A stretch of 64,000 nucleotides of DNA, from the NCBI GenBank assembly GCA_015143295.1, contig CM026554.1, forward strand, positions 26,691,215 to 26,755,214, written 5' to 3'. The stretch comes from Tetracentron sinense. Its lineage: Eukaryota; Streptophyta; Magnoliopsida; Trochodendrales; Trochodendraceae. This document shows, piece after piece, positions 1 to 64,000 of the stretch (position 1 is its first letter; each line of letters begins with the position of its first letter). The position numbers were made by a program, and so were the translations under genes. The notes beneath the pieces are model-generated. The model saw nothing but the letters and a program-made list of their open reading frames with translations, had not been told where the DNA came from and ran no database searches.

Positions 1-548
1 AAAAAACCACGGGACCTAGTCCAGCCATGAGAATCCACTAAGACAAAACAAGAACTTACAAGACTCGAACTTAACTCCTTCGAACTCGACACTACGATCC
101 TTCAGTTCTTAGTCCTCCACGCCTTGAAAAGTCATCACGTACTCACAAGTCCTGTGATCAACCGCAGCCGCTCGTACTTCTCTTTGTGTCTTGAAAACAG
201 TCCACGATCTTTCAATCGATCTCCGTCAATGAAAGCTTCGGATTCCACCGACCAACTCATTCTACCACAATCCTTCTCGGATCAATCTCCTTCACAAAGG
301 CTCTAAAACACTCCGGCGAAGGTGTTCTATTGATGGTTTGATATAAATCAATACCTAGATGGACTCCTTCAAAGGACAAGTCCAAACAAGCTAAATCAGA
401 ACTTTGGGCTTGCAAACTCTAGGTTTAATACACTAACAAAAGGAATGAGAGACTATAAAAATTAGAGCTTTTATAAACTCTAGAGATAGCTCAAAGTGCT
501 CTCAATATACTCCCAAAAATCCCCCTTTTCGGATTAGAAAGGTTCTAG

Positions 549-556
549 TTATATAG
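549..556 (-). promoter_or_regulatory. TATA box of Sirevirus family B LTR
   Basis: Reads CTATATAA on the minus strand, the strand of the element. It lies about 60 bp downstream, in element sense, of the GGTCGACC palindrome cluster. The equivalent site in the E2 LTR is at about 61149-61159. Confidence 0.6.
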
Positions 557-617
557 AGAAACCAAAAATCGAGTTTAGAAGTTTCTAAAACCTTCATAGC
601 ATGAATACCCACTTCAA

Positions 618-771
618 GGTCGACCCTAGGAGTGCTGGGTCGACCAAAAGGTGCACTTGGGTCGACCCAAGTATCCTCCAGGGTCGACCCTGGCTTTTCT
701 CACTTGCTGGAAAATTTCAGCATACAAAATTTTGGCACTTCAGGGTCGACCCTCAACGCCTAGGGTCGACC
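618..771. repeat. Six spaced GGTCGACC palindromes in U3
   Basis: The 8-bp palindrome GGTCGACC occurs at 618, 638, 660, 682, 744 and 764, usually extended to AGGGTCGACCCT. Between the fourth and fifth copies is a spacer containing CTGGAAAATTTC and CATACAAAATTTTG. The cluster sits just upstream, in element sense, of the TATA box. Confidence 0.85.
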
Positions 772-1450
772 TTGAGGCTAAAAAAAAATTTTAAACTTCA
801 TTTTTAGCCCTCGATTCCTTCACAAAAGTTGTAGCTATTTTTGATGCGGTCGATTTGACATATTATAGAGAAAAATATGAGCTATGGTTTGGGAGATATG
901 CCCAAAACAAGAAACCTTCATTTTTTTAAAAATTTCAGAAAATTTCAGAATTTTTAAACAAGTTTTGCATTGTTTATCTCATCACCTAGGGTCCGTATGG
1001 TTAGTCTAGGACACTTACCACCTAAGGCAACATGTTAGAATTATTCTAAGTCAATTCTCACCTATGGTAGCATGGTATTTAGGTCACTTACCATCCTATG
1101 AAGGAAATGATCAAACCGACTGTTCAACGGTCTTCAACTTCACTTGTTGTGGATGATTGACGGCAATGACACAAGACCCACTCCAAGACACCTAGATTCA
1201 CTTGTTTTGACACCAGAATATGCCAATACAAAAACATGGACTTTACACTAATAAAAGACTAAGCAAAAAACAAAGTTTTGGCGAGATTTTACCTTCCGAG
1301 AAACCCAAAACGGTCTCTGAAAAGAATTCCCGAGAATCGACCATTCGCAATTGACGTTCTTGGGAATCTGGAGCGCTAAAGAGGGATTTTTTAAAGAGGA
1401 GAGAGAAGAGAGGAAGTGGAATGGAATGAAAATGAAGGAGAGGGGATGGG

Positions 1451-1460
1451 ATATTTATAG
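1451..1460 (-). promoter_or_regulatory. TATA box of Tat LTR fragment
   Basis: Reads CTATAAATAT on the minus strand, about 15 bp downstream in element sense of three hairpin palindromes. Confidence 0.6.
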
Positions 1461-1474
1461 GGGTCAAAAAATAG

Positions 1475-1697
1475 GGGGCGCTACTTGAAGTAGAGCCCCT
1501 ATTTGGATATTACCGAAATAGTAGGCGACAATGAAGAGTAGGGTGGCAAAACAGGGGCAAAATCGTACTTTATTGGGGGCGCTGTTTGAAGTAGCGCCCC
1601 TAGTTAGGATATTTTTAAACATGATGTTGACGGGGTTGATTTGTCTGACGAGAGGGGTAATTTTGTAAATATAGGGGTGCTGTTTGAAGTAGCGCCT
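1475..1697. repeat. Three hairpin palindromes in Tat LTR U3
   Basis: Three copies of an imperfect inverted repeat lie at 1475-1499, 1576-1600 and 1674-1697. Arms are GGGGCGCTACTT or GGGGCGCTGTTT against AAGTAGCGCCCC. Spacing is about 100 bp. All lie just upstream of the TATA box in element sense. Confidence 0.8.
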
Positions 1698-2136
1698 CAA
1701 TTCAGAGGTTAAAAAATGTCACGTGGCACTCTTCGATTCGCCGATAAGCTGTTTTTCCGTTTTTAGCTCGAAAATAGTCAAAATTGAATTGATAAAATCC
1801 AGAAAAATAGTTTAGATATAACATGAATTTTTCAGTACTTTTCAGGGGCATTTTGGTCATTTTTCACTCTAGAGGCATTTTGGTCATTTGTTTACCATTT
1901 TAAGTCCAATTTAATCCCAAAATAGCCAAAATTTATCAAAAAATCATTTTCGACAAAATAAAAACTTTTTAACACTTTTTTAAGGGGTATTTTGATCATT
2001 TTCACCTTAGGGGTATTTATGTCATTTTTTACCTGAGGGGCGTTTTTGAAAATCGAAGGACATGGTAAGAAGGTTTTTTAAAGGGTTTTTAGAGGTGTGC
2101 AAAGAGACTAGGGGGTGCAAAATTGGGGTGTTTACA

Positions 2137-2801
2137 GCCCTGCCATACTGCTTGGGCCCACTTCAGACCAGACCCTCTAACTGGGGTTATACTGAATCCC
2201 AGTTAACTGTTAACCATGGTTAAGAGCATTTCACCTTGGAAAACTTGAAAAAATCCCAAAAAAATCTGAAAAATGTAAAGAGACCAAAAGTCTGATCTTG
2301 GACCTTATAAACCATGGTTAGCTCTCCTCTTAACTCCGGTTAAGCAACCTATAACCTACTGGGCTAACCCTTGGCCTCTGGGCCTAACCCTTGGCCTATC
2401 GGACCCAATCTTAGTCTACCGGACTAACTCTCAACCTCTGGACCCAAACCTTTTAGACCATGCACTTGACCAACCCGGTCAACCATCCCTAGCCCACGGG
2501 CTAGACCCTTAGCCACCCCAGTGCACACACACACACTCCCCTCGCCTTGGCACGAGTTCATGTGCTAGAACTATGCTCGGTTTGATCTCACTCCTTGTGA
2601 GTACATAAGTAGCCCTACCCGGGTTCGACCCTAATTGGGATTTTTTCTTTCTTCGGTTAATATACTCTTAAACACTTAGACATTTGAATAAACTTTGACA
2701 TTAATTTGGCTTATACCTAGGGAGTAGGTAACCATTGCAAAATGGGGGTCCTAAGGTGCCTAACACCTTCCATAGGGACTTTATCAAACCTCTTACCTAT
2801 A
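2137..2801 (-). mobile_element. Second Tat-like LTR remnant, left part
   Basis: Read on the minus strand and joined across E1 to 13587-13701, this has the layout of the start of a Tat/Ogre LTR: 'caccacttatta', 'ggataagg', 'ggtgttaggcacc' and 'ggttacctactc'. The same order occurs at 22551-22800 in E3. It is a different, older family, and E1 was inserted into it. The left half (2137-2600), with many 'gttaacc' and 'accggact' phrases, is not recognised. Confidence 0.5.
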
Positions 2802-3485
2802 CTCTCTGAAATTTATCAAGATCAATGATCTCTAAGACCTAGAGAGGGGGTGAATAGGTCTATCTAATAATTTCTAACCAATTTTAATTTTTCAATTAAT
2901 ATGTTTAGAAATCAATGAACAATTCAATCAGACAATCCACACAAATCAAACACAGAAGATTTTTACGTGGAAAACCCTAACGGGAAAAAACCACGGGACC
3001 TTGTCCAGCAATAAACTTCACTACGAAAAGATATCAAGTATAAGACAAGACCTTACCAAAACAGAAACGACGTTCCTAGGTACAGACTCTTACTCTTGAT
3101 TTCCACGAACCAACAGGTTCGATCTCCGCCGTAGCAGCTTCGGTTCCACACCGACCAAATCTTCTCAAGCTACTTCAAAACCACGATCACATACGATCGA
3201 TCTCCTTCCACGAAGGCTCCGGATCAAACACCAGACACACACACAAGGTGTAGGGTTGTGAATCAATTTAGAAAGTTTCAAACCCTAGAGGGATCTCATA
3301 CAGATCTGAGATCACACAATGCAAGATCAAAGGTTTAGATCTATACTTGCATTCTCTAGGATCAAAGAAAGAGGAGGGATCAACAAAGATCTAATAAAAG
3401 CAATAAGAAAAACCCTAGAAGAGTTTCTCAGACCTCTACTTTTTCAAAAAATATCAAAGACACGAATTAGGTCTCCAAAAAGTTG

Positions 3486-3493
3486 TTTATATA
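3486..3493 (-). promoter_or_regulatory. E1 LTR TATA box
   Basis: Reads TATATAAA on the minus strand, about 47 bp downstream in element sense of the palindrome cluster. The copy in the functional 5' LTR is at 13031-13038. Confidence 0.65.
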
Positions 3494-3539
3494 GGGTTTA
3501 AAAAAAGAATCCAGAAAAATAAAAATTCCTTTTATGGGG

Positions 3540-3705
3540 ACCGATCGATCGGTGCTCATTACCGATCGCTCGGTCCAAATGACCGATCCCTTGGTTATAA
3601 ATCATCTCTCTGGAAAAATACCCCATACAAACTTTTTGTCCAGTCGATAGCCACCGATCGCTCGGTAGGCCACCGATCAATCGGTCTCAATACCGAGCGA
3701 TCGGT
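3540..3705. repeat. CCGATCG palindrome cluster, E1 3' LTR
   Basis: Six copies of ACCGATCGATCGGT or the variant with GCT or AAT at the centre, at 3540, 3561, 3582 (degenerate), 3653, 3672 and 3692. The two groups of three are split by a spacer with CTCTGGAAAAATA and CATACAAACTTTTTG, then CCAGTCGATAGCC. The same palindromes and spacer occur in the Tekay LTRs. Confidence 0.9.
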
Positions 3706-4015
3706 TGAGACAATTATTTTCAAACCATGATTCATTTCATTGTTATTTGATTCAAATGAGATCAAACAACTTTGTTAGGTTTAAAACTATCCTCCTAGGT
3801 ATGTTTAGAGTTATCTAAGCCAAATCCAATCTAGGTAGGGGTCTCTAAGTCCATTACCTGTCTAGATCCAGAGTAGGAGCTTTTTCTTCTCTTTCTTCAA
3901 TCTTCTTTAAGCTTTAGCTCTTCTCTTCTGACAAGTTGAACATGACTCGACGACTCGACTCACATGACCTATCTAATGATCACGGAATTTGCCAACACCT
4001 ATATAGGGATTTACA

Positions 4016-4027
4016 ATCTCCCCCTTT
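4016..4027 (-). other. E1 polypurine tract
   Basis: AAAGGGGGAGAT on the minus strand, directly adjoining the 3' LTR. It is the primer site for plus-strand DNA synthesis. Confidence 0.85.
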
Positions 4028-4584
4028 GGCAATTCCGGGACAAAACAAGACTAACTCATATTCTAGGTTCAAATTTTCCCAATTGATTCAAAAATGGAAA
4101 ATTGACCTTTACATGACTCAAAAATATAATTACAGGACTTTTGACATGTTAGCTTGTCATGATTCACCAAACTTAGAACCTATTTGCCTGCACATGCTAA
4201 ATCAAAAACTTGTGAAGCATGAGAAATAAAATATGGGATAAAATATTGGAAGAATAAAAATATGTATAACATAACATCCACAATTCCACAATACTATATC
4301 CATAACATGTTAAGCATTCCATAACATCATCCAAAACATTTATAACCTCATCATAACTCTCCCCCTTTTTGGCTCGAAATGCCAAAGGTAGACTAGAAAA
4401 TTAATGCATAACCATCCAAATGAGATGAGAAAGAAGATAATGAACATAAACCATTCAAATGTATACATCCATAACAAGTCAATAATATCCAAGTAGGTTT
4501 GTACTAAGTACAACCAAGACATAATACATTGAAATGTCAAACAAAAACTATCACTTGACTAAGATAAACTCCAATCACGAACTA
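4028..4584. other. E1 3' untranslated region with internal PPT copy
   Basis: Noncoding, AT-rich sequence between the third ORF and the 3' LTR. A second polypurine tract (AAAAAGGGGGAGAG on the minus strand) lies at 4357-4370. It is flanked by a short inverted repeat TTTGGC...GCCAAA. No ORF is supported here. Confidence 0.7.
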
Positions 4585-5832
4585 TCACTCCTGCTCATCA
4601 TCAGAAGTGAGCTGGGACTCATAGTAAGCTCGAAAATCCCGAACATCTCTCTGTACGCTTAGCACGGCTGCATCGAGAGATCCAAGTCTACCACGAACCT
4701 CTGTAGCAAACTCCTCATATGATGAAACATGAGTCCTGAGATCCATCTGCATCTCTCGCATGATCCTGGCAAGATCATCCATAGTGGCCGGAAGAGGACG
4801 AGATGACCCAGCACCAACTTCTGCTCCCTCCTCTGTATCTCGAACTGAGGCATGTGAAAAACTCTGAGCTAGGGTCTTTTTGTTGATTGGACCCTTAGGA
4901 ACTCGAGTAGGAACACCAGGAGGAGTGATAACTCCTTGAGAACCAAGAAGTTTAGTGATGAGTGAACCAAATGGTAGGGCTCCAACTGCTGTACTAGTTT
5001 GATGGGCTTGGATCATCAAGTCAATGATGTGAGCAGCAAGATCAATATCACGCCCACGTAGAAGACTAAACAGAAATCTAGCTCTATCTTCCCTAAGGTC
5101 CGCAGTATGAACCTTTGGATGGATATTTGCACTCATAACTAGGTTTACTAGTCTAGCATCCTTAGTGAGTTTCGCCACTTCAATAAGAGACCCAACCCAA
5201 AACGTAGGAGTACCACTAAGAAAGGTAACAACATGTTCCATGGAGTCTTTATCCTCATCACTCTTATAATTATAAGGATAATATGCATTTGGAACCTGAG
5301 GACAGCCAAGGAATTTAGAAATCAAATCAGTATTTATGACAACAGATTGTTCTAATGCTCGAGATTTGAATGACCATTTTTTCTGGTTGATTTCAGAAAA
5401 ATTAGAGTAAAATTCCCTAACTAACTGGATAGAAGCAGGACCGGATAAGGTAAGTATACCTTCCCATTTACGATCTGAAATGAGTGTAGGAAGATAATAA
5501 TCACCAAAATCGGAAATATGTATGTCCCTTTCAACCATTACACCTTTCTTGCTAAAATACTCACTATAGAGTTGAGCAGCAGTAGGACTTATAAACTGGG
5601 ATAACTGACTGGACTGGGAAGATGAAGCTTTACCTTTATTTTTCCGAGTTTTATCAGCCAAAGATTTTTGTCGATTCTCAGTTGTAGAATCTATCAGTCG
5701 TCGAATTGGCCTGTCCCCAATTGAAATACCATGCCCTATTGGAGTGAAAGTAAAAGGCTCTTGGTTTTCCTCATCTTGAGGAGGGTCCTCTTGGTTGTTG
5801 AGGACCAACCTCCGACGTTTGGGAACGCCAAC
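4585..5832 (-). CDS. E1 third ORF, putative plant transposon protein (env position)
   Basis: An open frame of 416 codons downstream of pol in the same sense, where Sireviruses carry an env-like ORF. It resembles proteins annotated in plant genomes as 'putative plant transposon protein': a conserved core over roughly residues 80-290 (motifs SKKGVMVERDIH and VREFYSNF), then a polar linker and a C-terminal helical segment. No signal peptide or membrane helix is visible, so a true envelope role is not supported. A basic PKRRR cluster near the start could be a nuclear signal. The frame has no ATG until about 90 codons past its TTG (5806-5808), inside the conserved part. It begins right after a TAG that also reads as a splice acceptor (ccatag/gttgg), preceded by T-rich sequence. 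I infer it is a downstream exon. It is uninterrupted, unlike gag-pol. Confidence 0.7.
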   Translation of the reverse strand, partial: VGVPKRRRLVLNNQEDPPQDEENQEPFTFTPIGHGISIGDRPIRRLIDSTTENRQKSLADKTRKNKGKASSSQSSQLSQFISPTAAQLYSEYFSKKGVMVERDIHISDFGDYYLPTLISDRKWEGILTLSGPASIQLVREFYSNFSEINQKKWSFKSRALEQSVVINTDLISKFLGCPQVPNAYYPYNYKSDEDKDSMEHVVTFLSGTPTFWVGSLIEVAKLTKDARLVNLVMSANIHPKVHTADLREDRARFLFSLLRGRDIDLAAHIIDLMIQAHQTSTAVGALPFGSLITKLLGSQGVITPPGVPTRVPKGPINKKTLAQSFSHASVRDTEEGAEVGAGSSRPLPATMDDLARIMREMQMDLRTHVSSYEEFATEVRGRLGSLDAAVLSVQRDVRDFRAYYESQLTSDDEQE

Positions 5833-6972
5833 CTATGGTTTGGTTTAAACTCATTGTTTACCTCAAAATGACCAATTGACCAAAAAAATATGCAACAATT
5901 GATTTCATTAAAATCATAAATAATAATCACCCAAGAATTGATATATCAAGTATAGTCATAAACAAAGATTATGTATTCAATAATTGATTTTCACCGGTGA
6001 TTAAATATGGTATTTGCATCAAATTCACAATTAGAGTCAAGAAACAATTAGAAGTAATGTGAGTATGAAATCAAAATTCATTACTTGACTCTTTGAATTG
6101 GTTTCCTTCCTTAATCTAGATTTTGACATTATAGCTCAAATGGGACTCTAAAATTTTCAAAAACTAGTTTTAAAACCAATAAACATCCATATTTATATGA
6201 TGAGCAATTTTTACCCCAAATTTGACTAACAGATTTATTTCATTTCTTTTTCAGTCAAATTGTACTCATTGTGAAAATTCTTTTTGGAGTACACATATAT
6301 AGTTTTTAGCACATTGGTGACTTTCACACAAGTGAGAAGGTAGCTCTTTCTAATGACAGTGGGGGCTTTCACACTAGCAATCCATATAGATACCTACTGT
6401 TTGTCTAGGTAGCCATTACTCACTGTTTGCATTCACTAGTAGCTATCACACAAACTCACAGGTAGTCCTCTCCATGTCAATAACTTTTATAACTAGGGGG
6501 CTCACTTTATGGAATTTTTTATGTCATTGGTTATACTAGATTTGATTAATCTAGGGAACCATATGGTATAATATCAGAACCTTTAAATAGGAACTAATAC
6601 CATCTAAAGAATCAGTTAGAGTGCATGTGCATTAGATAACATCTTTGTTTACTCAACTCTAACTGAGATTTGTTAGTATGACCAGATTCAATCACAAGAT
6701 CAAACCAACAGTTGACCTATCCTAATTTATCCAATCCTATGAAATATTTATCCTTGCATTATATGTTCAAATATGATTTCAAAGAAATAACTTTAAGCAA
6801 AATGATTGGAAAGAAGGTCATACAAACACATTATCTTTTGCAATATTTATCAAATTTTTTTTTTTTTTGAATGTTTTTGGATTTTTTATTACTTAAAGAA
6901 AATAACAAAAAAAATAGCTCTATGACATAAATAGAACATGAAGAACACATAGGCTATGAAACAAGTACATCT
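5833..6972. other. E1 noncoding gap between pol and third ORF
   Basis: About 1.1 kb without a supported ORF. The part next to the third ORF is very T-rich on the minus strand and could be intron. The block at about 6330-6480, with 'gggggctttcacact' and 'taggtagccatt', recurs in E2 at about 62950-63110 although those elements are otherwise diverged. Confidence 0.6.
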
Positions 6973-8318
6973 TTACTCAACTCCGCACAAACCTATGGAT
7001 TTCCTAAGGAGTTCAAACCTAAGGGAATCTAAGGGTTTTGTAAGAATGTCCGCAAATTGATTCTCTGTTTGGACATACTCTATAGACACAATCTTTTGCT
7101 CAACAAGATCACGGATGAAGTGATGTCTAATGTCTATGTGTTTTGTGCGAGAATGTTGAACGAGATTTTTGGAAATATTGATAGCACTAGAATTATCACA
7201 ATACACAGTCATAGTGCTCTGTTCAATCCCGTAATCATTCAACATCTGCTTCATCCACAAAAGTTGAGGGCAACAACTGCCAGCTGCTATGTACTTAGCT
7301 TCTGCAGTGGACAATGAAATTGAATTCTGCTTTTTGCTAAGCCAAGCAACTAAGCAGTTTCCAATATAGAAACATCCTCCAGAGGTGCTTTTCCTGTCAT
7401 TAGCATTTCCGGCCCAATCGGCATCGGAATATCCAACTATCGTGGCATTTGTATCAAAAGAATACAAGAGGCCAAATGATAGAGTTCCACTCACATATCG
7501 AATGATACGCTTAACTGCAAGCAAGTGAGACTCTTTTGGGCTCGCTTGATAGCGGGCACATGCACCAACACTAAAGGCTATGTCAGGTCTAGTAGGAGTT
7601 AGGTAGAGTAAACTACCAATCATGCTTCTATAAGAAGTTTGATCAACATCTTTGCCTGTAGCATCTTTACTAAGTTTTGTAGTAGAACTCATAGGAGTCC
7701 TTACATGCTTAGCAGAGCTCATGCCAAATTTCTTCACTAGATTTTTAGCATATTTGATTTGAGATACTGAGATCCCAGAATCCAATTGCTTGATCTGAAG
7801 ACCAAGGAAGAAACTTAGCTCACCAACCATGCTCATTTCAAATTCATTTTTCATTTGTTCAGCAAATGAACGAGCATGTAAGTCTAATGTGGAACCAAAC
7901 ACTATGTCATCAACATATATCTGGGCGATGACAATATCACCTTTCACATTCTTTATGAAAAGGGTTCTGTCTACTCCCCCTCTTGAAAATCCATTTTCCA
8001 AGAGATAAGTAGTCAGCCTCTCATACCAAGCTCTTGGAGCTTGCTTTAAACCATAGAGGGCCCTTTTTAGCCGATAGACTTGATCAAGGTGATGTGGATC
8101 TTCAAACCCTTTTGGTTGTTCAACATAGACTTCCTCATGTAGAATGCCATTCAGAAAGGCACTCTTAACATCCATTTGAAAAAGTTTGAATTTCATATGG
8201 CAAGCCACAGCTAGAAGAATTCTAATTGATTCTAGCCTGGCTACAGGAGTAAAAGTTTCATCGAAGTCAATACCTTCAATTTGGGTGTATCCTTGTGCAA
8301 CTAACCTAGCCTTATTTC
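6973..8318 (-). pseudogene. pol: E1 reverse transcriptase and RNase H
   Basis: Copia-type RT and RNase H, the last part of the polyprotein. Numbering in the 411 codons from 8208: [11 protein letters not shown] at about 11-21, the catalytic YVDD at 98-101, then RNase H with GYSDADWAG, the STAEAKYIA glutamate and the YCDNSSA aspartate. The C-terminal [11 protein letters not shown] and ADILTKPL motifs are typical of copia. Upstream codons ([12 protein letters not shown]) continue the RT to a frameshift at about 8325, where the frame passes to the preceding ORF. Catalytic residues are all present; the defect is upstream. It would copy the element RNA into DNA inside virus-like particles. Confidence 0.95.
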
Positions 8319-9065
8319 TTATGATAGTACCTTTTCATCAGATTTGTTCTTGAAAATCCATTTGGTACCTATCACATTTGTATTGTTAGGCCTAGGTACT
8401 AAATACCAAACATCATTCCTAGTAAACTGAAGTAACTCTTCTTGCATTGCATTTATCCAATTATCATCTACAAGAGCTTCAACTACATTCTTGGGTTCAA
8501 AAGATGAAGTATAGCAAATGTAGCTAACTTCATTTTCAATTTGTTTCCTCGTTCTCACTCCCCTTTCAGGATCACCAATTATATCAGTGGGGGTGTGAGG
8601 ACTCATGACCCTAGGATGTGTAGGTTTTGACGGAGATGATTGCTTATCAATAAGTGGAGTTGAAACAGTTTCAACATTTTCATTTTCAGCACTTTTATCA
8701 TCCTCAAGTTGCACATTTTCAACACCGGAGTCATCCACAACTACATTTATGGACTCCATAATCGTAGAGGTTCTCAAGTTGTACACTCGATAAGCTCTAC
8801 TATTGGTGGAATATCCAAGAAATATCCCTTCATCACTTCGGGATTCAAATTTTCCCAGTTGCTCTCTATCCTTAAGGATATAGCATTTACTTCTAAATTC
8901 TCGAAAGTACTTGACACTAGGTTTCTTGTTATTCCACAACTCATATGGGGTTTTCCTTGTTCCAGGTCTTACAAATACTCTATTAACTATATAGCAAGCA
9001 GTGTTAACTGCCTCAGCCCAGAAATGAGAAGCTAGATTGTTGCTATGAAGCATAACTCTAGCCAT
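8319..9065 (-). pseudogene. pol: E1 integrase C-terminal region and start of RT
   Basis: Begins with the MARVMLHSNNL motif that follows the catalytic glutamate of copia integrase. It continues through FWAEAVNTACYIVNRV and FLGYS, then a variable acidic linker, then the RT start (NDVWYLVPRP, GTKWIFKNK). It is separated from the integrase core by a frameshift at about 9050 and from the rest of RT by another at about 8325. Confidence 0.9.
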
Positions 9066-9817
9066 CTCTGGAGAACCCTGTTCTTCCTCTCTACTACACC
9101 ATTCTGTTGAGGTGTAATAGGTGCAGAAAATTCATGTTTGATACCCGACTCATCCCAAAAGTCGTTGTACTTAGAGTTTTCAAACTCCTTTCCATGATCA
9201 CTTCGAATTCGAGTGATTGGGCATCTTTTCTCATTTTGAATTTTCAAGCAAATACTTTTGAAATTGTCAAAAGCATCGGATTTCTCTCTTATAAATGCCA
9301 CCCATGACATTCTTGAGAAATCATCAACCATGACTAGGATGTATCGCTTTCCACCTAGACTTTCAGTTCTTGTAGGACCCATAAGATCCATATGAATTAA
9401 TTCCAGTGGATATGAAGTAGCAATACTTGAAGTCTTCTTATGTGGGGTTCTAATTTGTTTACCAATTTGGCATGGCCCACACACAGCAGTAGAAGGCTTT
9501 CCTAGTTTGGGAACACCTCTCACAAGCTCTTGCTTAGAGATTTTACATAGGTCTTTGAAGTTCATGTGACCTAGTCTTCGGTGGCACAAATCAACCTCCT
9601 CAATTTTAGTCTTATAACAGACATTTAAGGGATTAGGACTGGGAGTTAAGCTGTAGCAATTGTCAGTGGTTCTCAATCCTTCTAGAACACACTTACCTTT
9701 ACCATTAATGACTAAGCATTTATTATGGGTAAAGTGCACAGCATGGTTATCATCACATAGTTGACTTATGCTAATTAAATTAGCTTTCAGTCCTTCAACA
9801 AACAAGGCATCTTTCAA
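9032..9817 (-). pseudogene. pol: E1 integrase, zinc-binding and catalytic core
   Basis: Contains a GAG-pre-integrase HHCC zinc-binding region (HRRLGHMNF ... CGPCQIGK). The catalytic core follows, with the D,D-35-E residues in HMDLMGP, RSDHGKEF and NGVVERKN. Integrase inserts the cDNA and makes the 5-bp duplications seen around E1. The ORF is out of frame with the protease upstream, apparently by one missing base at about 9815, and loses frame at its end. Confidence 0.92.
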
Positions 9818-11313
9818 TTAGGTATGCCTTGTGAATCGATGATACCCTTCCCCTTTACTAAAGACTTGCTTCCATCACCAAAAGTAACAGTCCCATTTGG
9901 ACAGTCCTCAAATTGAATAAATAAGGACTTGTTACCTGTCATATGCCGAGAACACCCACTGTCGAAGTACCACATTTCTGTGTTTTGGGCTTTCAAGGCA
10001 GTATGAATGACAAAGCACTTAAGGTCATCCTTTCTTCCATACACAGTCTTTAAACTTTGTTTAGATCTTTGATCATTAATCTGTGTAGTAGAGACCTTTT
10101 TCCTTTTTGTCCTCCTTGACCTTTTTCTGTTTTGTTCAGTTCTAGCTTTTTGATAAGTCAAATTGTTTCCTCTTGAATAATCATTTGGAATAAATTGACC
10201 AGTTCTTGTCCTAGAGATTTGAGCAATTCTATTAACATCATCGTTCAACATTCTAGATTTTTCAGCTAGAACCTGAATCTGCCTTTGAAGAGTCCCTTGA
10301 CTTTGATTTTGGTTCCATGAACCATTTCGGGGAGCTCTCCTAAAAGCATTACAATAAGGTCGAATGTGACCTCTCACACCACAAAAGTGACATGTGGGTA
10401 TGAATCTTGGAAGAGGAGGAGGATTTCTTCTAACAGGAATTTGATTCCTCAAAGCATTCACTCTAGGAGCTGTATTTCTAGGCTTTACAAAATTTGTATA
10501 AGCCTTAGTACTTGATGTAGAAGGTAAATTCTCTTTAGGATCAGAATGTATTGGCTCAAACACTGCACTAGCCATTGTACCAATAGCTAAAGGACCAGCT
10601 GGTGTGTCAGCATGTCCTATCCCAGATCTACTCGAATTTGATCCATATTTTCTAACTAATTCATCTAGGCAGCTAGTGTTACCAAACATTCTTACTTCTT
10701 TTTCAAGAGTATAGACCTTCTGAATCAAGTCAGTCTTGTCTTTAAGGGTAATTTGATGTTCTTTTTCAAGAAATTTCACCTTATCAACAAGAGAGTCTTT
10801 AAAAGTTTCCAGCTCCATTTGCAGAGTTCTTAACTCTTCAATTTCTTTCATGGAAGTGCCTCTTTCAACTTCTAATTTTCTAATCACATTAGTCAATGAG
10901 ACATTCTCTTCCAAAAGGCATTGAACTTTCATAACAAATGCTTCTTTTTCATTTTCCAACTGACTAACTAGTGCACTCTTCTCTTCTGCTACTAGTTTAC
11001 AAATATCTCTTTCATTTTGAATGAGTTTGAGTTTTTTGCTCAAAGAGATTTTTGTTTTAGTCAGTTTCAAACTTTTAGCATACAACTTATCATAAGTTGT
11101 TTTCAAATCTTCATCACTTTCAGAGTCAGTTTGACTCTTATGTATGTCATCACTAGACTCAGTATGAACACTCTCATCACTTCTATCATTTTCATCAACC
11201 GCAGAGGTAGTGTCAAGAATCCTAGAAAGGGAAACAGTGAAAGCCGTATGATTTCCAGTATCTTCACTTGAAGAGGAACTGTCCGATTCTTCATTCTCGG
11301 AATCACTGTCATC
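9814..11313 (-). pseudogene. gag-pro: E1 Gag C-terminal half and aspartic protease
   Basis: An acidic Ser/Asp-rich stretch leads into about 140 residues of coiled coil rich in Lys, Glu and Leu heptads (to about 10690), a feature described for Sirevirus Gag. Next comes a basic, proline-rich region with a second CCHC knuckle (CHFCGVRGHIRPYC, near 10356-10400). The copia protease active site DSGCSRHMTG follows at about 9940-9975. A TGA at 11314-11316 separates this from the Gag N-terminal half, and one frameshift near 9815 ends it. Confidence 0.9.
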
Positions 11314-11316
11314 TCA

Positions 11317-12284
11317 ACAGGCATTCATCACCTTGCCCTTACTCTTCTTCTTGTTAGGACAGTTAGGTGAAATATGACCGAAGCCATGGCATTCATAACA
11401 TTGAACACCTTGGGATTTCTTGTCGCCACTCTTGGAATTTTTCTTGTTTTCCCAGGGCTTAGACTTTGACTTCTCAAAGATTTTCCTCCCTGTTTAGGAT
11501 TGAACCTCTTTTTCGTTCTAAAAAATTTTCGAAATTTTTTAACGAAGAGAGCCATTTCTTCCTCATTCATGTCTCCATCACTGTCATCCTCATCCAAAGT
11601 TTCCTTGATGGATTTCAAGGCTAAAGATTTATTCTTCTTGGATGGACGGAGATTGAGTTCATAGGTTTGGAGTGAACCAACCAATTCCTCAATCTTCAGA
11701 GAGTCAACATTTTTACTCTCTTCGATTGCAGTGACTTTGGGTTGAAATCTCTCAGGGAGAGATCTAAGGACTTTTCTAACTATTTTGGACTCAGATATTT
11801 TTTCACCTAAATTGAAACTAGCGTTGACAATGTCACTAAGTTTTGCATAGAATTCATCAAAAGTGTCATTGTCTTCCATGTTTAAAAGTTCAAATTTGGT
11901 GGTTAACATTTGGAGTTTTGAGATTTTAACAGTGGTAGTACCCTCATGGGTAATTTCAAGAATGTCCCAAGCCTCCTTTGCTGTTTCACATGAAGAAATT
12001 CGTCTGAATTCCTCAGCAGTGACTGCAGTAAAGATAGCATTGAGACCTTTAGTGTTCCATCCACTTGACTCAAGCTCTTCTCTGGTCCATTCATCAGAAT
12101 ATTTGACCACAGTCAAATCTCCTACAATTTTTATGGGCGTAGTCCACCCATTCTGTATAGACATCTAAATTCCCTCGTCAATTGATTTGAGAAAGGCTCT
12201 CATTCTAGCTTTCCAATAAGCATAATTATTCCCATCAAAAAGTGGGGGACGAGAGACGGATCCACCTTCTCTTAGAGTACTCAT
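11317..12284 (-). pseudogene. gag: E1 Gag N-terminal half (UBN2-type)
   Basis: The likely true start is the ATG at 12282-12284, followed by an N-terminus typical of Sirevirus Gag (PPLFDGNNYAYWKARM). A TAG at 12165-12167 replaces an expected Trp at about codon 40, and a long ORF resumes at the next codon. The capsid-like UBN2 region spans about 12160-11620 (AKEAWDILE, KLQMLTTKFELL, VRKVLRSLPERF). A frameshift near 11480 precedes the first CCHC knuckle, CYECHGFGHISPNC (about 11358-11401). Gag forms the particle that packages RNA. Confidence 0.88.
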
Positions 12285-12337
12285 GATCACAGATAATACA
12301 GGATCACACTTAAGGGATTAGCCTTATCAGTGAACAA

Positions 12338-12349
12338 GCTTTGATACCA
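12338..12349 (-). other. E1 primer binding site (tRNA-iMet)
   Basis: TGGTATCAAAGC on the minus strand, two bases inside the 5' LTR. It matches the usual plant initiator tRNA-Met primer site at 11 of 12 positions. It fixes the element orientation and marks 12352-13581 as the 5' LTR. Confidence 0.9.
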
Positions 12350-12351
12350 AT

Positions 12352-13581
12352 TGAAATTTATCCAGATCAATGATCTCTAAGACCTAGAGGGGGGGTGAAT
12401 AGGTCTATCTAATAATTTCTAACCAATTTTAATTTTTCAATTAATATGTTTAGAAATCAATGAACAATTCAATCAGACAATCCACACAAATCAAACACAG
12501 AAGATTTTTACGTGGAAAACCCTAACGGGAAAAAACCACGGGACCTTGTCCAGCAATAAACTTCACTATGAAAAGATATCAAGTACAAGACAAGACCTTA
12601 CCAAAACAGAAACGACGTTCCTAGGAATAGACTCTTACTCTTGATTTCCACGAACCAGTAGGTTCGATCTCCGCCGTAGCAGCTTCGGTTCCACACCGAC
12701 CAAATCTTCTCAAGCTACTTCAAAACCACGATCACACACGATCGATCTCCTTCCACGAAGGCTTCGGATCAAACACCAGACACACACACAAGGTGTAGGG
12801 TTGTGAATCAATTTAGAAAGTTTCAAACCCTAGAGGGATCTCATACAGATCTGAGATCACAGAATGCAAGATCAAAGGTTTAGATCTATACTTGCATTCT
12901 CTAGGATCAAAGAAAAAGGAGGGATCAACAAAGATCTAATAAAAGCAATAAGAAAAACCCTAGAAGAGTTTCTCAGACCTCTACTTTTTCAAAAAATATC
13001 AAAGACACGAATTAGGTCTCCAAAAAGTTGTTTATATAGGGTTTAAAAAAAGAATCCAGAAAAATAAAAATTCCTTTTACGGGGACTGATCGATCGGTGC
13101 TCATTACCGATCGCTCAGTCCAAAACGAATCGCTCGGTCCAAATGACCGATCACTCGGTTATAAATCATCTCTCTGGAAAAATACCCCATACAAACTTTT
13201 TGTCCAGTTGATAGCCACCGATCGCTCGGTAGGCCACCGATCGATTGGTCTCAATACCGAGCGATCGGTTGAGACAAAATTATTTTCAAACCATGATTCA
13301 TTTCATTGTTATTTGATTCAAATGAGATCAAACAACTTTGTTAGGTTTAAAACTATCCTCCTAGGTATGTTTAGAGTTATCTAAGCCAAATCCAACCTAG
13401 GTAGGGGTCTCTAAGTCCATTACCTGTTTAGATCCAGAGTAGGAGCTTTTTCTTCTCTTTCTTCAATCTTCTTTAAGCTTTAGCTCTTCTCTTCTGATAA
13501 GTTGAACATGACTCGACGACTCGACTCACATGACCTCTCTAATGATCACGGAATTTGCCAACACCTATATAGGGATTTACA
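12352..13581 (-). repeat. E1 5' LTR
   Basis: 1230 bp and nearly identical to 2807-4015. The main difference is an extra palindrome unit in the cluster at 13086-13269 (an insertion with 'cgaatcgctcggtcc'). The TATA box on the minus strand is at 13031-13038. It contains the block 'ttttacgtggaaaaccc...ccacgggacc' shared with the family B LTRs. Confidence 0.95.
13086..13269. repeat. CCGATCG palindrome cluster, E1 5' LTR
   Basis: Same arrangement as 3540-3705 with one additional copy. Located in U3, upstream of the TATA box at 13031-13038 in element sense. Confidence 0.88.
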
Positions 13582-13586
13582 CTCTC

Positions 13587-13701
13587 AAGTAGAGCACAAG
13601 ACCTTATCCATAATCCAGGATTTATCCTTCAGAACTAATAAGTGGTGACTTTTAACCCCAAAAAACTCATTTTTGTGGGTACACCAAAACCCGTGCTCAC
13701 A
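13587..13701 (-). mobile_element. Second Tat-like LTR remnant, terminal part
   Basis: Continuation of 2137-2801 beyond E1. On the minus strand it starts TGTGAGCACGGG at 13701 and has the 'taataagtggtgac' phrase found near the start of the E3 LTRs. Confidence 0.55.
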
Positions 13702-14020
13702 ACATTATCATCAGATGGCAGTAGTATTGAGACGATGTTATCCAGAGTGGCTTGATATGACCTAGTAGATCATGAAGGCCATTTAACCCAAGACTGCTCG
13801 GATAAATCCGAATTGAACTATTTGGATGCCACCCTCGCCTCCGATGAAGCTCGCGGTACCAGTGTGAGGGCATCATGAGATTTTGAGACAGGCCAAGAGG
13901 ATGTTGGCGGAGGAAATGAGAGAACGTAGGATGGCGAGTCAGATAACAGACCCTAATGTAAAGGATGGGTTGTCCCAAGAGAAATTTGGGAGTAGTCTGT
14001 CTACCTCAACAGAGGGTTAG
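13702..14020. other. Unassigned sequence
   Basis: About 320 bp between the Tat LTR end and a solo LTR. A 150-bp plus-strand stretch (13868-14017) is open and reads like a charged peptide, but it has no recognised domain and follows a stop. It may be degraded retroelement coding sequence. Confidence 0.3.
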
Positions 14021-14739
14021 TGTCGCGACCCAAAACCTACCCTAGGAGTTAGAGTGAACTTTGGACGACTAATCATGACTTGCTTGACAACCAACCTGCA
14101 AAACCCACAGAGCATATACCATAGAGGACAATATAGCGGAAACATAACTATAAAACACAGCGGAAGTCTAACCAAACCTCTATGAATATAAATACGCAAA
14201 TCCAAGTTATACAAAAAGTAACCAAAAGAAAGTGCGGACAGACCCGCCAAAATACATGAATGGATATCTCTCATCTCACCCACAGCTATTCACTCAGAAT
14301 CTACAACCACCTAATGGTAACCCTCTACAGGAGGTTCCTCAAAAGGCTCCTCGACGTACTCCTCCTCCACCCATGGACTCGGAGCACAGATATCAAATGG
14401 AGCAGCTGCTCCGCCATCACCTGCCGACATAAGAAGTACGGCTGAGCATGGAATACTCAGCGGGTACTAAGCACTAACCAACAGTCATAGCATACATAAA
14501 GTAGGAAGCAAGTTGCATATATAGAACAGGAACAATTTATATCATACAAGGAAGTAAAGCAATTTATATTCATGCTTGCATTCAGAAAGACTGATCAAAC
14601 CCTTGAAAACATCGTGCACTTGACTTGACTTGAAATACCCTTTCCGTGCTTGAAACTTGTTATGTTGTCTTATCTTGTCATATCATGCGTGTCATGCGAG
14701 TATCATGCTTGCTTGTTCATAATTTAAACATGTTCACAT

Positions 14740-14900
14740 GCCTAGTTGCCGTTCATAGTCCGTCACAACTAGTACCCTATATGCAGATGGGTATGCCTAG
14801 TTGCCGTTCATAGCCCGTCGCAACTAGCATCCATGCGGAATGTGAATGCCTAGTTGCCGTTCATAGCCCGTCGCAACTAGCATCCATGCGTGTCATGCCA
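14740..14900. repeat. Three tandem 53-55 bp units in solo LTR
   Basis: Units begin GCCTAGTTGCCGTTCATAG at 14740, 14795 and 14848. They are followed to about 14990 by irregular 'gcgtgtcatgccatgctatg' repeats. Confidence 0.85.
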
Positions 14901-15932
14901 TGCAGAGTTATGCGTGCCATGTGATGCTATGCTATGCGTGTCATGCCATGCTATTCTATGTGTGTCATGCGATGCTATGCATGTCATGCGAGGGGATGGG
15001 AGACCTTTCCCTATGCAATGCATGATTGTCTTGCCCTTGTCAAAAGCGAAGTGAAACATATCTTAGGATATGCCCCACCTCTACGTCCCATACTTAAAAC
15101 ATCGGTAAATCACGTCATTTCATGCGTGCTCGTGAGATCGTGTGCATACTTGCATTTGGAATTAAATATGGCAATTTGGGATGATTCACAAGGCATAGCA
15201 TATAACAATTTAAGTGAGTAATAATCTACACATTTTAAGAAATGTAAGAAACACACTATCATGAACCCTAACAAATTTCAAGAGCAATTAAACATGGTTT
15301 CCCTTAATTTATCATTTATTTTATTCACCTTGGCATTTCATCAAACATGGGGTGTGTTCATTATTCACTTAAACCTAGATCATGCTTTTCTAGGTGGGTT
15401 ATGCTCACATCACACTTGTATGTTCATTATTAGTACAATGCCCTTTCCCATTCGTTCATCACATCATCCACACGGCATCCATTCGCCAACATCCATCTCC
15501 ATTCACCATTCATACCACCAATCTCATAACACATATATATAGGTGAAGGAAAACAAGAAGAAACAAAGGAAAAAGGGAAGCTATAACTAGGAGGGTAGTA
15601 AGAAGTACCGACCTTGACAAAAGAGGGAAGGAATCCCCTTCCAAAACGCACGTAAGTTGCTGCCCTAGCTTGGAACACGAGCTCCACGAATGCTTGAACC
15701 GAAATCTTGAAGAAATCGGGCTTGAAGTTGATCTAGGGTTTCAAAACCCCTTTGATCTCTCTCCACAATGGAAACCTAGGTTTTTGGAAAACCTTCTCCT
15801 TTCTCTCTATCTCTCAAAAGACTCTAAGGGTTGTGTATGAACCCTCAAATGATCGGGCAAAGCCTTTAAGGTATGAGTGAAACGCCCAAAAGACGAAAAC
15901 ACCCTTACTAAATTTTCTGCAAAAACGCGAGT

Positions 15933-16116
15933 ACCGAGCGATTGGTGTAAATGACCGATCGATCGGTTGCCTACCGATCGATCGGTTTCATAACCGAGCG
16001 ATCGGTTAAAATTTCACTCTCTGGAAAATTTCCTCATACAAAAATCTTGACCAGTCGATAGCCTCCGAGCGATCGGTTTTGGACCGATCGATCGCTCCAT
16101 GGACCGAGCGATCGGT
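15933..16116. repeat. CCGATCG palindrome cluster, solo LTR 14021-16328
   Basis: Seven copies of ACCGATCGATCGGT or ACCGAGCGATCGGT at 15933, 15953, 15973, 15992, 16065, 16083 (partial) and 16103. The spacer CTCTGGAAAATTTCC ... CATACAAAAATCTTG ... CCAGTCGATAGCC lies between the fourth and fifth copies. Confidence 0.9.
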
Positions 16117-16333
16117 TGCCTGCAGGTCCAGACTGTTTTGGCCATATCTTTTGACTCGCTCGACGGATTTTGACGATTCAACTTGCGTTGGGTCCGTCTT
16201 TCGAAAATGAACATTTCTGACGTTTCGGAATTTCCGATTTCTCCCTTTTTTATTAATTATACCTCTTTAAAGGCAGAATGGCAACTAAAAAGTCATGCAT
16301 TAAATGTGAAAAGGTCCGGGGCTCTACAGTTAG

Positions 16334-16567
16334 ATACTTTAGTATATGGTCATGAGAGGAGACTATAGCGTATCTATATCATTTTAGAGTATAGTAGATG
16401 CCCTAGTCGGTCTTCTTATCACTTGACTCACTTTTTAATGTATATATTTGTACGACATATATGATGGAAATGGAAATGGTAGTAACCCTATCACTACTAT
16501 GCCGGAACACGGGCATGTGATGAGATTGGAGAAGTTTAAGAGACTTGGACTGTAAGCCTTTTTAGGT
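16334..16567. other. Region upstream of the gypsy gag remnant
   Basis: Immediately right of the solo LTR duplication. Probably the leader and first codons of the decayed gypsy gag that follows; no clear frame. Confidence 0.35.
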
Positions 16568-17744
16568 ATGACTGATCCGCTGAAGGCGGAGAACTGGATC
16601 AGAAGTTTAGAGAAAAATTTTTGGGCTATGACATTGCCCAAAGATGCGAAGCCTGAGTTCACTATCTTTATGCTCGAGGGAGAGGCAGAGCACTGGTGGA
16701 CCACAGTGGAAAGACTAGTTCCACCACACCAAAGGCCTGTCAGTTGGGCAAAGTTCATAGAACTGTTCTACAAACGCTACTTCTCAGCGTCAATGAAGAA
16801 GAAGTAGATGAAGTTTCTCCAGCTGACCCAAGGAAATATGTCGATCAGTGAGTATGAGTAGAAGTTCAACAACTCTCGAGGTTCGCTGTGAGGTTTGTCG
16901 AGGATGAGCAGTGGAGGGTTGAGAAGTTCAAAGAAGGATTGAAGCCGACTATCAAAGGAAAACTAGAGGCTCTGAGGTTTACCTCATTTTCAGAGGTTTT
17001 GGACAGAGCGCTCAGGGTAGAGCGAGTACATGAAGAAATGGGATAGTCTAGTGTTGACAAAGGTAAAGGGCTAGGTAGAAAGCCCTGGGTAAAGAAGAAT
17101 AACCAGCAGTTTGCTGGGAAGAGAAAATTTGAAGAAATGAAAGGTCAAGGATCTGCAAGAAGATCGGGGCTTTAGTGTGAGAAGTGCAGCCAAGCACATT
17201 TGACCAAGGACTGCAGAGTAAAAGTTTGTTTCCAGAGCAGAAAGCCTGGTCATTTTAAGAGGGATTGCCCTCAGGCTCAACCAATGGCGTATAATGGTGG
17301 AAAGGGACGAGTTTTTGCAATCACTCAGGAGGAAGCACAGTAGCTCAATGGTGTCATCAAAGCTATAATTTTAATATTTCAAGCACCTGCTTATACTTTG
17401 ATTGATACTAGTGTTACACATCAGTTCATCTCTTCACACTTTCCCAAGAATATAGCATATAAGCCTGATACATTTACACATGCAATGTCTATTTCTACAC
17501 CGTCAGGGAAAGTCCTTTGCACAAAAACGATTTTTGATAGGTGTCTCATACATGTCAATAGCGTACAAATGTTAGTGAACTTGATTGTGTTGGACATGAA
17601 GGATTACGATATTATCTTTGGGATGGATTGGTTGGCCAACTACCATGCAGTGGTAGATTGTAATGTCAAGAAGGTAATATTTCAAATTCTTGACATTCCA
17701 GAGTTCAAAATGCAAGGGATTGTCCGAGGTCAAGCACCCAAGCT
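16568..17744 (+). pseudogene. Decayed Tekay-like gag and protease remnant
   Basis: Retrotransposon Gag signatures appear in order: ENWIRSLEKNF, MLEGEAEHWW, FIELFYKRYF, then QGNMSISEYE, then (after a frameshift near 16870) VEKFKEGLKPTIKGKLEAL. Two degenerate zinc knuckles follow at 17174-17213 and 17226-17270 (the second has Cys changed to Ser in CFQSRKPGHFKRDC). The aspartic protease has the active-site DTG changed to DTS (17398 on), and YDIIFGMDWLANYHAV is intact. Several stops occur (16805, 16858, 17173, 17341). It is cut at 17744 by E7. Its 5' side is interrupted by the solo LTR. Confidence 0.8.
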
Positions 17745-19922
17745 TGTAAGGAATCTAGATAAAAATTTATATGGAAAATTGGATCCTGAGGATCTTTACA
17801 CCATAGGAAGCAACTAATACTATCTACATGTTTAGAAAATTACCTCGGTGAATGATGTTCACCAATGAAGCAAAAACCAACTCGAACCGTTAGAACTCTT
17901 TGTAGAGATTTCTCGAAGAAATACTTGAAGCTCAATCCTTGTTCTTCACTATCCCCGCAAAGCCTTTGAATCTTTACTTGGTCTTGAAGAAACAAAGAGA
18001 AGAAGAATAATGTTGGAGAAGACTTTCTATCTCACCAACCTTAAAGTTCAAAACCTTAAGTTTTAAAACTTTGGAAAATACCCAAGGGGCGGGGGGCTCA
18101 CGAAAATTGAGGGGAGAGAAATCTCCCACTTGTTGCTCACGGTTTGGAGAGGGGTGAGAAATCTCAATTATTGAATTATGCACCACCTTTTTGGGTGTGG
18201 GTAATTATATAGATTAGAATCTTATTCTAATCCTACACTAATTAGGAAACATGCCTTTAAAGAGAGTTTCTAAATAATGATAACCCTTATCATTAATTAA
18301 AACAAACTTTCTAATTAAGGTTTCCTTTTCCTAAAAAGATTCCATAATTAAAAGGGTGTAACTAATTCCTAGATTCTAGGAATCCCAACAACCTAACAAT
18401 TACGATCCTAATCAAATTAGGAAAGCCCTAAAAGGGGTGGGCGTGAGCCCTAGGGCCTTGGTCTCCAAGTTTTAGTAAAACTCCATTATTTTCTCTTAAG
18501 TTTCTTATTTACCAAGATTGTAATCTAATCCCATAATTTAAGGAGTTAATAATCAATAATTATTTAATTAACATTATCCTAATCTAATTAGGAAACTCTA
18601 AGTGGGCGCCCCACCCTAGGGATTTATTCCATGGGCTTGGGCCACTAATTAGGTCCATACCATTATGGGTTTTATGGATAAGGGAACCCATTTCCCCTTA
18701 TTTAGTGTTAATTAAATAACTATAATTATTATCCTTTAATTTAAATTAACAATTAAATTAAACCATAGATTAACATTTGATCTATTTTATTAATGATTAA
18801 CTTTTAATCACTTAAATTTATAGATTAACATTTAATTTATTATTGAGCTTGTATTTCTTATCTGAGCCTCTCCACAGATTGCTCTAGGACATTCTAACCC
18901 TGGCTTACCCAATGTTATCCTGTTGACCCTAAATAGGAATTTCATCGGAATTGTAAGTGACGTGAGATATCTATGTTGCAATTGAATCCCAATGTAAGAA
19001 CATTAACCATTAAGGATCCCGGCACATGAACTTTTTAATTTAATTGATCCTTCCAATTACATTATCCCTAATGGGCCTTTGAGATTATTTATACTTCGCC
19101 CATTACACATCATCCAGGTTTCCAAGACTTCTGATTAAGCTATCAGAAACTTTTTCTCATGTAAAACATTTTGGGAAAAGTGTTTTTATAAGTATAATAT
19201 ATTGAAATAAAATTATATTTCAAACTTGTTTGATTTCAAATCATCTGTGCAGGATTTAAGCTTAATCAACTGTCTTACCCGGAACTTGGATAATCTCTTA
19301 AATTAATGAGCATGGATTGCTTGTTTGAAATTCATCATGACTCGAACAAATTTCTGACTATCCAACTGTCATCGTATCGTAGTCCCTCAGGTAGAGAGTA
19401 CTTTGGTGGAATCAAAACAGTCAGATTACTGTTCAGTTATAATTGAACTCATCAGATCTAAGGATCACTAAAACTGTTCATTGTGAATGAGAGACCAACT
19501 ATCTGATAGTTTGTTTATGCAAGAGGTCTCTCATTACATACAATCAGTCATTGTACATTTAAGCACCCATATACTGATGTGTAGTCTCCACTACAATAGT
19601 TTGAGATAAAACTACATCTCAACCATTGAGAACATCTTAGCTTTGTGGCAGCCATATAAGTGAAGTACCCAACTTCACCCATAGCAATGACTATATGAGG
19701 TATAAGTAATTAGAAAGCTATATCTGCTTGTGATAGTCCCATCACATAGCTTTTATTTATTTATTTATTTATTTTTATCGATATCTCATATCGTATAGAT
19801 CATCTCATGATCATGGTCAATTACCCATAATGAATACACAATAGATAAAGAAGATGTCTCTATTAATCTAATTAATAAGAATCTTACAATCTAAATGACT
19901 TTTCGGGGCATTATGTTTAACA
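17745..19922 (-). repeat. E7 left (3') LTR
   Basis: 2178 bp, TGTAAGGAATC ... GTTTAACA, AT-rich. The polypurine-like ATCTCCCACTTGCCC follows at 19923. A TTTA microsatellite lies at about 19751-19776. Confidence 0.85.
19751..19776. repeat. TTTA microsatellite
   Basis: About six tandem TTTA units inside the E7 left LTR. Confidence 0.9.
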
Positions 19923-19943
19923 ATCTCCCACTTGCCCTAAAAG

Positions 19944-22384
19944 TCACTGTGCCATAGATTTCAATCCCATACTGTCTAAGTGTGTTACAAAAACTTTATC
20001 TGATAAAGCCTTGGTCATCGGATCTGCAACATTAACTTGAGACCTAATCTTTATAACCACCACATCTTGCCTGTCAATGATCTCATGAATGAGATGATAC
20101 TTCCGCTCCACATGTTTCATCCTTTTGTGGCTCCTAGGTTCTTTGCTATGGGCTACTGCACCGTTACTATCATAGAAGAGAGTGATAAGTCTGAGTGCTG
20201 AAGGAACATTTCCTAGCTCTTGCAAAAACCTTCTGAACCAGATTGCTTCTTTTGCTGCTTCAGAAGTTGCAGTATATTCTGCTTTTGTGGTGGGGTCTGC
20301 AATATTCTTTTGCTTTAAGTTGTGCTAATTGACAGCAGCACCATCCAGTGTGAACACATACCCAGATGTGGAAGCTTTATTATCCGTATCAGATTGGAAA
20401 TCGGAATTAGTATAACCCAATCCAACTAGATCTTCTGATTGAAAAATAAGCACATAATCCCTAGTCATTTTCAGGTACTTCATGATGTGCTTCACAGCAG
20501 TCCAATGATTAACACTTGAATTGCTTTGGAGCCTACTAACAACTCCCACAACAGGGCATACATGAGGCTCCCAACTGCCGAAGCATAAAGGCACCTCTTC
20601 ATCTGCTCGATCTCATCAGCTGATGTAGGGGCCATCTTTTTAGACAAAGTAACACCATGTCTAAAAGGAATGAGAGTTGTCTTACAATCACTCATACTGT
20701 ACCTAGACAAAATCTATTCTATGTAGGAAGTTTGGCTCAATCCTAATATTTGGTATTTTCTATCTCTCATAATCTTTCTTCTGAGAATATAGGATGCCTC
20801 TCCCAAATCTTTCATTGAGAAATACCGAGAAAGCCAAATCTTGACTGATGACAACATCCCTATATCATTCCTAATGAGTAGGATGTCATCTACATAAAGA
20901 ATTAGGTATACTACCGCTCTCCCACTGTCCTTGTATATACAAGATTCTTCTAAATTATGTTGGAATCTAAATTCTTTGATCGAAAGATCAAATCTTTGGT
21001 TCCAGCTTCTTGAAGATTGCTTTAAACCATATATCGACTTGTTGAGCTTCCAGACCATGTTCTCCTGGTTAGGAGCAATGAAGCCCTCAGGTTGCATCAT
21101 GTCTTCATCTAACATTCCATTAAGGAAAGCAGTTTTGACATCCATTTGTCATATCTCATAGTCATGTTGTGCAGCTATAGCTAGCAATATCTTGATGGAT
21201 TTGAGCATAGCTACAGGTGAAAAGGTATCCTCATAATCAACTCCTTGAATTTGAGAGTAACCTTTTGCAACAAGTCTTGCTTTATAGGTCTCCACGTTAC
21301 CATCGGTACCCTTCTTCCTTTTGTAAATCCATTTGCATCCAATTGGCCTTATACCATCTGGTGGATCTACTAAAGTCCAGACACCGTTGTCATACATGGA
21401 ATCTATTTCAGAATTCATGGCTTTATTCCATTGAGATGCATCTACATCTAATGTAGATTCACTATTAGGATCTATATCCTCATCATCAAGGGTAACTAGA
21501 TAAACCTCATTATTATAATATTGAAGTCTATCTTGTGGTCTAGAAACTCTTTCAAATCTTCTCAGTGGAACCGAATTTTAAGAATCAATAGTGGAAGGAT
21601 TAGGTTCATTTTCGATACTGGCTGTGTTGTCTTTCATCTCATGAAATTCAACCTTCTTAAGAAGATCAATTTCTTCATTCAAAAAAGTGGCATGATTCCT
21701 AACAACTATTGTTTGGTCTGCCTTGGAGTAGAAATAAAAACCCTGAGTTTCCTTAGGATACCCTACAAAGTTCCATTTTCTATTCTAGATTCTAACTTAG
21801 TGGGTTCGAGTTTGCGAACATGCGTAGGACAATCCCATACCCTTAGATGTTGTAAACTAGGTTTTCGCCCAGTGCACAATTCATAGGGTGTAACTGGTAT
21901 AGACTTAGAAGGAACCCGGTTCAGAATGTAAATGGCAGTTTGTAGAGCATACCCCGAAAGAGTGGAAGGTACATCGGCATGACTCATCATAAAGTGAATC
22001 ATATCTAATAAGGTCTGGTTTCTCATTTCAGAAACACCATTTTGTTGAGGTGAGGCAGGACTTGACCCTTGTGAGATAATCCCATTATCCCTTAATTAAT
22101 CCTTAAAATCGTTGAAGAGGTATTCACCACCTCGGATTGATCGAAGTGCTTTTATGGATTTGTCTATTTGATTCTCAACTTCTAATCTGAATTCTTTGAA
22201 CTTTTCAAAAGTGTCAGATTTGTGTTGCATCAAATAGACATATGCATATCTAGAATAGTCATCAATAAATGTGACAAAATACCGGTATTGCCCTTGTGCA
22301 ACAATGTTAAATAGACCACATACATCACTATGTATGAGTCTCAACTTTTCTTCAGCTCTTCCTACCTTTTTAGGGTAGGACTTT
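19944..22384 (-). pseudogene. pol: E7 integrase-RT-RNase H remnant
   Basis: Pieces in element order: integrase core (RLIHSDVCG, FIDDYSRYAYVY, IRGGEYLFND; 22384-22096), integrase C-terminal region (YILNRVPSKS, PYELCTGRKP; 22026-21763), RT (GVWTLVDPP, GCKWIYKRK, MDVKTAFLNGML, LYVDDILL; 21418-20714), then RNase H (GYTNSDFQSD, CDNGA-like FYDSNGA, VNVADPMTKAL; 20710-19944). Stops and frameshifts separate the pieces. Integrase starts abruptly at the LTR edge, so its zinc-binding domain, protease and gag are gone. The lineage within copia is not assigned; it is not the Sirevirus type of E1. Confidence 0.9.
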
Positions 22385-22550
22385 TGTAGGGAATCCAGAT
22401 AAAAAATTAAGCAGAAAACTGGATCCCGAGGATCTTTACACCATAAAAAGTAACTAATACTATCCATATGTTTTAGTAAAATTACCTCGGTGAATGATGT
22501 TCACCAGTGAAGCAAAATCAACTCGAACCGTCAAAACTCTTTCTACAGAT
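22385..22550 (-). repeat. E7 right LTR, piece 1
   Basis: Matches the start of the left LTR (17745-17912): 'gataaaaaattaag', 'ctggatcccgaggatcttt', 'acctcggtgaatgatgttcacc'. Interrupted at 22550 by E3. Confidence 0.85.
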
Positions 22551-24423
22551 TGTAGACCCGAGATTTTAACCCCACTCCCGATCAGGATAGAACCCAAGGA
22601 GGAATAGTGCTAAAAATGTAAAAAAGAGAGAGTCCCCACTTATTTAGATTGTTAGGAAAAATAGGGTCCCTTAAAAGGTTGGATAAGGCTTTGGTCTTGA
22701 AATAGAGTTCAAGGTAAGAATTCATTTGAGTTAGGGGAAGGTGTTAGGCACCCCTAAACTCCCATCCGGAGATGGTTACCTACTCTTTAAGTCTAAATTA
22801 AAGTGAGGGAAACCATAAGAGAAATTTTCATTTTATCTATATGTTTGATAGGTATTATATGAACAGTAATGTACATGTTAAAATAAGCAGGGACAGGAGA
22901 AGGGTTCTATCCTAGGTGAGCTGAACTCGATCAGGGTTGCCTACGTATCCACTATTAGTGGAATCAAGTCGCATGTAGATCCAGAAAGGTAGTTGATGGT
23001 TTGATTTAATTTGTTTGGATTGTGGGTGTTGGACAGGCTAGGATTTGTCTTTTGGATGTTAGGGTGTTTTTGAATGATTTGGGCTCCTATTAAGTAGGGC
23101 TTGGGCCTTTTATGCTCTTGCCGGGGAGCATTTGGATAGTTTTAGCTCATGTCATGGAGCATTTAGGTTGGGTAAGGGTTTGATAGGATTTGAACCAGAG
23201 TTTGAAGCAAGGTTTGGACAGAGGTTTGGCCAAGGCAAGTAGGGTTTGAACCGAGGTTCGGATAGAGGTTCGACTAGGTAAGTAAGGTTTGAACCAGGGT
23301 TTGAACCTAGGTTCAGATAGAGGTTCGACTAGGTAAGTAGGGTTTGAACCAGGATTTGAACCGAAGTTTGGGTAGAGGTTCGACAGGATAAGCTAAGTTT
23401 GAACCGAAGTTTGGGCAGAGGTTCGACAGGATATGCTAGGTTTAAGTAAAACTGCGCAGGGGTTCGATAGGGCAAGCAGTCTAAGTATTAAAAAACAATA
23501 AAATAGTTAAAACTAATAAAAGACTAAGCAAATGTCAGAGTTTGGCGATATTTTACCTTCTTAGAAATCTGAAAAGATTTCTAAAAAGGGGTCCCAAGAA
23601 TCGACCCTTCGCAATCGATTTTCTCGGGAATCCGGGCGCACTAAGAACTTTGATATCGAAAAGGGAGAGAGATGGAGAAGGAATTGGTGAGAAATAAAGG
23701 AAGAAAGGTGGTATTTATACTGTTTCAGAATAGTGCCCGCGCCGTTTTAAACGGCGCGATTTAATATATTTTAATGAATAGTAAAGCGGTGTGAATAGTG
23801 GGGCGGCAACGCGGATAACACTAAATCCGCGCCATTTTAAAAGGCGAGATTTAATATATTTTATTATGGACAAATAAAATAATAAAAAATGAAGTTTGCA
23901 GTGCAAGTGGGGCCCACATGGTTTCGCGCCTTTTAAAAGGGTGAGGTTACTCTTTGGGGCCTGTTTGACCCTTTAAAAAACTTTTTGTTGGGTTTATGCT
24001 CTTATTTGCTAAAAAACTGTTTTTGTCATTTTAAGCCCATTTTGAGCCTGAAAATAACGAAATTGAACCAAAAAATTTGTAAAATTATTTCGGATGAAAT
24101 CATAACTTTTGACCACTTTTCAGGGGTGGTTTGGTCATTTTACACTCTAGGGGCATTTCAGTCATTTGCTACCGTTTTAAACCCAATTTAATTTCAAAAA
24201 TAGCCAAAATTCATCAAAAAATTTGTAAAATCATTTTGGACAAAATGAAAACATTTTAGCTATTTTTTAGGGGTATTTTGGTCATTTTCATCTTAGGGGC
24301 ATTTTGGTCGTTTTCTACTTGAGGGGTGTTTTTTGGAAATCGAAGCCCGCGGAAAGAGGGTTTTTTAAAGTATTTTTAGAGGTGTGAAAAGAGACTAGGG
24401 GGTACAAATTTGGGGTGTTTACA
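22551..24423 (-). repeat. E3 3' LTR
   Basis: 1873 bp. Minus-strand TATA box TATAAATA at 23712-23719. Upstream of it in element sense lie three palindromes at 23738-23758 (arms CGCGCCGTTT and AAACGGCGCG around one base), about 23829-23849 and 23925-23940. Confidence 0.9.
23738..23940. repeat. Three CGCGCC...GGCGCG palindromes in E3 LTR U3
   Basis: One perfect 21-bp inverted repeat and two eroded relatives, roughly 90 bp apart, immediately upstream of the TATA box in element sense. Equivalent sites in the other LTR are near 32064, 32152 and 32231. Confidence 0.75.
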
Positions 24424-24440
24424 GTTGCCCCGCTTTGTCG
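24424..24440 (-). other. E3 polypurine tract
   Basis: ACAAAGCGGGGCAAC on the minus strand, adjoining the 3' LTR. Confidence 0.65.
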
Positions 24441-24727
24441 GAGGGTGCGGACACGTGAACGACAAAGGCTGGTAACGCTCCAATTTTGCACACATGTGTG
24501 TGGAAAACCTGGGAAAAGATAGAGGAAAAGATAAAATCTACTTAGACTGCTTGCCAGGGACTGGATGACTGAAGGGTGACAAAGGACGGGTGAGCTCATG
24601 CCAAGTCGACACTTGTTAGGGATAGAGGGGGTTATGGTGTATGAAGCTGCCTGCTAATCGATCACACGACCAAGTAGCGGGGTGCATGATGCAAGTGAGG
24701 GAGATGCAAGTGAATGATGATTGTTGC

Positions 24728-25345
24728 AAAACAGGCTTCACAAGAGACCACAAATGATGGTCAATCAGACAACCATGTCAGTTACTCCTTGAAGAGTGAG
24801 CAAGTATTATAGTGATGTGCGGTGTACAAGAATGGCTTCACAAGAGGCCGCAACTGATGGTCGATCAGACAACCGTGTCAGTTACTCCTTTAAGAGTGAG
24901 CAAGTATTGCAGTGCAGTGTATGAAGTGTGCAAGACTTGTTTTACAGGAGGCTGCAACTGATGATCGATCAGACAACCGTGTCAGTTACTCCTTTAAGAG
25001 TTAGCAAGTATTGCAGTGCAGTGTATAAAGTGTGCAAGACTTGTTTCACAGGAGGCCGGTACTGATGGTCGATCAGACAACCGTGTCAGTTACTCCTTTA
25101 AGAGTGAGCAAGTATTGCAGTGCAGTGTATGAAGTGTGGAAGACTTGTTTCATAGGAGGCCGTAACGGATGGTCGATTAGACAACCGTGTCAGTTACTCC
25201 TTTGAGAGTGAGCAAGTATTGCAGTGATGTGCTGTGAAATGTGAACATGTGGTGAAAGATGCAAATGAGTGAAGGTTGGTTACACAACCAGCTTCACGAG
25301 AGGCCACAACTGAAGGTCGATCAGACAACCATTCAGTTACTTTTT
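24728..25345. repeat. E3 tandem array A, about 104 bp units
   Basis: About six units, each with 'gatcagacaaccgtgtcag', 'ttactcctttaagagtgagc' and 'aagtattgcagtg', diverging toward the ends. Located between gag and the 3' LTR. Confidence 0.85.
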
Positions 25346-25381
25346 CAAAAAATGGGTAAGATGCAATTAGTGCTGATAACT

Positions 25382-25622
25382 GCACGGTTGCCCCACTTGG
25401 TACTATGCCATGGTGCAGACAACCGCGCTGTTGCCCCACCGGGTACTATGCTATGGTGCATACAATCGCGCGGCTGCCCCACCGGTTACTATGCTATGGT
25501 GCAGAAAACCACATGATTGCCCCACCGGGTACTATGCTATAGTGCAGACAACTGCACAGTTGCCCCACCGGGTACTATGCCATAGTGCAGACAATCGTGT
25601 TGCCTCACCGGGTAAGATGCCA
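25382..25622. repeat. E3 tandem array B, 43 bp units
   Basis: About five and a half units with 'ttgccccaccgggtactatg' and 'ctatggtgcagacaa'. On the minus strand each contains GGGGCAAC, identical to the end of the polypurine tract. Confidence 0.88.
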
Positions 25623-25689
25623 GCAAGATGAATGAAGTCAGGTTTGAAGGGGTCGCACGACCACTTCAGCACAAGTAAGCAAGAAGATG

Positions 25690-26010
25690 TATAAGTGGAG
25701 ATAGCCAAATGGCTAGTCCACGAGCATGTTTGTAAGCAAGCAGTGTATGATGAATGGAGACAGCCACGTGGTTGCTCCATTTTACCAGCAAGATGCATGA
25801 ATGAGGAAAGCCACACGGCTAACCTATGAGAAAGCAAAATGTAAGGTTAGTGAGGATTGGTTACACAACTGTCTTCACTGAGAATGAATACAAAGCAAGC
25901 AAATGAATACGAAATATGTATAAATGAAGATAGCCACATGGCTAGTTCATGAGCAATCAAAATGTAAATGCATGAAAGGGGATGGCCACGTGGCTTATCC
26001 ATTAGCAAGC
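25690..26010. repeat. E3 degenerate array C
   Basis: Irregular repeats of 'agccacatggctagtccatgagca', about five copies at uneven spacing. Confidence 0.6.
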
Positions 26011-27958
26011 AAATGAAATGAATGATGGGGTATGAGGGGCGAGAGAATGGAGCATGACCATGAGCCTCTATCTAATATCTACCATCTGCCTGATGTATCA
26101 AAATTGCACTGAGGTTATGCCTGGATTTGTCCAGCTGAAATAATCTGCCAGGATAATCTACTTGAACCGATCTCAAGTTCAGGAGAACTGATTGTACTAC
26201 CGAAAGGATTAGCCAAGTTTGAGTTGACTTGCATGAGGACACGCCTCTGACTAACTAAATTGACATGACAGACTGATGTCTCACTGATAGGTTGACAGAA
26301 TGACTTGACAGACTGACAAATCGACATAAGTATTTTGAAAGATGTCCGATATTGCCTGTTGATGGGAAGCCTAGCTAGGATTCCTTTGCCTTAGAAAGGA
26401 ATTGAATAAGTCTGGGTTGATTGCTTCTAAGATAGATAGGTAAATCTGCTCTTGGATGTCCTTGCCAGATGCCAGATGCATAAGATAGTGCTTGACCGTA
26501 GTAGCTGATTGCTACTGGTGGCGCTTGATATGAAAGCTCGCACTTTACGATTTTCCATTTTTTGCCCCTGGACCTTAACAGGTTTCACCAGGACTGGGTT
26601 CACGTTATTTTTGCACACTAACAGGATTGATAATTCCAAACTAAGCCCGTGAAATCAGAAATTTGTCTTTATCCCTTTTTTGACCTTAGAATGACTAAGT
26701 CTTGGGGTCACATAATTTTTGCGCAATGAGGTCGTTTTCGGTATTCACTCATGTCTACGTAATTGACTAATTTTTTCCCTTTTTTTCCCCTGGCAACAAT
26801 GTCAGGGTTGGGGTTGCATAATTTTTGCGCCTTAGTGCCATTTCTGGTTTTCACTAAGCCTGCGATTTTTTATAAGCTGATCTGTTTTCTCCCGTCATTG
26901 CCTGGTAAAATGGTAGAGATTAATGCTTTTGACTACTGATGCTCAAGACCTTTCAAAGATAGGAGGGCTTAGTTACTAGGACGGAACATAGTAGGGGTAG
27001 AAACAATTAAGGCTCAAAGTTTACTTGTCGGGGATAGGACACTCTAAAATATTTTTACTGTATGCAGAGACGGAACCAGTTGGCTTCTCTTCATCATTTT
27101 GGAGATTTTCCATTTTTGCCCTTTTTTTAAATTTCTTTACTCTCCATTTTTTTTTGTTAGCTTTTTCTGGTCTATTTAGAGATAGCTGTTTGGTATCGAT
27201 GAAAAGTTGTCATAATGTGGCCGAACCTATTTTAGGTTGCCTACATATCCACGATCAATGGAATCAGGTCATGCCGTAGTTCAAAATAAGCTTTGCTTTT
27301 GATTGGTTGCATTATGCTCTGTTGATTTATCATCATAGGGTGCCTCAATCTATGGTTTTAGAAAGAAAGGTTATTAAGCTCGACGGGCTAACTAGCATAT
27401 GTTATTGCATGGGTACGAAAGGGAATTTAAGGTTTAACCAAGGATGACCTCCTGTCCTTTCTTTGATTGTTCAAGAGCATGTGTGGTCATTGCATTATCC
27501 TCTTTCAAATATGTTTGATGCTTGATAGCTCGGGGAGGTCTTCGTCACTCATTTGCTTCTTGTCTTCTAATGGATTGGTAGCTCACCTTGAAATCTTTGG
27601 GGAGCAGAATACCTTTCTAGTTCATAAGAGGGTCATGAGTTTTTAGATTACTCACCCATGCAATTACCTTTTGCAGGCTTAGAATCTAGTTCAGTTCCCA
27701 AAACTAGGCATCTCGGAGTAATAAGCAAGACATATTTAAGAAAAGTGAGAGATTTCATTAGAGTATGAAAGGATGTACAGACTCAAATATGGAAAATAAA
27801 GACTGGTGGTCACTAGCCAATATTTTAACTGACAGGGAAGACTTCGATTTAGGCCATCATGGCCATTTGCAAAAAAGAAATTATAGAATAAACCAAAAAG
27901 ACAAAAAACTGGTGAGAATTCTCAAAGTCGGCTATAGAGTGGCTCAGGCTGGTGCACC
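26011..27958. other. E3 3' noncoding region, remainder
   Basis: No ORF with recognisable domains on either strand. Three loose copies of a roughly 110-bp phrase with 'cataatttttgcgc' and 'tggtattcac'-like sequence lie at 26560-26900. Protease, RT and integrase are absent. Confidence 0.6.
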
Positions 27959-29679
27959 TCAGTTTCCTACTGCTGCATGATTAGGGAGAGGGACCTGGTT
28001 GATGTCGGCATTCCCTGGTTGAAACTGAATCTTTCCCGTTTCAAGCATGTCTTGGATTGTGTGCTTTAGATCAAAACACATATCGGTGGAATGCCCCGGG
28101 GCTTGATGATACCCACAATGATGGTCAGCCCTGTATGACCTTGGTAGCGTGACTAGTGGCGGCTTGGTTTCCCTCAGTGTGACTAATTTCTTATCTAGTA
28201 GATAAGGGAGGAGTTGCGTCATGGTATATGGCATGGGTGAGAAGACTCTTCTCTTTTTCTGTTCAAATGTCATCTGCTGCGAGGGAAGCAGTTGCTGAGT
28301 CTGCTCAAGTTGTCGAGGTTGCTGGGGTAAATGGGAATATGGATAGGCATTGTTGTCACCATTTGCACCTCATCCTCTCTTCTCCGTGTATCTTTTCATG
28401 GTGGTTGAGGGAGACTAGAGGATGACACCCCCTTGGATCCTAAGAACATATCAACTGCTCCTACTGTACCCTTAATCCTAGCCCCATATTTGGCCATACT
28501 GCTGAAGTTGGAAATAGGTTGGGCTGTTAGCAAAGTCTTGAATGGATGCTTGAGTGTGCGGAGGAATGCGGTCACCAACTCGTCCTTAGGCAGAGGAGGG
28601 TTCATCTTTCCAGCATTTTCCCTCCATCGAATAGAATATTCAATAAAGGATTCATTCTCTCTCTGAGTTATTCTCTCCAGATCTGCTCTCTATGAGACCA
28701 AGTCAATGTTGTAAGAGTATTGAGCGATAAATGCATCACAGAGGCCTTCCCATGTGCGGACCTTAGTTGGTTCAACCTTGGTGAACCACTATAGGGCTGG
28801 TCCCTTTAAACTTCTCTGAAATAGCTGCATCAACAGCTTGTCACCATGCTCTAGCCGGAACAACTCTTCGCAGTAGACTTTCAAGTGTGTCTTTGGGCAT
28901 CCTTTTCCATTGTATTTCTCAAATTCGGGCATTTTGAAGTCTCGAGGCAATTGAATTCCCGAATGCAGACACATATGTCAGAAGTCCGTGGATGGTAAGT
29001 TGTAGGACCCCTAGGCCCTCTTCACCAATTTTTTTAACCTCTCAATCCGGTCCTTGTAGAAGTCTGGGCTGTGGGCTGAGCTGGTTGATATGCCTGGCTG
29101 CTCTGTATTCTGTACAATCCTTGCCTCCTCCTCCTCATACTGTTCAGTGCATGGTGGCGGGATGTTGGAGGATGGTTGGTTCAACGGTAATGGATTGTGA
29201 GATGGCCAGTTTGAAGGTGATGGGTTGTGAGATGGTGGATTTGGAGGTGGTGGGTTGTAAGATGGTGGATTTGGAGGTGGTGGATTGTGAGATGGTGGAT
29301 TTGAAGGTGGTGGGTTGTGATATGGCAGGTTTGATCGGTTTAAGGCGAGTGGTTCGGCGATCGGGATAGAAGAGGAGGACAGTTGCTTCCTATTCGCGGT
29401 ATTTAAGATATCCTGCATGATGTTTTTCAGTTCTAGGATGCCTTGTTTTGTTCCAAATACCCTCGCCTCTAAATCAGGGATTTGCTGCAGTACATGTTGA
29501 GGTGGTACTAGGCTGTCAGAGTCAGTTTCCACACCTTTGACAACTTGCTTTTCTTGATCAATTAATCTCGTGCTTACTGGAGTCATCTCGAAGAGGCCAG
29601 ATAGCTTAGTACTGCTTCCGCTCAGGGTGCTATAAACTGGGTGGTAATAAGAGGTATGTACAAATGGGTCAGATGACAC
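27959..29679 (-). pseudogene. gag: E3 Tat-type gag remnant
   Basis: Three blocks lie in one frame (29679-29011, 28974-28789, 28605-28396) and a fourth (28273-27959) after a frameshift. Motifs of Tat/Ogre Gag: LPRDFKMPEFEKYNGKGCPKTHL, read as PEFEKYNGKG then PKTHLKVYCEEL; then a capsid region through 28606, NPPLPKDELVTAFLRTL, and the C-terminal CGYHQAPGHSTDMCFDLK with LETGKIQF. The N-terminal part has a low-complexity region of 'PPSNPPSHNPPP' type repeats (29180-29320). In-frame stops at 29011 and 28789 and the frameshift show it is dead. Gag alone would supply particle protein but no enzymes. Confidence 0.85.
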
Positions 29680-30840
29680 TCGAGATGCTAAATGAAGATT
29701 GAATTAAGACAATGATGAAAGCAATGATGAGACACACAAATGATCTAATGGATGACGTTTTGACATGGGACGTTGCCCCTTGTCTGGTTATGAAAATAAG
29801 TATACACAAAATGATGGATGTGGAAAGTCCTAAGACTAATATATGATTTAAACAATATGATGATGAGCAAAATGATTTAATGAAGTTTTTGAATTGACTT
29901 GAATCAAATAAAACAATTTTTTTTATTTTTATGAATTGAACGAATGAATTGATCAAGTATACTCAAAAAAAGATGTGTCAACTCAACATGTGTGACCCAA
30001 TGGGGTGAGTGGATAAAGATCCATTTCACTTACCTGGGTTGTAGGAAACCAGAGCTCATTGGGTTAAGATCAAAATGAATCAATGGGTTAACCATGTGAT
30101 TCGTTTAGAGTCCAGGGTTTTAACCCTCACAACATCTTGTTGACTTAGAAAAGAATAGGGTTAGACCTATCTAGCAATCAAGGCTCACACAAGCTCCGAA
30201 AATGGTTAAGTATAGGGATAAGATTGCCCTTATACCTGAACAAATGATGCGGGAGTGGCTTAAACCAGTAACAGAATAGGGATAAGGTAGTCCCTCCTGA
30301 CGGGTGTTCTTGGTTTATGCGCAAACAAAGACCTATAGTCTATATGCTTATACTGGTATATCCAAGGTTTTTGTCTAAAAGGTTGATGAGCACTTGACTG
30401 TATATGCGACTCCCGGTATAGAACCTACCTGAAAAGGGACAATTAGTGCAAGCGGGAAAGATCAGTCACGTTTACCGGAGATAACCATCTCTCGGTCTAC
30501 AACCAGTACTTTCCATAGATCTTTGGGCTCTTTCATCGGGGATAACCATCCATTGATTGTAAGCTTATCGGATCCAACTAGATAGGTGAAAGGGTCCTTA
30601 TTCTGGTATGCATTGAATATGAATATAAATACAATAATCAAAATCAAGCAATGAATAAAAATGGAATCCTATGCATGTTGCTAAGTTGGCAAACAAATGT
30701 CCGAGATTCGATGAATGATAGTAAAGTAAGAATATGTACAAAATTAGCAGCATATCGATGAAAGTAAAAGTTTCTAATGTGGTTTCCCTTGTTCAATTTA
30801 GACTTAGGTTTCGGCTTGAATACTGGTCTGTGAAACCAGA
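29680..30840. other. E3 leader between primer site and gag
   Basis: About 1.2 kb without a supported ORF. It contains repeated 'gggataa' phrases and two 'ataaccatc' blocks near 30480 and 30540; no function assigned. Confidence 0.5.
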
Positions 30841-30859
30841 GTCCCTAGCAGAGTCGCCA
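30841..30859 (-). other. E3 primer binding site, Tat/Ogre type
   Basis: TGGCGACTCTGCTAGGGAC on the minus strand, three bases inside the 5' LTR. It resembles the tRNA-Arg-type primer site reported for Ogre/Tat elements rather than the tRNA-iMet site of the other elements here. Confidence 0.65.
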
Positions 30860-30862
30860 AAC

Positions 30863-32725
30863 TGTAGACCAGGGATTTTAACCCCACTCCCGATCAGGAT
30901 AGAACCCGAGGAGGAATAGTGCTAAAAATATAGAAAAGAGAGAGTCGCCACCTATTTAGATTGTTAGGGAAAATAGGGTCCCTTAAAAGGTTGGATAAGG
31001 CTTTGGTCTTGAAATAGAGTTCAAGGTAAGAATTCATTTGAGTTAGGAGAAGGTGTTAGGCACCCCTAAATTCCTATCCGGAGATGGTTACTTACTCTCT
31101 AAGTCTGAATTAAAGTGGGGAAAACCATAAGAGAAACTTTCATTTTATCTATATGTTTAATATGTATTATATGAACAGTAATGTACATGTTAAAATAAGC
31201 AGGGACAGGATAGGAGTTCTATCTTAGGTGAGCTGAACCCGATCAGGGTTGCCTACGTATCCACTGTTAGTAGAATCAAGCCACACATAGTTTCAGAAAG
31301 GTAGTTGATGGTTTAATTTAATTTTTTTGGATTGTGGGTGTTTGACAGGCTAGGATTTATCTTTTGGATGTTAGGGTGTTTTTGAATGGTTTGGGCTCCT
31401 ATTCAGGAGCGCTTGGGCCTTTTATGCTCTTGACGGGGAGCATTTGGATAGTTTTAGCTCATGTCAATGAGCATTTGGGTTGGGTAAGGGTTTGATAGGA
31501 TTTGAAGCAAGGTTCGGACAGAGGTTTGGCTAAGGCAAGTAGGGTTTGAACCAGGATTTGAACCGAGGTTTGGACAGAGGTTCGACTAGGTAAGTAAGGT
31601 TTGAACCAGGGTTTGAACCAAGGTTCGGACAAAGGTTCAACTAGGTAAGTAGGGTTTGAACCAGGATTTGAACCGAAGTTCGGGCAGAGGTTCGACAAGA
31701 TAGGCTAAGTTTGTACCGAAGTTCGGGCAGAGTTTCGACAGGATAGGCTAGGTTCAAGTAAAACCCGACAGGGGTTCGACAGGGCAAGCAATCTAAGTAT
31801 TAAAAAATAATAAAATAGTTAAAAATAATAAAAGACTAAGAAAACGTCAGAGTTTAGCGATATTTTACCTTCCGGGAAATGTGAATAGATTTCTAAAAAG
31901 GGGTCCCGAGAATCGACCCTTCGCAATCGACTTTCTCGGGAATCCAGGATCGCTAAGAAGAACTTTGAAATCGAAAAGGGAGAAAGAGGGAGAAGGAATT
32001 GGTTAGAAATGAAGGAAGAGGGGGGGGGGGGAGGGTATTTGTAGTGTTTCAGAATAGTGCCCGCACCATTTAAAAGGGCGTAATTTAATATATTTTAATA
32101 AATAGTAAAGCGGTGTGAATAGTGGGGCGGCAACGCGGATAACACTAAATCCGTGCCGTTTTAAAAGGCGAGATTTAATATATTTTATCATGGAAATGAA
32201 GTTTGTAGTGCAAGTGGGGCCCACAAGGTCCCGCGCCGTTTAAAAGGGCAAGGTTGCCCCTTGGGGCCTGTTTGGCCCTTCAAAAACTGTTTTTTGGGGC
32301 TTTTTTGTTTATGCTCTTATTTGCTGAAAAACTGTTTTTGTCATTTTAAGCCCATTTTGAGCCCGAAAATAGCCGAAATTGAACCAAAAATTTGTAAAAA
32401 TATTTCGGATGACATCATAAATTTTGACCACTTTTCAGGGGCGTTTTGGTCATTTTACACTCCAGGGGCATTTCAGTCATTTTCTACCGTTTTAAGCTCA
32501 ATTTTATTCCAAAAATAGCCAAAATTCATCAAAAAATTTGTAAAATCATTTTGGACAAAATGAAAACCTTTTAGTACTTTTTTAGGGGTATTTTGATCAT
32601 TTTTCACCCTAGGGCCATTTTGGTCATTTTCTACCTGAGGGGCTTTTTTGGAAATCGAAGCCCGCGGAAAGAGGGTTTTTAAAGGTGTGAAAAGAGACTA
32701 GGGGTGAAAAATTGGGGTGTTTACT
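30863..32725 (-). repeat. E3 5' LTR
   Basis: 1863 bp, collinear with 22551-24423. It contains a run of 12 G at 32020-32031 and many 'gaaccaggatttgaaccgaag' repeats at 31500-31770, also present in the other LTR. Confidence 0.9.
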
Positions 32726-33284
32726 GAAATTTCTCAAAGAAAAACTCGAAACTCAATCCTTGTTCTTCGCTATCCCTGTAAAGCTTTTGAATCTTAACTT
32801 GGTCTTGAAGAAACAAGGAGATGAAGAAGAGATGTTGGTGTAGATTTCTATCACCCAAAACCTTAGGGTCCAAAATCCAAGCATCAAAAACTATTTGGAA
32901 TCAACCCAAGGGGCTCACGAAAATTTGGGAAGGGTTCTCTCACCCTTAGCTCATGGTTTGGAGGAGGAGGAGAATAAAATCTCTTCAATCAATTGTGCTC
33001 CATGTTTTTTAGGTGTTGGGGATTATATAGATTAGAATCTTATTCTAATCCTACACCAATTAGGAAACATCCCTTTTAAAGAGAGTTACTATATAATGAT
33101 AACTCTTCTCATTAATTAAAACAAACATTCTAATTAAGGTTTCCTTTTCCTAAAAGGATTCCATAATTAACGGGGTGTAAGTAATTCCTAGATTCTAGGA
33201 ATCCCAACAACCTAACAAACTCCTAACAATTACGATCCTAATCATATTAGGAAACCCCTAAAAGGGGTGGGCATGAGCTATGGG
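32726..33284 (-). repeat. E7 right LTR, piece 2
   Basis: Collinear with 17913-18440 of the left LTR ('ctcaatccttgttcttc', 'ttggtcttgaagaaacaa', 'gattctaggaatcccaacaa'). Bounded by E3 and the ATGGG duplication of the next solo LTR. Confidence 0.85.
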
Positions 33285-33494
33285 TGTAGAGCCCCGAACT
33301 TTTGACATTTATGCATGACACTTTCGTAGCCATTTTTCCTTTAAAGTAGTGCAATTAATAAATAAAGAAGAAATTGCAAATTCCAAAACGTCAAAAATGT
33401 TCCTTTTCGAAGTACGAACCCAACGCAAGTTGACTCGTCGAAATCCGACGAGCGAGTCAAAAGATATGGCCAAAACAGTCTGGACCTACAGGCA

Positions 33495-33678
33495 ACCGAT
33501 CGCTCGGTCCATAGAGCGATCGATCGGTCCAAAACCGATCGATCGGTAGCTATCGACTGGTCAAGATTTTTGTATGGGGAAATTTTCCAGAGAGTTCATT
33601 TTTGGTCGAGAGCTCGGTCAACACACCGATCGCTCGGTAGGCAACCGATCGATCGGTCATAAACACCGATTGCTCGGT
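33495..33678. repeat. CCGATCG palindrome cluster, solo LTR 33285-35578
   Basis: Copies at 33495, about 33515, 33534, 33625, 33643 and 33665, with the GGAAATTTTCCAGAGAG-type spacer between the third and fourth. Located 210-390 bp from the LTR start. Confidence 0.88.
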
Positions 33679-34564
33679 CCTCGTGTTTTTGCAGAAATTT
33701 CATTAAGGGTGTTTTCATCTTTTGGGCGTTTCACTCATACCTTAAAGGCTTTGCCCGATCATTTGAGGGTTCATACACAACCCTTAGAGTCTTTTGAGAG
33801 ATAGAGAGAAAGGAGAAGGGTTTCCAAAACCTAGGTTTTCATTTGGGAGAAATCAAAGGGGTTAAGACCCTAGATCAACCCCAAGCCCGTTTTCTTCAAG
33901 ATCAAGGCTCAAGCATTCGAGGAGCTCGTGATCCAAGCTAGGGCAGCAGCTACATGGTCGTTTTTGGAAGGGGTTTCTTCCTCATTTCTTCAAGGTCGGT
34001 ACTCTTTGCTACCCTCCTAGTTATAGCTTCTCTTTTCCTTTATTTCTTCTTGTTTTCCTTCACTTATATATGTGTTATGAGATTGGTGGTATGAATGGTG
34101 AATGGAGGTGGAAGTTGGCGAATGGATGCCGTGTGGATGATGTGATGAATGAATGGGAAAGGGCATTGTACTAATAATGAACATACAAGTGTGATGTGAT
34201 TATAACCCACCTAGAAAAGCATGATCTAGGTTTAAGTGAATAATGAACACACCCTATGTTTGATGAAATGCCAAGGTGAACAAAATAAATGATAAATTAA
34301 GGGAACTCATGCTTAATTTCTCTTGAAATTTATTAGGGTTCATGATAGTGTGTTTCTTACATTTCTTAAAATGTGTAGATTATTACTCACTTAAATTGTT
34401 ATACGTTATGCTTTGTGAATTACCCCAATTTGCCATATTTAATTCCAAATGCAAGTATGCACACGATTTCACGAGCACGAACGCATGACATGTTTTATCG
34501 GCGTTTTCAAGAATACGGTTTAGAGGTGGGGCATATTTTACGATATGTTTTACCTCGTTCATGG

Positions 34565-34908
34565 CATGACAAGCATAAGCATTCTAGGAAGAAGGGTCTC
34601 CCTTCCCTCACAAGTAGTTTACTTTTCCAAGCAAGCATGAAAAGACATGGCATGACAAGCACAAGCATTCTAGGAAGAAGGGTCTCCCTTCCCTCACAAG
34701 TAGTTTACTTTTCCAAGCAAGCATGACAAGACATGGCATGACAAGCACAAGCATTCTAGGAAGAAGGGTCTCCCTTCCCTCACAAGTAGTTTACTTTTCC
34801 AAGCAAGCATGACAAGATATGGCATGACAAGCACAAGTATTCTAGGAAGAAGGGTCTCCCTTCCCTCACAAGTAGTTTACTTTCCAAGCAAGCATGACAT
34901 GGCATGAC
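34565..34908. repeat. Four 86-bp tandem units in solo LTR
   Basis: Units start CATGACAAGC at 34565, 34651, 34737 and 34823. Each contains 'attctaggaagaagggtctc' and 'acaagtagtttactt'; nearly identical to one another. Confidence 0.92.
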
Positions 34909-35583
34909 ACGCATGATATGACAAGATAAGACAAACATGACAAGTTTCAAGCACGGAAATGGTATTTCCAATCAAGTCAAGTGCACAAGGTTTTCAAGGG
35001 TTTTATCGGCTTTTCTGAATGCAAGCATGATTACAAACTAATTTACTTCCTTGTATGATATGAACTGTTCCTATTTTATATATATATATGTGTGCATTGC
35101 TATCTCATGCTATGACTATTGGTTAGTATTTAGTACCCGCTGAGTATTCCAAGCTCAGCCGTACTTCTTATGTCGGCAGGTGATGGCGGAGCAGCTGCTC
35201 CTTTTGATGTCTGTGCTCCGAGCCCTTGGGTGGAGGAGGAGTACATCGAGGAACCTTTGGAGGAACCTCCAGTAGAGGGTTACCATTAGGTGGTTGTAGA
35301 TTCTGAGTGAATAGCTGTGGGCGAGATGAGAGATATACATTCATGTATTTTGGCGGGTCTGTCTGCACTTTCTTTTGGTTACTTTTGTATAAACTTGGAT
35401 TTGCGTATGTATATACATAGAGGTTTGATAGACTTCCGCTGTGCTTTATGGTTATGTTTCCGCTATAATGTCCTCTATTGTATATGCTCTGTGGGTTTTG
35501 CAGGTTGGTTGCCAAGCAAGTCATGATTAGTCGTCCAAAGTTCACTCTAACTCCTAGGGTGGGTTTTGGGTCGCGACAATGGG

Positions 35584-35818
35584 GGTGCGTGAGCCCTAGT
35601 GTCTTGGTCTCCAAGTTTTAATAAAACTCCACCTTTTACATTTATGTTTCTTATTTACCAAGATTGGAATCTAATCCCATAATTTAAGGAGTTATTATAT
35701 AATAATTATTTAACAAACATAATCCTAATCTAATTAGGAAACTCTAAGTGGGCGCCCCACCCTAGGGTTTTATTCCATGGGCTTGGGCCCATTAATAAGG
35801 TCCATACTTTATGGGTTT
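35584..35818 (-). repeat. E7 right LTR, piece 3
   Basis: Collinear with 18445-18672 ('cttggtctccaagtttta', 'ctaagtgggcgccccacc'). Ends in the GGTTT target site of E5. Confidence 0.85.
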
Positions 35819-36033
35819 TGTAGCACCCCGGACTTTTTCATCCTTAATGAATAACACCTTCGTAGCTAATTGGCCATTTTTTTTTTAGTCTAATTAATAA
35901 ATAAGGGAGAAATCGGAAATTCCGAAACATCAGAAATGTTCGTTTTCGAAAGACGGATCCAACGCAAGTTGAATCGTCGAAATCGGACGAACGAGTCAAA
36001 AGATATGGTCAAAACAGTCGGGACCAGTAGAGC

Positions 36034-36218
36034 ACCGATCGCTCGGTCCACGGAGCGATCGATCGGTCCAAAACCGATCGATCGGTATCTATCGACTGGT
36101 GGAAAATTTTGTATGAGGAAATTTTCCAGAGAGCATGTTTTTGACCGGTCAATCGGTCAAGAACACCGATCGCTCGGTAGGAAACCGATCGATCGGTCAT
36201 TAACACCGATCGCTCGGT
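36034..36218. repeat. CCGATCG palindrome cluster, E5 5' LTR
   Basis: Seven copies (36034, about 36055, 36073, 36143, 36165, 36184, 36205) around the spacer GGAAATTTTCCAGAGAG. The matching cluster in the 3' LTR (46655-46798) lacks two units, about 40 bp. Confidence 0.9.
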
Positions 36219-37195
36219 CTTCGCGTTTTGCAAAAATTTCAGTAAGGGTGTTTTTGTCTTTTGGGTGTTAAACCCTTACCCATAAGGGTTCGCTCGACCC
36301 TTTGAGCCCTCATTCACAACCCTTAGACATTTTGAGAGCTAGAGAGTGAGAAGAAGAGGGTTTTGACCTAGGGTTTCCATTGAGGAAGAAATCAAAGGGG
36401 TGGACCATCCTAGGTCGTCCTCAAACTTGGATTTGCTTCAAGTTCAAGGCTCAAGCTCGTGTGGGAGCCACTCTCCAAGCTAGGGCAGCCATCTCACGTA
36501 CGTTTTGAAAGGGGTTTCTTCCCCAACTCGAGTCTTCCTCAAGCAAGGGTTGTTCCCTACCCTTTTGGAGCTTTAATCAAGTTTCCCACCAAGGATCAAG
36601 CCTTGAGCAAGGTTAGTGCACCCTACTAACTTACCCTAGCAATAAATCTAGGTTTTCCTTATGAAATGTGATTTATGCTATTATGTTTGCCTCCTATATG
36701 AAATGTATCATCTCCAATGAACCTAAATAAGATAAGAAAAGGGTATGAATGTGTGTGGGTGTTGATGTGGCGATTGGATGCCAAGATGTATGTTGTGTGA
36801 TGTGTGTGATGGAAATGGTGGATGGGTACTTTACCAATAATGAACTTACCTTGATGTTTGGATGGAAGATATGCGCTAAAAAAGAACACGATAAATCATT
36901 AAGAAACATTGCATGTGCTGTGTTTGACAAAATGCCTAAATTATGAATAAATGATCTAAAGGAAGAATATGGAAATGGGTTTTATGCATGCGTTCTTATA
37001 AACGATAAATTGATCAAATGTTATGCAAACTACTTATGTTACCTATGTTCATATCATGAATTGAATTGTAATGTCATATCTTGGTTATTCCCATTATCAT
37101 GATTGTCACTAGGGACACGTACACGAGCACGCATGATAGCATGAACCGAGATTTCAAGAGCATGTGCATATAATAAACAAGAAGAAAATATTGCA

Positions 37196-37550
37196 TGTCA
37201 AGGAGGTTGGTAGCCCAGGGAGGATTCGGGTACTAACCTCTGGCTCACAAGATAACCCCTAAAACACCTATTGTCAAGGAGGTTGGTAGCCCAAGGACAT
37301 TCGGGTGCTAACCTCTGGCTCACAAGAAAACTAAACAAGTAATAAAAATCACCTATTGTCAAGGAGGTTGGTAGCCCAGGGACATTCGGGTACTAGCCTC
37401 TGGCTCACAAGAAAACCAAACATTGCATATCAAGGAGGTTGGTAGCCCAGGGACATTCGGGTACTAACCTCTGGCTCACAAGTGCATTGCATATCAAGGA
37501 GGTTGGCAGCCCAGGGAGATTCGGGTGCTAGCCTCTGGCTCACAAGTTAC
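37196..37550. repeat. E5 LTR tandem array, five units
   Basis: Units of roughly 55-85 bp with 'aaggaggttggtagcccagg' and 'ctaacctctggctcacaag'. Repeated in the 3' LTR at 47766-48120. The solo LTR 38979-42077 carries 11 units of the same sequence. Confidence 0.92.
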
Positions 37551-38256
37551 GAGATGGAGGTTTACAAGATGATGATTATGCATTCATGCATGCACGCATA
37601 CATGATTTCTACGAGGCATACCGGGACATGACAGGGGTTTTCAAGCATGAGTTTTATCGGCGTTTTCGCATTCATGTACGCACGTCAGGATGCTTGTATT
37701 GTATCATGCCTTATACTGTTTCTTTTGTGATGTTTCTATTACTGCTTGTATGGTATTACTATTGTGTGTTTTTATTATTGTTATAGTCTGCTAGTAGCTT
37801 GTACTCGCTGAGTATTCCATGCTCAGTCGTACTTTCATGTCGGCAGGTACTGAGGGAGCCCTCGACCCGGAGCCTTGGGTCGAGGAAGAGTATATAGAGG
37901 AGAGAGAGCCGGCTATTCCATTACAGTCTCAGGCAGACCGAGACCTCGATGTGTGGCCATACCTCGACTACTGTTGAGGGGAGAGTATGAGAGGGTCTTG
38001 TGTATTTTGATAGGTGAGCCTGTCCACCTTAGACTTAGACATGTCTTGTATTTATGTTAACTTGGAATACTATTTTGGATCATCAGAAGAAATGAAAATT
38101 TGTTTAAGCTTCCGCATATATGTTAGCTTCCGCGCTCTGATTATCGTTGTTAGTACTGTATTTTATCTTGTGCATTACAGGATGGTTTGATAGGTACGTA
38201 GTGTGACACCTAAAATATCCCTAAACTCCTAAGGGGTATTTCGGGGCGTTACAGAG

Positions 38257-38268
38257 TGGTATCAGAGC
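38257..38268 (+). other. E5 primer binding site (tRNA-iMet)
   Basis: TGGTATCAGAGC, three bases after the 5' LTR; exact match to the usual plant initiator tRNA-Met primer site. Confidence 0.95.
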
Positions 38269-38580
38269 TCTAGGCATTAGAGTCCCTAGGGTCACTTGGA
38301 TGATTGAACAAGGTATTAGAATCACCTTAGAGAGTTGTATTCCAAGTATAGACTAACAAGTTAGTCTTAGTCAAAATGGGTTGAACTTCAATTGAACATA
38401 GAGTCCTACGCTAGGAACACGGATTGTATGTTATTCTATTGTGTTATATACCATGTGTACATTATTTGTGTTGTACTTATTAAAAATGCTTGATGAATAT
38501 GTATTGAGTGAATTACGAAATTTGTACTAAATGCGTATCCAAGTTAGACTCATGTTGTATAGTCGTTCTCAGGAGAAATC

Positions 38581-38978
38581 ATGAGACGCAATACCCGGGG
38601 TCGCGGGTACAACACGAGGGGTAATGGAGGTGATACTCCATCGGGTGATGATCAACCCGACTTTGCCCAAGCATTCGCATCCATAGCCGAGACTTTGGCA
38701 ATCGGCCATAAGGCAATCGGCCACTCCGCCTAATGCGGCACTTATACCGGCTCCTCCTAACCGAGCCCAAGCCGGGATAGAAGCTTTTCGGAGGATGAGG
38801 CCTCCAACTTTTTGTGGAAACATTGATCCACTTGTCGCCGAGGGTTGGATTCGGCAACTCGAGAAGATATTCTCGGTATTGGCACCTACGGAAGTGGAAA
38901 GGGTCACTTGGGCCGCCTTTATGCTTGAAGGCGAGGCCGACCATTGGTGGAAGTCTGCACTTCGGACCCGAGAGTTAA
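38581..38978 (+). pseudogene. gag: E5 gag, 5' part
   Basis: Starts MRRNTRGRGYNTRG at 38581, similar to the E4 Gag start. A frameshift near 38728 is followed by the retrotransposon Gag core (FRRMRPPTFCGN, AEGWIRQLEKIF, FMLEGEADHWW). It is cut at 38978 by a solo LTR. The frame on the other side (42083) is the same once the LTR and one target copy are discounted, so the insertion hit a still-open Gag. Confidence 0.9.
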
Positions 38979-39692
38979 TGTAACGCCCCGAAATACCCCC
39001 TAGGAGTTTAGGAATATTTTAGGTGTCACACTACGTACCTATCAAACCATCCTGTAATTCACAAGATAAAATACAGTACTAACAACGATAATCAGAGCGC
39101 GGAAGCTAACATATATGCGGAAGCGTAAACAAATTTTCATTTCTTCTAATGATCCAAAATAGTATTCCAAGTTAACATAAATACAAGACATGTCTAAGTC
39201 TAAGGTGGATAGGCCCACCTATCAAAATATCAAAATACACAAGACCCTCTCATACTCTCCCTTCAACAGTAGTCGAGGTTTGGCCACACATCGAGGTCTC
39301 GGTCCGCCTGAGACTGTAATGGAATAGCCGGCTCTCTCTCCTCTATATACTCTTCCTCGACCAAAGGCTCCGGGTCGAGGGCTCCCTCAGTACCTGCCGA
39401 CATGAAAGTACGGCTGAGCATGGAATACTCAGCGAGTACAAGCTACTAGCAGACCATAACAATAATAAAACACACAATAGTAATATCATACAAGCAGTAA
39501 TAGAAACATCACAAAAGGAACAGTATAAGGCATGATACAATACAAGCATCCTGACGTGCGTACATGAATGCGAAAACGCCGATAAAACTCATGCTTGAAA
39601 ACCCATGTCATGTCCCGGTATGCCTCGTAGAAATCATGTATGCGTGCATGCATGAATGCATGATCATCATCTTGTAAACCACCATCTCGTAA

Positions 39693-40400
39693 CTTGTGAG
39701 CCAGAGGCTAGCACCCGAATCTCCCTGGGCTGCCAACCTCCTTGATATGCAATGCACTTGTGAGCCAGAGGTTAGTACGCGAATGTCCCTGGGCTACCAA
39801 CCTCCTTGATATGAAATGTTTGGTTTTCTTGTGAGCCAGAGGCTAGCACCCGAATGTCCCTGGGCTACCAACCTCCTTGTTATGCAATGCACTTGTGAGC
39901 CAGAGGCTAGCACCCGAATGTCCCTGGGCTACCAACCTCCTTGTTATGCAATGCACTTGTGAGCCAGAGGCTAGCACCCGAATGTCCCTAGGCTACCAAC
40001 CTCCTTGTTATGAAATGCACTTGTGAGCCAGAGGCTAGTACTCGATTTTCCCTGGGCTACCAACCTCCTTGTTATGAAATGCACTTGTGAGCCAGAGGCT
40101 AGCACCCGAATGTCCCTAGGCTACCAACCTCCTTGTTATGAAATGCACTTGTGAGCCAGAGGTTAGTACCCGAATGTCCCTGGGCTACCAACCTCCTTGT
40201 TATACAATGCACTTGTGAGCCAGAGGCTAGCACCCGAATGTCCCTGGGCTACCAACCTCCTTGTTATGAAATGCACTTGTGAGCCAGAGGTTAGTACCCG
40301 AATGTCCCTGGGCTACCAACCTCCTTGTTATGCAATGCACTTGTGAGCCAGAGGCTAGCACCCGAATGTCCCTGGGCTACCAACCTCCTTGACATGCAAT
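39693..40400. repeat. Eleven-unit tandem array, about 63 bp units
   Basis: Each unit contains 'cttgtgagccagagg', 'cacccgaatgtccctgggct' and 'accaacctccttg'. It is the reverse complement of the five-unit array in the E5 LTRs, so array length varies within the family. Confidence 0.93.
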
Positions 40401-41390
40401 ATTTTCTTGTTGTTTATTATATGCACATGCTCTTGAAATCTCGGTTCATGCTATCATGTGTGCTCACGTGCGTGCCAATAATAACAATCGTGGGAATGCG
40501 CTTAACAAAAGAGATATGACATTACAATTCAATTCATAATATTAGCATAGGTAACTTAAGTAATTCACATGACATTGGATCAATTCATCGTCTATAAGAA
40601 CACATGCATAAAACCTATTTCCATTTTCTTCATTTAAACCATTTATTCATAGTTTAGGTATTTTGTCAAACACATAGTATGCAATTTTCCTTCATGGTTC
40701 ATTTCCATCCTTTTAGTGCATATTTTCCATTCAATCACACAAAGGTAAGTTTATTATTTGTGCAATGCCCATCCTCCATTATCCAACCCACAACCCACAC
40801 ATACCATACATCACCCATTCGGCATCCAATCGCCACATCCAACATTCCATCCACACATCCACATGTTTTCCATTATCTTGTTTATATTTAATGGAGGATA
40901 ACACATTTCATAAGGAGGAAAACATAATATAAAGAATCACATTTTTATATAGAAAACCTAGATCTTTGCTAGGGTAAGTTAGTAGGGTGTACTAACCTTA
41001 GATGAAGGCTTGATCCTTGGTAGAAACCTTGATTGAAGCTCCAACTTGAAAGAAGAACACCTTTGCTTGAAGGAGACTTGAGTTGGGGAAGAAACCCCTT
41101 TCAAAAACGTGCTTGGGTTGCTGCCCTAGCTTGGAGAACGCTCTCCATGAGTGCTTGAGCCGTGATTTTGGAGAAAAACCGGACTTGAAGTGATCTAGGG
41201 TCTCAAAACCCCTTTGATTCTTCTCCAAAAGAAAAACCCTAGCTTAGGAAACCCTTTCTCCTCTCTTCTAATCCCCCAAATCCTCTAAGTGTTGAGAATG
41301 AGCCCTAAAGGCTCGGGTTAAACTCTTAAGGTAAGAGTGAACCGACCAAAAGACCATAATACCCTTACTAAAATTTCTGCAAAAAACACG

Positions 41391-41665
41391 AGTGCTGAAC
41401 ACGTCGAGCTGTGAATAGTGCCAAACACGTTGTGCTGTGAATAGTGCCAAACACGTCGTGCTGTGAATAGTGCCAAACACGTCGTGCTGTGAATAGTACC
41501 GAACACATTGTGCTGTGAATAGTGCCAAACACGTTGTGCTGTGAATAGTGCCGAACATGTTGTGCTGTGAATAGTGCCGAACACGTTGTGCTGTGAATAG
41601 TGCCGAACACGTTGTGCTATGAATAGTGCCGAACACGTTGTGCTATGAATAGTGCCGAACACGTT
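41391..41665. repeat. Ten 26-bp GTGAATAGTGCC units
   Basis: Units read GTGCTGTGAATAGTGCC then GAACACGTT, with CTGTGAATAG a short inverted repeat. The array occupies the position of the palindrome cluster of E5 and is close to the arrays in the E4 LTRs. Apparent long ORFs over this array are repeat artefacts. Confidence 0.92.
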
Positions 41666-42082
41666 GTCACGTTGTCTTATGTACAATGTGCCCGTCGTGA
41701 GCTGTACAACGTACACGTTGTTTGCTGTACAACGTACATGTTGTCTGCGGCACAACGTACCCGTTGTCTATTGCACGACGTACCCGTTGTCTGTTGCACG
41801 ACGGCTGCACAACGTATACGTTATCAGAGCTAGAGCTACGTCCTTAGTGCCTTCTGAGCTACGATTGCCTGCAGGTCCAGACTGTTTTGGCCATATCTTT
41901 TGACTCGTTCGTCCGATTTTGATGATTCAACTTGCGTTGGGTTCGTACTTCGAAAAGGAACATTTCTGACATTTTGGAATTTCCAATTTCTTCCTTATTT
42001 ATTAATTAGACTACAAAAACGGCCAATTAGCTACGAAGGTGCTATTCATTAAGGATGAAAAAGTCCGGGGTGCTACAGTTAA

Positions 42083-42919
42083 CCCGGCGAGGTCAAGACT
42101 GGACTTGGGAAGAATTCTTGGAGGTTTTCAACAAGAAGTACTTTCCGGTCGGAATGAAAGAAAAGATGGAAGTCGAATTCATTACCTTGGAGCAAGGTAA
42201 TATGTCAGTAGCGGCTTATGAAGCCAAATTTTCGGAGCTATCTCGATTTGCTCCACACATGATAGTGACCGAGGCTATGAAAGCCCGAAAATTTGAGAGA
42301 GGATTGAAGGCTTACCTCAAGGACCGAGTCTCGATGTTTAGACATGAGATATATTTCGAAGTTGTTGATAAGGCACTTTTGGCCGAGTCAAACTCCGTGG
42401 AGTTTTTCAAAAGAAGAGAAATAGAGAAAGGACAGTCGAGTAGTTCAGGGGAGAAGAGAGCAAGGACTAGCTTGTATCAGTCCGCAGGGCCGGCTCAGTC
42501 ACAGAGGATGTATTCGGCACCACAGGCTCCTCGCTCTTTTGCTCCATCGACCTTTCGCCCGGATACCTCATATGCTCCTCGCCCCGTAGTTACTCAAGCT
42601 ATGGGATATGCTCCTTCCTCCTATTTGCATGATGTCTGCACTCTTTGTGGAATGAGGCATCCAGCAGGAGAATGCCGGAGGGTTTCAGGAAGTTGCTTCC
42701 ATTGTGGTGACCATGGTCACATGGTTAGAGATTGTCCCCGACGTCAATTGCCAGCTCAGTCTTCGAGGAGCAGGCCCCCGATTTGGCAGACATCTCAGCC
42801 TAGCTCTTCTCAGGCTTCGAGGGCCTCACAGTCTATCCGGCCTCCTCGCCCAGCCACACAGGGCCGAGTCTTTGCCTTATCCGAGAGAGACGCACGTGCA
42901 TCCGACGATGTCGTGCAAG
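42083..42919 (+). pseudogene. gag: E5 gag, 3' part with zinc knuckle
   Basis: Continues Gag after the solo LTR: TWEEFLEVFNKKYFPVG, LEQGNMSVAAYEAKFSEL, RKFERGLKAYLKDRV, then a Ser/Pro/Arg-rich tail and the CCHC knuckle CFHCGDHGHMVRDC (about 42696-42738). It ends VFALSERDARASDDVVQG at an AAG/GTACGC junction that I read as a splice donor. If unspliced, the frame runs five codons further and stops at TAA 42934-42936. Confidence 0.93.
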
Positions 42920-43055
42920 GTACGCAAAAATTCTAAAGTCTAAGTTGTGTAAAATTTCTATGGTTTATTATGTGATTATTTATACTAAGGGTTATTCTAT
43001 GTATGATGCTTGTGATTGTTTGAAATCTACTAATAGTAGTTACTTAATCGCATAG
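42920..43055 (+). other. Intron-like segment at the E5 gag/protease junction
   Basis: 136 bp, starting GTACGC and ending ATCGCATAG. T-rich, with a TACTAAT branch-like motif at 43028-43034, about 22 bases before the acceptor. Gag and protease are in different raw frames; removing exactly these 136 bases puts them in one frame (phase 1, inside a Gly codon). The result matches the uninterrupted E4 sequence, where the same Gly codon is continuous. This is an inference from sequence; transcript evidence would settle it. Confidence 0.75.
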
Positions 43056-43534
43056 GTGCTTTATTAGTGAACGAGTGTCTCGCCCGTGTGTTGATCGACA
43101 CAGGATCCACTCACTCCTTTGTGTCACCTAGTTTCACAAAGGGATTTTTGACTGAGTCTACTCCGTTAGAGCGGGAGTTGACCATTGCAACTCCACTCGG
43201 CAAGTTAGTTGATACGGACAAGATATTCAGGGATAGTGTGGTTCAAGTGGGGGAGAATGAACTGTTAGTCGATCTCATCGTCCTAGCTTTTCAAGACTTG
43301 GATTTTGATGTCATCTTAGGGATGGATTGGTTGTCAAACCATCACGGGAATGTTGCATGTTTTGAAAAGATGGTGAATTTCAAGCCGGAAGGAGTTAAGC
43401 CTTTTCATTTCCGAGGATTGAGAGAAAGGGATATTGCTCGCCTTGCAGCTTTGAGCTTAGCGAACCCCGAAGTACAAAACTCCTCGAGGAACTTCCCGGG
43501 TTACCTCCGAATCGGGAGATTGAGTTCGCTATAG
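43056..43534 (+). pseudogene. pol: E5 aspartic protease
   Basis: Retropepsin-type active site [11 protein letters not shown] at about 43088-43120, flap and core to [14 protein letters not shown] (43309-43350). The frame is lost near 43485, where the E4 counterpart has about a dozen more codons ([10 protein letters not shown]), so a small deletion plus frameshift is likely. Confidence 0.9.
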
Positions 43535-44607
43535 AGCTTACTCCGGGCACCGCTCCGATTTCAAGAGCCCCATATAGAATGGCCCCGATAGAGCTTGAAG
43601 AATTGAAGAAGCAAATTGAGGAGTTACAACAACTTGGTTTCATCCAACCAAGTGTGTCACCGTGGGGAGCTCCGGTCCTTTTTGTAAAGAAGAAAGACTA
43701 GTCAATGAGAATGTGTATAGACTACCGTCAGTTGAACAAGGTAACTATCAAGAATCGTTATCCCTTGCCAAGGATTGACGACTTGTTCGACCAACTGAAG
43801 GGAGCGAGATTCTTCTCCAAAATTGATCTTAGATCGGGGTATCATCAATTAAGGATCAAGGCGGAAGATGTTCCGAAGACGGCTTTCAGGACTCGGTATG
43901 GGCATTACGAGTTCCTTGTCATGCCTTTTGGGCTGACGAATGCACCGGCGGCATTCATGGATTTGATGAACCGGGTGTTCCGATCTTACTTGGATCGATG
44001 CGTGATTGTATTCATTGATGATATTTTGGTGTATTCCCAGACACGGGAAGATCACGCACGAGACCTCCGCCTTGCCCTGGATATGTTGAGAGAGCATAGG
44101 CTATATGCCAAATTGATTAAGTGCGAGTTCTAGTTAGAGAAGGTCGCATTTCTTGGACACGTGGTGTCGGCCGAGGGCATTTCTGTAGATCCAGCCAAGG
44201 TTGAGGCAGTCATGAGTTGGGAGAGGCCCAAGAGCGTCACGGAGATATGTAGTTTCCTTGGATTGGCAGGCTACTACCGGAGATTTGTGGAGGGATTCTC
44301 CAGTTTGGCTGCACCTCTCACCTACTTGACAAGGAAAAATGCAAAGTTCAGTTGGAGTGACCGATGTGAAGTAAGTTTCCAAGAGTTGAAGAAACGCCTC
44401 ACCACAGCCCCTGTCCTTACTGTGCCATCTGGACCTTTTGGGTATGAGGTGTATAGTGATGCCTCGCATGTTGGACTCGGGTGTGTCCTAATACAACACA
44501 AGAAGGTCATTGCCTATGCATCAAGGCAGTTGAAAGAGCATGAAAAGAACTACCCCACTCACGACTTGGAGCTTGCGGCGGCCGTGTTTGCACTTAAAAT
44601 TTGGTGA
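43484..44607 (+). pseudogene. pol: E5 reverse transcriptase and RNase H start
   Basis: After the frameshift: [29 protein letters not shown], a TAG at 43699-43701, then the RT core: [31 protein letters not shown], the catalytic [10 protein letters not shown] (about 44011-44040), a TAG at 44131-44133 replacing Trp, then [16 protein letters not shown] and RNase [12 protein letters not shown] with [13 protein letters not shown] at 44605-44607 replaces Arg. Confidence 0.93.
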
Positions 44608-45288
44608 CATTATCTGTACGGGGTGGAGTTCTATGTATACACGGACCACAAGAGCCTCAAGTATCTCTTTTCCCAAAAAGAGCTAAACTTACGACAATGG
44701 CGTTGGATTGAGTTCTTAAAGGACTACGAGTGCACTATCCAATATCACCCGGGAAAAGCAAATGTGGTGGCAGACGCTCTGAGTAGGAAACCATCGGGGT
44801 TGTTGGCTCACATGTTGGTGCGGGAATGGAGACTGTTAGACAATTTGGCAAATCTAGACATCAGTGTGAATGATTCTGTCCGCAGTCCGGTTTTGGCAAA
44901 TGTTACGGTTCGGCCGTACCTTATAGACTTGATCCAGGAGTATCAAGCCACATACACTGACTTGTTGGCTTTCCGGGATAAGGAAGTGGCCAAGGGTAGT
45001 ACGGACTTCTCTCTCACTAGCCAAGGTGCTATTACATTCAAGGGAAGGCTTTGTGTCCCAGCCAATGCAGACCTTCGGAGAGAGATTATGGACGAAGCTC
45101 ACCGGTCTAAGTATACAGTGCATCCCGGGGGGACAAAGATGTATCGGAACATCAAGAGTCACTTTTGGTGGCGAAACATGAAGAGGGAGGTTGCGGAGTA
45201 TGTGGCACGGTGTTTGGTGTGCCAACAGGTGAAAGCAGAGCATTTGAGACCGGCGGGTCTTTTGCAGTCTCTCCCTATTCCCGAGTGA
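44608..45288 (+). pseudogene. pol: E5 RNase H end and integrase zinc-binding domain
   Basis: [17 protein letters not shown] and VVADALSRK complete RNase H. The HHCC domain follows, with [25 protein letters not shown], and [18 protein letters not shown]. Ends at TGA 45286-45288, which replaces the Trp of the usual PEWKWE motif. Confidence 0.93.
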
Positions 45289-46346
45289 AAATGGGAACAT
45301 ATCTCTATGGACTTCATCGTGGGGTTGCCGAAGGCGGTTAGGAAGACCGATGCTATATGGGTAGTTGTTGATAGACTCACGAAGTCCGCTCATTTCTTAC
45401 CGTACCGGACTACATTCAACTCCAATCAGTTAGCGGAGCTATACATCAAGGAAATAGTCCGATTACACGGGTGCCAGTGAGTATTGTGTCGGATAGAGAC
45501 CCAAGATTCACATCCAGGTTTTGCAAAAGTTTTCAAGGTGCAATGGGCTCCCGGTTAGACTTTATCACAGCTTTCCACCCATAGACCGACGGGCAAACCG
45601 AGAGGGTGAATCAGGTTATTGAAGATATGCTCCGAGCATGTATGCTAGACTTCGAGGGAAGTTGGGAAGATCACCTACCTTTGGTGGAATTCGCTTACAA
45701 CAATAGTTATCAAGAAAGCATACAAATGGCGCCTTTCGAGGCTTTGTACGGAAGGAGTTGTAGATCCCCGTTGTATTGGGATGAAGTGGGAGAAAGAAAG
45801 ATTTTGGGCCCCGAGTTAATTGAACAAACCACGGATAGGGTCAAGCTTATCCGGGAGAGGTTAAAGACCGCACAAGATAGACAGAAAAGCTATGCCGACA
45901 ACCGAAAGAGGGATCTTGAATTCCGAGTCGGTGATTTTGTGTTTGTAAGGATTTCACCGACCAAAGGTGTTATGCGATTCGGGAAGAGAGGCAAGCTTAG
46001 CCCGAGATATGTGGGTCCGTTCGAGATCATTGCTCGAGTTGGTGAGGTAGCTTACCGGGTTGCTTTACCCGCTCATATGGCGGCGGTCTACAACGTGTTT
46101 CACATCTCCATGCTCCAGAACTATATCCCGGATCCTTCACATGTCGTCGAACTTGATACGATAGAGATCCGAGAGGACCTCACGTTGGTTGAGAAGCCGA
46201 TTCACATATTGGATCAAAGAGACCAAGTGCTTCGCAACAAGACTATACCGCTAGTCCTAGTGCAATGGCAACATCACGCGAGAGAAGAAGCCACATGGGA
46301 GCGTGAAGCCGAAGTCAAAGCAAAGTATCCTGAGTTGTTTGAATAG
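45289..46346 (+). pseudogene. pol: E5 integrase core and chromodomain
   Basis: The DDE core has MDFIVGLPK (first Asp), a one-base frameshift near 45470, [11 protein letters not shown] (second Asp), a TAG at 45582-45584 in place of Gln, then [10 protein letters not shown] (Glu). From 45606 the frame is open: FEALYGRSCRSPLYWDE, FVRISPTKGVMRFG, GPFEIIARVGEVAYR. It ends with a chromodomain (HILDQRDQVLRNK, VLVQWQHHAREEATWE) and the terminal YPELFE. The chromodomain is the hallmark of chromoviruses and is thought to target heterochromatin. Confidence 0.93.
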
Positions 46347-46424
46347 GTTTGTGTATATGGCTTGTGATTTTGCTTTGGTTTTGTACATGTATGTATCGTC
46401 CAAATTTCGGGGATGAAATTTTTG

Positions 46425-46438
46425 TAAGGGGGGGAGAA
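46425..46438 (+). other. E5 polypurine tract
   Basis: TAAGGGGGGGAGAA directly before the 3' LTR. Confidence 0.9.
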
Positions 46439-46654
46439 TGTAGCACCCCGGACTTTTTCATCCTTAATGAATAGCACCTTCGTAGCTAATTGGCCGTTTT
46501 TTTTTTTAGTCTAATTAATAAATAAGGGAGAAATCGGAAATTCTGAAACGTCAGAAATGTTCATTTTCGAAAGACGGATCCAACGCAAGTTGAATCGTCG
46601 AAATCGGACGAACGAGTCAAAAGATATGGTCAAAACAGTCGGGACCAGCAGAGC

Positions 46655-46798
46655 ACCGATCGCTCGGTCCACGGAGCGATCGATCGGTCCAAAACCGATC
46701 GATCGGTATCTATCGACTAGTGGAAAATTTGTATGGGGAAATTTTCCAGAGAGCATGTTTTTGACCGGTCGCTCGGTCAAGAACACCGATCGCTCGGT
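46655..46798. repeat. CCGATCG palindrome cluster, E5 3' LTR
   Basis: Five copies; lacks the 'aggaaaccgatcgatcggtc' unit and one neighbour found in the 5' LTR. The deletion endpoints fall within palindrome copies. Confidence 0.88.
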
Positions 46799-47765
46799 CT
46801 TCGCGTTTTGCAGAAATTTTAGTAAGGGCGTTTTCGTCTTTTGGGTGTTAAACCCTTACCCATAAGGGTTCGCTCGACCCTTTGAGCCCTCATTCACAAC
46901 CCTTAGACATTTTGAGAGCTAGAGAGTGAGAAGAAGAGGGTTTTGACCTAGGGTTTCCATTGAGGAAGAAATCAAAGGGGTGGACCATCCTAGGTCGTCC
47001 TCAAACTTGGATTTGCTTCAAGTTCAAGGCCCAAGCTCGTGTGGGAGCCACTCTCCAAGCTAGGGCAGCCATCTCACGTACGTTTTGAAAGGGGTTTCTT
47101 CCCCAACTCGAGTCTTCCTCAAGCAAGGGTTGTTCCCTACCCTTTTGGAGCTTTAATCAAGTTTCCCACCAAGGATCAAGCCTTGAGCAAGGTTAGTACA
47201 CCCTACTAACTTACCCTAGCAATAATTCTAGGTTTTCCTTATGAAATGTGATTTATGCTATTATGTTTGCCTCCCATATGAAATGTATCATCTCCAATGA
47301 ACCTAAATAAGATAAGAAAAGGGTGTGGATGTGTGTGGGTGTTGATGTGGCGATTGGATGCCAAGATGTATGTTGTGTGATGGAAATGGTGGATGGGTAC
47401 TTTACCAATAATGAACTTACCTTGATGTTTGGATGGAAGATATGCGCTAAAAAGAACACGATGAATCATTAAGAAACATTGCATGTGCTGTGTTTGACAA
47501 AATGCCTAAAATATAAATAAATGATCTAAAGGAAGAATATGGAAATGGGTTTTATGCATGCGTTCTTATAAACGATAAATTGATCAAATGTTATGCAAAC
47601 TACTTATGTTACCTATGTTCATATCATGAATTGAATTGTAATGTCATATCTTGGTTATTCCCATTATCATGATTGTCACTAGGGACACGTACACGAGCAC
47701 GCATGATAGCATGAACCGAGATTTCAAGAGCATGTGCATATAATAAACAACAAGAAAATATTGCA

Positions 47766-48120
47766 TGTCAAGGAGGTTGGTAGCCCAGGGAGGATTCGGG
47801 TACTAACCTCTGGCTCACAAGATAACCCCTAAAACACCTATTGTCAAGGAGGTTGGTAGCCCAGGGACATCCGGGTGCTAACCTCTGGCTCACAAGAAAA
47901 CTAAACAAGTAATAAAAATCACCTATTGTCAAGGAGGTTGGTAGCCCAGGGACATTCGGGTACTAGCCTCTGGCTCACAAGAAAACCAAACATTGCATAT
48001 CAAGGAGGTTGGTAGCCCAGGGACATTCGGGTACTAACCTCTGGCTCACAAGTGCATTGCATATCAAGGAGGTTGGCAGCCCAGGGAGATTCGGGTGCTA
48101 GCCTCTGGCTCACAAGTTAC
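47766..48120. repeat. E5 3' LTR tandem array, five units
   Basis: Counterpart of 37196-37550 with the same five units in the same order. Confidence 0.92.
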
Positions 48121-49316
48121 GAGATGGAGGTTTACAAGATGATGATCATGCATTCATGCATGCACGCATACATGATTTCTACGAGGCATACCGGGACATG
48201 ACAGGGGTTTTCAAGCATGAGTTTTATCGGCGTTTTCGCATTCATGTACGCACGTCAGGATGCTTGCATTGTATCATGCCTTATACTGTTTCGTTTGTGA
48301 TGTTTCTATTACTGCTTGTATGGTATTACTATTGTGTGTTTTTATTATTGTTATGGTCTACTAGTAGCTTGTACTCGCTGAGTATTCCATGCTCAGCCGT
48401 ACTTTCATGTCGGCAGGTACTGAGGGAACCCTCGACCCGGAGCCTTGGGTCGAGGAAGATTATATAGAGGAGAGAGAGCCGGCTATTCCATTACAGTCTC
48501 AGGCGGACCGAGACCTCGATGTGTGGCCATACCTTGACTACTGTTGAGGCGAGAGTATGAGAGGGTCTTGTGTATTTTGATATTTTGATAGGTGGGTGTC
48601 GCGACCCAAAACCCACCCTAGGAGTTAGAGTGAACTTTGGACGACTAATCATGACTTGCTTGACAAACCAACCTGCAAAAACCACAGAGTATATACAATA
48701 GAGGACAAAACAGCAGAAACATACTCTAACATGGTATAGCGGAAGTCTACCAAACTTCTATGTATATACATAAGCAATCCAAGTTTATACAAAAAGAATC
48801 CAAAAGAAAGTGCGGACATGCCCGCCAGAATACATGAATCTGACTCTCATCTCACCCACAGCTAATCCACTCAGAATCTAACACCACCTACTGATAACCC
48901 TCTACGGGAGGTTCCTCCAAAGGCTCCTCGACATACTCCTCTTCCTCCCATGGGCCAGGAGCACACACATCAAATGGAGCAGCAGCTCCCTCAGAACCTG
49001 CCGACATGAGAAGTACGGCTGAGCATGGAATACTCAGCGGGTACTAAGCACTAACCAACAGTCATAGCATACGGATAGCATACATAAAGCAGGAACAATT
49101 CATATATGTTAGAAGGAAACAATTCATATCATACAAGGAAGTAAAGCAGTTTATAATCATGCTTGTAATTCGTAGAAAGCCGATAAATCCTCTTGAAAAC
49201 ATCGTGCACTTGACTTGACTTGAAATATCTTTTCATACTTGAAAGCTTGTCTTGCCTATCTTGCTTGATTCTTGTATGTCGTGTCATGTCATGCATGCTT
49301 GCTTATGATCATGTAA

Positions 49317-49500
49317 CTTGTGAGATACACTTGTGAGATGCGCTTGTGAGATGCGCTTGTGAGATGCCTTGAGAGGGAAGGGAGACCCTTCTTTATGCAA
49401 TGCACTTGCGAGGGAAGGGAGACCCTTCTTCATGATATGTATGTACTTGCGAGGGAAGGGAGACCCTTCTTCATGATATGCACTTGTGAGTGAGGGGAGA
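49317..49500. repeat. E4 LTR short tandem repeats
   Basis: Three 'cttgtgagatgcg' units followed by four units with 'gagggaagggagacccttct'. Counterpart at 57155-57338 in the other LTR. Confidence 0.8.
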
Positions 49501-50349
49501 CCCCTCGTGGAATGTTGGTTCTTGTCTTCTTGTGAAAAGCGAGGTAAAACATATCTTAGGATATGTCCCACCTCTAACCATGTTCTTGAAAACCTCGATA
49601 AATCATGCCATGCATGCCGTGCTCGTGGGAAACGTGTACATACTTGCATTCCAATTTAAAGATGACATTTGGGTAATTTCACAACACATATAGTATCAAA
49701 GATTGAGCAATTCAATATTCATAGAATTTAGGGAAAGCAGGAAACACACTATCATAGGCCCTAGCAATATTCAGAATTTCTTAGGTATGCATTTCCTAAT
49801 TCACAGCTCACTTTATTCACCTTGGCATTTCATCAAACATGGTGTGTTCATTATGGATTTACCCTACAAATGCTTTTCTAGATGAGTTTTACTCAAATCA
49901 TACATGTATGTTCATTATTGGAACAATGCCCTTTCCCATTTGTTCATCACACACAACCATTGGCATCCAATCGCCCATTCCATCTCCATTCACCATTCAC
50001 CATTTACAACCCATCTCATAATACATTTGTAAATGAAAGGAAAATCAAAAGAAAAGAAAGGGAAAGAGGAACTATAACTAGGAGGGTAGTAAGAAGTACC
50101 GACCTTGAAGAAATGGGGAAGAAACCCTCGTTCCAAATGACTGTGAGTTACTGCCCTAGCTTGGATCGCGAGCTCCACAATGCCTGAATCGAAATCTTGA
50201 AGAAAACGGGCTTGAGGTTGATCTAGGGTTTCAAACCCTTTGATTTCTCTCCAAAGTGTCGAATGATGCCCTAAAGGCTCGGGTTAAACTCTTAAGGTAA
50301 GAGTGGACCGACAAAAGACCATAATACCCTTACTGGAATTACTGTACAG

Positions 50350-50905
50350 CCACGAATGCTGAACACGTTGAGCTGTGGACAGTGCTGAACCCGTGGTGCT
50401 GTGAACAGTGCCACTCGTTGTGCTGTGAATAGTGCCAACTCATTTTGCCGTGAATAGTGCTGAACACGTTGTGCCGTGAACAGTGCCGAACCCGTGGTGC
50501 TGTGAACAGTGCCACTCGTCGTGCCGTGAATAGTGCTGAACACGTTGTGCCGTGAACAGTGCCGAACCCGTGGTGCTGTGAACAGTGCCACTCGTCGTGC
50601 CGTGAATAGTGCTGAACACGTTGTGCCGTGAACAGTGCCGAACCCGTGGTGCTGTGAACAGTGCCACTCGTTGTCATTGTGTTGTGCATAGTGCTGAGCT
50701 CGTTGAGCTGTGAACAGTGCCAACTCGTGGTGCTGTGAACAGTACCAACTCATGGTGCTGTGAATAGTGCTAAACACGTTGTGCCGTGAACAGTGCCGAA
50801 CCCGTGGTGCTATGAACAGTGCCACTCGTTGTGCCGCGAATAGTGCTGAACACGTTGTGCGTTGTGTTGTGCATAGTGCTGAGCTCGTTGTCCGTTGTCT
50901 CATGT
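50350..50905. repeat. E4 3' LTR GTGAACAGTGCC array
   Basis: About twenty irregular units of 22-26 bp, GTGCTGTGAACAGTGCC alternating with 'gaacccgtg', 'actcgt' and 'gaacacgtt' linkers. They sit where the solo LTRs of this family have CCGATCG palindromes. Higher-order repeats of about 78 bp are visible at 50440-50660. Confidence 0.9.
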
Positions 50906-51400
50906 ACCACGTGCCCGTTGTTGTAGTACAACGAACCCGTTGTTGTTGCACAACGTACCCGTTGTTGTTGCACAACGGATGCACGACGCATACGTTATCA
51001 GAGCTCGAGCTACGTTCTCAGAGTACGTTGTCTGTGCTACGTTATCAGAGTACGACGTCAGAGCACGTCCTTAGTGCCTTCTGAGCTACGTCCTTAGTGA
51101 CAACCGAGCTACGTCCTCAGTGCATAACCGAGCTACGTCCTCAGCGCATAACCGAGCTACGTCCTCAGCGCATAGCCGAGCTACGTCCTGCCTGCAGGCC
51201 CAGACTGTTTTGGCCATATCTTTTGACGCGTTCATCCGATTTTGACGATTCAACTTGCGTTGGGTTCGTACTTCGAAATGGAACATTTCTGACATTTCGG
51301 AATTTCCAATTTCTTCCTTATTTATTAATTATACCTCTTTAAGGGCAAACTGGCAACGAAAATGCCATGCATTAAGCATGAAAAAGTCTGGGGCTATACA

Positions 51401-51413
51401 TCCTCCCCCCCTT
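51401..51413 (-). other. E4 polypurine tract
   Basis: AAGGGGGGGAGGA on the minus strand, adjoining the 3' LTR. Confidence 0.9.
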
Positions 51414-51512
51414 ACAAAAATTTCGTCCTCGAAATTTGGACGGGACATGCATTACAGAATCAAAACAAAAATACAAGCCACATATACAAAACCTATACAC
51501 AACTCATTCAAT

Positions 51513-52136
51513 TTATTCTAGGTACTTTGCTTTGACTTTGGCTTTACGCTCCCATGTAGCTTCTTCCCGAGCATGGTGCTGCCATTGCACAAGAACCAAA
51601 GGGATTGTCTTGTTGCGAAGCACCTGATCTCTTCTATCCAAAATCTGAACCGGCTTTTCAATCAAGGTGAGATCCTCTCGAATCTCCAACGGTTCCAAGT
51701 CTATGACATGCGAAGGATCCGTAATGTACTTCCGAAGCATAGACACATGGAAGACGTTATGAATTGCAGCCATGTGAGGTGGGAGAGCTACCCTGTAAGC
51801 AACCTCACCAACTCGTGTGATAATCTCAAAAGGCCCAACATACCGAGGACTGAGCTTGCCTCGCTTTCCAAATCTCATGATCCCTTTGCTAGGAGATACT
51901 TTCACAAAAACTTGATCCCCTACTTGAAATTCCAAGTCCCTACGGCGCGTGTCCGCATAACTTTTCTGGCGATCTTGAGCGGGTTTCAATCGATCCCGAA
52001 TGATCTTAACTGTGTTTGCAGTTTGCTCAATCAATTCTGGACCAAGTAATTTCCTTTCTCCTACCTCATCCCAATAGAGAGGAGACCTACAACTTCGCCC
52101 ATACAAGGCCTCAAATGGTGCCATTTGGATACTTGC
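51513..52136 (-). pseudogene. pol: E4 integrase C-terminal region and chromodomain
   Basis: FEALYGRSCRSPLYWDE, DQVFVKVSPSKGIMRFG and GPFEIITRVGEVAYRVAL precede a chromodomain (VQILDRRDQVLRNK, VQWQHHAREEATWE). Ends YLE and a stop. Separated from the core by TAG at 52137-52139, which sits where E5 has Gln (NNSYQ). Confidence 0.95.
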
Positions 52137-52637
52137 CTAATAGCTGTTATTATAGGCGAATTCAACCAAAGGCAAGTGCTCTTCCCAACTACCTCTGAAA
52201 TCCAACATATAAGCCCGAAGCATGTCTTCAATGACTTGGTTCACTCTCTCGGTTTGTCCATCCGTCTGTGGATGAAAAGAAGTGCTGAAATCAAGTCGGG
52301 AACCCATAGCCTCCTGGAAGCTTTTCCAGAATCGTGATGTGAATCTTGGATCCCGATCTGACACAATACTAACGGGCACTCCGTGCAACCTCACCACTTC
52401 CTTGATGTATAGAGTGGCCAACTGGCTAGAGTTGAAAGTAGTTCGGTAAGGTAAGAAGTGAGCGGACTTCGTCAAACGATCCACTACTACCCATATCGCA
52501 TCTGAGCCCCTTGCCGTCCTTGGCAAGCCAACTATGAAATCCATGGATATGTTCTCCCATTTCCATTCGGGAATAGGAAGAGAATGCAATAGACCTGCCG
52601 GCCGCATGTGCTCTGCCTTCACCTGTTGGCACACTAA
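52137..52637 (-). pseudogene. pol: E4 integrase catalytic core
   Basis: [15 protein letters not shown] leads into MDFIVGLPR (Asp), [15 protein letters not shown] (Asp) and [16 protein letters not shown] (Glu). All three catalytic residues are kept. Preceded by TGA at 52638-52640, which replaces the first Cys of the zinc-binding CxxC pair. Confidence 0.95.
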
Positions 52638-53054
52638 TCATCGTGCTACATATTCCGCAACATCCCTCTTCATATTCCGCCACCAAAAGTGACTCTTGAG
52701 GTTCCGGTACATCTTCGTACCCCCTGGATGCACAGTATACCTTGCCCGGTGGGCTTCATCCATAATCTCTCTCCGAAGATTTCCATTGGCTGGAACACAC
52801 AGCCTTCCCTTGAATGTGATAGCCCATCGGCTAGTGAGAGAGAAGTCCTCACTACCCTTAGCAACTTCCTTGTCCCGATAAGCCAACAATTCAGCTTCTG
52901 TGGCTTGATATTCTTGGATCAAATCTATAATGTACGGCCGAACTGTAACATTTGCCAAGGTAGGACCACGGACAGAGTTATTCACACTGATGTCCAGATT
53001 TGCCAAATCTTCTAGTAGTTTCCATTCTTGAACTAACATATGTGCTAACAACCC
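52638..53054 (-). pseudogene. pol: E4 linker and integrase zinc-binding domain
   Basis: Begins after the TAA at 53055-53057. Contains the RNase H-integrase linker, then the HHCC histidines in [19 protein letters not shown] and the following [10 protein letters not shown]. Confidence 0.9.
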
Positions 53055-54119
53055 TTAAAGTCTTCTACTCAAAGCATCGGCCACTACATTCGCTTTACCC
53101 GGGTGGTATTGAATGGTACAATCATAGTCCTTCAGAAATTCCATCCAACGCCTTTGCCTTAGATTCAGCTCCTTTTGGGAAAAGAGGTACTTGAGACTCT
53201 TGTGATCGGTAAATACATAGAACTCCACCCCATAAAGGTAATGACGCCAAATCTTAAGTGCAAACACAACTGCCGCAAGCTCCAAGTCGTGCGTGGGATA
53301 ATTCTTCTCATGCTCCTTCAACTGCCTTGATGCATAGGCAATGACTTTCTTGTGCTGCATGAGTACACACCCAAGTCCAACGTGTGAGGCATCACTATAC
53401 ACCTCATACCCATAAGGTCCAGATGGCACAGTAAGGACCGGGGCTGTAGTAAGCCTCTTCTTCAGTTCCGTGAAACTGATCTCGCACTTATCACTCCATA
53501 CAAACTTGGCGTTCTTCCTTGTCAGGTAAGTGAGCGGTGCTGGAAGGCTAGAGAAACCCTCTACGAATCTCTTGTAGTAGCCTGCCAATCCAAGAAAACT
53601 GCGTATCTCAGTAACACTCTTGGGCCTCGCCCAACTCATAACTGCTTCGATCTTCTTCGGATCTACCGAGATACCTTCTGCAGAAACAACGTGGCCTAGG
53701 AATGCCACCTCTTCCAACCAAAACTCACACTTGCTAATTTTGGCGTATAGCTTGTGCTCTCTTAGCATTTCCAAAGCAAGGCATAGGTCGCGTGTGTGAT
53801 CTTCCCGTGTCTGGGAATAGACCAAAATGTCATCAACAAATAAAATCACGCACCTATCAAGATATGGCTGGAATACCCGGTTCATCAAATCCATAAAGGC
53901 TGCCGGCGCGTTCGTGAGTCCAAAAGGCATCACCAAGAACTCGTAGTGTCCATACCGAGTCCTGAAAGCAGTTTTGGGAACATCTTCCACCTTAATCTTC
54001 AACTGGTGATAACCCGATCGAAGATCTATCTTCGAGAAAAATCTCGCTCCCTTCAACTGATCGAACAAGTCGTCAATCCTAGGCAATGGATACCTATTCT
54101 TTATAGTGACTTTGTTCAA
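53055..54119 (-). pseudogene. pol: E4 reverse transcriptase and RNase H
   Basis: 354 codons: [42 protein letters not shown], catalytic [26 protein letters not shown]; RNase H with [22 protein letters not shown] and [10 protein letters not shown]. The frame is intact between TAA 54120-54122 (in place of the Gln of DYRQLNK) and TAA 53055-53057. Confidence 0.95.
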
Positions 54120-54887
54120 TTACCGGTAATCGACACACATCCACATCGAGCCATCTTTCTTCTTAACAAACAACACTGGGGCACCCCATGGTGAGACACT
54201 TGGTCGAATGAAGCCAAGGCTTTGTAATTCTTCCAACTGAGTCTTTAACTCTTTGAGTTCAATAGGGGCCATTCTATACGGAGCCCTGAAAACAGGAGCT
54301 GTGCCTGGTGCAAGCTCGATCATAAACTCAATCTCCCTCTCTGGAGGCAATCCTGGCAACTCCTCCGGAGATACATCCAGGAAATCACTCACAACCGGAC
54401 TAGTCGATGAGTCCTTTGCCTCGGGGTTAGCTAAGCTCAACGCCGCAAAACGAGCAATAGATCTGCTTTTCAACCCGGGAAAGTGGAATGGTTTTCCTTC
54501 TACTGGCTTGAAGAGTACTATTTTCTCAAAGCAAGCTACATGCCCATGATGTGCTGCTAACCAATCCATTCCCAATATAACGTCAAAGTCTTGGAATCCA
54601 AGGACGATGAGATCAACTGCCAACTCGTGGCTTCCAGCTTGGACCACACCATTTCTATACACTTTATCTGCCAATACTGTTTTGCCAAGAGGAGTCGAAA
54701 TGGCTAACTCCGGTTCTAGCTGACTTGGTTCTACAGAAAAGCCTTCTGCAAAACTCGGCAAGACAAACGAATGAGTAGACCCGGTATCAATCAACACTCG
54801 AGCCAAATACTCATTGACTAGTAGGGTTCCTTGCACTACATTGTCAGATGCAAGTGCATCACCCTCTGTCAAGGCAAAAACTCGCCC
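54120..54887 (-). pseudogene. pol: E4 aspartic protease and start of RT
   Basis: [15 protein letters not shown] joins Gag to the protease [11 protein letters not shown], then [15 protein letters not shown] and the RT approach ([29 protein letters not shown]). Gag and protease are continuous here: the Gly codon split by the intron-like segment in E5 is uninterrupted. Confidence 0.95.
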
Positions 54888-56075
54888 CTAGTTTGCCTGG
54901 CGAGACTGAGGTGTAGACCGGGTAGTCTGAGATGACGCCTGATATGATCCTGCTGGGCGTGCTGGTGGACTAATCCCCTGAGACTGGCCCGGTAAATGCC
55001 GACTGGGGCAATCCCTGATCATATGGCCCTGGCGACCACAATGAAAACATCCACCCGATGCTCTTCGACAATCTCCTGCCGGGTGCCTTCGGCCGCATGA
55101 AGTGCAGACCTCGTGTGCATAAGTCGGAGGGGCCGGAGGTGGAGCATACCTCATCGTCTGAGGTGCAACAAGCCGTGGGGCTGGAAGAGCCTGAGGTCGT
55201 GGTGCCTGAGGCACATACTGCTGAGGAGCTGGAGGCGCATAAGTTGGCCTCATCGGTGGTGTTGGCCATGTATACTGATAAGGGCCTGTACGAGTTCGCC
55301 TCTCTGAAGGTGCTGAACTACTAGCTTGGCCTCTTGCCAACTCCCTCTTCTTGGACACTGTCTCTGAATTGGCCTCGACCAATAAGGCCTTGTCTACTAC
55401 CTCAGGGTAGGTAGTATGTCTGCAGACCGAAACCTTCTCCATGATAACATCTTTGAGCCCTTGATCAAACCTTCTTGCCTTCATTGCCTCAGTAGCAACC
55501 ATATGAGGCGTAAATCTCGACAACTCCGAGAACTTGGTCTCGTATTGTGCCACCGACATCAAACCTTGTTCAAGGTTGATGAATTCTCTCTCTTTCCTTT
55601 CCCGTGCTCCAATCGGAAAATACTTCTTGTAAAAAGTATCCTTGAACTCCTCCCAAGTCCAAGGTAGACCCTGCATGGTCAGATCTCGCATCCTCAATGC
55701 GGACAACCACCAATGGTGGGCTTCACCCCCTAGCATGAAAGCTGCCCATGCTACTCTCTCCTCCTCTGTAGGCGAGAGGACCGCAAAGACCTCCATCTGG
55801 AGGATCCATGCCTCCGCAGCAAGAGGGTCCACACTCCCATGGAATGGTGGAGGCCTCAATCTCCTGAATGCCTCAACTCCAGCGGTACGATGTACTGGAG
55901 CTGCGGGCGGTGGAGTAGGTGCCGCCGACGATGGTATAGCTTGCCGAGCCGCCAGTATGGCGTGTGTCTCAGCAATAGAGCCTAAGACCTGAGAGAGGTC
56001 CGGCTGCTCATCCTCATCTCTGGAAGAAGATGAAGCTCTGGTGTGTGGTCCACGACCCCGCGTGCCCCGCCTCAT
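54888..56075 (-). CDS. gag: E4 Gag
   Basis: 395 residues from ATG 56073-56075 to TAG 54888-54890. Basic N-terminus (MRRGTRGRG), Gag core about 75-250 (FRRLRPPPFHGS, FMLGGEAHHWW, FYKKYFPIGARE, INLEQGLMSVAQYE), a Pro/Ala/Tyr-rich tail, and the CCHC knuckle CFHCGRQGHMIRDC (about 55013-55054). By comparison with E5, the terminal TAG replaces Gln, so this Gag is a truncated Gag-Pol rather than a natural end. Confidence 0.95.
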   Translation of the reverse strand: MRRGTRGRGPHTRASSSSRDEDEQPDLSQVLGSIAETHAILAARQAIPSSAAPTPPPAAPVHRTAGVEAFRRLRPPPFHGSVDPLAAEAWILQMEVFAVLSPTEEERVAWAAFMLGGEAHHWWLSALRMRDLTMQGLPWTWEEFKDTFYKKYFPIGARERKEREFINLEQGLMSVAQYETKFSELSRFTPHMVATEAMKARRFDQGLKDVIMEKVSVCRHTTYPEVVDKALLVEANSETVSKKRELARGQASSSAPSERRTRTGPYQYTWPTPPMRPTYAPPAPQQYVPQAPRPQALPAPRLVAPQTMRYAPPPAPPTYAHEVCTSCGRRHPAGDCRRASGGCFHCGRQGHMIRDCPSRHLPGQSQGISPPARPAGSYQASSQTTRSTPQSRQAN

Positions 56076-56418
56076 GACTAAAGTCCTGAGAACAATAGCA
56101 TCACATGAGTCTCACTTGAAACCACAGTTTATTTCAATGTCGTTTCATAATAATTCAATTTGTATTAGTTAAATAATACTAATATACATCACATCAAGTC
56201 ATCAGAGCATTCATCACATTATACTTATACTTTATGTTCTAGCGTACCTAGGACTCGTACTTGGTTGAAACAACCATTTTGACTAAGACTAAAATTTAGT
56301 CTTACGCTTGGATCAAGACTCTCTTCCGACTTACTTTCTTCCTAACTTGTTTCCTGATATATGCTCTTGTCAAGCCGTGGTATAAGATTCTAAGTGACCC
56401 TAGAGACCTAAAGCCTAG

Positions 56419-56430
56419 GCTCTGATACCA
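56419..56430 (-). other. E4 primer binding site (tRNA-iMet)
   Basis: TGGTATCAGAGC on the minus strand, four bases from the 5' LTR. Confidence 0.95.
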
Positions 56431-56434
56431 CTTC

Positions 56435-59300
56435 TGTCGCGACCCAAAACCCACCCTAGGAGTTAGAGTGAACTTTGGACGACTAATCATGACTTGCTTG
56501 ACAAACCAACCTGCAAAAACCACAGAGTATATACAATAGAGGACAAAACAGCGGAAACATACTCTAACATGGTATAGCGGAAGTCTACCAAACCTCTATG
56601 TATATACATAAGCAATCCAAGTTTATACAAAAAGAATCCAAAAGAAAGTGCGTACATGCCCGCCAGAATACATGAATCTGACTCTCATCTCACCCACAGC
56701 TAATCCACTCAGAATCTAACACCACCTACTGATAACCCTCTACGGGAGGTTCCTCCAAAGGCTCCTCGACGTACTCCTCTTCCTCCCATGGGCCAGGAGC
56801 ACACACATCAAATGGAGCAGCAGCTCCCTTAGAACCTGCCGACATGAGAAGTACGGCTGAGCATGGAATACTCAGCGGGTACTAAGCACTAACCAACAGT
56901 CATAGCATATGGATAGCATACATAAAGCAGGAACAATTCATATATGTTAGAAGGAAACAATTCATATCATACAAGGAAGTAAAGCAGTTTATAATCATGC
57001 TTGAAATTCGTAGAAAGCCGATAAATCCTCTTGAAAACATCGTGCACTTGACTTGACTTGAAATATCTTTTCGTACTTGAAAGCTTGTCTTGCCTATCTT
57101 GCTTGATTCTTGTATGTCGTGTCATGTCCTGCATGCTTGCTTGTGATCATGTAACTTGTGAGATACACTTGTGAGATGCGCTTGTGAGATGCGCTTGTGA
57201 GATGCCTTGAGAGGGAAGGGAGACCCTTCTTTATGCAATGCACTTGCGAGGGAAGGGAGACCCTTCTTCATGATATGTATGTACTTGCGAGGGAAGGGAG
57301 ACCCTTCTTCATGATATGCACTTGTGAGTGAGGGGAGACCCCTCGTGGAATGTTGGTTCTTGTCTTCTTGTGAAAAGTGAGGTAAAACATATCTTAGGAT
57401 ATGTCCCACCTCTAACCATGTTCTTGAAAACCTCGATAAATCATGCCATGCATGCCGTGCTCGTGGGAAACGTGTACATACTTGCATTCCAATTTAAAGA
57501 TGACATTTGGGTAATTTCACAACACATATAGTATCAAAGATTGAGCAATTCAATATTCATAGAATTTAGGGAAAACAGGAAACACACTATCATAGGCCCT
57601 AGCAATATTCAGAATTTCTTAGGTATGCATTTCCTAATTCACAGCTCACTTTATTCACCTTGGCATTTCATCAAATATGGTGTGTTCATTATGGATTTAC
57701 CCTACAACATGCTTTTCTAGATGAGTTTTACTCAAATCATACATGTATGTTCATTATTGGAACAATGCCCTTTCCCATTTGTTCATCACACACAACCATT
57801 GGCATCCAATCGCCCATTCCATCTCCATTCACCATTCACCATTTACAACCCATCTCATAATACATTTGTAAATGAAAGGAAAATCAAAAGAAAAGAAAGG
57901 GAAAGAGGAACTATAACTAGGAGGGTAGTAAGAAGTACCGACCTTGAAGAAATGGGGAAGAAACCCTCTTTCCAAATGACTGTGAGTTGTTGCCCTAGCT
58001 TGGATCGCGAGCTCCACAATGCCTGAACTGAAATCTTGAAGAAAACGAGCTTGAGGTTGATCTAGGGTTTCAAACCCTTTGATTTCTCTCCAAAATGGAA
58101 ACCCTAGGTTGGAATCGCCTTCTCCCCTTCTCCTATTCTCTCAAACTCTCTAAGTGTCGAATGATGCCCTAAAGGCTCGGGTTAAACTCTTAAGGTAAGA
58201 GTGGACCGACAAAAGACCATAATACCCTTACTGGAATTACTGTACAACCACGAATGCTGAACACGTTGAGCTGTGGACAGTGTTGAACCCGTGGTGCTGT
58301 GAACAGTGCCACTCGTTGTGCTGTGAATAGTGCCAACTCATTTTGCCGTGAACAGTGCCGAACCCGTGGTGCTGTGAACAGTGCCACTCTTCGTGCCGTG
58401 AATAGTGCTGAACACGTTGTGCCGTGAATAGTGCCGAACCCGTGGTGCTGTGAACAGTGCCACTCGTTGTCGTTGTGTTGTGCATAGTGCTGAGCTCGTT
58501 GAGCTGTGAACAGTGCCAACTCGTGGTGCTGTGAACAGTACCAACTCCTGGTGCTGTGAACAGTGCCAACTCGTGGTGTTGTGAACAGTGCCAACTCGTG
58601 GTGTTGTGAACAGTGCCAACTCGTGGTGCTGTGAACAGTGCCAACTCGTGGTGCTGTGAACAGTACCAACTCGTGGTGCTGTGAATAGTGCTGAACATGT
58701 TGTGCCGTGAACAATGCCGAACCCGTGGTGCTGTGAACAGTGCCACTCGTTGTGCCGCGAATAGTGCTGAACACGTTGTGCGTTGTGTTGTGCATAGTGC
58801 TGAGCTCGTTGTCCATTGTCTCATGTACCACGTGCCCGTTGTTGTAGTACAACGCACCCGTTGTTGTTGCACAACGGATGCACGACGCATACGTTATCAG
58901 AGCTCGAGCTACGTTCTCAGAGTACGTTGTCTGTGCTACGTTATTAGAGTACGACGTCAGAGCACGTCCTTAGTGCCTTCCGAGCTACGTCCTTAGTGAC
59001 AACCGAGCTACGTCCTCAGCGCATAACCGAGCTACGTCCTCAGCGCAAAACCGAGCTACGTCCTCAGCGCATAGCCGAGCTACGTCCTGCCTGCAGGCCC
59101 AGACTGTTTTGGCCATATCTTTTGACTCGTTCATCCGATTTTGACGATTCAACTTGCGTTGGGTTCGTACTTCGAAAAGGAACATTTCTGACATTTCAGA
59201 ATTTCCAATTTCTTCCTTATTTATTAATTATACCTCTTCAAGGGCAAACTGGCAACGAAAATGCCTTGCATTAAGCATGAAAAAGTCTGGGGCTCTACAG
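56435..59300 (-). repeat. E4 5' LTR
   Basis: 2866 bp, close to the 3' LTR. Its GTGAACAGTGCC array (58252-58805) has a different unit arrangement from the other LTR. Confidence 0.95.
58252..58805. repeat. E4 5' LTR GTGAACAGTGCC array
   Basis: Counterpart of 50350-50905. It contains a run of about seven 'ccaactcgtggtgctgtgaa' units (58510-58680) that is shorter in the 3' LTR, and it lacks some 'actcgtcgtgccgtgaatag' units. Confidence 0.9.
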
Positions 59301-59305
59301 TGGGC

Positions 59306-59539
59306 CTGTCCACCTTAGACTTAGACATGTCTTGTATTTATGTTAACTTGGAATACTATTTTGGATCATCAGAAGAAATGAAAATTTGTTTAAGCTTCCG
59401 GATATATGTTAGCTTCCGCGCTCTGATTATCGTTGTTAGTACTGTATTTTATCTTGTGCATTACAGGATGGTTTGATAGGTACTGAGTGTGACACCTAAA
59501 ATATCCCTAAACTCCTAGGGGGTATTTCGGGGCATTACA
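59306..59539 (+). repeat. E5 3' LTR, terminal part
   Basis: Collinear with about 38015-38253 ('cctgtccaccttagactta' to 'ttcggggcattaca'). Completes E5; followed by the GGTTT duplication. Confidence 0.93.
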
Positions 59540-59544
59540 GGTTT

Positions 59545-60391
59545 AATGGATATGGGTCAAACCCATATCCCCTTATTTTATGTTAATTAAATAACCATTA
59601 TTAATATCCTTTAATTTAAATTAACAATTAATTTAAACCATAGATTAACATTTAATCTATTTATTAATGATTAACATTTAATCACTTAAATTATAGATTA
59701 ACATTTAATCTATTATTGAGCTTGTATTTCTTATGTGAGCATTTCCACAGATTGCCCTGGGACATCTAACCTTGGCTTACCCAATGTTATCCCATTGACC
59801 CTAAATAGGAATTTCATCGGAATTGCAAGTGACGTGAGATATCCATGTTGTAATTGAATCCCAGTGTAAGAACATTAACCATTAAGGATCCTGCCACATG
59901 AACTTTTTAATTTAATTGATCATTCTAATCACATTATCCCTAATGGGCCTTCGAGATTAATATATTATCTAACTCATAGCCCATTGCACATCATCCGAGT
60001 TTCTAAGACATTTGATTAAGCCATGAGAAATAATTTCTCATGTAAAACATTTTGAGAAAAACTTTTTATAAGTATAATATATTTTACTAAAATTATATTT
60101 CAAACTTTTTTAATTTCAAAATCACCTGCGCAGGATTTAAGCTTAATCGACTGTTTTACACGGAACTTGGATAATCTCTCAAATTAATGAGCATGGATTT
60201 CTTGTTTGAAATTCATCATGACTCGCACAGCTTTCTGACTATCCAACTGTCACTGTATCATAGTCCTTCAGGTAGAGAGAACTTTGGTGGAATAAAAACC
60301 ATCCGATTACTATACAGTTATAAATGATCTTATCAGATCTAAGGATTATTGAAACTGTTCAATGTGAACGAGAGACTAAAAATCAATTCGG
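59545..60391 (-). repeat. E7 right LTR, piece 4
   Basis: Collinear with about 18673-19492 of the left LTR ('cccaatgttatcc', 'tgacgtgagatatcc', 'attaaggatcc', 'gcgcaggatttaagctta'). Similarity is lost near 60378-60391, where E2 begins. Confidence 0.8.
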
Positions 60392-61869
60392 TGAATCCCA
60401 AATCTATGTTTGAGTTGAGAATCTACAAGTTCGAGGGGTTGGTTAGGTTTCCCTAATAGTTTGTCTACCCTTTTTTCTATGTTTTTTAAATTAAGTTATT
60501 TAACTCAAACGAAGAAGATAATCAAGTGCGGAATAAGGAAAAACCAAGCAAACCATAACACAAGGATTTTTACGTGGAAACCCTTCCGGGAAAAACCACG
60601 GGACCTAGTCCAGCAATGAGAATCCACTAAGACAAAGTAAACAAGAACTTACAAGACTCGAACTTGACTCCTTCGGACTCGACACCACGATCCTTCAGTT
60701 CTTAGTCTTACACGCCTCGAAAAGTCATCACGTACTCTCAAGTCCCGTGATCAACCACAGCCGCTCGTACTTCTCTTTGTGTTGCGAAAACACTCCACGA
60801 TCTTCCGATCAATCTCCGTCAATGACGGCTTCGGAATCCCCCGACCAAATCACTCTACCACGATACTTCTAGGATCGATCTCCTTTGGAAAGGCTCTGGA
60901 AGACTCCGGCCAAGGTGTTCTATCCAGAACGGGTTGATGGTTTGATATAAATCAATACCTAGATGGACTCCTTCAGAGGACAAGTCCAAACAAGCAAAAT
61001 TGTAGCTTTAGGCTTGCAAACTCTAGGTTGAAGGAAGCTAACCAAGGGGAGGAGAACAATAATATTCCAGAGCTTTTATAAACTCTAGAATGAGTTAAAA
61101 ACCTTCTCAATACTTCCCCAAAGTTGTTCCCCACGAACTAGAAGGGTTCTATATAAATAGGGAATCAAAAACCATGTTAAAGTTGCTAAAAACTCAAAAA
61201 AGCATGAAAAACCGATTTTGGCAAGAAATCCATATCAGGGTCGACCCATGGGGCACATTCGATCGACCGGATGGTGCATTTCGGTCGACCAGATGGTCCT
61301 CAGGGTTGACCCTCACTTTTTCAACTCTCTGCCAATTTGCACCATACAAAATCTTCTATACCCAGGGTCGACCCAAAATGGTCAGGGTCGACCCTGAGGT
61401 GCCAACTTGAATTTTAAACTTCGTTTTTGGGTCTTGTACCCTTCACAAAAGTTGTAGCTCATTTCAACGCGGTCGTTTTGACATATTATGGAGCAAAATC
61501 TAAGTTACGGTTTGTGAGATACACCTTAAACAAGCAACCTTAGTTTTTTTTAAAATTTCAGATTTAAAAACAAGTTTTGCACTGTTTATCTCATCACCTA
61601 GGGTCCGTATGGTTAGTCTAGGTTACTTACCACCTAAGGCATCATGTTAGGATAATTCTAGGTCAAATCCCACCTATGGTAGTATGGTATCTAGGTCACT
61701 TACCATCCTATGAAGGAGATGATCAACCGAGACTTTAACGGGTCTTCTTCGGTCTTCAACTTCACTTGTCGTGGATGCTTGAAGGCAACGACACAAGATA
61801 TACACCTAGACACCTAGACTCACTTGTTTTGACACCAGAATATGCCAATACAAAAACATGGACTTTACA
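60392..61869 (-). repeat. E2 3' LTR
   Basis: About 1.48 kb ending GGACTTTACA. Shares the 'ttttacgtgg' and 'ccacgggacctagtccag' block with both Sirevirus families. GGTCGACC-type palindromes (six, some eroded to GATCGACC or GGTTGACC) lie at about 61230-61402. Confidence 0.85.
61230..61402. repeat. GGTCGACC palindrome cluster, E2 LTR
   Basis: Six sites around a spacer with CATACAAAATCTTC. More eroded than 618-771. The TATA-like TATTTATATA on the minus strand is at about 61149-61159. Confidence 0.8.
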
Positions 61870-62420
61870 ATCTCCCCCTTTGGCAATTCCGTGGCAAAAC
61901 CCAAAACCAAACTGAAATACATGACTTGACACAAACTCACCCAAACACATCAAAACGGTTAATTAGGACATTACATGACTCCAACACTCTTACATGAGAT
62001 AAATTGACAAATCATCTTAAATAGATACACTGAAGCTCTTCTCAAGGAAATTCTTTCAACTGCAACCCTGCACCTGTACATGCTCATAAACAAAACACCC
62101 AGTGAAGCGTGTGTGGAATATGAAAATAAGTAATCACAGGTGAAGCAAGGAATGTACTAAATGAGGGAAATACTACCCTAACATTCTCCCCCTTTTTGGC
62201 ACAATTGCCAAAGGAAGGCAGGAAGCCAATTTTTTTTAAAAAATACCAATTTAATAAAAGTGAAATATCAAGGCAACCATAGTACAACCAATCAAAACAG
62301 ACAATGAGGGACTAAAAACCGGGGAACGAGATAGAAATATAAAGCACAAACTCCCCCTCAACAACTCAAGGACAGAACTCCCCCTCAACAACTCACCCTG
62401 ATCTTCTCCCCCTAAGATCA
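61870..62420 (-). other. E2 multiple polypurine tracts
   Basis: AAAGGGGGAGAT adjoins the LTR (61870-61881). Further AGGGGGAG-type tracts lie at 62184-62197, 62350-62358, 62378-62386 and 62403-62413. The one at 62184 is followed by the perfect inverted repeat TTTGGCA...TGCCAAA (62195-62212). Repeated PPTs are known from Sireviruses. Confidence 0.8.
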
Positions 62421-63627
62421 AGGATACCACCAAAAGTATGGCACCTATGATAGAAAGGCCTATGCCAAAAGAAAGAAACACACACAAAAAATATTACAAA
62501 AATATCATGTGCCACACAAACATGCATCAAAAGCATTCCAAGCAGTAGTAAATTAAAATTACAAATCCAATGAAAAACATGATTAGTTAGTCCGACTGAG
62601 GATACCAATCTGACTAAATCTCATGAATGTTAAAGCATAACCAATTCACTTAGACACATTTAGTGAACAGTTCAAAAGTGAAGCATTGTGTGTAGTGGTG
62701 GTCTGACAAGATACTAGATCAAGGTTTCTTTACTTTCCAAGGGTATGACATTAACCACTAAGGGGACTCTTGAAGACATACATCTTAGAAGTTAAACCTA
62801 GTTAGATCCAGATATGATGATTTTTTTTTTTTTACATTTTTGTGTTCTTTTATCCATTTTATTTGACTCAATATTTTTCTTTTATTTTTGGTCAAATACC
62901 TCCAGTTTGTAAGATTTCTTTTGATGATCTTTATCTGATCATATCTTTTCATGCAATGATGGCTTTCACACTATCTAGGTAGGTAGTCCTGTCTATTAGC
63001 AGTAGGGGCTTTCACTCTAGTAACCCAGATAGATACCTACTGTCTGCCTAGGTAGCCATTTCATACTGTTTGCATCCAATAGTGACTTTCACACTATCCC
63101 AGTAGGTAGCCCTTTTCATTGCAACAATTTAAGCTCATGGAGGATACACAAAATGGGGATGTCTAACAAATATGGTCATTCTAGATTGGTCATCCAAGGT
63201 CACACTTTATGGGATAAGCCATACACCTACAGACTAGAAAATAGACCTCTCAACAGAATCAATCAGCGTGCATGTGAAATTTGTAAAGCATACACACATG
63301 AATAAGTCTCTAATTGTTCAAGGTAAAACCGGTCTAATTTTTAGCCTAACCAAGAGACTATGAAGGTGATATATCTTCAATCAGCAACAAACTCATGTTC
63401 AACCTTGGACAAGTATAGAAATAAAGATCACACAAGGAATGCAGATCATGCAAGTCAAACAGGGGCAACAAAAAAAATCCTTTTGGATTTTATGGTTTTT
63501 CAATGTTTTTGGATTTTCAGAATAATTAAAACAGAAAAACATACCAAAGAAAATAAAAAAATAACTAGCATAGCACTAGGACAAGATAGAACACTTACAG
63601 TACACCCTAGGCTATAACAGGCACGGG
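62421..63627. other. E2 noncoding region
   Basis: No ORF. The block at about 62950-63110 ('ggctttcacactat', 'gatagatacctactgt', 'ctaggtagccattt') matches 6330-6480 of E1. Confidence 0.6.
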
Positions 63628-63975
63628 CTAAGTGAAGCCCTTCAAGTCTTCCTTTCTCACCCAAACGGTTTTAGAAGTTAGATTGACCATTTGGTCTCTA
63701 ACCGTTTCAGTTGAGGTAGGTATGACCTTTTGCCTCTTCCTCCTATTCCTCCTTTTCCAGGATTGAGTCCTAGAATTATGGTGGGCATTATGGTACTCCC
63801 TGTTACCTCCTCTATATCTAGCATGAGGAGTGTCATGACCAAGCCACTGTCTAGAGTTGTGAGCCATCTTCATTACATCTTCACACAAACTCCTAGACTT
63901 CTCCACTAGGACCTCAACTCTCCTTTGAAGATTCCCATTAAGGTTGTTGTGGTTCTCAAAACCATGATTGGGCAT
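63628..63975 (-). pseudogene. gag: E2 Gag C-terminal fragment
   Basis: Aligns with the E1 Gag region after the second zinc knuckle: GNLQRRVEVLVEKSRSL against GTLQRQIQVLAEKSRML, and KTVWVRKEDLKGF against KTVYGRKDDLKCF. The frame then ends at a TAG just where the protease should begin, marking the internal deletion junction. Confidence 0.85.
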
Positions 63976-64000
63976 TCTTCGAAGTTTAGGACATTAAGGC

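Follow-up and report, generated by a model that had tools for sequence, protein, structure and literature searches.

Plant LTR retrotransposons generally lack introns, the exceptions given in a review being Ogre and EVADE (PMC12786077). Several described elements can be set beside the 136-bp segment considered here, which lies between gag and protease of a chromovirus-like element named E5. The Ty1/copia element BARE1 of barley carries a U-rich intron of 104 nt, whose U content is 24 points above that of its flanks (PMC3735527). As a short U-rich intron at the gag/protease boundary it is close to the E5 segment in place and size; however, its polarity is opposite, since the BARE1 intron is coding, unspliced RNA giving Gag-Pol and spliced RNA giving Gag alone (PMC3735527). 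In EVD/ATCOPIA93 (shGAG) of Arabidopsis splicing likewise separates the production of Gag from that of Gag-Pol, but this element is a copia, its intron is tied to premature polyadenylation, and the spliced RNA gives Gag and the unspliced RNA Gag-Pol (PMC8892269). Bianca, another Ty1/copia element, has two ORFs with a gap averaging 172 bp, from which its authors infer that it has its own strategy of polyprotein expression (PMC6317226). It belongs to a different superfamily from E5, and the passages on Bianca in that source describe no splicing (PMC6317226). Ogre, from the Tat lineage of Ty3/gypsy, joins gag-protease to RT through partial splicing and has the polarity that is proposed below for E5 (PMC6317226). 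Nevertheless, Ogre is not a chromovirus, and its intron lies between gag-protease and RT, in a region averaging 274 bp (PMC6317226). The E5 segment was found in another place, between gag and protease. An earlier reading made from the letters alone (hereafter the sequence-only reading) had drawn an analogy to splice control in Ogre and in an Arabidopsis copia. In polarity the analogy holds for Ogre and is reversed for the copia, as spliced EVD RNA gives Gag alone.

CRR of rice is a centromeric chromovirus. Its RNA is spliced, which removes RT and makes two ORFs; this differs from the case of E5 in that the splicing described in the source involves no gag/protease segment (PMC3735527). In chromoviruses of Beta vulgaris gag and pol were found in one continuous frame (PMC3605345). 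In the open-licence literature covered, no description of a gag/protease intron was found for Tekay or any other chromovirus. For chromoviruses with a continuous frame the question arises of how more Gag than Pol is made.

Structure and decay of the host element

E5 was found on the + strand of the window, which is the whole stretch of DNA analysed (64,000 nucleotides, from Tetracentron sinense). It is a chromovirus-like LTR retrotransposon of the Gypsy kind with the domain order gag-PR-RT-RH-INT (Pfam), as for a chromovirus (Ty3/gypsy). Its chromodomain (PF00385) was matched with E 1.3e-4 and 22.3 bits, under the cut-off of 25.1. The name Tekay comes from the sequence-only reading and is a putative placement. 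The two LTRs share 97.8% identity over 1829 columns and 96.7% over a further 361 (self-BLAST), and the primer-binding site is presumably of the initiator-tRNA-Met type. The 3' LTR stands in two parts because a second element, E4, sits inside it between copies of its target duplication GTGGG, and E5 is therefore the older insertion. The coordinates of all features are collected in Table 1.

Table 1. Features of E5, of the candidate intron and of the elements nested in E5 (window coordinates).
Feature	Position	Strand	Basis
E5 target-site duplication GGTTT	35814..35818 (left); 59540-59544 (right)	+	flanking sequence
E5 5' LTR (TGTAGCACCCC...GTTACA)	35819..38253	+	self-BLAST, ends read
Primer-binding site TGGTATCAGAGC	38257..38268	+	sequence
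E5 gag, N-terminal part, frameshift between about 38703 and 38753	38596..38978	+	tblastn of P0002
Solo LTR from the E5 family, inside E5 gag	38979..42077	-	self-BLAST
E5 gag, C-terminal part, Retrotrans_gag and CCHC knuckle	42078..42919	+	Pfam 42079-42918
Candidate 5' splice site AAG/GTACGC	42917..42925	+	4th of 264 GTs, element body
Candidate intron, 136 bp, phase 1, GT...AG, 73% AT	42920..43055	+	sequence, E4 comparison
TAA at which Gag (...VVQGTQKF) would end with the segment in place	42934..42936	+	frame reading
CTAAT resembling a branch point; its A (43033) lies 22 nt ahead of the 3' end	43030..43034	+	motif
Candidate 3' splice site AG, CGCATAG/G	43054..43055	+	12th of 349 AGs, element body
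Protease exon, RVP_2, DTG at 43097	43056..43534	+	Pfam
Remainder of pol with RT, RNase H, integrase and a weak chromodomain	43535..46346	+	Pfam
E5 3' LTR, first part	46439..48596	+	self-BLAST
Element E4, nested in E5 3' LTR, target duplication GTGGG	48597-59299	-	
E5 3' LTR, remainder past E4	59305..59539	+	sequence

The copy of E5 in the window is dead, being interrupted by a nested solo LTR and damaged by a frameshift, stops and a 40-bp deletion. The solo LTR is flanked by the target duplication GTTAA (38974-38978 and 42078-42082). The deletion, seen against E4 at 43485/43486 just past the protease, shifts the frame and leads to a stop at 43534. Further stops were found in pol at 43699-43701 and 44131-44133, and open stretches also end at 44607 and 45288. 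Since E5 is dead, regulated splicing cannot be shown by this copy itself.

Two smaller observations concern these regions. The solo LTR contains a 64-bp tandem array at about 39764-40531 and a 26-bp array at about 41391-41667. Two protein relatives, P0017 and P0018, likewise end shortly past the NP motif near the position of the 40-bp deletion.

The segment and the reading frames across it

The base make-up of the segment is 31% A, 42% T, 10% C and 18% G. Its T content lies 17 points above that of gag (25%, 42079-42919) and 13 points above that of the protease (29%, 43056-43534), and none of the 3855 other 136-bp windows in 42079-46340 reaches at least 72% AT. The letters at its boundaries are CAAG/GTACGC...CGCATAG/GTGC. 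Because AGGT occurs at the left and the right end alike, the position of the 136 bp is fixed only to within five equivalent placements, and one of these gives GT-AG. Splice sites were ranked with approximate weights. On these weights the score of the candidate donor is equalled by 1.2% of the + strand GTs in the window, and the candidate acceptor is only fair, as about 11% (10.8%) of the + strand AGs score as well. Two AGs inside the segment, at 42989 and 43039, score at least as high as the proposed acceptor; the AG at 43039 follows the branch A by only 6 nt. GT...AG together with a branch-like motif was found in 0.014% of the 7122 stretches of the window with at least 70% AT, and in 0.02% of 127,500 overlapping 136-bp stretches (both strands, E5's own included), although the latter rarity is an unfair test of a duplicating insertion because insertion at AGGT makes GT-AG by itself. 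As would be expected of a candidate U2-type intron, GT...AG falls at the exact homology boundary, the branch motif lies at a workable distance, and the segment is T-rich relative to its exons.

Comparison with E4 defines the junction. E4 matches E5 over 51192-54823 with 76% identity (BLASTN) and reads straight through from gag to protease, gapless against E5 on both sides, though an in-frame stop lies 20 codons upstream of its continuous junction. At 16487-17766 (+ strand) a more distant gag-protease likewise has a junction without the segment; it carries a stop a few codons upstream of the junction and a frameshift in gag. To the left of the segment E5 reads SDDVVQ-G and to the right ALLVNE, with zero residues gained or lost relative to E4. 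The C-terminal part of gag closes on the first base of a Gly codon which the segment splits, and the length of the segment is not a multiple of three. Removal of the segment puts gag and protease in one frame. If the segment is retained, the stop is reached after five codons, the split Gly counted. In all these points the anatomy claimed by the sequence-only reading was confirmed: the T-rich GT...AG segment, the branch-like motif, the continuity of E4, the joining of Gag and protease within a split Gly codon, and the early stop upon retention.

The frames inside the segment bear on how a full Gag-Pol could be made. Four stops interrupt the gag frame (42934, 42973, 43021 and 43045) and eight the protease frame (42941 to 43037); the third frame is open until 43053. 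Moreover, the first ATG in the protease frame lies at 43322, beyond the active-site DTG. Because of the stops in both frames and the late ATG, a single frameshift, readthrough and AUG restart all fail for the protease, and recoding across the segment was disfavored as a candidate by the same stop pattern. With these routes ruled out on the frames as read, splicing is the ordinary route that would be left to Gag-Pol. If a full Gag-Pol was ever made with the segment in place, it would therefore most simply have been made through removal of the segment.

Codon comparison with E4 gave a dN of 0.05 and a dS of 1.4 for RT (133 codons). Identity is 73% for the protease (135 codons) and 57% for the C-terminal part of gag (276 codons), where dS is saturated and dN/dS is therefore not given. 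These values fit a protein that worked on either side of the segment through most of the lineage's history.

The segment was also considered as a repeat or a terminal-inverted-repeat element. This candidate was rejected: no other copy occurs in the window (best other BLASTN match E 0.21), and no terminal inverted repeat was found on the segment, which has only an inner 13-bp palindrome.

Age and origin of the segment

Relatives of E5 were collected in three protein searches, which admitted only proteins of limited length and gave 78 proteins; in the third, scoring was confined to the 7985 candidates with the most words in common. The nearest gag is P0001, a protein of 247 aa from a 942-bp ENA contig, which is 57% identical to E5 gag by BLASTP and 62% in the alignment. 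Its C-terminus reads ...ASDDVVQGT SSQSFITAWY, so that it departs from the protease at the junction codon of E5, and its record ends 10 residues past the junction, at either a stop or the contig edge. The tail was matched through degenerate codons in all registers and compared with shuffled sequence. Against the E5 and E4 proteases the best scores were 23 and 25 of 36, whereas 200 shuffles gave a mean of 23.0 and a maximum of 26; a frameshifted protease was rejected as the source of the tail, since this match is at chance level only. Against the E5 segment the tail scored 23, which is also at chance level, and it therefore neither supports nor excludes a shared intron sequence. The departure of E5 and of this one protein at the same codon is the main evidence on age, and suggests that the interruption may be old. 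The sequence-only reading had named a random insertion unique to E5 as the case that would speak against an intron, and P0001 weakens that case.

We favor, with a probability of roughly 0.57, the reading that the segment is a spliceosomal intron of the lineage, whose unspliced RNA would give Gag and whose spliced RNA would give Gag-Pol. RNA that retains the segment would yield Gag alone because of the stop reached after five codons; once the segment is lost, the RNA would yield the Gag-Pol fusion. Splicing would be partial, and the ratio of spliced to unspliced RNA would set Gag:Pol. The unspliced RNA would be the packaged form, because the E5 insertion, flanked by its target-site duplication, still carries the segment. 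The intron interpretation given by the sequence-only reading is thus supported in its anatomy, while splicing stays a candidate. Against an intron, the segment is known from one DNA copy and has a mediocre 3' splice site; a target duplication of 4 bp would likewise leave AGGT on either side. If the reading is correct, an intron at gag/protease would be a direct and testable answer to the Gag:Pol question for one lineage. It would combine the polarity of Ogre with the position of BARE1 in a chromovirus-like element, for which such control of the protein balance would be new. It would also be a case of intron gain inside a retrotransposon whose intron has to survive an RNA stage.

The 4-bp duplication leads to the alternative that by chance a small AT-rich piece, left over from a mobile element or from filling during repair, inserted at AGGT in E5 or a recent ancestor and duplicated four bases, GT...AG following automatically and nothing being spliced. 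This chief alternative is possible, though rather unlikely. The AGGT ends with their five equivalent placements fit such an event, as do the merely fair acceptor and a P0001 tail that is unlike the segment. E5 is moreover a decayed copy (nested solo LTR, 40-bp deletion, frameshift, several stops), so that one more lesion would be unsurprising. However, a chance piece does not predict a branch motif at the right distance together with a donor in the top 1.2% of the window, it is hard to match with the lack of a terminal inverted repeat and of a second copy in the window, and P0001 departs at the same codon.

Recoding at gag/pol is used by many retroelements. It is conceivable from this general knowledge that the segment is a spacer peculiar to this lineage which separates gag from pol without being translated and is bypassed by frameshift, stop readthrough or internal initiation on pol; the open third frame speaks in favor of this. 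Such a spacer is nevertheless very improbable, as several stops in the gag and protease frames would require two separate shifts, no ATG precedes the active site of the protease, and the segment shows ordinary RNA folding (z -0.33). Somewhat less improbable, but still hardly to be expected, is a real intron with another role, which would be removed constitutively or would serve RNA export or evasion of silencing, Gag alone being made otherwise. The frequency of removal is not readable from sequence, which leaves room for this role. Constitutive removal would be expected to lose the segment at the first retrotransposition, yet a two-LTR insertion flanked by its target-site duplication keeps it, an argument that fails if the segment came after the insertion of E5. 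The partly spliced intron setting Gag against Gag-Pol is retained here as the preferred reading, which is plausible and has gained some strength but is short of proof.

The junction in wider relatives

The 78 relatives were compared with P0033, in which gag and protease are continuous. In 10 of them (P0040, P0035, P0003, P0036, P0051, P0055, P0001, P0034, P0049, P0052) the match to this reference stops between -3 and +6 residues from the junction Gly. Named plant protein records make up nine of the ten; P0035 and P0040 carry the label partial, and P0052 extends a few residues into the protease. Two further relatives, P0005 and P0009, jump from the junction Gly to downstream pol sequence. The relatives that end at the junction or skip it come from genera such as Camellia, Castanea, Persea, Juglans, Momordica and Dionaea. 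The junction motif was matched in 38 of the 78 proteins and these were sorted by eye, several being false or truncated matches; 18 of the 38 run on into the protease. Match ends are even more numerous (16 of 78) 30-41 residues upstream, directly after the zinc knuckle, which shows that their clustering has more than one cause. The cluster at the junction is thus a lead, short of proof, to a putative latent splice donor within the VVxGT codons.

A broader proposal may be built on this lead, namely that a plant chromovirus lineage sets Gag:Pol by a partly spliced gag/protease intron and that the conserved coding motif V-V-x-G-T at the junction is a latent 5' splice site in a large part of the group. 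The intron would then have formed through capture of the latent V-V-x-G-T donor site. This proposal is tentative and, taken as a whole, unlikely.

In P0003, P0005, P0009, P0034, P0036, P0049, P0051 and P0055 which are plant gag records from several genera, the sequence ends or changes course at the Gly or a few residues from it, as if at a latent donor. P0017, from a 740-bp contig, has a protease 73% identical to that of E5 and starts at a Met before LIDTG, about ten residues past the junction. This start fits an interruption upstream, but it is no evidence for one because it may be the choice of the gene caller.

Other collections were searched as well. Viral contigs gave no relative with E5 protease, P0001, E5 RT, the protease alignment A4 or the E4 RT-RNase H piece as queries, and the plasmid collection gave no match to P0001. 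A scan of genome contigs returned a single protease match, of 47%, on a Streptomyces record, and this was left out of the analysis. Retroelement gag/protease sequences were also seen under bacterial names (L001 1-3816, P0041 and P0029); the names concerned are a Streptomyces clavifer contig, Salmonella enterica and an uncultured Caballeronia, and contamination is the probable source. Elsewhere in the window, a copia-type element with integrase and RT motifs recognized by eye lies on the - strand at 4585-12164, with an extra downstream frame at 4585-5832.
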